A DNA stretch of 64,000 nt from Tubulanus polymorphus (Eukaryota > Nemertea > Palaeonemertea > Tubulaniformes > Tubulanidae), in assembly GCF_964204645.1 (NCBI RefSeq), contig NC_134028.1, positions 7,729,001 to 7,793,000 on the forward strand, in the 5' to 3' direction. Shown here piece by piece: positions 1 through 64,000 of this stretch (positions are counted from its first letter, which is position 1; the number at the start of each line of letters is the position of its first letter). The position numbers and the translations under genes are program-made. A model generated the notes under the pieces. That model ran no database searches. It saw only the letters and a program-made list of their open reading frames with translations, and was not told the origin of the DNA.

Positions 1-2066
1 TAACTTATGTGTGAGTATTTTTGATAAAAGAAAACTGCTTCGGTCAGTGGTAAGTTTTCTGAACTTGTGTTCGGAGAAATCCACTCTGAATTCTGCATGG
101 CTTATTTTTGTCACTTTTCTCACAGAGCACACAACAGGCAGAACGCACACTTAACTAACAATCTAGTTGTAACTCTGAATAGTGGTGTAGGGGTTTTTTA
201 TGTATTTGATAAACAGTTGCTATTTCAAGGTGACTGTTGATGAAAACGTTATCATTGAATGTATCAATAATGAAAATGAAATAATTGTTATTTGCATGAA
301 TTTCATTGTTTCACATTAATGTTCACTTAACATGCTAGGTAACTCCGGATATAACATCAAACATAGCAGCACTTGCTGGTTTGATCGATGAAAAACAAAT
401 TGGAAAATTGTAATGCTATCATAAAACACATGGCCCATTTCTACAGTCAATTCCCAGATAAGATTAGTTCATTTTAAGAGTCTGATTTTAACTCAGAACT
501 GTAGAACTAGGTCATGCTTGTCATTTATTATGAAGGACTAGTTTCATAGAGCAGTTTCAAAGATAAAGCTGGTCTCTTAAACTTTCCCTAATTAAACAAC
601 CTGTTCTTAGGTGTTTTTCTAATGTCTCACCAGGGAGGTGCATCTCCCTGGTCTCAAGAGCTTGCTTATATATAGCTCTGTATCTAGTTGGTAGACATAA
701 CTATATTTCTCATTATTCGCATTGATTAGTTATTGATTGATTTATCATATATGAGTAAATTCTTGGCTGACTGTGTAAGACACGTTTTGCGTAGTAGTTC
801 ACATAACTCTCCGTACACTGTTTAGTAAAACATTCATATAATTTGCTCTGATTTTGTCACAAAGATGAACGCTATGAAGACAGTGAAGGTATTTAGTCTG
901 GTATGGTGAAATACCTCCCGATACTGTTTGCTAACTGTTATATCCGAATGACAAACCAGTTTTAAGAGAGATATTCTTTAGAAACAAACTTTAAAAACTT
1001 TGTATCTGATAGTAACTTTTAGCAGACAACTCCAACCCTGTCGGTTTTGGTGACTTGCATGGCAAGACCTTTGTTTGAAGAGATTACCTACTACTGTTAT
1101 TCATGCTGAATCAGTGAGATATCAGCATCAGTATTCAAGAAGTCGTCTACTGCCTACAATTTTTAATGAGATGCATGGTAATCAAGATGTTTGAAAGAGC
1201 CTGCTTTACGATTGAAATTTAAGTCAACTGTCTTGAAACTACCTCTCTCTCTGTCAAAAAGAAAATAATGTCCTATGCCAGATAAGTTGCATGGAACTCG
1301 ATCTGTTAATAATTAATTCAAGAATCTAATTGAACTGATAAAGAAAATGAGTACCACTCCACTCTACTACCCTTGCTTCTGCACACAAGTTTTAGTGGTT
1401 GAAGATTTGATGTTGCATAGAGGTGTTTGGGGCTTCCCAAAGTATTCACAGTGTGCTTTGTGCTGATTGGTCGAGAATAAATTCCAGTTCCTGCATAAAT
1501 TCACATAATTAGATCATTGCTTGTAACATTCACAATGATTTTTCTCAAAATTCTAAATTCTATAGAGTCATCAGCAATTTACAATTTCTTCATGATCTTT
1601 TGGATTTTCACTGGAATCCAAATTTGTAATTCATATAGTTCGGTTTTTAAAAAGAATTTCTTTAAAATTTTAAATATATAATTTTTTTTCAAATTGTTGT
1701 CTATCATTTTAGTCATTCTAGATTTATAAGTTGTAGCTTTTCCTAGAGACCATTTTACAAGTTGCCTATCCTTTTACCTTCTGATGTTATGTTTCTTGCA
1801 TTTTTCTCGAATTTATCATAACTAGTTATAAAACATTCGTAAGATTTAAGTTTGCTAGAGTTTTAAGATAAAGTTTGAAACGTATTCAAGTTCCTAAGTA
1901 AATGTCTATTTTAAATACCTATTACCAGTTGTTAAAGTTGACTTTAGAGAATTGATTTGGCTGCAGATCTCTATATTGACTTGTTTGGATAAATGATGGC
2001 CCAAACTGTAAAGAGTTGATTTAGTCACGTATTAATGAATGAGACTTCATATTTTCCTTGGTAAAG
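1..2066. other. Intron of the ankyrin gene (left edge)
   Basis: No coding exon is recognisable on either strand. The stretch is AT-rich and ends in the acceptor at 2,066. A degenerate copy of the MITE family described at 63,717 lies near 433-511. The upstream ZU5 exons must lie left of the window. Confidence 0.6.
433..511. repeat. MITE-like short inverted-repeat element, copy 1 (degenerate)
   Basis: The core 'ttagttcatttt' and the right end 'aactcagaactgtagaacta' match the better-preserved copy at 63,717-63,822. The left end is eroded. Confidence 0.4.
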
Positions 2067-2163
2067 GTGAAGCAGCGCCAGCACAGTGGGAGGATGTTAC
2101 TGGAACTACACAGCTTAACTTCGTCAATGACTGTGTCTCATTCACCACAGCTGTATCAGCAAG
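2067..2163 (+). CDS. Ank: Ankyrin exon: end of ZU5 / start of UPA
   Basis: This exon encodes [19 protein letters not shown] followed by [14 protein letters not shown]. The segment is strongly conserved in ankyrins at the junction of the second ZU5 domain and the UPA domain, part of the spectrin-binding supermodule. The acceptor is ..aaag|GTGAAG and the donor is AG|gtaaag. It enters in phase 1, and its last Arg codon is completed by the next exon (AG|G). It is too short to stand out as an open reading frame but is unambiguous by sequence. Confidence 0.9.
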
Positions 2164-5100
2164 GTAAAGTGGAATGAATATTCTGGAATTTTATGATTCA
2201 TAAAAACACATAATGTGTGGCCTTATCATGTCAGTCCATTGTTGGCGCAATGTATTAAGTACAAGTAGAAGTTTACCCCATGACATGCGCCACTAGTTCT
2301 TGCCAGTTACAAAGTCTCAGTCACATCCATATCTGTCGCATTGTAGCTCGACATAGCTTCGGTTTATCTGTACCTACCGGTACCTCCCGGGTATATGTCC
2401 CAGGGTGATTTTCACCTGACCAAATAATGTTAGATTTCCTTAAATATTTTGTCAAATATCCTCTCAAATATTAGCGTACGACAAGTGAACTTCTGTACTG
2501 ATAACCTAAAAGCTTAGAATATAGTTTAGCTCTCCGAATATGGTATATGCTTCTGTACAGAGTGAGCTTAAGAATGCTATGAATTAACAGGTTTTGGTTG
2601 ATGGATTGTCAAAATACGAACGATGCAGCAAAGATGGCTTCAGAACTTTACCGCGAGGTCATCTCCGTGCCATACATGGCAAAGTTCGTCGTTTTCTCAA
2701 AACGTCATGATACGATGGAAGCAAGATTACGCTGTTTCTGTATGACAGACGATAAAATGGAAAAAACATTAGAAGGACAAGAACATTTCGTAGAAGTTGC
2801 TCGTAGCAGAGATGTAGAGGTTTGTATTAGAAAAATTTCATCTTGCTACCTTGGGAAGGGGGGCAATTATTCAGTCTAAACGTTTGATGAAATCAGCTTT
2901 AATTTCAATTTATACATCCAACTTCCGTAATTTGTCCATTTCCAATGAGTGAAGTTTTGACTGAGAAATATGGACAGCCTAGAAAAACTATGCCCAGTTT
3001 TGGCTAAAGAATTTCATGAAGAGCCACATATTTATGATCGTTTACTAGGAACGTTGGATAAGAGATAGTAATGTTTTTTATCCGATTTCAGGTTTTAGAA
3101 GGAAAACGCCAATATGTAGAAATGGCTGGAAACTTAGTTCCAGTAACGAAGTCAGATGACCAGTTAAATCTTGTGTTCCATGCATTTAGAGAAAACCGTC
3201 TGCCGTACACTGTACGGATACGCGATTCTGACCAGGATCCTACTGGTAGAATAGCATTCATGCGGGAGCCTAAAGTTAGCCGTGGTGAGGCTCCACAAAA
3301 TCCAATATGTAACCTGAATATCACACTACAAGATTATGTAAAGGTATGGAATATAAAAGATTATTAACATAATGTACACGGGCAGATCTAGGAATTGTTT
3401 AAGGGCGTGGATCTGATAATTGTAATGGGCTCTTTATTTAAAAAAGACCGATTTGACTATGCAAGGCGCGAAGGTCTGAGGGCCCTCTCCCTAAATTTTT
3501 GAAAATTTAGGGTAAAAGGCAGCTTTTCGATTTGGAAGCATTTCACCAAGTGCGCATGGTGTCGCTCGACCCCTAGTTTAAATTTCCATTGTAAAAGAAT
3601 TTTTTCCTGGTGTCTTGGAGGGCACATTGGAATTCTGCAGGGGTGGATTGGTCCAAACTCTTAAAATAGAATTGATACCAATCATTAATTTCGTGAGAAA
3701 AGAAGAAAAAGGAAAGACTTGAGTAACTAGTTCAGTTATTGACAATTAGTTTTTCAAAACAATGTTTCTCATCAAATTTGCAGTTAGAAGAAGATTTAGA
3801 TTCAGAGGCAGCAGCTGAACTACGTAGAAAATATAAATTCTGGAAAGAAGGCATAGGTAGGTTAAAAATACATGTAGTCGATTTTCATTTGAAAATTAGG
3901 TCAATCGCTAAATGGAGTCGCCACGTTTATTTCAGTGGTGCAAGATACGATTACTAAATGCGACCTACGACTCAGCGATATCGCTGAAGCGGTTCAGGGC
4001 GACTGGGTCGCGCTTGCGCAACATTTAGGTCTTAACGATGACGAAATAATCAACATCAAAAAAGAATATCACACGCTGAGCGATCAGGCATTAGCGATGC
4101 TGCTGTTATGGCGAGAGAAATTCGGTGATGAAGCAACGGGTAAGGCGCTGAAAATAAACTATACTATTCAAACTGTATAAACCTGTACTTTAGATCAGTC
4201 TAGAATATTTCAAAATTTTCATGGTATTGCTAGAGTTAAAAGTGAGAAATTTAGAAAGACCACGATTTTTATAACCTTTTATGTGTGTTGATTAGTGCAT
4301 AAGTTGATTGTGACTATCTCTCAGAAGATGGAAGTCTTTGTTTGGTTTATGAAATAATGCTTATTACGTATATGTTGCTAGGTAGCATTGTACTGTTTCT
4401 CCATCACAATACTATAAATCTCACACATTTGATAAGATTAGATTCAAATAGATCATCTAACGTTCTGATTGGTCGTCTTGTTTGTAGGTAACAAATTAGA
4501 AGAAGCCTTAAAAGCTATAAATAGACATGATGTTGTTAAAAAATGTATGTATAATTTATCACACGTTACTGACGAAACGGAACGAGCCTTCGCCCAGATG
4601 CAAATGGAACATTCAGGTAAATGAAATTCACCATTTTCTTCTGAAAGTAATTGAAAATGTCGTCTTAATGTGCTTAATCAAAATTTTCAATCTCAGTTTA
4701 TTCAAAAATATTTAAAAAAAATCCAATCGTTTGTAGGTTTTGATGATTTAAAAGAAGAATTAGGACCATCCAGGGATTCAACAATGGGCCGTGGTCTTTC
4801 ACTCGATGTCCAATATGATGAAAATGACATGATGAAGGTATGTTTATACAAGTCCTTGAGTAACATCCAGATACTTTGCGAATTCTATCCTGTGGATTGG
4901 ATAGTTACGTAAGCAGATTTAGGCATATCATTATGAATCCCTAAATGAAAAGAGCTACACTAGTTACACAGTTGTGAATTAGTTCAACTCGTAAGATTTG
5001 AAATTGAGAGTAGTTCATTTTAGTTATTTTAAAATTCAACTCCTCACAGCTGTAGAACTGGAACCTGCGCATGTACAACAAAATGGCTCAGATCATTCGG

Positions 5101-8100
5101 ACTCTGCCAGAATACTTGCAACAATTTTCACAAAGTTCGCTGATATTATGATTCATGGGTTGTCATTAACCACTTATCGCAATCATAATTTTGCTTTGTG
5201 AAATTTTCTTAAAAATTGATAGATTGGAGACACATATTTATGTTGCAGAATCAAACAACGATTTTAGATTTTTGGCCATTTCAAGTGGTCAAGTCATTTT
5301 TCGAATACTTTCAACATGAGAAGGTATATCTAATTAAAAACTCATCTGCATTAATAATGCTTGTCGGTATGGAGGAGTTTCTGAAATGTTACGGAGGTTT
5401 TGACACGTTCGTGAAGTCCATGATATAGGATGATATTTTTTCAATGTGGATTATACGGAGTCACTGATTAGTAAAATACGGTTGATTGCATGCCGCACTT
5501 TGGAATACAGACTATTAAGGTATATTTTCAAAAAGTGTATTTGCACTGTATACGGATGTATGATTATTTTTGGCAAGTAGAAATTTTGCTTACTGGTTTA
5601 GGTGTGCTAACTAGAGTTCCATGGGGTATTTTTGATGATCGAAATTTCCCGGAAAATTAATAATGCTCCTCATTTTATTAGATTTACAGTGCTTGGTTTT
5701 GGGTGGCAAAAGCATTTTGGTTGAAATTACAAACCTTGCTTCATAACAGTTTCACTTTTCATTTAGGGATATTTTAGTCATTGAATGGTGTGTCAACCAT
5801 TTGTGAAACTCGACCATCCTTGATAAGACCCGCAAACAGTATATTATACTGGTGGTATATTATTTTGACGATCTTATAAAGGGTAGATTTAGAATGGCTA
5901 AAGATGAGAAGTTCACGAAAATTCAAGAATTTAAAAAAAAAATAGTGTTTACTCTGATTTGGAAAGCAAAGTTAAGGAAATAACTGAGATTTTTAGCCTA
6001 CTTTGGATTTAAGGCCCTGTGGGCTGTTGCGGTTTGTTTTTCATCTGTTGTCTATGCGTCTGTCTGTTCATCTATAGGATGGAATCCAGTTTTCTAGGGA
6101 AATTTTGAAGATGCTTTGATTAATTATTTCATACGTATATGTATCCCCATAGGGCCCATCATCATGAGAAAATCAGGGTCTATCAGACACAAGATATGTT
6201 CTGTGACCTTTTTGTGCCCAAAAATATAACTTTTGGCCTGAATTCCGAGGTGGCCACCTTTGTCTCTATCAGTCCTCATTCGTAGATGGAAAAAGATTTT
6301 TTGATGAAACTATCAACAGATTTTAACTTTATATAGGTTTTAACATTTCACTAAGTGGGCATGGTGTCCCTGGACCCCTACTTTCGTATAGGTATTTGGT
6401 CATTGTTCACAGATAGACCCCACGCAGTAAAAATATAGGCCTATTTAAGTTGCTATTAACATAGATTTCATGCTGGAAAAATATGCACCAGAGCCATCAG
6501 ACATTTTTCCGTATGATATTTGGCATGAGCTATTCGGTAATGGTTAATGATACTTCAATTGTACCTAATTGAAGTATCATTAAAAATTAGATGACCTTCT
6601 TGATGTGACCTACATATTTGCGCTATGTAGTCGTATATACAGATACAATAGGTTGTTATTTGGAAGTACCTCAGACCAGTGACTTCAGGATATGTAATAT
6701 CCTCATAGTTATATTGTTAAGACTTACAGAAGAAAAGAGTAATGTTGTTAGTAGGCGCATATTTCAGAATTCATGGAGTTTCCATTTTTAGCGACGGTAG
6801 CTGCAAGATTCAAGTCATTTGATTTCCATGATGATGGCACATTTTGGATTTGTTTATTGATAACTTTTATCGTGATCATGGTCAGCATACTGTACCGTTA
6901 TAGCTCATGTTGCTTCCCGAAACTGTTTCAGGAGTCGGAATCGGCTGGCGAGGAATCGGGAAGTGAAAAAGAATCGCCGAAAAAAGGTAAGCTTTGGTCT
7001 TGGTATATACTCAGATACTTTTCAGACCATTTGGAGAAGAAATGTAGGTATTCAAAAACTAATGAATTATTGCACCGTATTTCAGGTAAAGGTCATAGAA
7101 ATCATGTGCAAAAAATCTTGACTGTTTCTTTTCCTTTTGTTGTTGCGGAAAATTTTATTTTTTTTTAAAATTTTCTGGGAATTGATAGTCATGTGTTTGA
7201 CCCAGTGCCTTCATTGTGCGGTCAGTTTGCCATCAACGCTGAAAAGAATGGATTGTTTTTTTTTCATGAATAAACTTTCGAAGTCTGTACTTTTGAATCT
7301 AGATCATGGGGTATGGTTGAACAGACACTATTATCAAATTAGGACTAATCAGGGTGAAATGTGTCTGGTAACCATCACTGAAACAAATTAATACTGTGTG
7401 ATATAGGCAAAGTTAATCTTTTTAGTTAGTTTTTAACGATTCTTGGACTCTAACAAGGCTTTTTCGCTTCCATGAAATAAACCATGCCAAAAATCATGCA
7501 CATTCTACGAAATAATTTGCATTTCGATTATTAGTCTTGTTTCGTACTTTACTTATACCTTTCTATATTCTAAATATTCAAATTATCTCTTCACCGGTCA
7601 TGATAGAAAACACGATGATAAAATGAATGTCTAACAATTCATTCTCCGTATTGTAGTAATGATATAGTGATTCTGCTTTTAAGCTTGATTTACACTGGTA
7701 CATATATAAATATATATATATATACAGATATTTACTTCATAGATTGCATGCTTTCTGTTTTCTCGATGAACTTGGTTTTGATGCTCCCCGCGCCGTGGTC
7801 ACAAAATTGCACCAGCTGCCTCGATCCTATTAACCTTTTACATATATATGTATGTCTATATTGTATGCTTATGTATCGCTGTTTTAGACGATTTGCATAT
7901 CGTACCCGAGCTAGACGAACGACGCGGAGTCGTACATCCTAAATCGTCCGATGAATTATCTAATGAGCAAAAACGAAAGAAGGACGCTCTGTTAGCGTTC
8001 GCCGAGCAGATGGATTTATTAGCCGATTCACAGGCTATATCCACTGACAGTATCCCTAATGATGAAGGTATTCATTGAATATATACACAGAAATCATCGG

Positions 8101-11100
8101 CATGTACATGTGCACTGAACCCACACGTACTACAGTGTTTTTAGACTGCATGATTATTGTTGTGTATCACCACTCCAGATTTATTTTTCGTTCATAGCGT
8201 AATCAGACCTGTCACCAAAAGTCAGAACCATAGAACTGTAAGCGAATGGGAAGGCCGACTCTTCAAATATCCGCTAAGCACAGCTAGTAATCTTGTGTTT
8301 TGTTCAGCACCCTCACCGGTGGCGTTAAGCAATAGTGGTTGTAGACTGGTTTCCAGTCTCTATTTTTAATTTAGCGTTTCTCATTGATTTGTTTCAAATC
8401 TTGAAAAGCGGTAATGTTCAATGCTCGCAGAGAAAATATAATCGAAAATATTTCCAAGAACCTATTGTTTATCGCTGCTGGTGAGGGCACTGATCCAGAT
8501 ATCAAAGGCAAATGTATAGTGACGTCACAGAGTTGGCCTTCCCGTTCGCTTATAGTTCTATGGTAAAACTGAACAAGCTGAACTATGAAGGTGGTATATT
8601 GTCATTCTATCTGACGGCGATCTGTTCAGTTATGCAATATAAAGTTTAGCCATTCTTCATCTGATTTCACAGCGACCATTAGCTGTCAAGCAGAAGTGGC
8701 TGATTTATGACAGCCAATAAGGACGGCATATATGAAAAACTTACAATTATGTTGGTGTATGATTTCAATCGATTGACTCCTCTGTGTTCATATATGATTG
8801 AAGAGTCTGTACTGTTTTGATAATCTCTTTGGATCAGTACTCAATTTAGCCAATAGATATAGGCTATCGGTCCTTATCAAAGATTGTAACTAATTTTGAT
8901 CTCAATTATAGTAAAGGTCTGAATTGCACTATGTTTTTTTTTAGAATTACGGTTTTAGATATTACAACTCACACAAATCCAATACGTTTATTCCTCCTTC
9001 ATTTCCATAAACAGCACAAACAGTTTGTTCTGTGTTGTCAATGGTGCAATTTCTTTACGTTTACTTAAGTTAGCACTCCAAAGCAATACAAATCATACCT
9101 CCCTTATCTGATTATTTGTGATTCATTTTGAAGAAATGGAATGAAATGAAAACATAGCTTTGTTATCAGTATCAACAAAAATTGATGAATTTTTGGTATC
9201 ATTCATTTTTCAATGTACAAGAGAACTTTGTTGTTATAGAATTGTGGTCAGACTAAATGTTCTAAAATATGTTTCGGGTCATTTTTTCAATAGGATAATA
9301 GTAAAAGTACTCATTTACATCATGTTAGCCTACATAATTGGATAACTCAAGATAATTCAACTATTGATAAAGATGCATCTTATATATCTTACATAATTTG
9401 CATATTATCGAATACAGGAATAGTTTGCACTTAATAATAATGCACATCATCACAAACAATATCTCACTACGTACTTGTACTAACAATTCCATTATCACAT
9501 ATTGCGTGGAAGGTTTCCTGCATTTGCACTGTACAATCCCAAAGTGTATGCATGTGCACTGTATGAAGTGAATGTCCAGTAGTCTGATTAGTGAGTTTGT
9601 TGTATGATTTTGTGTATGTTTGCCCTTTACCTGTGGCTTCATCTGCATGTGTATGAAGACATAAACTTCTTCCTGTGCTACATATTGAAATTTAGAGTCT
9701 CTTTTCGTTAGTGAATAGTTGAAATCACTGACTCGAATCCATGTATATACCCTGGAAAACTGATTCAGGAGTCTTGCTGCCGTTGCACTGATAATGCATG
9801 AATAAGAGAAAGCCCATCACTTAGCCTATTTACTAAGGTATGAATTAAGTTGATACAGGGTTGTACTTTTTAAAAAAGGATTAAGAAATTCCCTGTCTCA
9901 ATACCATTTTGTAATCAGTTTTTCAGTCGAGAGAAGATATCATAAAAGAAGCCACAGGTTTATGGTTATATAATTCCCCACGTGCAATCTTTTTGTGTCA
10001 TTGATCAATGAATGTTGAATTTATTTCTTTTCAGCCCACTTTGGACTTAAGTCCCGGGGGGCTATTGCGTTCACTTTCCGTCCGTTAACCTGTCCATCTG
10101 TGGACTGAATCCACAAATATTGTGTCGATCAGACCCAAGATGGGCATCTTGTGACCTTTAATATGCCACAAAAGGTCATTTTTGCCAAGAATTCCAAGGT
10201 CTGTAGCTTCCTGATGGAGACATTTACACTGACACGGATCTGTTTTTACAAAAGCAACTGTAACTGACACAGCCGTTTAACATCCTGTCGTTTATAGGCT
10301 CGCCTCATCGTACCGCAAAGAAGTTTAACCCTTCATGATTTTTGGGTGCAGTGAAACTGAAAACATCCAAAAACTGATAATTGGTCCTAAGGATGAAATA
10401 GATATAGCCTAGTAGGGTAATCGTTCCATGGCGCTTACAATGATACCACTCGTTCATTCACCTATCACAAATAATGTCATTACAATGACACAAATCTGCT
10501 AGCTGTTTTATTAAGTGCTCAGAATAGAGAAAATGTGCCATAATAATAATCAAGGGAATAACAAAAAATGTGTTCGCCAAATGGTCATCAAATGATAATT
10601 GTGTACAATTTTTGCTGTTTATAATGGTACCTATGCATATTTTGTTTTGGTCATTGTTTCAGTTATCTTGAGTTTCGGGGTCATTTGTTTCTCTATAAGT
10701 TCACCAGGAGGGGAGGGTTGAAAAGCAGAATGAAATTATATTTCCATATCATTGGTTCTACGCATTTTTGTAACCAAAATTGCAAAATTGTAGCTCATGA
10801 CAAGTTGTAATGTATGATTGTGGTGAGTTTCCGGGTCATCAATTGATAACATTTTCATATGGTCAAGCATTTCACCAAGTGGGCATGGTGTCCCAGGACC
10901 CCTGAAAGTTGAACTTCATATCTTTCACTTTCTGAAACGATACCAAATTCTGATGCCTGCATAATTTGATAAAGTTATATTTGTCTGAAAATCTTGACAA
11001 AGCTTTGGCCTACATAATACACTAATTATGGTCTGTATTAATTTTCCAGCGATTAGCTCTATCCTTTCTGATGATAGATGCATATAATATAACAGTAATT

Positions 11101-14100
11101 TTACCAAATAATTGGAATTGAATTGAACCACCGAGCTCATCACTTAATGGTAGAACCATTACATGAACAGACAGATAGATTAGCAGACATCAATTCTCTG
11201 GACCACATTTTTGCAGTTCATGGAAACCTTTGAAAGTGAAAGATTTGATGTTAAACATTTTTGTTTTTTTTTCCTCAATTTTTAGTGCTTTGTTGTAAGA
11301 AGTTATAAGCATTTAAACTTGCAATATAATAAAATAGTCGCTTTGTTAACGAAAATATTATAATCAAGTTGTTATGATATGGAACACAAACAATTACCAA
11401 TTAAAGAAGCCAATTTCAAAGTAACTACGCCACTATCTGTTTAACTGCTAACAAAATCATACTGTTTCCTCCCTGACAACAGCACCGACCATCCATGAAG
11501 ACACAATTGATAAAACTGAACGTGAACCACCAGTCGAAGATTTTATAACTAAAGTCGATACGTTGAAAGATGAAGGCGTAGATGAACGCATGTCTGTTTC
11601 TAGCGAGGAAGGTGAAGATAAAAAAGGTATATTCAGTGTACAACAAAACTGAGCATCCGAAATCTGTTGATGAAGTGTCTCCACACATGAAAAATATCCT
11701 CTAACTCGCTGCTTTAACTTATTGCACTATTTTGGAAGTTCTTCACTCTGTCGAAAACTGAAAATAGCAAATAAAAGGCTAACAGATGTTCCGCTTACCA
11801 ACCTGCTAAACTTTAACAAAATGGCTTCTATTTAAGACAAGCTTTTTCTGCTTACACAATAGCAAACAATTCTTATAGCATTCAATTGGGAGTTGCGTTT
11901 ACTAGTACTGCAATATCAAAGTTATTTACTTCGTTTTGTTTGCCTCATGTTTGTTAAGATAAGCTTGGTGAAGTGTCTCACATATAGGATTAGCTTCATT
12001 TTAAGTCTATACACTTGCTTCGTACATCACAAATGATTCAAGGCACGCTGCCTCAGATAGGCCCTGTCCAAGTATAGAGCAACATTTTTGTTCGTTTTAT
12101 TATTATCTAGTTTTGATTTTCAATTCTATTGATATTGAATATCATTGACTGGAGGGGATTAGTTAGGCTATATGGTTTTGCTTTAATCAAGTTAACTTGA
12201 TTGCACTGATCACTTTTTCAGATCACGATGCTACTAAGACACCACCCCCAACACCTAATGAAAATAAAGGTATCTGCTGGTTATATACTCTTTAACACAC
12301 AACATATATTAAAGAAGATCTTTGTGGTGAAGAAGCTTAGCCTATTGTCTGCTTTGCATCTTTAATGCAATTAATTCCCTGATGGACTAACCAGATTTGA
12401 TATTCACGAATGTGGTTTTCATTTTTCTTGAATCGATTATGTATATTGTACTTTCTATTTGCCATCTTTGTCAGTGTTCCTAAGATTTGGAAGAAAAAAT
12501 CACAAAATTCATTCTGCTGCTTGCCTGGCAATTGTTTGCTCCTTTGAAGTACAACTAAGCAGAACTCGATCTTACCGTAACTTTGCTCAGTCATATATCA
12601 CTTTTCAAAATCCTAATTTCTCAATTTGTCAAATCATGTATCATTCCCCTCTACGAGTTTATCATAGCATGTTCATACTAATTAGAAATCTACTCTGAAA
12701 TGTCCCTGCTGTTTGTTAGAAATTCTGGTTTCTTCCCCACAATGATCTATCTTTTATAACAGGTGAACATCAGTATCATACCATACATTGATTTATCGAG
12801 GTATATTCTAAATTTCCGAGAATTTAGTAGATATAACATAAATCTATTCTTAGGCCATCTTTTTTTATTATAAGTTGGATTACGGATTTGACAAACTTGA
12901 AACGATTGGGAGGTGGGAAAAAAATTAGAAAAACATTTTGAACAATTTTTTTAATTTTTTTACTTAAAACTTAGAATTCGTTAATAATTTAGTGATTGGG
13001 CATTTGAAAAAAATTTTGCTTCATTTTGGAAGGCATTTTGGATAATAATACCTGAATGTTGTCTATTTACTGCCTACACTCATAACTGACGCCGGCATAT
13101 TTGTAAGTGACACTATTACTGAACGAACCTGACAAATATATTCGTTAGAATTACCATTGTCCATTGTCAATTGTGATTTTTTGTGTGTGATGTCAAAAGA
13201 TCATGTGGCAGTGAAAAAAATGATAAATTTTTATTTTTATTTTCATATCTATGCTTAAAAATAAGGGGGGCGGCAGGCAAAAAAGAATTTTTTTTAATAC
13301 CTAGAATCGGAAAATTTCTACGGCTGATCTGTAATCCAACTAATAATAGAAAAACTGCCTTCCAAAACAACGAAGACAAATTTCTAAGTTTTTTAATTTG
13401 AATGAAGCTAACAATTATAATCCCTCTCAAAATATAAGTTTCTGTTGAAGTTCTGTTTAGTTATGTTCTAAAAGATCCTAAAATTTGCCATTAAGTTTGT
13501 TTGAATCATTCCGATTTGCACCAGGTCGACTCATATCTTCTCAACTCACTGTTTAAATACATTGTGTTATATTGGTACACTATTTCAATGAAAAGAATCG
13601 CATGAGATACCTGGCCTTTGTGAATGATGTGCTTGTTCATGTTCGGGTGTTTGGATACAAGTTGTTGATTCAAATCTATTTGACAATGATCAACCAGCAG
13701 GTGCACTTTGAACTCATACCCTTCTTAAAAACCCATCCTTTTATGGTATCCTTTTTTGTTTACGTTGTGGCAAATATCCGCAGATTCTTATAGTTCAGTG
13801 TAAGGATGAAAACGTAATTACATAAAAGAAGAGTACAGAAAACTGAGGAACTGTTTTTATACATTAAGCAAAATATATATCTCAATCCTATGTAAATGTA
13901 TATATGTATATTCACGCTGCTTAAAGGTGATTTATATGAAGAGCGAATTACAGAGGTTGAAGAATGGGACGGTTCTAAGTGGACTAAAAGAAAAGTTGTT
14001 ACTAGAGTAAAGAAAGGTATAAAAGAATCGTAATTCGTTGGCTTTGCCTGATGATTTGAGTGGACAATAGGTGGCGTTGTTTAGCATTTAGTGTTTCATT

Positions 14101-17100
14101 CGTTGTTTCATTAGTTCCGTCACTACAGAGGTATAGTCCTTAACTACCTCTTCACTAGAGGTAGTCTTTAACTATCTCATCACTACAGAGGTAGGCTCAT
14201 GCTACCAACATGTCACCACTTTTCATCACCTTGCGAGTTTGATTTGCTGCTTTCGAATGGTAAAAATGGATCTGTTATGTTTGGATGGATCTCGTCTCTA
14301 TGAAGATGTTACAGTGATGACTTTGTATGGCTGATCTATGCAACATGAACCGTAAATGAGATCCATTCTTATTATGTTGTTGATAGTTCGATCTATCACA
14401 TCAAAAACACTTCTCACTCCTCCTCAGTATCCCTACCCTTTAATGTTCAACTGGCTTTGAATATTTGTTTGACACATGTCCTTACTCCTTGATGATAAAC
14501 TGGTGGTCTTTTCATGAGCCAGAAATATAAAGTATATAATATAAGGAGGTATTGAGAAAAGATTTGGTTTGAAATTTTGTTGTGAATATTATGTAGATGT
14601 TGTACCGTAAGTTTGTCTGAGTAAATAGAGAAAATGAGAGAAAATATTATGTGTCATTGTTAGAGGTTGATAAGTAACAGGCACCAGTGATTTTTGTGAA
14701 GTGCTGTATTATTTTTTCAAGCACCATTCTCATACTAAATCTGTTCTATAAATGATCAGTTCATCAGAATTTAAAGGAAAAGTAATTTTTTTTTCAAATT
14801 CATTCAATACATATCAATCTGTTTCATGTTGAGATTTTTATTGACGTAATGGGATGTTCCACATTTTTTTTGTTTTGCCAGTCTCTACATAACTCATTGC
14901 TGTAATTGTGGTTGATTTATCATTTCAGATGTCCAAAAAGAGTCAGGAACTAATTACGATGAAGTCGCTGCTCGTCTCGCCCAAACTGAAGAGTGGGTTT
15001 CACAAGATGATCTACTTGCACCAGAGAATGCACCTAAAACCATGGCAGCTCCAGAACCCGGTAGGTATCTTTAAACCATTATTCAAGCTCCATTGAAGAG
15101 CTACGTATTTCTAATGATGATGTTTCCCATCATTGGTTCCTTCTGAAATGTCTTGGTTTCATTGATTGTTTTTGCTAAAATGTTTTGCTGACTTGTAATA
15201 TTTTTGAGTGTTGGAGGTTAAAAACTATCAAGCAATTTTCAATAATTTGCTTATGTCGCTGAACTGTGACATGACTTATAGACTTAAGAATATTCCTTTG
15301 AAACAGATCTTGCTAACTGTCGTGCTAATGCTTTTAACAGATTTTGCTAGGCAGTCGATCTTGGTTTCTTAGTGTTTTTAGTACATGTTTGATCGTTCAT
15401 GTTTGCTCATTGTAATGCATTTACATTTTAAAACTTAAATATCAAAATATTCCTTGATCATTATATTATATACAAATCTTATTTGAATCTAATTCTTCTG
15501 TTTTTAATTTTTTTACATCTTCTTGCTTTGTTGTTTGTGGTGTTGTCCTCATCAGTTTGTCTCGTTTGAGTTGTCCTTTGTCCTAGATTACTTTGCACTT
15601 GTCCTTAATTACATGCACAATTTATAAACTTCACCTTAGATTGGAAAAATCAAGATATCGTGGATAAGGGTCATAGATATTGGCTCATATGTATCCAGAG
15701 ATATATTTGTCAATGCACCTACATGTAATGAGAAAAAAGAATATTTTCCTCAAATGCACTGCTTGTCCTCGTTAGCTAGTTAGTAAACCCACCCACCCTA
15801 TGTTGTGTAGTAGTTAGTTAGTTGTGAAGCACGATTACAGTGTAACAGCTAGTGTTAGAGCAGCTTATAACAGCGCGTGACAACTATAATCCACTACTAC
15901 TACATCTACTACTGCTGCTTTCGATTGACAAGTTTATGAAGAATAGTTTGGTCTTGCATCTACGCCCTCCTACTAAACATCTTAAAGGTAAATAACATAT
16001 GTAACAATCATAATACCCCGGTCAAACTTACAGTATCTTCCCCATTTCGTATATTGCTGAAGCAGAGAAAAGTACCGGTAGTTATGATTTAGCAAGTCTG
16101 AGTATTCGACTGCTGTCTGGCTAACTATGTATAGCTGGTCAATTTCTGAGAATGATTCGTGTAATGCCATTTTGCTGCTTCACTGCTATGCTTACTGTAT
16201 CGGATCATTTGTGTCAACTTCAGCGTCAGATTCCATATCACATTTATTTCTTAATTGCTATCATTTTGTTAGACCAGTCCCGCTGATCATTCTCCAGGGA
16301 AGTGAACTTGACATAAGTGTCTTGTTATTTTTTATCAAATGTGCTTAGTTTTTTGTCACTGTCTACTTTCAGTTGCCTCAGAAGCTGTTGAGCCAGCAGA
16401 AGCTGCACAATTTTTTGAGGAACCAGATGAACCTGAGGTCCTTACTGAAGTGGAAGAAGTCGATGAAACTCTTCCCGATGGAACTAGAATCAAGAAGCGC
16501 ATCACACGTAAAATCACGACAACACGCGCAGGCACTGACGTTCAAACTTTCGAAGAAATTATTTCCAGTGAGCCTCCAGAGGATGAGCCGGAAATCACAA
16601 CAGAGGTTGAAGAAGTCGATGATGTTCTTCCTGATGGCACCAGAATCAAGAAGCGTATCACTCGAACAATAACCAAGAGTCGCTCTGGAACAGATGTTCA
16701 AACTTTCGAGGAGATAATTTCAAGACAACCTCCTGAAGTTACACAGGATGACTCCGTTGATGCCCAGTATGTTCCAGATGTTTCTTCAGAGTCAATAGAA
16801 GTTCCTGCAGATGAAACAGTTAAAGTACAAACAGAAGTCATTAAAGGAGAACCGACTTCGGAGACTGATGTACAAGAGTTTGAGGAAACTCTGCCCGATG
16901 GAACAATTGTTAAACGCCGTGTAATGAAAACTAGGACAACACAGGACATCACTACACGAATCACTGCAGAGGGATACGGTTTAGAAGATGATGCTGTTGA
17001 TCAATACGTAGAAGAATATCAAGATGGAGATGTTATTGAAGGAGAACCCGAAACTGATACACAAGTTGAAGAATTTGAGGAAACTTTGCCCGATGGCACA

Positions 17101-20100
17101 CTTGTCAAACGTAAAGTAATCAAAACACGTACTACACAGAGTGTCACTACGAAATCTGTAAGTGATGAATTCTTGGATCAGACATCGTCCGATCAAGGTA
17201 AGTTTGATTCTTTACTGGTACTGAAACCATAGAGCATAGAGCTATCCATACAATCAGTCCCGACTGATGAATGTATGAAAGAATATTGATATCAAAGCTA
17301 GATTAGTGATAATGCTGTTATATCATGAGCTGACTAACAGACCTAAACCAAGTTTAACCCAATCATAATGCACAAAATTCGATGCACACTATAAGATTTG
17401 GTATCATTTTTGTTGTGGATCTGTGTGGATTTGTCAAACCAGCTCTTGATCAAATGTTTCATACTAGCTAATGAGGAGTTCTGGCATTGATATTGTAACT
17501 AAGTGTATTGCAAATTTTCTCAAATAACAAAACTTTCAGGTGCTCAAGATGAAAGTGAAATTATAAGTGCAGCTTTTAGTGATTTAGTTAATGGTAAAAC
17601 TGATATAAATGGTTCTGTAGATAGTAGAATATCTGCTTCATCTTCAGTGTCTAGTGAATGTCAGGCATTAATGGGAGAGACTGAAATGAGTGAACAAAGC
17701 ACCTTAACCCCAGAATATTTGGATGAGGAGGCAAATGATACATATCTTTACACAAAAACTATTTCACAACATGAACCAATAGATACAGCAACTTTTGAAT
17801 GTGATACAGATAAATTGCACATACAAGTTGATACAAAACTAGATCAAACAAATGTTTCTCCAACTCCTAGCACTGATATCCTCTCCCCTATTTCATTAAG
17901 CTCCACCAAAGACAATGACAAAGAACTAAGATTAGAAGAGATAGAAAAAGAAACGGACACAGGTCAGGACCAAAAACCCATAATGTCCCCTGACAAAGAA
18001 ATTGAGGTTGCTCTTCTCAAAAGTGAAGAACTTCCTGAATTATCCCCTGGACAAACTGAATGCAAACACATAGAAGAGTTCATAGAAGAGAAGGATAAAA
18101 TGGTAAAGATAAATGAACCTGATAAAATGGTTGAGATAAATAAACCTGAAATTTCACAGAAAGTGGAAATGATTTCTACTACAGATGATTCTCGAAAAGA
18201 TAAAACTCCAAAACCAGTGACAGTATTTATTCAAAAACCTGATATTGGTACATTCTATACGGATAGGCAATCAGAAATTTTAGGGTATGAAAAGCCACTT
18301 GATACCGAGCAAAACAGTATTCCTGAGGAAATAGGTTATGAGGCCAAATCTGAGAAGATACCAACCAATTCATCTATGGGTGAAACTGAAGCTGCAACTG
18401 AAGTAAATCCAATAGAAGAGATATCTACACCTGAGCAAAAAGAGGAGGAGGTATCACCTCACGATGATGCCCTTGGGCCAAAAGATATTCGATCACCTGT
18501 CTCAGATGAGGTATTAAAACCTAAGGCTGAAGAGTCTTCACCTGAACAGGTATTATCTCCACTAACTGAGTTCACCTTTAGTGAACATGAAATTTTGACT
18601 AAAGACAACCCAGTAGAAGTATCTCAACTATCCAAGATTTCCCCCAGTGAACCTGAAGCTTTGACTGAAGACAAAGAACTAGAGGTTATATCAGCGCCTG
18701 AGCTAAAATTGATCGCATCTCCTGTCTCAGATGAGGTATTAAAACCTGAGACTGAAGAACTTTCACCTGATGAGTTATTATTTCCACTATCTGAGGTCAC
18801 CCCTAGTGAACCGGCAGTTTTGACTGAAGACAAACCAACAGAGGTTATATCAGCACCTGCGCCAAAAGAGATTAAATCTCCTGTCTCAGATAAGGTATTA
18901 AAACCTGAGGCTGAAGAGCCTTCACCTGAAGAGGAATCATTGCCACTCTCTGAGGTAACCCCTGGTGAACCTGAAGTTTTGAGAGAAGACAAACCAACAG
19001 AGGTCATATCAGCACCTGAGCCAAAAGAGATTCAATCTGCTGTCTCAGAGGATGTTTCAAAACCTGAGGCTGGTGAGCTTACCCCTGGTGAGGATGCATT
19101 ACCAATTATTGCGGTTACCCCTGGTGAACCTGAAGCTTTGACTGAAAAGAAACCAATAGAGGTCGTATCAGCACCTGATCCAAAGGAGATTCAATCTCCT
19201 ATGTCAGATGAGGTATTAGAACCTGAGGCTGAAGAGCCATCACCCGAACAGGTACCATCTCCACTCTCTGAGGTTACCCCTGGTGAACCTGAAGTTTTGA
19301 CTGAAGACAAACCAACTGAGGTTATATCAGCACCTGAGCCAAAAGAGATTCAATCTGCTGTCTCAGAGGATGTTTCAAAACCTGAGGCTGGTGAGCTTAC
19401 CCCTGGTGAGGATGCATTACCAATTATTGCGGTTACCCCTGGTGAACCTGAAGCTTTGACTGAAAAGAAACCAATAGAGGTCGTATCAGCACCTGATCCA
19501 AAGGAGATTCAATCTCCTATGTCAGATGAGGTATTAGAACCTGAGGCTGAAGAGCCATCACCCGAACAGGTACCATCTCCACTCTCTGAGGTTACCCCTG
19601 GTGAACCTGAAGTTTTGACTGAAGACAAACCAACTGAGGTTATATCAGCACCTGAGCCAAAAGAGATTCAATCTGCTGTCACAGAGGATGCTTCAAAACA
19701 GGAGGCTGATGAGCTTACCCCTGGGGAGGAAGCATTACCAATTATTGAGGTTACCCCTGGTGAACCTGAAGCTTTGACTGAAAAGGAACCAACAGAGGTA
19801 ATATCAGCACCTGATCCAAAAGAGATTCAATCTCCCGTGTCGGATGAGGTATTAAAACCTGAGGCTGAAGAGCCATCACCTGAACAGGTACCATCTCTAA
19901 TATCTGAGGTTACCCCTAGTGTACCTGAAGTTTTGACTGAAGGCAAACCAATAGAGGTCATATCAGCACCTGAGCCAAAAGAGATTCAATCATCTGTGTC
20001 AGATGAGGTATCAAAACCTGAGGCTGAAGAGCCATCACCTGAAGAGGTGTTATCTCCACTATCTGAGGGGACACCTAGTATACCTGAGGTTTTGACTGAA

Positions 20101-23100
20101 GACAAACCAACAGAGGTCATATCAGCACCTGAGCCAAAAGAGATTCAATCACCTTTGTCAGATGAGATATTAGAATCTGAGGTTGAAGAGCCATCATTTG
20201 AACAGGTACCATCTCCAATATCTGAGGTTACCCCTGGTGAACCTGAAGCTTTGACTGAAGACAAACCAACTGAGGTCATATCAGCTCCTGAGCCAAAAGA
20301 GATACAATCTGCTGTCTCGGAGGATGTTTCAAAACCTGAGGCAGATGAGCTTACTCCTGGGGAGGAAGCATCACCAATTATTAAGGTTATCCCTGGTGAA
20401 CCTGAAGCTTTGACTGAAGAGAAACCAACAGAGGTTCTATCAGTACCTGAGCCAAAGGAGATTCAATATCCTGTGTCAGATGAGGTATTAGAACCTCAGG
20501 CTGAAGAGCCATCACCCGAACAGGTATTATCTCCACTCTCTGAGGTTACCCCTGGTGAACCTGAAGTTTTGACTGAAGACAAACCAACTGAGGTTATATC
20601 AGCACCTGAGCCAAAAGAGATTCAATCTGCTGTCTCAGAGGATGCTTCAAAACAGGAGGCTGATGAGCTTACCCCTGTAGAGGTACCATCTCCAATATCT
20701 GAGGTCACTCCTGGTGAACCTGAAGTTATGATTGAAGACAAATCAACAGAGGTTATATCAGCAACTGCGCCAACAGAGATTCAATCTCCTGTTTTCAATG
20801 AGGCATTAAAACCTGAGGCTGATGACCTTACTCCAGCAGAGGAAGCATCTCAAAAATCCATGATCACCCCTGCTAAACTTGAAGCTTTGACCGAAGAAAA
20901 ACCAACAGAGGTTATATCAGCACCTGAGCCAAAAGAGATTCAATCTCCTGTCGCAGATGAGGTAATAAAACCTGGGGCTGACGAGCCATCACCTGAACAG
21001 GTACCATCTCCAATATCTGACGTTACCCCTAGTGTACCTGAAGTTTTGACTGAAGGCAGACCAACAGAGTTCATATCAGCACCTGAGCCAAAAGAGATTC
21101 AATCTCCCGTGTCGGATGAGGTATTAAAACCTGAGGCTGACGAGCCATCACCTGAACAGGTACCATCTCCAATATCTGACGTTACCCCTAGTGTACCTGA
21201 AGTTTTGACTGAAGGCAGACCAACAGAGGTCATATCAGCACCTGAGCCAAAAGAGATTCAATCTCCTGTGTCATCAGATGAGGTATTAAAACCTGAGGCT
21301 GAAGAGCCATCACCTGAACAGGTACCATCTCCAATATCTGACGTTACCCCTAGTGTACCTGAAGTTTTGACAGAAGGCAGACCAACAGAGGTCATATCAG
21401 CACCTGAGCCAAAAGAGATTCAATCTCCTGTGTCATCAGATGAGGTATTAAAACCTGAGGCTGAAGAGCCATCACCTGAACAGGTACCATCTCCAATATC
21501 TGAGGTTACCCCTAGTGTACCTGAAGCTTTGACTGAAGACAAACCAACTAAGGTCATATCAGCACCTGAGCCAAAAGAGATTCCATCTCCTGTGTCAGAT
21601 GAGGTATTAAAACCTGAGGCTGAAGAGCCATCACCTGAACAGGTACCATCTCCAATATCTGACGTTACCCCTAGTGTACCTGAAGTTTTGACAGAAGGCA
21701 GACCAACAGAGGTCATATCAGCACCTGAGCCAAAAGAGATTCAATCTCCTGTGTCATCAGATGAGGTATTAAAACCTGAGGCTGAAGAGCCATCACCTGA
21801 ACAGGTACCATCTCCAATATCTGAGGTTACCCCTAGTGTACCTGAAGCTTTGACTGAAGACAAACCAACTAAGGTCATATCAGCACCTGAGCCAAAAGAG
21901 ATTCCATCTCCTGTGTCAGATGAGGTATTAAAACCTGAGGCTGAAGAGCCATCACCTGAACAGGTACCATCTCCAATATCTGAGGTTACCCCTAGTGTAC
22001 CTGAAGTTTTGACTGAAGGCAAACCAACGGAGGTCATATCAGCACCTGAGCCAAAGGAGATTCAATCTCCTGTGTCAGATGAGGTATTAAAACCTGAGGC
22101 TGAAGAGCCATCACCTGAACAGGTACCATCTCCAATATCTGAGGTTACCCCTAGTGAACCTGAAGCTTTGACTGAAGACAAATCGACTGACGTCATATCA
22201 GCCCCTGAGCCAAACGAGATTCAATCTGCTGTCTCAGAGGATGTTTCAAATCCTAAGGCTGGTGAGGTTACCCCCGGGGAGGAAGCATTACCAATTATTG
22301 AGGTTACCCCTGGTGAACCTGAAGCTTTGACTGAAAAGAAACCAACAGAGGTCATATCAGCACCTGATCCAAAGGAGATTCAATCTCCTGTGTCAGATGA
22401 GGTATTAGAACCTGAGGCTGAAGAGCCATCACCCAAACAGGTACCATCTCCACTCTCTGAGGTTATCCCTAGTGAACCTGAAGTTTTGACTGAAGACAAA
22501 CCAACTGAGGTTATATCAGCACCTGAGCCAAAAGAGATTCAATCTGTTGTCTCAGAGGATGCTTCAAAACAGGAGGCTGATGAGCTTACCCCTGTAGAGG
22601 TACCATCTCCAATATCAGAGGTCACTCCCGGTGAACCTGAAGTTATGACTGAAGACAAATCAACAGAGGTTATATCAGCACCTGCGCCAACAGAGATTCA
22701 ATCTCCTGTTTTCAATGAGGCATTAAAACCTGAGGCTGATGAGCTTACTCCAGCAGAGGAAGCATCTCCAATATCCATGGTCACCCCTGCTAAACTTGAA
22801 GCTTTGACCGAAGAAAAACCAACAGAGGTTATATCAGCACCTGAGCCAAAACAGATTCAATCTCCTGTCGCAGATGAGGTAATAAAACCTGAGGCAGAAG
22901 AGCCTTCACCTGAACAGGTACTATCTCCAATATCTGAGGTTACTCCTAGTGTACCTGAGGTTTTGACTGAAGGCAAACCAACAGAGGTCATATCAGCACC
23001 TGAGCCAAAAGAGATTCAATCTCCTGTGTCGGATGAGGTATTGGAATCAGAGGCTGAAGAGCCATCACCTGAAGAGGTATTATCTCCACTATCTGAGGCC

Positions 23101-26100
23101 ACCCCCAGTGTAACTGCAGTTTTGACTGAAGGCAAACCAACAGAGGTCATATCAGCACCTGAGCCTAAAGAGATTCAATCTGCTGTCTCAAAGGATGTTT
23201 CAAAACCTGAGGCTGGTGAGCTTACCCCTGGGGAGGAAGCATTACCAATTATTGAGGTTACCTCTGGTGAACCTGAAGCTTTGACTGAAAAGAAACCAAC
23301 AGAAGTCATATCAGCACCTGATCCAAAGGAGATTCAATCTCCTGTGTCAGATGAGGTATTAGAACCTCAGGCTGAAGAGTTATCACCCGAACAGGTACCA
23401 TCTCCACTCTCCGAGGTGACCCCTAGTGAACCCGAAGTTTTGATCAAAGACAAACCAACGCAGGGTATAGCAATACCTGAGCCAAAGGAGATTGAATCTC
23501 CTGTCTCAGAGGATATATCCAAAACTAAGGATGAAGAGCCTTCACCTGAAGAAAATATGTCTCAACTATCTGAGGTGACCCCTGGTGAACCTGAAGCTTT
23601 GACTCAAGATAAACTAACAGAGGTCATATCAGCACCTGAGCCAGAGGAGATTCAATTTCTTGTGTCGGATGAGGTATTGGAACCTGAGGCTGAAGAGCTA
23701 TCGCCAGAACAGGTACCATCTCCAAAATCTGAGGTTACCCCTATTGAACCTGAAGTTTTGACTGAAGACAAACCAACAGAGGTCATATCAGCACCTGAGC
23801 CAGAGGAGATTGAATCCCCTGTCTCGGCAGAGGATGTTTCAAAGCCTGAGGCTGATAAGCTTACTCCTGCAGAGGGACCATCTCCATTATCTGAGGTTAC
23901 CCCTAGTGAACCTGAAGATTTGAGTGAAGACAAACCAACTGAGGTTATATCAGCACCTGAGCCAAAACAGATTCAATCTTCTGTCTCAGATGAGTTATTG
24001 GAACCTGAGGCTGAAGAGCGATCACCTGAACAGGTATTATCTCCACTATCTCAGGTTACCCCTAGTGTACCTGAAGCCTTGACTGAAGACAAACCAACAG
24101 AGGTCATATCAGCACCTGCGCCAAAATGGATTCAATCTGTTGTCTCAGAGGATGTTTTAAAACAGTTGGCTGATGAGCTTACTCCTGGGGAGGAAGCATC
24201 ACCAATTACTGAGGTTACCCCTGGTGAACCTGAAGCTTTGACTGAAGAGAAACCAACAGAGGTCATATCAGCACCTGATCCAAAGGAGATTCAATCTCCT
24301 GTGTCAGATGAGGTATTAGAACCTGAGGCAGAAGAGCCTTCACCTGAAGAAGATACGTTTCAACTATCTGAGGTGACCCCTGGTGAACATGAAGCTTTGA
24401 CTGAAGATAAACCAACTGAGGTCATATCAGCACCTGAGCCAAAAGAGATTCAATCTCTTGTGTCGGAAGAGGTATTGGAACCTGAGGCTGAAGAGCTATC
24501 ACCAGAACAGGTACCATCTCCAATATCTGAGGTTACCCCTATTAAACCTGAAGTTTTGACTGAAGACAAACCAACAGAGGTCATATCAGCACCTGAGCCA
24601 GAGGAGATTGAATCTCCTGTCTCGGCAGAGGTTGTTTCAAAGCCTGAGGCTGATGAGCTTACTCCTGCAAAGGTATTATCTCCATTAACCGAGGTTACCC
24701 CTAGTGAACCTGAAGCTTTGACTGAAGACAAACCAACTGAGGTTATATCAGCACCTGAGCCAAAAGAGATTCAATCTCCTATATCAGAGGATATATCTGA
24801 AACTGAGGCTCATGAGCCTCCACCTGAAGAAGATATGTCTCAACTATCTGAGGTGACCCCCGGTGAACCTGAAGCTTTGACTGAAGATAATCGAACAGAG
24901 GTCATATCAACACCTGATCCAAAGGAGATTCAATCTCCTGTGTCAGATGAGGTATTAGAACCTGAGGCTGAAGAGCCATCACCCGAACAGGTACCATCTC
25001 CACTCTCTGAGTTTACCCATAGTGAACCTGAAGTTTTGATTGAAGACAAACAGACGCAGGTTATAGCAATACCTGAGCCAAAGGAGATTGAAACTCCTAT
25101 CTCAGAGGATGTATCTAAAACTGAGGCTGAAGAGCCTTCACCTGAAGAAGATACTTTTCAACTATCTGAGGTGACCCCTGGTGAACATGATGCTTTGACT
25201 GAAGATAAACCAACTGAGGTCATATCAGCACCTGAGCCAAAAGAAATTCCATCTCTTGTGTCGGATGAGGTATTGGAACCTGAGGCTGAAGAGCCATCAC
25301 CCGAACAGGTACCATCTCCACTCTCTGAGTTTACCCATAGTGAACCTGAAGAGGCTAAGGAGCCTTCACCTGAAGAAGATACATTTCAACTATCTGAGGT
25401 GACCCCTGGTGAACATGAAGCTTTGACTGAAGATAAACCAACTGAGGTCATATCAGCACCTGAGCCAGAGGAGATTGAATCTCCTGTCTCGGCAGAGGAT
25501 GTTTCAAAGCCTGAAGCTGATGAGCTTACTCCTGCAAAGGTATTATCTCCATTATCCGAGGTTACCCGTAGTGAACCTGAAGCTCTGACTGAAGACAAAC
25601 CAACTGAGGTTATATCAGCACCTGAGCCAAAAGAGATTAAATCTCCTATATCAGAGGATATATCTGAAACTGAGGCTCATGAGCCTTCACCTGAAGAAGA
25701 TATGTCTCAACTATCTGAGGTGACCCCCGGTGAACCTGAAGCTTTGACTGAAGAAAATCGAACAGAGGTCATATCAGCACCTGATCCAAAGGAGATTCAA
25801 TCTCCTGTGTCAGATGTGGTTTTAGAACCTGAGGCTGAAGAGCCATCACCTGAACAGGTACCATCTCCACTCTCTGTGTTTACCCATAGTGAACCTGAAG
25901 TTTTGATTGAAGACAAACAGAAGCAGGTTATAGCAATACCTGAGCCAAAGGAGATTGAAACTCCTATCTCAGAGGACGTATCTAAAACTGAGGCTGAAGA
26001 GCCTTCGCCTGAAGAAGATACTTTTCAACTATCTGAGGTGACCCCTGGTGAACATGATGCTTTGACTGAAGATAAACCAACTGAGGTCATATCAGCACCT

Positions 26101-29100
26101 GAGCCAAAAGAAATTCAATCTCTTGTGTCGGATGAGGTATTGGAACCTGAGGCTGAAGAGCCATCACCCGAACAGGTACCATCTCCACTCTCTGAGTTTA
26201 CCCATAGTGAACCTGAAGAGGCTAAGGAGCCTTCACCTGAAGAAGATACGTTTCAACTATCTGAGGTGACCCCTGGTGAACATGATGCTTTGACTGAAGA
26301 TAAACCAACTGAGGTCATATCAGCACCTGAGCCAAAAGACATTCAATCTCTTGTGTCAGATGAGGTATTGGAACCTGAGGCTGAAGAGCCATCACCAGAA
26401 AAGGTACCATCTCCAATATCTGAGGTTACCCCTATTGAACCTGAAGTTTTGACTGAAGACAAACCAACAGAGTTCATATCAGCACCTGAGCCAGAGGAGA
26501 TTGAATCTCCTGTCTCGGCAGAGGATGTTTCAAAGCCTGAGGCTGATGAGCTTACTCCTGCAGAGGTACCATCTCCATTATCTGAGGTTACCCCTAGCAA
26601 ACATGAAGCTTTGACTGAAGACAAACCAACTGAGGTTATATCAGCACCTGAGCCAAAACAGATTCAATCTCCTGTCGCAGATGAGGTATTGGAACCTGGG
26701 GCTGAAGAGCCATCACCTGATGAGGTATTATCTCCGCTATCTGAGGGCACCCCTAGTGTACCTGAAGATTTGACTGAAGGCAAACCAGCAGAGGTCATAT
26801 TAGCACCTGAGCCTAAAGAGATTCAATCTCCTGTGTCAGATGAGGTATTAAAACCTGAGGCTGAAGAGCCATCACCTGAACAGGTACCATCTCCAATATC
26901 TGAGGTTACCCCTAGTGAACCGGAAGTTTTGATCGAAGACAAACCAACGCAGGTTATAGTAATAATACCTGAGCCAAAGGTGATTGAATCTCCTATCTCA
27001 GAGGAAATATCTGAAACTGAGGCTCATGGGCCTTCACCTGAAGAAGATAAGTCTCAACTATCTGAGGTGACCCCTGGTGAACCTGAAGCATTGACTGAAG
27101 ATAAACCAACTGAGGTCATATCAGCACCTGAGCCAACAAGGATTCAATCTCCCATGTCGAATGAGGTATTAGAACCTGAGGCTGAGGAGCCATCACCTGA
27201 AGAGGTGTTATCTCCACTATCTGAGGGGACACCTAGTATACCTGAGGTTTTGACTGAAGACAAACCAACAGAGGTCATATCAGCACCTGAGCCAAAAGAG
27301 ATTCAATCACTTTTGTCAGATGAGATATTACAATCTGAGGTTGAAGAGCCATCATTTGAACAGGTACCATCTCCAATATCTGAGGTTACCCCTGGTGAAC
27401 CTAAAGCTTTGACTGAAGACAAACCAACTGAGGTCATATCAGCTCCTGAGCCAAAAGAGATACAATCTGCTGTCTCGGAGGATGTTTCAAAACCTGAGGC
27501 AGATGAGCTTACTCCTGGGGAGGAAGCATCACCAATTATTAAGGTTATCCCTGGTGAACCTGAAGCTTTGACTGAAGAGAAACCAACAGATTTTCTATCA
27601 GCACCTGATCCAAAGGAGATTCAATCTCCTATCTCGGAAGATTTATCTATAACTGAGGCTGATGCGCTTACTCCTGCAGAGATACCATCTCCATTATCCA
27701 AGGTTACCCCTAGAGAACCTGAAGCTTTGAGTGAAGACGAACCAACTGAGGTTTTATCAGCACCTGAGCTAAAACAGATTCAATCTCCTTTCTCAGATGA
27801 GGTATTGGAACCTGAGGCTGAGGAGCCATCACCTGAACATGTATCATCGCCAATATCTGAGGTGACGCCTAGTGAACTTGAAGTTTTGACTGAAGACAAA
27901 CCAATAGCGGTCGTATCAGCACCTGAGCCAGAGGAGATTGAATCTCGTGTCTCGGCAGAGGATGTTTCAAAACAGGAGGCTGATGAGCTTACTCCTGCAA
28001 AGGTATTATCTCCATTATCCGAGGTTACCCCTAGTGAACCTGAAGCTTTGACTGAAGACGAGCCATCTGAGGTTATATCAGCTCCTGAGCCAAAACAGAT
28101 TCAATCTCTTGTCTCTGATGAGGAATTAAAACCTGAGGCTGATGAGCTTACTCCTGGGGAGGAAGAATCTCCAATTATTGAGATTACCCCTGGTGAACCT
28201 GAACCTTTGACTGAAGATAAACCAACAGAGATTATATCAGCACCTGAGCCAAAAGAGATTCAATCTCCTGTCTCAGATAAGGTATTGAAACCTGAGGTGA
28301 CCCCTGGTGAACATGATGCTTTGACTGAAGATAAACCAACTGAGGTCATATCAGCACCTGAGCCAAAAGACATTCAATCTCTTGTGTCAGATGAGGTATT
28401 GGAACCTGAGGCTGAAGAGCCATCACCAGAAAAGGTACCATCTCCAATATCTGAGGTTACCCCTATTGAACCTGAAGTTTTGACTGAAGAAAAACCAACA
28501 GAGGTCATATCAGCACCTGAGCCAGAGGAGATTGAATCTCCTGTCTCGGCAGAGGATGTTTCAAAGCCTGAGGCTGATGTGCTTACTCCTGCAGAGGTAC
28601 CATTTCCATTATCTGAGGTTACCCCTAGCGAACATGAAGTTTTGACTGAATACAAACCAACTGAGGTTATATCAGCACCTGAGCCAAAACAGATTCAATC
28701 TCCTGTCGCAGATGAGGTATTGGAACCTGGGGCTGAAGAGCCATCACCTGATGAGGTAATATCTCCACTATCTGAGGGTACACCTAGTGTACCTGAAGAT
28801 TTGACTGAAGGCAAACCAGCAGAGGTCATATTAGCACCTGAGCCTAAAGAGATTCAATATCCTGTGTCAGATGAGGTATTAAAACCTGAGGCTGAAGAGC
28901 CATCACCTGAACATGTACCATCTCCGATATCTGAGGTGACGCCTAGTGAACCCGAAGTTTTGATCGAAGACAAACCAACGCCGGGTATAGCAATACCTGA
29001 GCCAGAGGAGATTGAATCTCCTGTCTCAGAGGATATATCCAAAACTAAGGCTGAAGAGCCTTCACCTGAAAAAAATATGTCTCAAATATCTGAGGTGACC

Positions 29101-32100
29101 CCTGGTGAACCTGAAGCTTTGACTCAAGATAAACTAACAGAGGTCATATCAGCACCTGAGCCAAAAAAGATTCAATCTCTTGTGTCGGATGAGGTATTGG
29201 AACCTGTGGCTGAAGAGCTATCGCCAGAACAGGTACCATCTCCAATATCTGAGGTTACCCCTATTGAACCTGAAGTTTTGACTGAAGACAAACCAACAGA
29301 GGTCATATCAGCACCTGAGCCAAAAGAGATTCAAACTCCTGTGTCAGATGAGGTTTTAGATCCTGAGGCTGAAGAGCCATCACCTGAACAGGTACCATCT
29401 CCACTCTCTGAGGTTACCCCTAGTGAAGCTAAAGTTTTGACTGAAGACAAACCAACACAGGTTATATCAGCACCTGAGCCAAAAAAGATTGAATCTCCTG
29501 TGTCAGCAGAGGATGTATCAAAACAGGAAGTGGATGAGCTTACTCCTGCAGAGGAAGCATCTCCAATATCTGTGGTCACCCCTGTTGAACCTGGACCTTT
29601 GACTGAAGACAAACCAACTGAGGTTATATCAGCACCCGAGCCAAAAGAGATTCAATCGGCTGTCTCAGAGGATGTTTCAAAACAGGAGGCTGATGAGCTT
29701 ACTCCTGTCAAGGTATTATCTCCATTTTCTGAGGTTACCCCTAGCGAACCAAAGGTGATTGAATCTCCTGTCTCAGAGGATATACCTAAAACTGAGGTTG
29801 AAGAGCCTTCACCTCAACTATCTGAGGTAACCCTTGGTGAACCTGAAGCTTTAACTAAAGATAAACCTACTGAGGTTATAATAGCGCCTGAGCCTAAAGA
29901 TTATCAATCTCCTGTGTTGGATGAGGTATTAGAATCTCAGGCTGAAGATCCATCACCTGAAGAGGTGTTATCTCCACTACCTGAGATCACCCCTTGTAAA
30001 CCTGAAGTTTTGACTGAAGACAAACATGCAGAGGTTATAATAGCACCTGAGCCAAAGGAGATTCAATCTCCTGTGTCAGATGAGGTGTTAAAACATGAAG
30101 CTGAAGAGCCATCACCTGAACAGGTACCATCTCCAATATCTGAGGTTACCCCTGTTGAACCTGAAGCTTTGACTGAAAAGAAACCAACAGAGGTTATATT
30201 AGCACCCGAGTCAAAAGAAATTCAATCTCCTGTCTCAGATGAGGTATTAATACCTGAGGTGGAAGAGCCTCCGCCTGAACAGGTAATATCCTCATTATCT
30301 GAGGTCACCCCTAGTGAGCCTGAAAGTTTCACTGACGACAAACCAACCGAGGTGATATCACCACATCAGCCAAAAAAGATTCAATCTCCTGTCTCAGAGG
30401 ATGTAACAAAACCACCACCAGACACCAAACCTACTGACCGAGATAAGTTAATTTACGATACAGATTCTTTGGAGATCCCCGCTGTAGACCACACTGAAGA
30501 GGTTATCATAGCTAAAAATGATACTCTGAAATGCGTTACTACTGTGGAATTAGCTGTGGAAGTCAATGATGTCCAAGAGCAACCCAAACATGTTGCTGGA
30601 GTCAACATTATGCTTGTCAGCACTGAGCCCAAAGATCATGATTCCACAAAATCTCATTTTAGGTCATCATTTTATCGAAATGTAGAGGAATTTGATGAAA
30701 TACACATATGTGTTCCCTACCCTGAACATTATGCAACTGAAATTTCGTTAATTCCATTTATAAATGTGATGTCTGAGATTCCTCAGAGACATATCAGTGA
30801 ATTAGTTCTTACACAGACCGATGCTGATGCACCATCTGTAGATCATAGTGAGGAAACAAGAAGCATATCACGGACCAGTATTGATCTCTCTGTCACATCC
30901 TCAGTATCTCCATCCTCTGAAAAGTCTAGTCCGATTGACAGTATTCCATTACAGCCATCAGATTCAGTGACAGTTATGAAATCTGAACTCCATGCACCAC
31001 GTTTAACAGTTGAAAAGGTTGTACTATCTAGTTGCACTAGTGAAAGTGACTCCACTGAAACTGAAAGCCTCATTGAGCCTCTTAGGATAACTCATAATAT
31101 TGATCATTCTGAAAGATTTGTTCAAACATCACGTTCCACTATATATGTTCCAGAAAAAAAGCGACAAACTTTGACCACCTACAGCAACCTCCTCTATGAA
31201 ATCTCACCCGACCAACTTCCCCAGACAGAGAGATCAGAGGCTGGACTGAAGGTAGCATTAGAACAAATAACTGTTCATCCAGGATTACAAAAAGTCATCG
31301 GAGCAGAGAGGGGAGAGTCTGATATCATAGTTGCTGGATCTGGTGTTCTGAGAACTAGTTTACCAAAAGAGTCTTTAGCTCATATTGTGCAATGTATTCA
31401 AACCTCACCACAAGAACATATAAAATCTGATCACTCTACTCGCATACACTCCTCTGCACATCCAAAACCAACGGTCCAACGTTCAGCCCAGTACTCTGGA
31501 GAAGCGGGCATATTCTTCTCTCATCATGAGCGCGATATGGAACTAACTGAGGCGTATTATTCCTGGGGTAGAGAACTTGTGATACAAGAAGGTTCAACGT
31601 ATAACACTCGTGATATTGTAACCGATACGGAATATACTGATGTTGTTGAATGTGAACGTTCCGAAAATGTAATTGTGTCTGAGCCAAAAACTGGTCTCAT
31701 TCAAATCGATGAAACTATTATGGCTGAGTCCGAATTAGAGCGTCGGAAATCATTGGCATTTCTTGTCGATAAATACAATAAGTCTGGTGAATACAGTGTC
31801 AATGGACAAAAAAGTTCTGATTCTCAGTTAGATGTTAATATCGAGGCCTCTTCAATATCTGTGGGTGAGAGTCAGACATTCCCAGACCATGAATCTTGTG
31901 ATAAAGAAAACGATTCCAAACCTGCTAAGGAAAAGTCACAGAAAAAGAAGAAAAAACATGTCGAGCAGGTGGCTGGATCTAGTAGTCCAGGTACTTTCCT
32001 AGCTAGTGATTCCATCTTTCTATATCCCTTGCACTGATGAATTCTAGACAATAGAACTGATCCTTCCTCGTGGTACTCAAGTAAACCTCAGGGATAGAAT

Positions 32101-35100
32101 AATTATAATTGATTTTTGGATGATTGACAAGCACTACTCCTCAAAATTAACATACCCTAGCTTTTACCTTGGTGTTTATTCATTTCCTAGCTTTGACAAG
32201 AGAAAACTGTGTTGCCAGTCAATTTGATTTCTCATTGTCAGCTTCCCAATAAATTCATGAGGATGAGTGGTCATTTTATTGTCTGATTGAATTCTGAATT
32301 ACGCAGCTTTGAGTTAGTGGCTACAGTAATATATGAAATTAACAAAGTGCTGCTTCCGCAGTTTTCTCTATAACAATCTTTTTTCAAAATTTCAGAATCT
32401 TTTCTTTCTCATTTCCATCTATATCTTATTGCTGACATAAAGCGAACATCATCAAACAGATATTGCATGCACACACATGGAAGCTTCCTTAAGACAGGGT
32501 TGTTTCTTTTTACAGATATAAATTTCCAGAAATTGTCACAAAAACATCCGCAGTTTCACCGCTGTTATTGCTTGAACTGAACAATAGGCTCGCCAGCTTA
32601 ATTTTTCATATGGCACGATAGATTAATCCACTAATGATAATAAGGAATGCTTTTACTTAGGAGTTGCTAAATATCATTCAAAGAAGATTATGCTTAGAAA
32701 AGAATTTCTGGTCAATATGCTCTGGACTCTATGGTTTCTGGTTATTGTATGTACACCTACGACTCCATGACGGTATTAGAGATAATGTAGTAAATGTTGT
32801 ATCCCCCACATCATCTAACTTGCTTCGTTACAACGAGTTTGGAACTGCCCTTGTTCGTGTTGGCATGTTTATGAATTACTAATCCTGAAGAATCAAAGTT
32901 TGTTCATTTTAATTTCTTTGATTCTTTCTCGACTCTATTCTGACTACTTGTTTTTCTTTGAATCTTTACAACAGACGTCTTGGTGGCTCTGGAAACTTGA
33001 GAATGAGATTCGTGAAAATTTTCATAAATTAAAAACCTCTTTGTTTACTGTTTACTACAGTTTATTATCTGTACAAATGAAGGGTTGTTATTTTAATATC
33101 TGTATCAATAACTTGGCCCAGGATTTCTATTCTTCTATTTATAATTCATTTACATGCATATCATATTGCACTTTCTTCAGTCATTTTTAGTCACTAAAAG
33201 TTAAAGCGTAGTCAGGGAGGAGTTGTGTTCAGTAATCACTACTTCAAAATCTTGAAATTAGTAATCATACACAGCTTCGATGATGAATGTTTTAGCCTAG
33301 ATAAATGAATGAACATTCTGATTAACCTGCTTGATATATAGTATTTCACTTTTTGTATAATTCTGTGTGTAAAAGTAAAACCTGTCATGTTTTCAGAGGA
33401 AACTTTTGATTAATACCGTAATAACTCTGTAGTATGATACTTAAGTGACACATGGACTCTCTTCTTGCTATTTTTGAAATGGTGATCATCAAATTTTGAA
33501 TTAAAGAGCTGGAAATTATTTGCATTTTTTCTAGATGCCTCTGTGTTTCACACCATCTTTTTTATTTGACAAAGGGTTGGCATGTTTATGTAATTTGGAA
33601 TGTTTTCTCTGAAACGATATCTCGATGTTGTTATTGTTGAATAATGTAAAATTCTGTTTAAGTACTCGTCAATGTTAGCGCTGCTAAAGAGTATCGTCTT
33701 AAGCAAAGTTTTGTCACAGGAATTGTAGGAATCTTAACTTTTCAAAACGTGTTTGTATGCTAGTTAGCAAAGACACTAGGAACAACTTCAGCAAAACATT
33801 TTTACCTCGATCTAACAAAAATTTCATTTCAGGTTTTTTCTACTTCATCATCACCGTTATATTTCACTTAGAAATGTTCCATTGCGGCTGAGTGAAATTT
33901 AAGTCCATAGAACAAAAGAATATTTCTAACCTTTCAGTTTTGCTAAACAATGTTGATGATGACCAACCGGGAACACCTACCATTACTGTAACTGAAGACC
34001 TCACCAGTCCTTGCGAGGATGATGATTATGTTAAATATTTTGGACTAGAGAAAGAGGCCGAAGGTACATGGTGTTCACCTTAGACGAGTCTTTTTCTTCG
34101 GTTCTCATCATTGTGTGCCCACATTTTGCCTCAACTGATCACTGCCCTTGTTTATATTTATATATATGTATATATATACACCACAACGCACTTTCATCAG
34201 TCATTATATTGTTTAGTGGAGTTATATTTTTTGTACATGACTAAATCAGTGCTGCATGACTAGAGCTAATTCATTTTCTAGTTTTCTAGCACTTTTCCAT
34301 GCAGTCTGGTGATAAACCAGTTATTGTTATCCATTCACTACTTATATTTTCAAACTTATATCATGTTTTATTGCAGAACTTCCAACTAGCCCAGGTATAA
34401 AATCCAATAGTTCTTTCAACCAGCACAGCAACGCTTCATGAAAACCACATATACCACTGTTTGATTATATCAAACGCTTATTGTGCTTTATTCAATCATA
34501 CATGCATAAAGAATGAATAGAAATATGAAATAAAGTGTATTGAATAATTGACCGATAAAAGTATGAGAAGTATGGTTGCTGTGTCTGTTGTTTATATGTG
34601 TGTGTTATTTATGTGGAAGCAGAGAATATATAATTAAGCAAAATGTCAGAATTCTCGTATGGTTATTGTTTTTGTGTAAAAACCAAACTTCAACTTTACT
34701 AGTCAAGTACTAGTCGTGTTTCTTTATGCCATTGATCTTCGTTTTGCACCACAAATGGGTTCTTCATGAAAATACCTTTGGGGACATTTTGCTTTCTATA
34801 AAATTGGTCTTTCGTTTGCTACTGTAAACATTGGTCGGTGTCTGAACCTGAAACCAACAATTTTTGGTGTTGTCCACAATCTCTTACTCATGTCTGTTCC
34901 CTTTTTGTAGCCATGCATGATGACACGGGATTCGATCAAGATACTATCGGTGCTGAAGGTACATGCACAAATCATTGATTATTGCATGAACTGATCATTT
35001 GAATTAAATTCTTTTATTATCATCAATCAATCCTCAATTGATAATAATAATTCCTTTTCATCAAGTATGATTAAGCATGATTCCAGTCACGGAAACTCCT

Positions 35101-38100
35101 TTTTGTATACATATGTGTTTTGATGTTGTATCTCGCGTTCTGTCAAATTCTGTCGTTGGCATCTGGATATTATTACTCAGAAAAAATCTTAAGGCTTCAA
35201 CCAATCTTTTGTTGTTGGTTGAAATTTCATTGTACAATTCTTCATATAGTGTACATACATTTTTCGGTGAACTCCAAACTTCTACATGTATTAGGTATAT
35301 TTATTGGAGTAAAGTGGATGAAATCTGCTTCATTGGGCTGTGGAGTTTCTGTGATGTTCAATTTTTTCCAGAGTTAAACCCGTAATTGATGTCGCTTCAG
35401 CATGTTATATGGATAATTGATTAAGTTCAATTGTATGATCACCATTGATCAATGAATATGATACATCAGGACATTAAGAATTATTCAGCCTTATCAGCAG
35501 AGGCACTAGCACCAACCTATGGGGTCACTAGTCTGTTGACCCTTGGGTTCACTTGCGCCTATCTGTGGGTGCATAACTCATCATCCAAATTATTGAAATT
35601 GTTAATTTTGCAACATTGCATCTGTTTTCAGCACGGATTTGTGATGTTCTTTCTACCTGTACGGTTACAGCAGCTTTCTTCACTTTTATCAGCTTATCTG
35701 TTCAGTTTTTAACAGAGTGGACTCTGCAGACTGACTCAACTCATTGGCCTCATTCCCTCCATTGACAAGTGTCTCGTTGGAGTAACATGGATAATCTAGG
35801 TTTTATGCACCCACCAAAAGTCCTGCTCAGCTTTGTGTTGTTATCGAATTTCGCATGTAAGTGCTCGTTTATTCATCGAATAATCATAAGGCCAATGATG
35901 AATTTATTTTTTCAATTTTTCACCGAATTATATCCAATTATATATTCATACATAATACATATAATGGTAAATCATAATGCAAGCCAACAATTTTATCTAC
36001 ATTTAGATATAGAAAATATTGGGTGATCGCTTGGTATATCACACTAGCTTCTAGTTAAAGCTTGCAATGCTTTTGTGAGCCTATCCACAAATGTTAGATA
36101 TATTTGATGTTATACAATAAGTAAACATATTCTAACATAATATTTGCTTTGCTCTTTTCCATGCCTTCTCCTGTGGATGGGAAACGGTTACGTATTTGTT
36201 CAATATCTGATAATTTAATACATTGAATTACTTCTACTTTGTTAATTTTGACAAATGATTATTGCACTTACTCCCTATGCCTGAAATTTGCATTATTCTT
36301 GCTTGATCCAAAAATCTCGAACATTAATTACATGACCATAAAGAATTGAAAGACAATGAGGAAAAGAGGAAAAGTGTTGCTGACATAATTGGCATGTTTG
36401 AGGTCAGATCTAAGGATGATGATGATGACATTGAGTTGAAAAGACAGGAAGGGGACAAAGATGTTGAGGAGAATAAAATAAGGGAAGATCAAAGTGAAAG
36501 AGAAAAAGACGTAGTCAGTCCACCAGTAGATATAAAGGAGGTTCTAACAAAAGAATCTCTGTTTGAGGCTGAATCAATACCTCATACAGCTGCCACTGGG
36601 CTAACACCAGAGCTGGAAGCTGTTGAATTGCAACGGCTACCAGAGCCTCGGGAAATTGATGAATGCAGTCCTTGGTCTGAGGAAGCAGCTCCTTTTGTTG
36701 ATGAATGTGGTGTAGTAGAAGAAAAACGTAAAAGTGTTGCAGAAATTGTGACATTCTTTGATAAATGGGTTGAAGAAGCTAGTGATGAAGAAAAGCCACC
36801 TGAGGTTATATCTACTGAACATGTTTCTTTTGAAGAGAAACAGGATGAGGAAGAAGTAAAAGAAATGGCATTTGAGAGTGAACAATCGGTTACAGTTCAA
36901 AGCTACACATTTGCGGTTGAAGAACGGTCAACAATGTCTGAAGAAACAGAAAAAATAGACCCATTTCTCTTCTCGAAGGACCACGCTAAGCTTTACCCAG
37001 GAGATGTCACTACACAAAGCAGAATAGATTTGCCGGAGGAGGAACAATATTGTACTTATAAGATAAGACCTGAAACACCAGTAGAAGAGGAAAAAATAAA
37101 TACTCCTGTAGAGGAGGTAAGACCTGAGGCACCAGTAGAAGATGACGAACCAGTTACTCCTGTAGAGGAGGTAAGACCCGAGACACCAGAAGAAGAGGAA
37201 AGGCCAGTTACTCCTGTAGAGGAGGTAAGACCTGAGACACCTGTTGAAGAGGAAAAGCCAGTGACCCTTATTGAGAAAATAAGATCTGAGACACGAGTAG
37301 AAGAGGAAATATTAGTTACTCCTGTAGAGGAGATAAGACCTGTGACACCAGTAGAAGAAGAAAGGCCAGTTATTCCGGTTGAGGAGGTAAGACCTGAGAC
37401 ACCAGTAGAAGAGGAAAGACCAGTTATTCCTGTTGAGGAAATAAGACCTGAGACACCAAAAGAAGAGGAAAAGCCAGTTATTCCTGTTGCGCAGATAAGA
37501 CCTGAGACACCAGTAGAAGAGGAAAAACCAGTTACTCCTGTTGAGGAAATAAGACCCGAGACACCAGTAGAAGAGGAAAGGCCAGTTACTCCTGTTGATG
37601 AGGTAAGACCCGAGATACCAGTAGAAGAGGAAAAGCCAGTTATTCCTGTTGCGCAGATAAGACCTGAGACACCAGTAGAAGAGGAAAAACCAGTTACTCC
37701 AGTAGAAGAGATAAGACCCGAGACACCAGAAGAAGAGGAAAGGCCAGTTACTCCTGTTGAAGAGATAAGACCTGAGACACCAGTAGAAGAGGAAAGGCCA
37801 GTTACTCCTGTTGAAGAGATTAGACCTGAGACACCAGTAGAAGAGGAAAAGCCAGTTACTCCTGTTGAGGAAATAAGACCCGAGACACCAGTAGAAGAGG
37901 AAAGGCCAGTTACTCCTGTTGAAGAGATTAGACCTGAGACACCTGAAGAAGAGGAAAAACCAGTTATTCCTGTTGCGCAGATAAGACCTGAGACAACAGT
38001 AGAAGAGGAAAAGCCAGTTACTCCTGTTGAGGAAGTAAGACCTGAGACACCTGTTGAAGAGGAAAAACCAGTTACTCCAGTAGAGGAGATAAGACCCGAG

Positions 38101-41100
38101 ACACCAGAAGAAGAGGAAAGGCCAGTTATTCCTTTTGAAGAGATAAGACCTGAGACACCAGTAGAAGAGGAAAGGCCAGTTACTCCTGTTGAGGAAATAA
38201 GACCCGAGACACCAGTAGAAGAGGAAAAGCCAGTTATTCCTGTTGCGCAGATAAGACCTGAGACACCAGTAGAAGAGGAAAAGCCAGTTGCTCCTGTTGA
38301 GGAGGTAAGACCTGAGACACCTGTTAAAGAGGAAAAGCCAGTTACTCCTGTTGAGGAAATAAGACCCGAGACACCAGTAGAAGAGGAAAGGCCAGTTATT
38401 CCTGTTGCGCAGATAAGACCCGAGACACCAGTAGAAGAGGAAAAACCAGTTATTCCTGTTACGCAGATAAGACCTGAGACACCAGTAGAAGAGGAAAAAC
38501 CAGTTACTCCTGTTGAGGAGGTAAGATCTGAGACACCTGTTGAAGAGGAAAAGCCAGGTACTCCTGTTGAGGAAATAAGACCCGAGACACCAGTAGAAGA
38601 GGAAAGACCAGTTACTCCTGTTGAAGAGATTAGACCTGAGACACCTGAAGAAGAAAAACCAGTTATTCCTGTTGCGCAGATAAGACCTGAGACAACAGTA
38701 GAAGAGGAAAAGCCAGTTACTCCCGTTGAGGAAGTAAGACCTGAGACACCTGTTGAAGAGGAAAAACCCGTTACTCCAGTAGAGGAGATAAGACCCGAGA
38801 CACCAGAAGAAGAGGAAAGGCCAGTTATTCCTATTGCGCAGATAAGACCTGAGACAACAGAAGAAGAGGAAAAGCCAGTAACTCTTGTTAAGGAGGTAAG
38901 ACCTGAGACACCTGTTGAAGAGGAAAAACCAGTTACTCCTGTAGAGGAGATAAGACCCGAGACACCAGTAGAAGAGGAAAGGCCAGTTACTCCTGTTGAA
39001 GAGATAAGACCTGAGACACCTGTTGAAAAGGAAAAGCCAGTTACTCCTGTTGAGGAAATAAGACCCGAGACACCAGTAGAAGAGGAAAGGCCAGTTACTC
39101 CTGTTGAAGAGATAAGACCTGAGACACCTGTTGAAGAGGAAAAGCCAGTTACTCCTGTTGAGGAAATAAGACCCGAGACACCAGTAGAAGAGGAAAGGCC
39201 AGTTACTCCTGTTGAAAAGATTAGACCTGGGACACCTGAAGAAGAGGAAAAACCAGTTATTGCTGTTGCGCAGATAAGACCTGAGACAACAGTAGAAGAG
39301 GAAAAGCCAATTACTCCTGTAGAGGAAGTAAGACCTGAGACACCTGTTGAAGAGGAAAAACCAGTTACTCCAGTAGTGGAGATAAGACCCGAGACACCAG
39401 AAGAAGAGGAAAGGCCAGTTATTCCTATTGCGCAGATAAGACCTGAGACACCAGTAGAAGAGGAAAAGCCAGTTACTCCTGTTGAGGAGGTAAGACCTGA
39501 GACACGTGTTGAAGAGGAAAAGCCAGTTACTCCTGTTGAGGAAATAAGACCCGAGACACCAGTAGAAGAGGAAAGGCCAGTTACTCCTGTTGAAGAGATT
39601 AGACCTGAGACACCTGAAGAAGAGGAAAAACCAGTTATTCCTGTTGCGCAGATAAGACCTGAGACAACAGTAGAAGAGGAAAAGCCAGTAACTCCTGTTG
39701 AGGAAGTAAGACCTGAGACACCTGTTGAAGAGGAAAAACCAGTTACTCCAGTAGAGGAGATAAGACCCAAGACACCAGAAGAAGAGGAAAGGCCAGTTGT
39801 TCCTGTTGCGCAGATAAGACCTGAGACACCAGTAGAAGAGGAAAGGCCAGTTACTCCTGTTGAAGAGATTAGACCTGGGACACCTGAAGAAGAGGAAAAA
39901 CCAGTTATTCCTGTTGCGCAGATAAGACCTGAGACAACAGTAGAAGAGGCAAAGCCAGTAACTCCTGTTGAGGAAGTAAGACCTGAGACACCTGTTGAAG
40001 AGGAAAAACCAGTTACTCCAGTAGAGGAGATAAGACCCAAGACACCAGAAGAGGAAAGGCCAGTTGTTCCTGTTGCGCAGATAAGACCTGAGACACCAGT
40101 AGAAGAGGAAAAGCAAGTTACTCCTGTTGAAGAGATAAGACCTGTGACACCAGTAGAAGAAGAAAAGCCTGTTGTTCCTGTTGCGCAGATAAGACCTGAG
40201 ACACTAGTAGAAGAGGAAAAGCAAGTTACTCCTGTTGAGGAGATAAGACCTGAAACACCGGTGGAAGAGGAACAGCCAGTGACTCTTGTTGAGGAGATAA
40301 GACCTGAGACACCTGTTGAAGAGGAAAAATCAGTGACTCCTGTTGAGGAGATCAGACCCGAGACACCAGTGGAAGAGGAAAAGCCAGTTACTCCAGTTGG
40401 GGAGATAAGACCTGAGATACCTGTAGAAGAGGAAAAGCCAGTTACCCCTGTTGAGGAGGTAAGACCTGAGACACCTGTTGAAGAGGAAAAGCCAGTTACT
40501 CCTGTTGAGGAAATAAGACCCGAGACACCAGTAGAAGAGGAAAGGCCAGTTACTCCTGTTGATGAGGTAAGACCCGAGATACCAGTAGAAGAGGAAAAGC
40601 CAGTTATTCCTGTTGCGCAGATAAGACCTGAGACACCAGTAGAAGAGGAAAAACCAGTTACTCCAGTAGAAGAGATAAGACCTGAGACACCAGAAGAAGA
40701 GGAAAGGCCAGTTACTCCTGTTGAAGAGATAAGACCTGAGACACCAGTAGAAGAGGAAAGGCCAGTTACTCCTGTTGAGGAGGTAAGACCCGAGATACCA
40801 GTAGAAGAGGAAAAGCCAGTTACTCCTGTTGAGGAAGTAAGACCTGAGACACCTGTTGAAGAGGAAAAACCAGTTATTCCAGTAGAGGAGATAAGACCCG
40901 AGACACCAGAAGAAGAGGAAAGGCCAGTTATTCCTTTTGAAGAGATAAGACCTGAGACACCAGTAGAAGAGGAAAGACCAGTTACTCCTGTTGAGGAAAT
41001 AAGACCTGAGACACCTGTTGAAGAGGAAAAACCAGTTATTCCTGTTGCGCAGATAAGACCTGAGACACCAGAAGAAGAGGAAAAGCCAGTTACTCCTGTT

Positions 41101-44100
41101 GAGGAAGTAAGACCTGAGACACCTGTTGAAGAGGAAAATCCAATTACTCCTGTAGAGGAGGTAAGACCTGAGGCACCATTTGAAGAGGAAAAACCAGTTA
41201 CTCCAGTAGAGGAGATAAGACCCGAGACACCAGTAGAAGAGGAAAAGCCAGTTACTCCTGTTGAGGAAGTAAGACCTGAGACACCTGTTGAAGAGGAAAA
41301 TCCAATTTCTCCTGTAGAGGAGGTAAGGCCTGAGACACCAAAAGAAGAGGAAAAACTAGTTTCTCCTGTAGAGGAGGTAAGACCTGAGACACCCGTAGAA
41401 GAAGATAAACCAGTTACTCCTGTATGGGAGGTAAGACCCGAGACACTTGTAGAATTGGAAAAACAAGTTTCTCCTGTAGAGGAGGTAAGACCTGAGACAC
41501 CAGTAGAAGAGGAAAAACCAATCACTGCTGTTGTGGAGATAAGACCTGAAACACCAGTAGAAGAGGAAAAACCAGTCACTCCTGCTGCCGTGATAAGACC
41601 TGAGACACCAGAAGAGGAACAACCAATTACTTCTGTAGAAGAAGTAAGACCTGAGACACCTGTTGAGAAGGAAATGCCAATTACTTCTGTAGAGGAGGTA
41701 AGAACTGAGCCACCAGTAGAAGAAGAAGAACCAGTTACTCCTGTTACTTCTGTAGAGGAGGTAAGACCTGAGACACCTATAGAGGAGGAAAAACCAGTTG
41801 CTTCAGCAGAGGACTTAAGACCTGAGACACCAGTAGAAGAGGGCAAACCAGTTTCTTGTGTAAAGGAAGTAAAACCTGAGAAACCAGTAGAAGAGGAAAA
41901 GCCAGTTTCTCCTGTAGAGGAAGTGAGACCTGAAACGCCAGTAGAAGAGGAAAAACCATTTACTGCTGTTGTGGAGATAAGATCTGAAACACCTATAAAA
42001 GAGGAAAAGCCAGTTACTCCTGTGGAGGATATGAGACCTGAGACACTAGTGGAAGAGGAAAAGCCAGTTACTCCTGTAGAGGAGGTAAGACCTGAGTCAC
42101 CTGTTGAAGAGGAAAAACCAGTTACTCCTGAAGACATTAGACCTGAGACACCAGAAGAAGAGGAAAAGGCAGTGACTCCTATAGAGGAAATAAGACCTGA
42201 GATTCCTGTAGATCAGGAAAGACCAGTCACTCCTCTAAAACATGAGACACGATTAGAAGAGGAAAAGCCAGATACTTCTGTAGAGGAGTCTAGACCTGAG
42301 ACACCTGTTCAGGAGGAAAAACCAGTTACTCCTGTAGTGGAGGTAAGACCTGAGACACCAGAAAAAGAGGAAAAGCCAGTCACTCCTGTGGAGGAGGTAA
42401 GACCTGAGACACCAGTAGAAGAGGAAAAGCCAGTTACTCATGTAGATGAGATAAAACCTGAGACACCAGTAGAAGAGGAAAAACCAGTTACTCCTGAAGA
42501 CATTAGACCCGAGACACCAGTAGAAGAGGAAAAGCCAGTGACTCCTGTAGAGGAGATAATAAGACCTGAGACTCCTGTAGATGAGGAAAGACCAGTCATT
42601 CCTGTAAAAGCTGAGACACCAGTAGAAGAGGAAAACCCAGTTATTCCTGTAGAGGAAATACGACCAGCGAAACACGTAGAAGAGGAAAAACCAGTAACTC
42701 CTGAAGAGATAAGACCTGAAACTCCTGTAGAAATTGATGAAATTTCCCAAGTATGGGAAGAGTCATTTTCCCAAGTTTGCGTTAAAAGACAAACAAATAT
42801 TTCCATGACTTTCGCATCAGATTGGGCTGATGCTGAGAATATTGAGCCTATATCTTATGAAACTACTAAAACTGATGACAAATTTTCACCTGATCGTGCA
42901 GAAAATGTGGAGGAATCTGATGATAGTGTCTCAAGTGTTGATGAGCCTATTCTGAGTGAGGTTTATGTCGAAAGAAAACAAGAAATATGTTTCCTCGATC
43001 TTGACAAACAAAGTGAAGACTTAACTGAGGTTGAAGACAGTATTAGCAATATCCCAGTATCTACTGTGGATGAAGATAAAACGTTGACTGGCATGGATAG
43101 ATCATCACCTAGAGATGAAAAGTCTACAGATCATACGCCATCATCTCCAGTTGAGATAAACATTCAGAATATCTATGATTTGGAAGAGATATCTGCAGCC
43201 AAAGAAAAAGATATCACAGATTCAACAAATGAAGTTCCTGGTGAAGAGCTAGCACTTTATATTGATCATTCTGAAGAATATATTGTTTTGAACAAGGGTG
43301 AGGCATCATTTACTTTGGATGTTCCTATCGAACTCGGCAAAGATGCCACTGAATTGACTTTGACTGATACAGAATGCTTGGCATTGAATGAGCCAGTTTC
43401 ACTGGACGATATGAGTCCATCAGCTGATGAAGTCCAGGAAATCACGGCTGTGTCTGGCTTTGATGAAATACAAGAGGGAACTGCAGTTGAAGCTTCAGAA
43501 GTTGACACTTCAGAAGATATAGATTGTATTGAATCTGTGCATGAGACTCAGTCCCATCCTGGAGCCCCAACTGAAGGCCATATTCCTATCGAACCAGCTA
43601 CAGAGGTCTTAAGTGGGGATGATCTTGATAGGGACATGGTGGATTCCGATGTTGAAGTAGTTGAAGAAGCCTACGCAAGTGATGAAAGTGTTGGCCATCA
43701 AGAACAAATTCTCACTCCACATGATACTGATGAAATTCCCCAAGTATGTGAAGAGTCATTTTCTCAAGTGTGTGTTAAAAGACAAACAAATATTTCCATG
43801 ACTTTTGCATCAGATTGGGCTGATGCTGAAAATATAGAGCCATTTTCTTATGAAACTACTATAACCAATGAGAAACTCATACCTGATCATGCAGAAAAGG
43901 TGGAGGAATCTGATGAAAGTATCTCAAGTGTTGATGAGTCTATACTCAGTGAGGTTTATGTGGAAAGAAAACAAGAAATTTGTTTCCATGATCTTGAAAA
44001 ACATTGTGAACCAAGTGAAGATTTCCCTGAGATTCAAGGCAGTAGTATTCATACCCTAGATGATAATGAGTCACCAGAAATGGAATCTGATGCTCCACCT

Positions 44101-47100
44101 TCAGAAAAAAGTGAAGTCTTTAGAATGGTTGCAATTTCAGGTATGAGTATAGTTTCAAGTGAGATGAGTTGAGAACATTTATATTGAGGTGACTAAAACT
44201 GACATTAAGCTGTTGGGAGTATGAAGAAGCTGCTGTATCCAATGTTTACTTTGATGATTGTGACTATTCCTTTGATATATCTTCCTATGTTGTAGAATCC
44301 CAGATGCTGACTCGCGTTGAACATAAGTCAGAGAAAGTTGGACAGAAAGAAATTTCAACATTTGTTGAACACCGTCGTTCGCTTGGAGGATCTGAATCAC
44401 AGACAACTTACATTACTGAATTCACAAATCAGTCCCCTGTTATAGAGCGATCGGTTGATAATAATGTTGAGGATGTTTTGACAAAAGCCACAAATGTAGA
44501 CTCTAGGCAGACTGAAAGTGGAGCATATGAGTCAACCACCTATATATCGGAGGTTGACTATAAAAATGTATCTGCTCCAGAGGAATATTCACTCCAAGCT
44601 CATGAAGTTTCAGGTAGGAGTTTGGACAAATGTTCTGTAGATATAGATACAGGTTTGCATGGTACATTGCTGTACATTGCTGGGCTTAGGGAAGTTGATT
44701 GAATATCATATATTTCACACCAAAAAATTAGTGAACAAGAAAATGAAATTTATAACATTTTCATAACCTTAGCTATACATTTGCCCATAGGTCCCTCTTT
44801 GGCACTGGAAGTAGAAGAACATCGCTCATCATCCCCAAGCGATATTGAAATTTCAGACACTGAACACTATCAAACTGATGACCTTCCAACAGAAACCATT
44901 GAAGATCGACCCTTGTCACCTACGGACTATATTTTAGAACCTGAAATGGAGCCAGAAGGAAGGATCAGTGCTGATACATCTGAGCAAATCTTCATTGAAC
45001 AGACTATTCAGGCAGCTAGGGTCTCAGTTACTAGTTTGGCTGATGATGACCGCCCACCCTCTCCCTCTCAGTTGACTCTTGTAGTTGATGACAATGAGAT
45101 ACTAACATCAACTGATTCTCATTCAGGTACTAACAGCTATACATGAATTTTGGTGGTTTTCTTATTCACTAATTCAATGAATATTTCATCACTCTCTTTC
45201 TCTCTCTTCTCTCTCTCTCTCTCTACTGAATATCAGCATGAAATTTGCATGTAAGACTGATTCACATTTGATTTTCCTTTCTCGCTTTTAGTTAGACTTT
45301 TCCTTCGCCATTTTCCTTTTTCATAGCGCCTTCTTTTAAGTATCAGGTAGCATTTCTTTTTCTTTTTTATGCTCGAAAGAGTTGTCTGATGTATTCGGAT
45401 ATCAAGACCCTGGTGACCTGTATACAATTCCAGAACATGGAATCCTGGTTCATAAAACTGATGCTTCTGCATTAGATGTTGATCTCATTGAAGAAAAATC
45501 AATTCCGTCAAAACAACGCATTTCATTTAGTCCCACTGAAATGCCAATTGATGTTACATTAGAGTCTGGATTAGATCAAATCGGTGCCGAAGAGTCAGGT
45601 GATGATGATCACAGTGACCATGATCGGTGGGAAAGATCTCAGTCGTATGAGCGAGAAGAAGATCCATCGTCGGAAGTCACGTTTGAATATCTTCGTGCAC
45701 GACACTTTTCTACACCAGACTACACATTAGGATGCCCGGGTTACAAGAAATTACAGGCAACACACCCTTTTGTACAAGGTAGTGCTTTCATCTGTCTTGC
45801 TTTGCACTTTCACTTGAATTCCAATTGCTTTCATGTCTGAGCAGCATGATTGTTCTATACTTTTCTGTTGACACTTTCCTTCCCTCCCAACCTCAGTTTG
45901 CTTAAGTTTTAAAGTTTCAGTACACTTACATGCAAATTTCAAGTTGAGTCCATTATAAAACTGGTACAAGTCATAACATTTGGGGTTATATCATTGTTCA
46001 ATATCTATTTCGTTAACATTTATCATTATATGTTCATGTCCATTCAAGTGCCAATTTTTCATTCTTTTGTCATTTGTGATTTTTTTCATAAGCGGCATAT
46101 GAGCAAACCGAGAACAGAAGTGGTTCAGAGTTTACTCATGGTAATGAGGCTGCTACAGGTACCTAAGAACAAATTTGTTTAAATCCCATGTATAAGTTTT
46201 GCTTCAGTGCTTATTCATTTCATGTGCAAACTATGTCGATTTGAACGGCCAGGATGAATTGGCATCTTCTTAAATTCATTTGATTTGATATTGTGTTCAA
46301 TTATTAAGTCAGCCGTTGTTTTATGTCATGCAATTCTCACTTTTTCATTAAATGCGAGATGTCAATTGCATGAAGGCATGGCTTCATAACAATTGGCTCA
46401 ACCTGTTACCCTTCTCATCTTGGGTCTTACTGCCACTTTGTACCAAAAATCAAAATTATATTATATACCCAAACAGAACTCTATTCCACAATAGTATTTG
46501 ATTATGTTTAGTAACATTAGGGCTAATGTTTCAGGTGGTTCTTTGAACCCAAGTTTTAGTGCAAGATATTCTAACTTTGCAGGCCTCCTGTGAAATATTT
46601 TTGTTAAAATGTCAAATACTAATCTGACTCTTTCTAATTCATATTTTTAATGTCAGTGCCCGCTGACCATGAAGCGAATGCAACAGAAACAGACGTTGAA
46701 GAGCAGTTTTCACCTACACTTAAACCCTCCCTTGATCTAGACCTTCCTTCATATCCAGTCACTATTACTCCGCCTGAAGGACACTCCCCTATTCAAGAAA
46801 AATCTCCTGATATATCTCCTGTACACACTCAATGTCGTGTGGTCGGTAAAGTTAAAATAGCTGTTGGGGTTTCTCCGACTGATTTTATTCTTGAGGAAGA
46901 GCCTGAATATTTATCCTCTGAATTCAGCCAGTCATATACCGAACAAAGCCCGGATCAAAGTACTGATTATACAGAACAATCATTTGCAATACCTGTTGTT
47001 AAGGATGAAGGTGTTCAAAATGAAACTTCGGACAATACATCAGTCTCCCGTAGAGAATTTCTTTCTTTTGATAATATGGCTTTTGAAGGCCGCGAGACCG

Positions 47101-50100
47101 TCGACTTAAAGGCAGATACAGATTCACCTCTGATCACCCCCTCAACATTGGAATCTGTTGGACATAGCAGCACAGAAAAGGCCACTAGTCCTGAATTTCG
47201 TTCGGATCTAAGTACAGCAGATGACAAATCTCAAATTACAAGACAACAGCCTTTAGAAATTTCATCGCCAACGGATGAAAAAGAAACGAATCTGTTAGAG
47301 CTTTCGGTATCTGACTCACCCACCGGTTCCTCCCCTGATGCTCTGCCTGAGCCAGCTGAACCTTTGGAGACTATTCCTGAAACACAGTCTTTACTTGTTG
47401 AACAATCACGAGACAGTAATGTTGAATTAACGAGTTCCAGTAAAGGTAGGATCACAAGACAAGTATCTGAACCGCATGAAGACATTATGAAATCTTATGA
47501 AGCCACTGTTATTGAGAGCATCCTTGTAAGCCGTTCACATGAACCTTCATCTGATCATTCACACCATGCAAAAACCGCTTTCAGAATAGGTTCAACTGAA
47601 TATGTTTCATCTGAAGCTGAAGAATACCAGGATGATGATTTTGTCCAAACTGAATTATTACCAACAGCAGACCCACATACAACAGTTATTGTGTCAGAAA
47701 ATTCAGATGACAGTTCCCCTGAATGCTCTAAAGTTACACATGGCGGGGAGCCACTGAAAATGGTATCCGCATCACAACAAGCTAGAGAAGAAAGGGAGGA
47801 ACGACCTCCATTGCTTCGAGAAATATCTGAAGAAGATCGAACACAGTCTGGCTCATTTGACTCAGAAGACCTACGAACTGATGAGGAAACACTAAGAGAA
47901 ATGCAGAAAGAGCTGAAAGAAACATGTAATATGCAATCATCCATTCCTATAGATGTTGAAGTAGAAGATGAAGAGGGAAGTAAAACTCCTGTTATGGATG
48001 AAATTGCTTCAGAAGCTGAAATAGAATTAGAGACGGTGTCTGAATCGATAATATCCCATGCTATACCAGCACAGACTTCTAAAACTGGTGAAACAACAAA
48101 GCCTCGGGTGGCAGCTTCTGAAGAAATCACATCTTCATCTTCATCTGAGGATCAACGTGAACCAACTCTATTAGCTGCTACTTATGACCTCGACTCTGGC
48201 CATGTGTCGCGTGTGGTTGAAACGTTTGATATTTCGCCAGACAGCGTTGATAAGAAAGTAGCAGTCGCCGCAGTGCCAAAAGCCATACTGTCAAGTCCTG
48301 AAGATGAAGTTTTTGAACCAGAACCAGAACGCCACTCTTTACAACCACCTGTCATCCAAGAAGTTGAATCTGAAGGTGATACTGACTTTTCCGACACAAC
48401 TGAAACGGGTCTATCGGCCCCTGTCGTTGTAGATTCTGCATCATCTTCTCAAATCTGCCAAGAAGTGGCAGAAAGTTTACCTGTGGCATTAGATGAAGAT
48501 ACTTTTGAAATTATCACAGATGATGATCTGACTGGTTATGAGCAGTATGAAATCTCTGTAATATCTGCAGCTGCTGAACCATTTGTGGAAGTAGCCCCAG
48601 ATACACACGATGACTCATCCCCATCATTTGAACCATCTCCAATAAGTAGTAGTGAGCAATCAGCTCCTATCTCACCTTTCCCACTTTTTACATCATCAGT
48701 TATTGAACAGACTGTTGAACCAGCTCATCAATCTTATTCAGCAATGGAGGAAGAAATACTCCCAATTCCAGATATCCCAAGTGAGCAATCTTATATGCAT
48801 GCTAATGGACCTACTGAGGTAGATTATTCGCCAGAAGAAGTTTCTAGGGAGATTGTTACTGTTAATCAATCTGAAATTGAAACTGACGATCGATCATCTC
48901 AGAATCAGGATGAAATAATTGCAGGATTACAAGATGCCATGCTTGAAAGTACAGTTTCCACCCTTGAAAGTTCAACAAGTAGTTGGACAGAAGTGACGCA
49001 TGCTGAAGTACATCATGATGCTACGCATGTAACTGAAGTTATCATCTCTGATTTTCACCATGATCACCAACATGGAACTCTGTTGGAGGAGACAGCTGAA
49101 TCTGATGCTCAAACACTTATTCATTCAGATGCGTTAGTTGAATTATCATCAGATCTAGCTGATGATGAACCAACTGTTATGACTGAATCAATGATTGAAG
49201 ATTTGTCCGTGCCAACCACTTCTGATCGCATGGCATCATCAGATGCAACTTTATATGGTTTAGAGATGCCAACAGAAGAACTGACTGTATCTGTCGAAGC
49301 AATTAAAGAGGAAAGTTCGGATGACGATCAAATAGTTAATGTAGCATCAATTATTGTCACAAATGTTGTTCAAGAAGGCGTCGCTTCTGTAAAAGAGCAA
49401 ATGGAAGTTGAAGAAGCTGCTGAAATCATGGCAGCTGAAGTCATTTCTGCTGCTGTACAACATGACATTGAGACAAAAACTGACAATATTGATAACTTGG
49501 AAATATTTGGTGAAGCAGCTCTGGATGATGAAAAATATGCTCAAGTAATTGACCCATTGAAATCCCGTGCACCTCCTAGTTGTCCCAGTGATGAGGACAG
49601 TGGTGATGACCAGCAAGATGTTGCTGACTTCTTAGGAATGCAACAAATTCAGCAGAGACAGGAAGAAAAAGAATCTCTTCTTCAACGAGCTGAATCGCCT
49701 GATTCGGAAATGCCATTAGATCGATCCACAGATATGCCTTCATCTTTGGCACCTATTCTCATTTATGACAGTACAACCCCTGTTGATATGGAGAAAGAAG
49801 ATACTACTCCTAAATCTCCTGATCGGCCCATATCCCCTGACTCTGAGTTCCCAATTGAATCAGTTACTCAGACTGCCGATGATCAACTTCTTGGCTATGC
49901 TGGAATTCTTGAATCTGAACCTGCAGTTGAACTTGAAGATGAACTGTTAGAACCACCTGAACCAGAACTTATTCAACTAGTTGAAAGTAGACCCGAATCT
50001 GAAATGAGAGAATTTGAAGATCAGAGACCCATTTCGCAAGATTCCGCTCGACCAGACTCAGATATGAGGGATTCCAGTGGTTCCAGGACAGATTCTCAGT

Positions 50101-53100
50101 TGCGCGAATTGCGTAGTTCTGATGATGATCGCTTTGAACCCATGACCGACATTCCTGATTTAGAGAGACCTTTATCTCCTATTCCAGACAATTCATATTT
50201 GATTGAAGATGAGGATGATGATACCACTGATAAAACTTTCCAATTTGATGAGGCAGAGCAAGATGATCATTTAGAACTGACGGCAGCTAAGTTTGTTCAT
50301 GAGGTAATAGAACAAGCCCATTCTAAAGCGTCTGATATTACAGATGACCAGCAAGATCAAGAGGATAAGCCTAGTGATCAGAAGGAGGAACCGGAGGATA
50401 ACTATGTGAGTGAAAAGGATGACAAATATGTAGAGCATGAGGTACATCGTGATCAACCTCCTTCACCAGGGGAAACTACTGAAACTGAGGCTGTAACAAC
50501 AGCAGTCGAAGTAAGACAGGTAAAGATGCAGTATGAAGTTGAAACAACTGTGACTATCCCTTCAGAAGTTGTTTCACAATATTCAGAGCAATTAGCTGAA
50601 TCGGTAGAGCATATAGATGATGGCCAATTAGCTGAAGATATCCCTGAGATAACTGTCACTCAACATTTGCATAAGGAGACATTACAAGAAGATTATCCAA
50701 CATCGTATTACACAATGGTAGATGAAGATGTTGAAAAAGAAACTACTAAACCCATACAAGGAGTGGAGCAAGTTGAAGCTTTAGATGAAGATGAGAAATC
50801 CGATGAGGATACAGGACTTGCGATAATTCCAGCCAGTACAGAAAGAATTGAACGCGACCTTCACACCAGTAGTGGACGGTCTACGATTGAAGGTCCATTA
50901 CCTGACCAATCTGTTCAGCAATCAATTCAACCCAGTCATCAGTCAACAGATGGTGGCATGCCTGATTCATCACAGACACTTTCAGATATTTCAATCGGAT
51001 TAATGCATCATCCTGAAGTAGTCCCAGAAGAGCCTCAAGATAAGATCAATATGACAGAAACGCAATTTAGGATAGAAGTTCATCGAGGTGTTCCAGAGAC
51101 AGAACCCAGTCCAGAGAGAGATGTCCAGTCACCCGGTGTCATTGCGTATAGAGATGATGATGTTGATGCTCAAGATATGCAACCATCTGATGATGATGAC
51201 GATGATGATGATGATCAACCAGTATCTGATGAAGAGATTCGCCAGGCAGGTGAGTTCCTTGACACTGGTCTTGACGAAATACCTGAAGAATCATCCGATC
51301 AAGAATCACCCATCAGTCCACATCAGTTGTTAAATGAAATGACTCTTAGCACTATAATGGAATGCTCAAGTTCTCAGGAAAGTAGTCCAAAGGATAATGA
51401 CAAAGACTCTGATAGTGAAACTGATGAGCTGGTACAGCGAATGAGCATTGTCACTGATCCTGGAATGTTGCAAAGTCCTGATGATCATGGTGACTCGTCT
51501 AGTGTTGACAGCTTCACCACAGTCGTTGCTGCTGAACAGGAAGACGAGGAAGAAGATAGAATGGCCGACTTTGCTTCCATGACCTCATCATTTCATTCCG
51601 ACCATCCTGATCATTTTGAGGAACAGCCACAACCTGTATTCAGTATTGATGTACGGGACAAAGATGTCCTGACGCCTGAATCATCCTCTAATGGTAGTGA
51701 AAAATTCGAATTCATTGAGAAATCTGATATAGACTCCCCAGTTCTGGTTGAAAAGAAATTTTGCACCATTCAAAAAGAAGACATAGAATCACCACAATCT
51801 GACCAGGGTAGATCCTTCCCCGGGGTTCATTCACCAATAGCACGTGGAGAACTATTTAGTCGAATGGGTGACCCTGACAACATCTCTTTGGCTTCATCGG
51901 TCCCATCATCTTTGGCTGAATTTGAACAAATTGAAAGAGAAATTGATATACTAGGCACATTCCCGAAAATTGGTAATAGCAAGAGTGGAGAACGAGATGA
52001 TGTGTCAATTTCATCATCTTTAGCTGAATTTGAGAGACTGGAGTCTGAAATTCAAACTGGCTCTTCTAACGAGAAAATAACTCCTGAGAGTCAGAGTAGT
52101 GCTGGTGGTGGTTCTCTATCATCATTAGCAGAATTTGAACTTATTGAAAAAGATATTGAGGAAAATCGAAGGGGGTCCTTAGATGGGAAACCACTAACAA
52201 AAACATCTCAGTGTTCATCTATGTCCTCATTACGAGAATTCGAACAAATTGAACAAGCCTTGATTTCTGAGGAGGTAGAAAGTGAAGCTCAGAGAATTGT
52301 GACAATGCTAGAATCAGGTGAGTTGCCTGCGCCGATTCATAGTTCGAGTCCTCCGTCAAAAGCAGCCTCAATTACAGATTTAGAAAAACCCTCTGGTGAA
52401 GGAAAAGATCAAGTTGAGGGGGTGGATCCAGACAGTATAGGCGAAGATTCAGAATCTGGTTCACATGAAATAGAAAAAATTATTCAACAGGCATCATTGA
52501 ATGTGGAGAGTTTTCAGGATGTTAGTGATGGACGTTTGACTGCTAAGAGTGATGATGTAGACTCATTAGATGGAGACCCTGATCCAATATCTGTTGTGGC
52601 AATGGCGGATTATGCTGCTGCCCAACAGGCTGTTAGTAAATTAGATGTAGATCACGACATTGATGCTGATTCCTTACAGGGACAGGATGATATTGAAAGT
52701 GACAAAAGTAAGTCTGAATCGGTTCCAACTGCTGCTATGCAATCATCGGCTGATTCTATCGATGGTAGCAAACAGTTCCCTGATGATAAAATGTCTAAAT
52801 CAGGTGATTCATCCAGTGATAAACCTGGTTTGACTGTTGTGATTATTCCACTCGAAAAACCTTCCTATACCATGGAGTCATCAGTTGACTCTTTGACTGA
52901 TGTTAAATCTAATGTCATGGAGTCTTCAGTTGACTCACTGACTGGTGAAAAACCGACAGACGATGTCATGGCTGTTTCAGTTGATTCGCTGACTGGTCCC
53001 TCATATCCTGAAGTAATGGTTGCTTCTGCAGATTCATTGACGGGTGAAAAACCAGTCAGTGATGTCATGATGACTAGTACTGACTCGCTTAGCGACCAAG

Positions 53101-56100
53101 TTGTTCCTGGTGTCATGGAAGCTTCTACAGATTCATTGACTTTGCATAGAGGTGCAAATGTGATGGAAGCATCCACTGATTCACTTGAACAGCCTGCTGA
53201 GGCTGAAATGGCTGATTGTTTCGAAACGGATTCTTTACAAGGAGGTGATGAAATGCAAATGTCCGCTGAATCTTTTGATTTTGAGCCTCCCATGACAACA
53301 ACATCTGTTGATATTCAACGCGATAATATAATGTTCATGTCAGTCGAGTCTGGTGCCTGGAGTCAGACAAGTTCTACTTACTCAGATGAAACAATCAAAT
53401 CATCTGCGACAGGTACAAGTGAAATTATGCAAATGTCAATGGAAGAGTTTCCGGGGCATCTAGAACAAATAAAAGAGACAAACGAATACACTGAGTCTAT
53501 GACAAGCCAACAGGTAATGCAAATGCATCATGTTCACATGGATCAGGGCATTAGATCATTTTCAGAATTAGATTATCCCCAAAAATCAAATCCATTTGAT
53601 AAAGAGGGAAATTATTCAAAAGAAAGCTCATTTTCTAGTTCAGTAACATCCCATTCCCATTCAAAATCTTACTCACATTCCGTAACAACAAAATACCAAG
53701 ACTTTAGCAGGTTAACAACGTATTCCGAAAGGCAAACAAGTCTGGAATCTAACCAGCCAATGGAAGATCGTGAAGATATGGCTCTAACCTTTTCTAAGAA
53801 ATTACCCTCACCACCTGAATCGTCCCCGTCCTCTGAATCTGCTCACTCTGATGATTGCTACTGCGCCTACGAACAACAAACATCTGAAGGAGGTAGTGAT
53901 ACCCAGCATGCATTCACTGTGTACTAACTGATCAGTTTTTTTGTTCATTTTTCGTACTTCAACTTAGTTGCAGGTTATGTTGTTTTGCCAATTCAGTGTT
54001 CCTTTCAGGTTTCATTGCATTCTCTGCTTCACACACCTTGTGTTGTCTTTCGTCTTGTTTTTCTACATTACTAATTATTCGTGCAGTTTTAATGAACTTT
54101 CAGACGTAATATTGTTGCTCGCACAGCCGCACGTTCCAGTACTGCTGTAGCCGATTAGAAAATGAGATGACGGAACATTGGCTGACCATGACTACTTGCT
54201 ACGTTAGAGATGCATCATCACTTTTAAAAATATGATTCATATCAATATCTTCGTTGGTGAGATGTCAAAATAGCAAAATAGGGGATTTTGAAATATTGTA
54301 TCAAGCGATCACCCATTTTCATTATTTATCACAATAATAAACTTGTTTAATCTTTGAGAATCTTTTATCCTATTTTAATCTGAAAACATTTTTCCAACAA
54401 GCTATATCCTCCAATAACCTGGTGTCACCCAGATATTGGCAATGAAACAGACACGTAAGCAGCTTTGCCGTTTGACACTTACTTTCGATATGTTGACAAT
54501 ACAAAAATGAATTCCAGGTTTTGGAAGGTATGCTTTTAACAGGTGACTCAAGTCTCCATAGAACTGGTGTTTACCCAGGTATTGGTATACATAACGAGCA
54601 CTTACAAAACTAGTGATCCACCATTGGTAACTTCATCCTTACCAGAAGCGCTGTCACTTTCAAATGTAGTCAGTTTAAGCAGTACTGGAACGTGATTGGT
54701 CAGTTCTTCCTGCATGCCCTGTTGTCACGGCCTTTTCGATGTATTTTATGGTCTCAGTTTTCTGATTTAGTTCACACTCACTGCCCCTACAATACACCAC
54801 AAGGATTTTAACGGATTGTCCAGTGCCAATTATGAACACCTAAGATGGTTTCGACAACTTCCCTCAGTCAGTCTTGCTATTAAATTTAGCAATTGTTCTA
54901 CGCTATAACATCGAATTAGTTGTTGTCTTCATCTTCAGTTTCTGAATTGTGTGAAAAGCTTTTTCGAACGACTTTATGTTTCATATCTTTCATATACATG
55001 TTCATGTATATGTAATGATAAATTTACAGAATATGATAAAATTGTTAGATTGTATTTTGTTGAGTATTGCTTTCTTAAATTCATTTCAAAGCTTGAATTA
55101 TTTTGGACCGGGTAGGTGTCAGTTAATGTCACCATTCCCTTGATATTTTGACCACAAATTCAGAAATCTTTGGTGTTTCCATCTGGTGGAAAGTTATAAT
55201 AAAGATCATCTCATATGAATTCGTAATCAATTAGGATAAGGACGCTGAACTCTGAATCAGCATTTTTTTATTCGTCACTTTTGCTATTATTTTGCCTTAC
55301 GCTGTGTGTGATAGAATTGTTTAAATGTTTTTTTCGTTGATTTCATCAGTGCCTTCAATTTTATTCGTATTTTTTTTAAATATCTGAATTCGAAAAAGTT
55401 GCAGTAACCGTCAGGTTAAAAGTTGGACATTGCTTTAAACATAAAATATGAATAACTAACGTTTCATTAACTGAAATATTGAAAAATTGATAATCAGCAG
55501 TAAAAAGTTATCCGTATTATTTATAACGTTTTGTTATTGACATTAGCAGAAATTCATGAATACTAATGAATTGTTGGATTATTGTTATTATCACTGTCTT
55601 TATGATTGTATATTTTACTGATTTGTTGGTTGTCATTTTCAGAACTAGCGAAACAAGAACAAGCCTGTGCAGAAGCAGCAGCCCTGAAAAAAGGTTTCTA
55701 AACAATGTTGTCTAGTTTCTGTTGCTTCAGTAATTTGTATCCCAGTGTCATACTTGAATATATAGTCATATAGTAAAGGCTAGATTTTCACAAAGTTTTT
55801 GTTGTAAATTGTAATGGGACTAAATTTCTTTCACAGTAAATCTTTTATTTCGTTAAGATTATTTATTTCGAAATTACTGATTTAGCTTCAAATGATTATG
55901 TAGTTGGCTGTTCAAATTTCATTTTATATACAATGGTGGTTTTTTCATACTCAGTTGCAATATTGAAATACGTTAAATAGCCTGATTGGTCATTGTTAAT
56001 GATTAGTAGTGCGATAAGTTTTAAGTTGGTATTTTGAGTACGGGCGAATTTTTCTATCAGGAGTCTTCATTTGGATGTCTTCCCATGCAGGGATTATGAT

Positions 56101-59096
56101 ATCGCATCGCAGAGTCGCCAGGGTGTGTGTGAGGATCAAATCCTTGCGATAGGGATTGGATTAATGATAGTTTCCATGCTGTGATGATGGTTGCTATCTT
56201 TTTTCAGTACGCCATCAGGAACGCATGCAACGTTATGAATCAATAGATGATGATGGCGTGGCAGAATTTGATATGAACGAGCACTTAGAGGATTTAGGTC
56301 ACGGTATTCCAGATTATTATGGTAAACCATGAATATTAACGACCGCTACTATCTTGACAAAAAAATAGAGTCAATATCAAGTGGGGCAGCTAGCTCGTTT
56401 ACCTTGGATAATACAGATTTGGACAAGAATTATTCGGTGTTAGTTTCAAATATACTATGAACTCGAAACGTTCTCTGAGTTTTCAGCAATTTCCCTTATT
56501 TTGTACACATGCAGCTCGTCAAATTGGACCGCAATTTATGCACACCGAAAATTATACTGATTCTGAAGAAGATGAGGTCATGGACTACATGAAACCACTC
56601 CTGAAAAAAACAGGTGGCGAGTGTAGTTGAGAATGCACAGTTTTTCAGGGTTTTGAGTTTCTCCGTCCTTCAAACGTTCTTTACATATTGAATGCACGGA
56701 TCAGAAAAAAAATCCTGATTATTGACTGTGCTCCTACTACAAACGTGTTGTCTAGTATGCACAATTTAACCTTGTCTCTGACTGAGTCCTCCCCAACACA
56801 TTCCAGACTATAGCTCCTTACAGTTCACTCATTCATATTCTGATGAACTCCACTCAACCACTTCCCTTTTACTAGCTATATTAGCGTAGATCTTATTTAT
56901 TTCATGAATTACGGATAATTGGTGTACAAATAATTGAATATCGATTGTATTCTTATAGTGTAAGTTTCTTAGCTCCTCTGTACTTCAAATACGAGTGTTC
57001 ATATGTTTCTGTCGCGTATCACATCATTAATTCATGTTTTATTTCATTTACCATATTTGTATTTTCATTTTAAAGAGTATCAGTGTTTGGGGTGGCATTT
57101 TATTCCATCGATGTTTGCAACCTTATGAATTATGTGTCACTTTTATTTTGTGGATGTTATCAGTGTGAAAGTATTTTTGCTATAAGGCGACGACGTTAGG
57201 AAGGTGGTGTGAAACACTAAGGTTTATCATTGGTGCTAAAAGAGTCGATGCATTTATTCGGTTCAGTTGATATATAGTGGGAATATAGTCAGTATAGTCA
57301 TACCATGCAATATTAACGGGTTTTTCTTCTTTTTTTTCATTTATCGCAGATGAAGAAGCTGTTGCCGGAGAAACAGAAACAACTCAGTAAGTAGACTACG
57401 AAACTCATCTATAGAATGCTACAAAACACGTTTATTCAATATCCGAAATGTCAGATGATTTTTGCACTCGGTTTCGATATCAATAACCTAGTTTTACTAA
57501 CTATTCACGACGACTCGGGTCCACAATTGTGAGTTCATTTTTATCCCGAAGTCAATTGTTAATCCACAATTGTGGGACTGGCTCACGAATTCATGAAATG
57601 CTTGTTAGATTATACTCAAGTTTTGCAGCCAGTCTGGCTTTGATTAATCCTACGTTAATGATGTTTTCCTTCAACTTCTTGTAAATCATTCCGCGAATGC
57701 ATGTTGAATAGAACGGCTCAGTTTGGACTATCTTAGAAATGCAAACAAATGAACGATTGAAAATACAATAATCATCTTTCATTCCCATTGTCGTCTTTGG
57801 AAAGGCTTGCATACATGTAGCTTGCATCATAAGAAATTGTTGATTGAAATTAAACCGACAAGATCCTGTTCTTTTTTGTTTTCCCTAACCGAATTATTTT
57901 TTGTTTCATCCAATGCAGCATGCCAACAGAAACAGATATTTAAACCACCAAGTAAGCACTTTTTTATCTAATTGTTTCATTTTCATAAACTGTTCCGAAT
58001 AAAACCTACTGAAATGTAACGAGTTTAAAACCCCAACGCCTGATTATGGTCTCTTGAGAGTGAGTACGGTACGTTGTGTCTTTTGGTTTTAATTTCTTGA
58101 ATAATAGAATTTGCTTTTAATCTTATAAATTTTGTAGTGTGGGTTTTAAACTTATTATCTGTCCTCCACGCCAGAGTGTGGCTATTCTACCGTGAAATTT
58201 AATCATCAACTAATGTACAGTCGAAGTACGTTGTAATGCCACTGTTAGAACCAATGGAAAGCATTGCGTTGTAACGAAATTGGCGTTTAGAAAGATGGTA
58301 TCTAGTTAGATTGGGCAAACATGTTCTCTGAAAAATGTTGGCACTCAGCGAGCAGTGGCATTAAAAAGCATGGCATTGTAACAGACTTTGGATGTATTAC
58401 ATATGCCATCTGGATCATCTCTTATCTATTTCATAAACCATCAGAGCTGATTTTCACCCTTCCCTTATTTGAGTGTTCAGTATTATATGAAGATACTAAC
58501 ATGACATTTCAATATGTGGGAAAAAATCTAGCCATCAGATTTTACTGACAAAGCAGTTATAAACATACATGTACAGCTAGAACTCACTTCTTGGCTCACG
58601 GATGGCTAGGGACTGCCCAGATAATCGAATGAAAGTAAAATCCGAATAATGATTTATGTACATTGTTCCGGGTTTAATGGATTTATTATTTCGTCCGAAT
58701 TAATTGAAAAGTCCGAATTAAGCGAGTTCTACTGTATTAGAACTTCACAAAGGCACCATTCAGAATCCATGAATACCTATTTATAGGTACCAAGTATTGT
58801 GAAATGCCTTCCCTGGAAGAGTGACATGACAAACCAAGGTCATTTTGTAGCTGAAAAAAAAATTTACGTTATTGGTTTTTAGTGTCAAGATGAAGAAAAA
58901 AGTACACAAGAAAACCGTTGTACGCGATGACGGCTGCGAAGAGACATACATCCATGAAGATACTCATATCAGTAGCGACAACGAAGGTCCAGACGAACTC
59001 CGTGACAGCATTCAAGAGATCATCGGAAACTTCATGGACACTAAAGGCGACTTTCGACAAGGCCAACAGTCGAACGATAACAATAAGACTCAATAA
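2067..59096 (+). CDS. Ank: Giant ankyrin gene, 3' part (gene-level entry)
   Basis: Ankyrins are intracellular adaptors that tie membrane proteins to spectrin. This entry joins about 30 predicted exons: end of ZU5/UPA, death domain, variable tail, three giant exons and alternative 3' ends. The family call rests on the UPA and death-domain exons, which read as plain ankyrin sequence ([52 protein letters not shown]). Splice phases agree at every junction from 2,163 to 59,096, and all exons from 7,888 to 56,613 are phase 1 on both sides. The ankyrin repeats and first ZU5 exons are off the left edge. Giant exons of this type occur in Drosophila Ank2, C. elegans unc-44 and vertebrate ANK2/ANK3. Which exons combine in one transcript cannot be told from DNA. 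Orthology to a particular vertebrate paralogue is not implied. Confidence 0.93.
2591..2819 (+). CDS. Ank: Ankyrin exon: UPA domain, first half
   Basis: It continues the previous exon as [20 protein letters not shown] and then [34 protein letters not shown] and ending SRDVE. These are hallmark blocks of the ankyrin UPA domain, which packs on the ZU5 pair to form the spectrin-binding supramodule. The acceptor is aacag|GTTTTGG and the donor GTAGAG|gtttgt. The exon is 229 nt, entering in phase 2 and leaving in phase 0. The ATG inside it is not an initiation site; the coding sequence runs through from upstream. Confidence 0.95.
3092..3343 (+). CDS. Ank: Ankyrin exon: UPA domain, second half
   Basis: This 84-codon exon begins [20 protein letters not shown] and contains [25 protein letters not shown] and [12 protein letters not shown], all matching the end of the ankyrin UPA domain. 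Splice sites are tttcag|GTTTTAG and GTAAAG|gtatgg, phase 0 on both sides. An antisense reading frame in the same place has no support. Confidence 0.95.
3450..3590. repeat. Dispersed repeat family, copy 1 (fragment)
   Basis: It ends in 'catttcaccaagtg-gcatggtgtc' and 'gacccct', a block also present near 6,343 and 10,868. Only the 3' end of the family is recognisable here, between two ankyrin exons. Confidence 0.45.
3784..3856 (+). CDS. Ank: Ankyrin exon: acidic linker between UPA and death domain
   Basis: Twenty-four codons plus one base encode [20 protein letters not shown]. The block resembles the conserved acidic/ELRRKY segment that leads out of UPA in many ankyrins. Acceptor ttgcag|TTAGAAG, donor ATAG|gtaggt, phase 0 to 1. 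In vertebrates the UPA-death-domain linker is where large alternative exons sit. Here it is short, and the giant exons lie after the death domain. Confidence 0.85.
3936..4139 (+). CDS. Ank: Ankyrin exon: death domain, main part
   Basis: It encodes [56 protein letters not shown] and [11 protein letters not shown]. This is helices 1-5 of an ankyrin-type death domain, including the 'GDWxxLAxxLGLxxxEI' core. Splice sites are tttcag|TGGTGC and ACGG|gtaagg, phase 1 on both sides. Death domains of ankyrins are structural and regulatory; nothing here suggests an apoptotic role. Confidence 0.95.
4488..4616 (+). CDS. Ank: Ankyrin exon: end of death domain and following helix
   Basis: The sequence [20 protein letters not shown] completes helix 6 of the death domain. 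It continues [20 protein letters not shown], the start of the C-terminal regulatory region. Acceptor tttgtag|GTAACA, donor TTCAG|gtaaat, phase 1 on both sides. Confidence 0.93.
4737..4837 (+). CDS. Ank: Ankyrin exon: conserved tail segment after the death domain
   Basis: It encodes [19 protein letters not shown] and then [14 protein letters not shown]. The 'F-D-LKEELGxSR' and 'LDVQYDE-D-MK' blocks are conserved in ankyrins just C-terminal to the death domain. Splice sites ttgtag|GTTTTG and ATGAAG|gtatgt; it enters phase 1 and leaves phase 0. It joins the phase-0 exon at 6,932. Confidence 0.88.
4958..5062. repeat. MITE-like short inverted-repeat element, copy 2
   Basis: Imperfect terminal inverted repeats, with ctagttacacagttgtgaa on the left and cacagctgtagaactgg on the right. 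The internal 'tagttcatttt' core is shared with the copies near 470 and at 63,717. It lies within an intron. Confidence 0.5.
5995..6390. repeat. Dispersed repeat family, copy 2 (fullest)
   Basis: It starts 'tttggatttaaggccc' and 'gggctgttgcg', includes 'tctatcagacacaagat' and 'gtgacctt', and ends 'catttcactaagtgggcatg' with 'ggacccct'. The copy at 10,030 shares the start and middle. The class is unknown and no transposase or reverse transcriptase frame is visible. Confidence 0.5.
6544..6583. repeat. Perfect 17-bp inverted repeat (hairpin)
   Basis: The arm ttaatgatacttcaatt is followed by the 6-nt loop gtacct and the exact reverse complement. It lies in an intron about 190 bp upstream of the candidate alternative first exon. 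It could be a hairpin in RNA or a remnant of a palindromic element. Confidence 0.75.
6773..6986 (+). CDS. Candidate alternative first exon: transmembrane-anchored small ankyrin
   Basis: The ATG at 6,773 follows an in-frame stop at 6,752. It opens 53 codons that run, without a frame change, into the tail exon starting at 6,932. The new residues contain a hydrophobic span ([18 protein letters not shown], residues 24-41) followed by RYSSCC, a possible palmitoylation and positive-inside signal, and then the acidic [12 protein letters not shown]. Full-length transcripts would instead use the internal acceptor tttcag|GAG at 6,931. The design matches mammalian sAnk1.5, where an internal promoter of ANK1 adds a transmembrane first exon to the ankyrin tail in muscle sarcoplasmic reticulum. 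I see no TATA box. A possible acceptor (atatttcag, 6,767) could bring in a noncoding upstream exon. T-rich intron sequence can mimic membrane segments, so this is a hypothesis. Confidence 0.55.
6932..6986 (+). CDS. Ank: Ankyrin tail exon, acidic Ser/Glu segment
   Basis: Eighteen codons encode [18 protein letters not shown]. Acceptor ctgtttcag|GAGTCG, donor AAAAAAG|gtaagc. It enters phase 0, matching the exon ending at 4,837, and leaves phase 1, setting the phase used by all later exons. It can also be the 3' part of the candidate transmembrane first exon. Confidence 0.75.
6987..7887. other. Intron
   Basis: No exon seen. An (AT)n microsatellite lies at 7,702-7,725, and the polypyrimidine-rich acceptor is at 7,881-7,887. 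Confidence 0.6.
7888..8067 (+). CDS. Ank: Ankyrin tail exon
   Basis: Sixty residues beginning [20 protein letters not shown] and continuing [20 protein letters not shown]. This charged, probably helical segment is in the position of the C-terminal regulatory domain. Acceptor gttttag|ACGATT, donor GAAG|gtattc, phase 1 on both sides (180 nt). No named domain is recognised. Confidence 0.82.
8228..8563. mobile_element. Foldback / MITE-like element
   Basis: The left arm ccatagaactgtaagcgaat with gggaaggccgactc (8,228-8,261) pairs with the right arm at 8,530-8,563 (gagttggccttcccgttcgc..), about 30 of 34 positions complementary. The inverted similarity continues inward (caccctcacc / ggtgagggc). 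No coding capacity. No convincing target duplication seen. Confidence 0.65.
10030..10290. repeat. Dispersed repeat family, copy 3 (with detached end at 10,865-10,905)
   Basis: It begins 'actttggacttaagtcccgg' and contains 'tcgatcagacccaagatg' and 'ttgtgaccttt', like the copy at 5,995. The family's 3' block 'catttcaccaagtgggcatg' appears 570 bp further on, so this copy is either longer or interrupted. Confidence 0.45.
11483..11626 (+). CDS. Ank: Ankyrin tail exon
   Basis: Forty-eight residues: [36 protein letters not shown] and [11 protein letters not shown]. Acidic with a few basic residues, typical of the ankyrin tail. Acceptor gacaacag|CACCGA, donor AAAAAAG|gtatat, phase 1 on both sides (144 nt). 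Function of the segment is unknown. Confidence 0.78.
12222..12269 (+). CDS. Ank: Ankyrin tail exon, short Pro-rich (48 nt)
   Basis: It encodes [16 protein letters not shown] between ttttcag|ATCACG and AATAAAG|gtatct, phase 1 on both sides. The TPPPTP core is a potential SH3/WW ligand or proline-directed phosphosite. Found by phase and splice sites only, so it could be missed by length-filtered gene finders. Confidence 0.68.
12270..13926. other. Intron with inverted-repeat structure
   Basis: Segments near 12,860-12,900 ('agttggattacgg') and 13,020-13,040 ('ttttggaaggca') recur in inverted orientation near 13,325-13,370. This suggests a decayed foldback element of about 500-600 bp. No exon seen. 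Confidence 0.45.
13927..14016 (+). CDS. Ank: Ankyrin tail exon with basic beta-hairpin motif
   Basis: It encodes [19 protein letters not shown] and [11 protein letters not shown]. The pattern 'xTEVEEWDG...KRKVVTR' parallels the mammalian small ankyrin-1 segment (QVTEEQFTDEQG..TKKIIRKVV) that binds obscurin, and the repeats in the exon at 16,373. Acceptor cttaaag|GTGATT, donor AGAAAG|gtataa, phase 1 on both sides. Confidence 0.82.
14017..14928. other. Intron
   Basis: A short imperfect tandem repeat ('cactacagaggta', 'aactacctc') lies at about 14,120-14,195. Nothing else recognised. Confidence 0.5.
14929..15060 (+). CDS. Ank: Ankyrin tail exon
   Basis: Forty-four residues: [39 protein letters not shown] and AAPEP. 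Acceptor atttcag|ATGTCC, donor ACCCG|gtaggt, phase 1 on both sides (132 nt). A different reading frame across the same bases is an overlap artefact. Confidence 0.8.
15061..16372. other. Intron
   Basis: AT-rich with no recognisable exon. A 'ctactactactac' stretch lies near 15,893. Confidence 0.5.
16373..17197 (+). CDS. Ank: Ankyrin tail exon with four 'LPDGT-K-basic' repeats
   Basis: The exon encodes 275 residues. Four copies of a motif of about 45 residues each combine an acidic lead ([14 protein letters not shown]), a basic strand ([14 protein letters not shown]) and often [10 protein letters not shown]. They lie at roughly 16,439-16,560, 16,601-16,725, 16,863-16,960 and 17,053-17,150. The motif parallels the mammalian sAnk1 segment that binds obscurin, so amplified docking sites are plausible. 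Acceptor actttcag|TTGCCT, donor ATCAAG|gtaagt, phase 1 on both sides. No other domain seen. Confidence 0.9.
17198..17539. other. Intron (342 nt)
   Basis: Short, AT-rich; it separates the LPDGT-repeat exon from the first giant exon. Nothing else seen. Confidence 0.7.
17540..31990 (+). CDS. Ank: Giant ankyrin exon 1 (14.45 kb, about 4,816 residues)
   Basis: One uninterrupted reading frame with acceptor aactttcag|GTGCTC and donor AGTCCAG|gtactt, phase 1 on both sides. If the donor is ignored the frame closes at 32,037. About 300 unique acidic residues come first. Then there are about 75 copies of a 53-residue Pro/Glu/Ser/Thr repeat (18,446-30,420) and about 520 unique residues (30,420-31,990) ending in a Lys-rich run. 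The repeat is acidic and should be disordered. By analogy with Drosophila Ank2-L/XL and UNC-44 AO13, such exons are spliced into giant neuronal ankyrins that link the membrane skeleton to microtubules; that role is inference here. The coding status is certain: 4,816 open codons, and every repeat difference keeps the frame. Confidence 0.95.
19072..19707 (+). repeat. 318-bp higher-order tandem duplication inside giant exon 1
   Basis: Two two-unit blocks beginning at 'ggtgagcttacccctggtga' (19,072 and 19,390) look identical by eye over 318 bp, or 2 x 159. This points to recent unequal crossing-over or slippage. Confidence 0.8.
21420..22037 (+). repeat. 321-bp near-identical duplication inside giant exon 1
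   Basis: Bases 21,420-21,716 and 21,741-22,037 translate identically, even on the antisense strand, over 98 codons. The offset is 321 bp: two repeat units plus one added serine codon. Confidence 0.85.
31991..33937. other. Intron between giant exon 1 and the microexon group
   Basis: AT-rich with no recognisable exon or repeat. If the donor at 31,991 is unused, the giant reading frame ends at 32,037 (..FLYPLH). Confidence 0.55.
33938..34063 (+). CDS. Ank: Ankyrin tail exon
   Basis: Forty-two residues including [20 protein letters not shown] and [17 protein letters not shown]. Acceptor acctttcag|TTTTGC, donor GAAG|gtacat, phase 1 on both sides (126 nt). No known domain. Confidence 0.75.
34377..34394 (+). 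CDS. Ank: Ankyrin microexon (18 nt)
   Basis: It encodes ELPTSP between tattgcag|AACTTC and CCCAG|gtataa, phase 1 on both sides. Microexons of this size are typically neuron- or muscle-regulated. It is supported only by splice signals, phase and composition. Confidence 0.55.
34395..34910. other. Intron
   Basis: Nothing recognised beyond AT-rich sequence. The preceding intron (34,064-34,376) holds a TA-rich microsatellite at 34,151-34,180. Confidence 0.5.
34911..34958 (+). CDS. Ank: Ankyrin small tail exon (48 nt)
   Basis: It encodes [15 protein letters not shown] after a split Ala codon, between ctttttgtag|CCATGC and GCTGAAG|gtacat. The acceptor is strong and the exon is phase 1 on both sides. 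Confidence 0.65.
34959..36343. other. Intron before giant exon 2
   Basis: Several open frames of 80-100 codons exist (for example 35,452-35,712) but lack a phase-1 donor. No exon supported. Confidence 0.5.
36344..44140 (+). CDS. Ank: Giant ankyrin exon 2 (7.8 kb, about 2,598 residues)
   Basis: The acceptor is ccataaag|AATTGA and the donor AATTTCAG|gtatga, phase 1 on both sides; without the donor the frame stops at 44,172. It opens with two copies of an 'EEKRKSVA-(D/E)I(I/V)' motif (residues about 7-20 and 125-140). About 100 copies of an 18-residue repeat follow (37,062-42,720; core [18 protein letters not shown]), then about 470 non-repetitive residues. Those contain a duplicated block starting [20 protein letters not shown] (42,766 and 43,762). 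The array is Glu/Pro/Val-rich and should be extended and disordered. An independent acidic giant exon beside another implies separate origin of the two arrays. The acceptor is weak in pyrimidines; the reading frame itself is certain. Confidence 0.93.
37062..42720 (+). repeat. Coding tandem array, 54-bp unit (18 residues), about 100 copies
   Basis: The core is [18 protein letters not shown], with a recurrent variant IPVAQI replacing TPVEEI. Higher-order blocks recur: the segment around 37,510-37,760 is repeated at about 40,494-40,740, and that near 38,030-38,250 at about 40,840-41,060. Copies become irregular after about 41,300. The unit lacks stop codons in several frames, so long antisense frames are a by-product. 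Confidence 0.93.
42766..44010 (+). repeat. Duplicated coding module of about 80 residues
   Basis: Copy 1 (42,766-43,010) and copy 2 (43,762-44,010) share [46 protein letters not shown] and RKQEIC. Conservation is high against a variable background, suggesting a short binding element. They are about 1.0 kb apart. Confidence 0.85.
44296..44613 (+). CDS. Ank: Ankyrin tail exon
   Basis: It encodes 106 residues, including [40 protein letters not shown] and [20 protein letters not shown]. The 'TTYI-E' pattern occurs twice. Acceptor tatgttgtag|AATCCC, donor GTTTCAG|gtagga, phase 1 on both sides. The short intron before it (155 nt) reads as acidic peptide just upstream of the acceptor, so a more 5' acceptor is possible. 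Confidence 0.82.
44791..45126 (+). CDS. Ank: Ankyrin tail exon
   Basis: It encodes 112 residues: [40 protein letters not shown] and [20 protein letters not shown]. Rich in SP sites. Acceptor tgcccatag|GTCCCT, donor ATTCAG|gtacta, phase 1 on both sides. No recognised domain. Confidence 0.83.
45191..45225. repeat. (CT)n microsatellite in an intron
   Basis: The run 'actctctttctctctc' then 'ctctctctctctctct' lies about 150 nt before the next acceptor. It may act as an extended polypyrimidine, PTB-type splicing signal. Confidence 0.7.
45380..45778 (+). CDS. Ank: Ankyrin tail exon
   Basis: It encodes 133 residues: [39 protein letters not shown], acidic [15 protein letters not shown] and a tail [18 protein letters not shown]. 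The first part is less acidic and more hydrophobic than its neighbours. Acceptor gctcgaaag|AGTTGT after a long T-rich tract, donor TACAAG|gtagtg, phase 1 on both sides. Confidence 0.82.
46093..46158 (+). CDS. Ank: Ankyrin small tail exon (66 nt)
   Basis: It encodes [20 protein letters not shown] between tttcataag|CGGCAT and CTACAG|gtacct, phase 1 on both sides. A different-frame reading starting upstream is an artefact. Confidence 0.65.
46159..46656. other. Intron before giant exon 3
   Basis: No exon or repeat recognised. Confidence 0.55.
46657..53927 (+). CDS. Ank: Giant ankyrin exon 3 (7.2 kb, about 2,411-2,423 residues)
   Basis: The acceptor is aatgtcag|TGCCCG. The frame either reaches its own stop at 53,925 (..HAFTVY) or leaves through a phase-1 donor GGAG|gtagtg at 53,892/53,893 to later exons. 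Unlike the other giant exons it is mostly unique, acidic and Ser-rich, and its complexity suggests selection. Features in order: a Pro-rich N-terminus ([20 protein letters not shown]), a DDDDDDDDD run near 51,190, four SSLAEFE-x-IE motifs (51,888-52,280), eight to eleven 'V-M-xx-S-x-DSLT' repeats (52,872-53,300), and a His/Ser tract ([14 protein letters not shown]). A polyadenylation signal at 54,336 supports a giant isoform that ends here. This part most resembles the non-repetitive tails of other giant ankyrins, which organise axonal cytoskeleton. Confidence 0.93.
51188..51215 (+). repeat. Coding (GAT)n tract
   Basis: It encodes nine aspartates within giant exon 3. Such trinucleotide tracts are prone to length polymorphism. 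Confidence 0.8.
51888..52280 (+). repeat. Four degenerate SSLAEFE-x-IE motifs
   Basis: The copies read [52 protein letters not shown] and [18 protein letters not shown]. They are spaced 31-40 residues apart. The amphipathic helix-like core in a disordered region suggests a multivalent docking site. Confidence 0.85.
52872..53300 (+). repeat. Degenerate 'M-xx-S-x-DSLT' repeat, 14-20 residue spacing
   Basis: The series runs [70 protein letters not shown] and [10 protein letters not shown]. Weaker outliers lie on both sides (MQSSADSID near 52,740; FMSVESGAW near 53,340). Confidence 0.88.
53928..55642. other. Possible 3' UTR of a giant-terminated isoform, then intron
   Basis: After the stop at 53,927 no exon is seen until 55,643. 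The first 400 bp could be 3' UTR with the AATAAA at 54,336. Confidence 0.5.
54336..54341 (+). terminator. Candidate polyadenylation signal AATAAA for the giant isoform
   Basis: AATAAA lies 409 bp after the stop of giant exon 3 and is followed by T-rich sequence (cttgtttaatctttgag). It is consistent with an alternative 3' end inside the gene. Confidence 0.45.
55643..55693 (+). CDS. Ank: Ankyrin small tail exon (51 nt)
   Basis: It encodes [17 protein letters not shown], an Ala/Glu helix. Acceptor cattttcag|AACTAG, donor AAAAAAG|gtttct, phase 1 on both sides. Confidence 0.7.
55694..56207. other. Intron
   Basis: AT-rich; nothing recognised. Confidence 0.5.
56208..56321 (+). CDS. Ank: Ankyrin tail exon
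   Basis: Thirty-eight residues: [20 protein letters not shown] and [18 protein letters not shown]. Acceptor tttttcag|TACGCC, donor TTATG|gtaaac, phase 1 on both sides (114 nt). Confidence 0.8.
56515..56613 (+). CDS. Ank: Ankyrin tail exon
   Basis: Thirty-three residues: [20 protein letters not shown] and [13 protein letters not shown]. The 'D-MDYMK' block recalls the 'DIDYFMK' segment in the mammalian small ankyrin-1 tail; that comparison is from memory. Acceptor acatgcag|CTCGTC, donor AACAG|gtggcg, phase 1 on both sides. Confidence 0.78.
56614..57349. other. Intron
   Basis: No exon seen; it ends in a strong T-rich acceptor tract. Confidence 0.5.
57350..57386 (+). CDS. Ank: Ankyrin penultimate exon; switch point for C-termini
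   Basis: It encodes [12 protein letters not shown] plus two bases. Acceptor tatcgcag|ATGAAG; donor CTCA|gtaagt, leaving phase 2, the only phase change after 6,986. If the donor is not used, the frame stops at once (CAG TAA), giving ..ETETTQ. If used, it can join the exon at 57,919 or the one at 58,883, both of which fit phase 2. Confidence 0.75.
57387..57918. other. Intron with a MITE-like copy
   Basis: An inverted-repeat element lies at about 57,514-57,585. No other feature was recognised. Confidence 0.5.
57514..57585. repeat. MITE-like short inverted-repeat element, copy 3
   Basis: 'ccacaattgtgag' and 'ccacaattgtggg' arms with a 'gagttcatttt' core relate it to the element at 63,717. It is shorter than the others. 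Confidence 0.45.
57919..57951 (+). CDS. Ank: Candidate 33-nt cassette exon giving the C-terminus ..TETDI
   Basis: Between caatgcag|CATGCC and CACCAA|gtaagc. In the phase left by the previous exon it reads HMPTETDI then TAA, so inclusion truncates the protein before the last exon. The last residues E-T-D-I fit a class I PDZ ligand (S/T at -2, hydrophobic at 0). Both splice sites are good, but the exon is very small. Confidence 0.55.
57952..58882. other. Intron with pogo/Tigger-like MITEs
   Basis: It holds a short element at about 58,218-58,390 ('ttgtaatgccactg', 'gcgttgtaacgaaattggcg') and a 165-bp TA-flanked element at 58,572-58,736. Apparent reading frames here overlap these elements. Confidence 0.55.
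58572..58736. mobile_element. Pogo/Tigger-like MITE
   Basis: The ends TACAGCTAGAACTCACTTCT and (complement) TACAGTAGAACTCGCTTAAT form terminal inverted repeats flanked by TA. The interior has 'gtccgaattaa' repeats. This matches the general form of non-autonomous Tc1/mariner-pogo elements; the family assignment is inference. Confidence 0.6.
58883..59096 (+). CDS. Ank: Ankyrin terminal exon (long C-terminus)
   Basis: Acceptor tggtttttag|TGTCAA. It fits the phase-2 donor at 57,386, giving H then [40 protein letters not shown] and [17 protein letters not shown], with TAA at 59,094-59,096. The basic strand followed by RDDG resembles the other 'basic-hairpin' motifs of this tail and conserved ankyrin C-termini. 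It is less repetitive and closer in style to the domain exons than to the giant ones. An upstream in-frame start at 58,872 lies before the acceptor and is not needed. Confidence 0.85.
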
Positions 59097-61412
59097 TCGT
59101 CGCCTTCGTGACTCTCTCGGCTAATCACCTCTACATCCGAGAGATCGATATTCAAAAAAAGAAAAAACTTAGTCGTGGATTTAAAATTATACGCGATGAC
59201 AGGCATTAGTGGTTTATATGTGTAGTATATAAATGCAAGATTTTTTATTGCTTAAAAATCACCGAGATCCGACGAGATCCTCAATTCATTGTATTGTAAG
59301 ATAATGTTGCTGTGTTATATCTCTTTAAATTGATATATTTGCGTCTGCTTATTTTGCCACCGTCATTTTAAATAACGATCAATAATATTGTTCTCCTTCA
59401 CACGCATTGGGAGCATATCAAACATTGCATGGTCACGTAATGACGGTTTCATAACGCTTTTAGAGTAAAAAAAACAACCACGGTTCGTTTTAAATGACTT
59501 CAGACTATGGTGGAGTTCCTCGTGTCAATTCTTTACCCATAGGCAGCATTCTAAATTGGGAAAACAATCAAACAAGAAGTTAACAATTATGTCTCTGCTG
59601 CTTTTTGATTTGAATTGATCAAAACTAAATTGAAAATATTGATCGATGTATCGATTGGCTGTCGTCATGACGATATTCTGGCCGTTGGCGCTGTTTCGAT
59701 TGCGTAGCCCCAAAATGCGTAATTATTCAACGCGAACGATCAATATCCATCGGCAGCGCCCCCTAGCTGTGAGTTTATAATTCGTGTTTAGGTCGTAGTG
59801 GTCTGACAGTAACTCGGATTTGTATAGTAACATGGGTCATTATAGTTATTATTATCATAATTATTATCAACGGAGATAAAACACTTCGCTATATATCGAT
59901 AATACCGAGAATGTAGACTGTATTTCTTTGCTCTGTATCGCTGCATGTTTTATGGATAAAATGTGCGTAAAATCGATGTGGTTAATTCCTGGGTGAATTG
60001 GGTGTAATAACTTCTTTTTTATCACGCTACAGGTGATTATTACTTCAAATGATTATTATCAATCGAAATTGGTGAATCTAACCCTCGCCAGGTCATGACA
60101 ATTAGTTATCGCTCGCCGTTCAGATCTCAGATGTTGACGCGAATATTGCGGGCCCGGTCCCCGTCAAATATTCTGGATCTCTGCGTTTTGAAGGCGAATC
60201 CTCTTATGACGTCGGTTCGTCTGTGATTGTAACTTCGATGCTTTTTATTTATTGAATATTATTTTAGAATGTGTTTCATACAACATTGTTTACTGCTTTC
60301 GTCATCAAAAAGCGCCACCAATGGCAATTTATGTTACTAAGTATTCAAAGCCATTGTTAATTAGGTGCCTAATAATGATTAGTTTAAGTAAATGCGAAAT
60401 GTAAGTATATTCGCGCGATAATAGGGCCCTTGATTATTATGTCTTCACAATGTATGTGTTGAATTTTTCACAAAGATATCTAATTGCCATATAGAAACAT
60501 ACAAACAGTTCGTTTTTGCTAAAAAAATGAACTACATTTCATTGTAATAATGTATCGAAAAGTCGAATTCATTCACAAGCTTAAACGAAAGGAATTTTAT
60601 TACTATTAATCGATAAAAGAAGATTTTAATTTGAAAATTTTCATCATGCGAGTCTGTTCACATTGAGGCCACCAATGGTGTAAATGTATTCTCTTGATGT
60701 TGCAATAATAAATGCTTCCTTAAAGCGATACAATATAATACATGTATGAAAATGTTCAATTTTCCTTTTCAATTTTGCGCTTCAACTCTAGAGGATTCCG
60801 CTTTTTTCGACGGACCGAGCCGTATGGATTTAAGACATTTCTTGGTGTTCACCAAGAACCTCAGAGTCTGATGTGCCACAGGGGTACACAAGGATCATAG
60901 AGCAACAGAGATCACTGTGGATACGACCACTCGCGGGACTGGGTGAACTGTCTGTGCCCCAGGCATATTCAGCATCCGAGGGCGGATTCAGAGAGACTAG
61001 TCCCCCAAATTTGTTTGGAATTTTTTTCATTTTATTGAGAAATATGAATTATTCCCTCATGACAGCCATCAAATAGCCTTGGAGAACACCAAAATTTCAA
61101 AAACGTATTCCTTAAAACCTCGATCAACTTTTCCTGATGATTCGGTGGCCAGCAGATGCTTAAACGGAGGACCCTGCGGATAAAGTGATAACAAACTCAG
61201 GATATACAAATGGTTCGGCTCGGAGTATATGACATGTACGGGTAAGCCCTTTATAATGCCACTGCCGAGACTAATGAAATACATGGCGTTATAACGAATT
61301 TGGCATTATAAAGAACGGTATTTGAGTTAGATTGAGAAAATCTGTTCTCTAAATGTTCGCGTTACCTTCAGAGATGATAAATGACAAATTATACACATTT
61401 ACATATACATGA
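59097..61412. other. 3' UTR and intergenic sequence
   Basis: The ankyrin 3' UTR should begin at 59,097. The first canonical AATAAA I see is near 60,707, so the UTR end is uncertain. A second copy of the 'ataatgccactg / ggcgttataacgaa' element lies at about 61,232-61,370. Reading frames here look non-coding. Confidence 0.5.
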
Positions 61413-61552
61413 TACAGTAAAGCTCGCCTAACTGACGCGAGTACCCGACAAAATAGGGAAGTACGTTAAGAAGTCAGAAAAATGATTTCCTTTTCTGTCC
61501 GAGTTAGGCTTGAGTCAGAGTTGACCAAGTCCGAGTAAGGCAGGTTTACTTA
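61413..61552. mobile_element. Pogo/Tigger-like MITE, second copy
   Basis: TACAGTAAAGCTCGCCTAAC at the left and (complement) TAAGTAAACCTGCCTTACTC at the right form imperfect inverted ends. 'gtccgagttagg' and 'gtccgagtaagg' repeats relate it to the element at 58,572. As there, a 'ttataatgccactg' element sits just upstream. Confidence 0.55.
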
Positions 61553-61567
61553 TGTTAAGCATTGTCG

Positions 61568-62052
61568 TATGGTGGCTGATAAGGGCCATAGCGAAACATT
61601 TCTGGTATGCAAATCAGGGCGCCAGAACGCCAAAACGAAAAAAAAACGTCCAATTTTCTCTGAAACGAACTTTCATTTTGGCGCCCGCGCCAAAACAACA
61701 AAAAATGTCAAATTTTCTCTGAAAGTTCTCGGGGAACAAAAATTATTTCGTTTTGGTGCGGTTATTTCTGTTTTGGCGCCCCGCCAAAACAAGCATTCAA
61801 CCACAGTAAAATTATTTTTCAATTTGGCGCGTTGATCCTCTGTGTAAATTCGGAATAATCTTTGTTTTGGCGCGCCAAAACGGATTTTTAGAGAAATTTC
61901 GACGTTTTTCGTTGTTTTGGCGCGGGCGCCAAAACGGAATTACGGATTTTTAAAGAAAATTCGACGTTTTTATTTCATTTTGGCGCTCTGGCGTTCTGGC
62001 GCACTTATTTTCATACCAGGTATTTTATGTAATGGCCCGAATCAGCCACCAT
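61568..62052. mobile_element. Foldback (long inverted repeat) element with 7-bp target duplication
   Basis: The ends TATGGTGGCTGAT.. and ..ATCAGCCACCAT are inverted. The inverted similarity extends inward past 'ctggtatg' and 'gcgccagaacgccaaaacg' for more than 150 bp on each side, with many 'ttttggcgc' blocks. The direct repeat ATTGTCG flanks it (61,561-61,567 and 62,053-62,059). No transposase. Open frames across it are artefacts of composition. Confidence 0.8.
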
Positions 62053-62059
62053 ATTGTCG

Positions 62060-62726
62060 AGATATGAAGGCAGACGATTCCCTGATGCTTCTTGTAACCT
62101 ACGAGCAATTATCTGACAGATAATTGATCGTAGTTGTAACAGATTCGATGCCAGGGCACTGTTAATTGATATCGACGAAGACCGAAGACGAATTGCATAG
62201 ATCTTTTAAACACATATAACACGTTTATTCTTTTCACATCAAACTGCACACTAGAACTACAACTTAGCAACACGACATATAGATATAATGAATCAAAATA
62301 AGTAACACTATCTTAAATCAATTACATATAAACTTACGGCTTACAAGCCTTCTATCCAACAATATAGCCTCGCCTTCTAAACGCAAGCCGATACTGCATT
62401 ACAAAAAATTCACAAGTCCCACAAATATCAAATCCGACCCGATACTTATATGACCAAACCAACCCATGCCTAATATACACGTACTGAAAACTCGAAAAAA
62501 CCATGACACAACTTGTAAACCACAGCACCATACTAAGAATGCGAGCGAAATAAAAGCAATATCATTCACATAGATGAATCAATAAATTAATAAATAAATC
62601 AAGAAAACACTGAAACCGTCACACTCCTACATTTCTCTGGAGACTTGTTGTTTGATATAAACTATAGATATAACATATATTGTATTGTTACACGATTATT
62701 TCGCTGGTGTATTGTAGATTGTATAT
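62060..62726. other. Intergenic / 3' UTR of the minus-strand gene
   Basis: On the minus strand this follows the stop of the LRAT-like gene. TTTATT at 62,224-62,229 reads AATAAA on that strand and could be its polyadenylation signal. No coding feature. Confidence 0.5.
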
Positions 62727-62999
62727 CTAATTGATGCCATTGTCAATAATTCCATCCTCAATAACATTCGGGGCAACCTTTTTCACTCCGAATTTGCGAT
62801 TTTCCTTCTTTTTGGCTTGGTATGCTTTAGCCAGATGGACGATGGGTATTACCAGGCCGCCTACAACAGCTCCAATAGCACCACCAGCTACTGCCCCTAC
62901 GCCAACTCCAGCCACTGCACCTACTCCCATACCTACACCTAGTATACCAGTCGATGCTCCACCTGCACAAGCAGCAGCAGCCGATACCCCCCGATATGC
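62727..62999 (-). CDS. LRAT-like protein, last exon: Gly/Ala-rich membrane tail
   Basis: On the minus strand, acceptor ttttgtag|GCATATCGG at 63,000-63,001, phase 0. It encodes 90 residues, AYRGVSAAAACAGGASTG, ILGVGMGVGAVAGVGVGAVA, GGAIGAVVGGLVIPIVHLAK, then a charged end to TAG at 62,727. The Gly/Ala/Val stretch of about 45 residues could be a small-residue membrane hairpin. LRAT-domain proteins commonly end in a hydrophobic membrane segment after the catalytic domain, which fits the exon before it. The plus-strand reading over the same bases is a shadow. Confidence 0.75.
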   Translation of the reverse strand, partial: AYRGVSAAAACAGGASTGILGVGMGVGAVAGVGVGAVAGGAIGAVVGGLVIPIVHLAKAYQAKKKENRKFGVKKVAPNVIEDGIIDNGIN

Positions 63000-63405
63000 C
63001 TACAAAATTATAAATGTCAAGGCAAATACAGTCAAGTCCGCATTTTTCGAAGAACTTAATGACAGGCAGATTTTGTACGAATTTTAAGTGAAATGCGAAA
63101 TATATGTGACTGAACTACAGACGTATAGGGAGTTCACGAAAGGACTGAAAATACGAATTCATCATTACGAATAAAGTGAATCTCACTGTGAAACCACATC
63201 GTTCGGGTGAGACTCGCGATGGGATTTTCTTGTTTCCGACATCCTCGATCCCACCCCTTCCGCCACCTGCACAGTGTAGTCCGCCATCACTTTGATGGAA
63301 TTAGTGATATTTGTCAAATGACTTTCTGAACTGAATTGTAATATCTTGTTTTACATCGTTTTTGCTGACTTTATACGTTTTTTCAAGTTAAATCTTCTTG
63401 AATAC

Positions 63406-63588
63406 CTGATGGCTGAATTCAATTCCATATCGACACCAATTCGTAAAGCATTCACAATTTCTTAGTACGAGGTTGTACTCGTTCTTCCCGATCTGGTCAA
63501 TAGCCCGTGCGACGACTTTTTCTTTAGGGTACGGCTCGTGTGTGATGTCAATCTCATTATTGATTCGAGCTAAAGAAACCCCCGCAAT
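63406..63588 (-). CDS. LRAT-domain (NlpC/P60-like) acyltransferase exon with NCE-x-F motif
   Basis: Minus strand, acceptor cttttcag|ATTGCGG, donor CATCAG|gtattc, phase 0 on both sides (61 codons), in frame with the next exon. It encodes ..EKVVARAIDQIGKNEYNLVL, then RNCECFTNWCRYGIEFSHQ. 'YNLVLRNCExFxNWCRYG' is the signature around the catalytic cysteine of LRAT and PLAAT/HRASLS enzymes, which transfer acyl chains from phospholipids. The usual NCEHF is NCECF here; the catalytic Cys is kept but the following His is replaced. The other catalytic His residues must lie in upstream exons. Substrate cannot be told. Confidence 0.75.
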
Positions 63589-63646
63589 CTGAAAAGAAAA
63601 ATAGGGCTGCTTAATAGCAATTCTAAAACATACACGTAAACTCCAC

Positions 63647-63716
63647 CTTACTCGGTCGCTTTGAGGATTGAAATATTTCACCAGATGGGCCAGATATATC
63701 CGAAATGAAAACCAGC
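63647..63716 (-). CDS. Possible preceding exon of the LRAT-like gene (5' boundary unclear)
   Basis: On the minus strand a phase-0 donor CGACCGAGTAAG|gtggag would join the exon at 63,588. The frame reads ISDISGPSGEIFQSSKRPSK, of which 'SGPSGE' fits the strand after the first catalytic His in this family. No clean acceptor is visible before the MITE at 63,717-63,822, which touches it directly. Either the acceptor lies inside the MITE or the exon is damaged. Confidence 0.4.
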
Positions 63717-63822
63717 ATCCAGTTCCACAGTTCTGAGTTAGAGTTAACTCTGAGTTAAAATTAGTTCATTTTCAATGAGTTAACTCTGGGTCAAATGTTT
63801 ACTCACAACTGTGGAACTGGAT
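63717..63822. mobile_element. MITE-like element, best-preserved copy (106 bp)
   Basis: ATCCAGTTCCACAGTTCTGA and the complement of the right end, ATCCAGTTCCACAGTTGTGA, form 24-bp inverted repeats with two mismatches in total. The interior 'gagttaactctgagttaaa' is itself palindromic, and the 'ttagttcatttt' core is shared with the copies at 433, 4,958 and 57,514. Confidence 0.75.
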
Positions 63823-63864
63823 CCAGGGAAGTTTCTTTTCCCAAATATATCTGTAAGATTTTAC

Positions 63865-63998
63865 CACGGCGGGTACCGATTAAGGTGAGTCCACTGTACA
63901 ACCAACATCGTCTTTTCCGTTTCTTTTACCATTTTCAGATCATCGATACGTATTTCTCCGTTTTTGAACTGACTCAGAGCACGGGATTTCGGTTCATC
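63865..63998 (-). CDS. Possible upstream exon of the LRAT-like gene (partial, right edge)
   Basis: Open minus-strand frame reading DEPKSRALSQFKNGEIRIDD, LKMVKETEKTMLVVQWTHLN and RYPPW, with a possible donor at 63,864. The composition looks coding, but I cannot match it to the LRAT fold or phase it with the next exon. It may be a different exon or chance. Confidence 0.3.
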
Positions 63999-64000
63999 TA

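Follow-up and report, generated by a model that had tools for sequence, protein, structure and literature searches.

Mammalian ANK1 has an internal promoter between exons 39 and 40, from which sAnk1.5 arises; this protein is described as having a transmembrane segment in the sarcoplasmic reticulum (SR) and an obscurin-binding tail (PMC10199891). Exon 39A was described as a unique start exon (PMC3188430), and 39a as comprising part of intron 39 together with sANK1's first exon (PMC4848520). In the open-access literature searched, membrane-anchored small ankyrins are described for mammalian ANK1 only; no invertebrate small ankyrin was found there. For protostomes and echinoderms, long ankyrin exons placed after the death domain have been reported (PMC5135030), and seven hydrophobic domains are ascribed to the giant tail of UNC-44 AO13 (PMC7159925).

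We analysed the 3′ part of an invertebrate ankyrin gene, in an intron of which an alternative start had been proposed from inspection of the DNA (the sequence-only reading). We concluded that the region 6773-6931 is probably a real alternative first exon, giving rise to a single-pass, membrane-anchored ankyrin that comprises the tail only.

The host gene and the phases of its tail exons

The window, i.e., the whole stretch of 64 kb that was analysed, corresponds to C4:7729001-7793000 of a genome of 267.8 Mb in 77 contigs. It carries the 3′ part of the gene. The domain order ZU5-UPA-death domain is present: ZU5 was matched some 4 kb upstream of the start of the window, and UPA_2 and Death within it. 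The second UPA exon also matched PDB chains named Ankyrin-3, Ankyrin-2 and Ankyrin-1. The following features were assigned:

2592-3343, plus strand: UPA domain (UPA_2, PF17809; Pfam match), two exons of the full-length ankyrin
3936-4139, plus strand: Death domain exon of the full-length ankyrin (PF00531, E 5.6e-12)
6766-6767, plus strand: AG, candidate acceptor for a trans-spliced leader or for an intron of the 5′ untranslated region (score 3.75)
6773-6931, plus strand: candidate alternative first exon, 53 codons (open frame), encoding the N-terminus, a predicted transmembrane span (residues 23-41) and RYSSCC
6932-6986, plus strand: common adapter exon, 55 nt, phase 0 in and phase 1 out (acceptor, donor, consistent phases)
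7888-8067, plus strand: tail exon, phase 1-1 (phase check)
11483-11626, plus strand: tail exon, phase 1-1 (phase check)
12222-12269, plus strand: tail exon, phase 1-1 (phase check)
13927-14016, plus strand: tail exon, phase 1-1, carrying one hairpin-like motif (phase and motif check)
14929-15060, plus strand: tail exon, phase 1-1 (phase check)
16373-17197, plus strand: tail exon, phase 1-1, carrying four hairpin-like motifs (phase and motif check)
17540-32037, plus strand: first giant open block (the open frame stops at 32037, which is not proven to be a splice site)
36328-44172, plus strand: second giant open frame (stop to stop)
46638-53927, plus strand: third giant open frame (stop to stop)

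The giant open frames, which are located 3′ of the death domain, comprise 4844, 2614 and 2429 codons, and the first of them is preceded by an in-phase acceptor. The host gene possesses the very long exon after the death domain by which a bilaterian giant ankyrin is recognised. This position of the long exons is the ground on which we call the gene invertebrate. Two of the giant frames contain different repeat arrays whose units are multiples of three, one of 159 bases (53 codons) at 18641-30413 in the first frame and one of 54 bases (18 codons) at 37061-42732 in the second. Antisense to the second frame, the minus strand holds an open frame of 1718 codons (37056-42212), for which the 54-base repeat is the most likely cause.

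The exon upstream of the candidate ends at 4837 in phase 0, and the exon at 7888 requires phase 1, its phase-0 reading meeting a stop. Full-length transcripts therefore need the 55-nt exon or a phase equivalent. The donor following 6986 reads AAG/GTAAGC. When 6986 was joined to 7888, as had been proposed, translation of the joined exons revealed that the reading frame remains open. The earlier designation of a phase-0 tail exon applies to the start of 6932-6986, which ends in phase 1. Since this adapter converts phase 0 to phase 1 and all six tail exons checked (6/6) are phase 1-1, a start at 6773 could feed any of them. More generally, the series of a 0-to-1 adapter and six consecutive phase 1-1 exons between 6932 and 17197 means that exons of the tail could be skipped freely.

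The candidate first exon and its hydrophobic span

Upstream of the adapter exon, and in its frame, 53 codons are open from the ATG at 6773 to 6931 and continue through the acceptor into 6932-6986; the nearest in-frame upstream stop is TAG 6752-6754. The best 19-residue window of hydrophobicity comprises residues 23-41, directly followed by RYSSCC at residues 42-47. ATG, upstream stop, open codons, hydrophobic span (given as residues 24-41) and RYSSCC had all been recorded by the sequence-only reading and were recovered here by direct inspection. Its acceptor at 6,931 needed a small correction, as the AG ends at this position and the shared exon begins one base later, at 6932.

The 71 residues encoded by the candidate exon and the adapter matched no Pfam family at E values up to 1. 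Three PDB chains were hit with E values of 0.57 to 3.3, which we took as chance. A protein search of the genome with the candidate frame gave one other match only (E 0.92), and a DNA search, which skips very common words, matched the frame's own locus and inverted repeat and nothing else. Neither genome search supported an origin of the 53-codon frame from a repeat or transposon. Among relatives sought in IMG/VR, 31 stretches fitted a pattern and none was confirmed. About 190 bases upstream of the ATG, an inverted repeat with 23-nt arms (91% complementary, 6 nt between them) is located at 6538-6589, for which the DNA search of the genome matched only its own place.

Residues 23-41 gave a hydrophobicity sum of -3.28. 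In the complete tail of 544 residues, only four windows were at or below zero, and all of them begin at residues 22-25. Past residue 53, no window did better than +13.39, and the best one across the three giant frames was +8.64. A single-sequence AlphaFold model exhibited a helix at residues 21-47, with block pLDDT values of 82 and 85 for residues 21-40 and an overall mean of 66.1. The transmembrane prediction that had been suggested for residues 1-53 returned one span by hydrophobicity and a helix in the model, and an N-terminal transmembrane span is predicted for the alternative start. Acidic residues precede the span and basic ones follow it, an arrangement that would fit a cytosolic C-terminus. 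Cysteines 46-47 could be palmitoylated. A sarcolipin-like helix was also considered, using reference letters confirmed by lookup, and was not supported; the score of 28, compared with a mean of 23.6, was equalled by 16% of 25 GPCR segments of the genome.

Chance, codon usage and signals for start and splicing

The main rival, which we regard as unlikely, is that the 53 codons are ordinary intron beside the acceptor 6931, open, ATG-started and hydrophobic by accident. An order-4 Markov model trained on the introns of the host gene was used to simulate 148,873 AG sites. In-phase ATG frames of at least 53 codons occurred at 979/148,873 sites, a number favouring an accident, as does the readiness with which T-rich introns may code for hydrophobic residues. 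Against it, a frame of this length combined with a 19-residue span at least as hydrophobic was found at 2/148,873 sites and, when at least 25 codons sufficed, a span this hydrophobic at 9/148,873; as the thresholds were the values of the target itself and the site was chosen from 64 kb, these counts are guides, not strict probabilities. The introns of the host gene hold 59 real open frames that reach 53 codons, and none of them contained a span as hydrophobic. A mixed, partly coding set of real DNA (parts of the window, L001, L002 and the flanks of 40 fetched loci; 16,579 AG sites) gave two matches, both of which belonged to one frame flanking a kinase or GPCR locus. This sole frame reads like a genuine receptor helix. 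Thus, the combination of a 53-codon frame and a hydrophobic span is unlikely to be reached by chance.

Codon usage was evaluated with a model trained on 36 kinase/GPCR matches from 40 fetched loci of the genome; L008 and L020-L022, whose matches contained stops, had been left out beforehand, and some exon ends in the codon sets are a few bases off with the frame kept. The 53 codons exceeded 97.8% (synonymous measure) and 99.1% (all codons) of the open intronic windows. Their score was reached by 3/59 (synonymous) and 4/59 (all codons) of the separate intronic frames. The corresponding values were 4/59 and 2/59 after training on GPCRs only, and 5/59 and 14/59 after training on kinases only. Among 434 true coding windows, the target lay at the 12.7th (synonymous) and 6.0th (all codons) percentile. 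The host gene's own exons ranged from -0.25 to +0.28 (synonymous measure, smaller training model), so that the target, at about 0, falls within their range. Codons 1-14 scored -0.13, nearer to introns than to coding DNA, and codons 15-53 +0.04, the spread of short windows being equally large. The coding signal is intermediate, i.e., suggestive and not strong, and the fact that several intronic frames equal it counts in favour of an accident.

The AG ending at 6931 scored 6.62, within the range of 13 acceptors of the host gene (-2.8 to 11.6, left one out), and 1.3% of 940 AGs, 6931 itself included, scored at least as high. For the start of a shorter transcript, the AG at 6767, five bases before the ATG, may serve as acceptor; its score was reached by 9.3% of the 940 AGs. 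Its use in full-length transcripts was rejected, because the phase-0 donor would then read NSWSFHF followed by a stop. The region 6500-6772 holds nine ATGs, and the one at 6742 opens a frame overlapping the start. If a leader were joined at AG 6767, these nine ATGs would be removed. In the context of the ATG at 6773, base -3 is T and base +4 is G. The T at -3 and the upstream ATGs count against a start at this site.

Attempts were also made to identify a promoter upstream of 6773 by scanning for consensus motifs. The TATATA at 6634 is separated by 39 bases, more than usual, from an initiator-like site at 6671. TATA-like matches numbered 5 (1.9 expected), and initiator, E-box, MEF2 and CArG matches were at or below expectation, MEF2 and CArG being absent from the 500 bases upstream of the start. 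The scan did not find a convincing core promoter, and the upstream motifs show neither a promoter nor a link to muscle. Such motif counts say little about an internal promoter; their outcome lends no support to the start and is again on the side of an accident.

The same region permits another, improbable explanation, in which the AG ending at 6814 serves as acceptor in part of the full-length transcripts, so that 39 codons, the span among them, are inserted between the death domain and the tail. This AG is in phase 0 and scored 3.68, similar to AG 6767, and codons 15-53 looked better than codons 1-14, a difference within the spread of short windows. However, 9.6% of the 940 AGs scored as high. 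Ankyrin repeats are cytosolic, so that an internal span would put the tail outside, while the charges around the span argue for a cytosolic C-terminal side.

Reading 6773-6931 as an alternative first exon starts from features that are directly visible in the DNA, namely the frame, the phases, the hydrophobic span and the splice signals, together with their rarity by chance. Transcription would begin in the intron that separates the adapter exon from the exon with its end at 4837; alternatively, AG 6767 would receive a short leader by splicing or trans-splicing. Translation from the ATG at 6773 would read straight through the acceptor 6931 of full-length transcripts into 6932-6986, the donor of which would then join any phase 1-1 tail exon. 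The N-terminus of the product would be short, acidic and outside or luminal, followed by one transmembrane helix, a basic, cysteine-bearing and possibly palmitoylated stretch on the cytosolic side, and a disordered acidic ankyrin tail with or without the giant blocks. Expression of the product, its topology, the choice of membrane and its partners are inferred. Phases, translation and the upstream position of the domains predict an in-frame ankyrin tail lacking repeats, ZU5-UPA and death domain. The anatomy is as the earlier reading had expected for a tail-only product. Such a product would attach the tail to a membrane in the absence of the spectrin-binding head. Its site may be the SR of muscle or, since the tail also bears the giant blocks, a neuronal membrane.

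Comparison with small and giant ankyrins

Like sAnk1.5, the candidate places an alternative start within the 3′ part of an ankyrin gene and fuses a predicted N-terminal transmembrane span to the ankyrin tail, and would lack repeats, ZU5-UPA and death domain (PMC10199891, PMC3188430, PMC7023976). The mammalian start exon 39A is described as unique (PMC3188430), whereas the unique part found here extends, in the 5′ direction, an exon required by full-length transcripts. In addition, the start described here lies just after the death-domain exons with the giant blocks downstream, while the mammalian promoter is placed between exons 39 and 40 (PMC10199891).

The five motifs of the tail gave a further opportunity for comparison. 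Between 13927 and 17197, two tail exons contain five diverged copies of T.VEE...DG[ST]..K[KR], and LPDGT is present in four of the five. By eye, they resemble ANK1 GNIVTKKIIRKV. The amplification of hairpins that had been claimed for this region is real in the sense of five repeat copies; the likeness of these copies to the obscurin-type motif of the ANK1 tail was not significant in three tests (phmmer, shuffles, profile search), and comparing the profiles pairwise gave a weak signal (E 0.006, probability 6%).

It might be supposed that the candidate is a true orthologue of ANK1 exon 39a, ancestral to bilaterians and acting in muscle SR via obscurin (UNC-89) and SERCA. We consider this highly improbable. 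The layout is the same, the basic hairpin is in register with that of ANK1 in the weak pairwise comparison mentioned above, and C. elegans has UNC-89 (PMC7023976). None of the three tests on the tail motif was significant, however. The likeness of the helix to sarcolipin was equalled by GPCR helices as stated, MEF2 and CArG were absent upstream, and the position after the death-domain exons does not correspond to that of the mammalian promoter. Furthermore, the first exon is without sequence similarity to the presumed sequence of the sAnk1 exon: the 71 residues aligned with a score of 26.0 (shuffle mean 25.9), and 46.8% of 1000 segment shuffles scored as high. Homology of the first exon to the mammalian exon is not supported by this alignment. 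The sAnk1-type layout proposed by the sequence-only reading was therefore upheld as anatomy and not as homology. On paper, the candidate would work like a small ankyrin, and descent from one is not supported.

Tentatively, we suggest that a giant-ankyrin gene may possess its own membrane-anchored, tail-only product, with the adapter exon doubling as the end of an alternative first exon and the tail being placed either on the head or on a helix. If so, the giant tail including its repeat blocks would be a membrane tether independent of spectrin that evolved apart from mammalian sAnk1, and it could be tested separately from the spectrin-binding head. The product could also be considered as a membrane partner of UNC-89/obscurin in the muscle of invertebrates. 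An invertebrate case unrelated to the mammalian one would mean that the ankyrin tail has been hung directly on a membrane more than once.

With Drosophila Ank2 and C. elegans UNC-44 AO13 the host gene shares the family and the long exons after the death domain, which is where such exons are placed in protostomes and echinoderms (PMC5135030). Both of these proteins carry the ankyrin head, whereas the candidate product would be devoid of it. Unlike UNC-44 AO13, the giant frames of this gene do not contain a hydrophobic span at the threshold applied; the sole span is situated at the alternative start.
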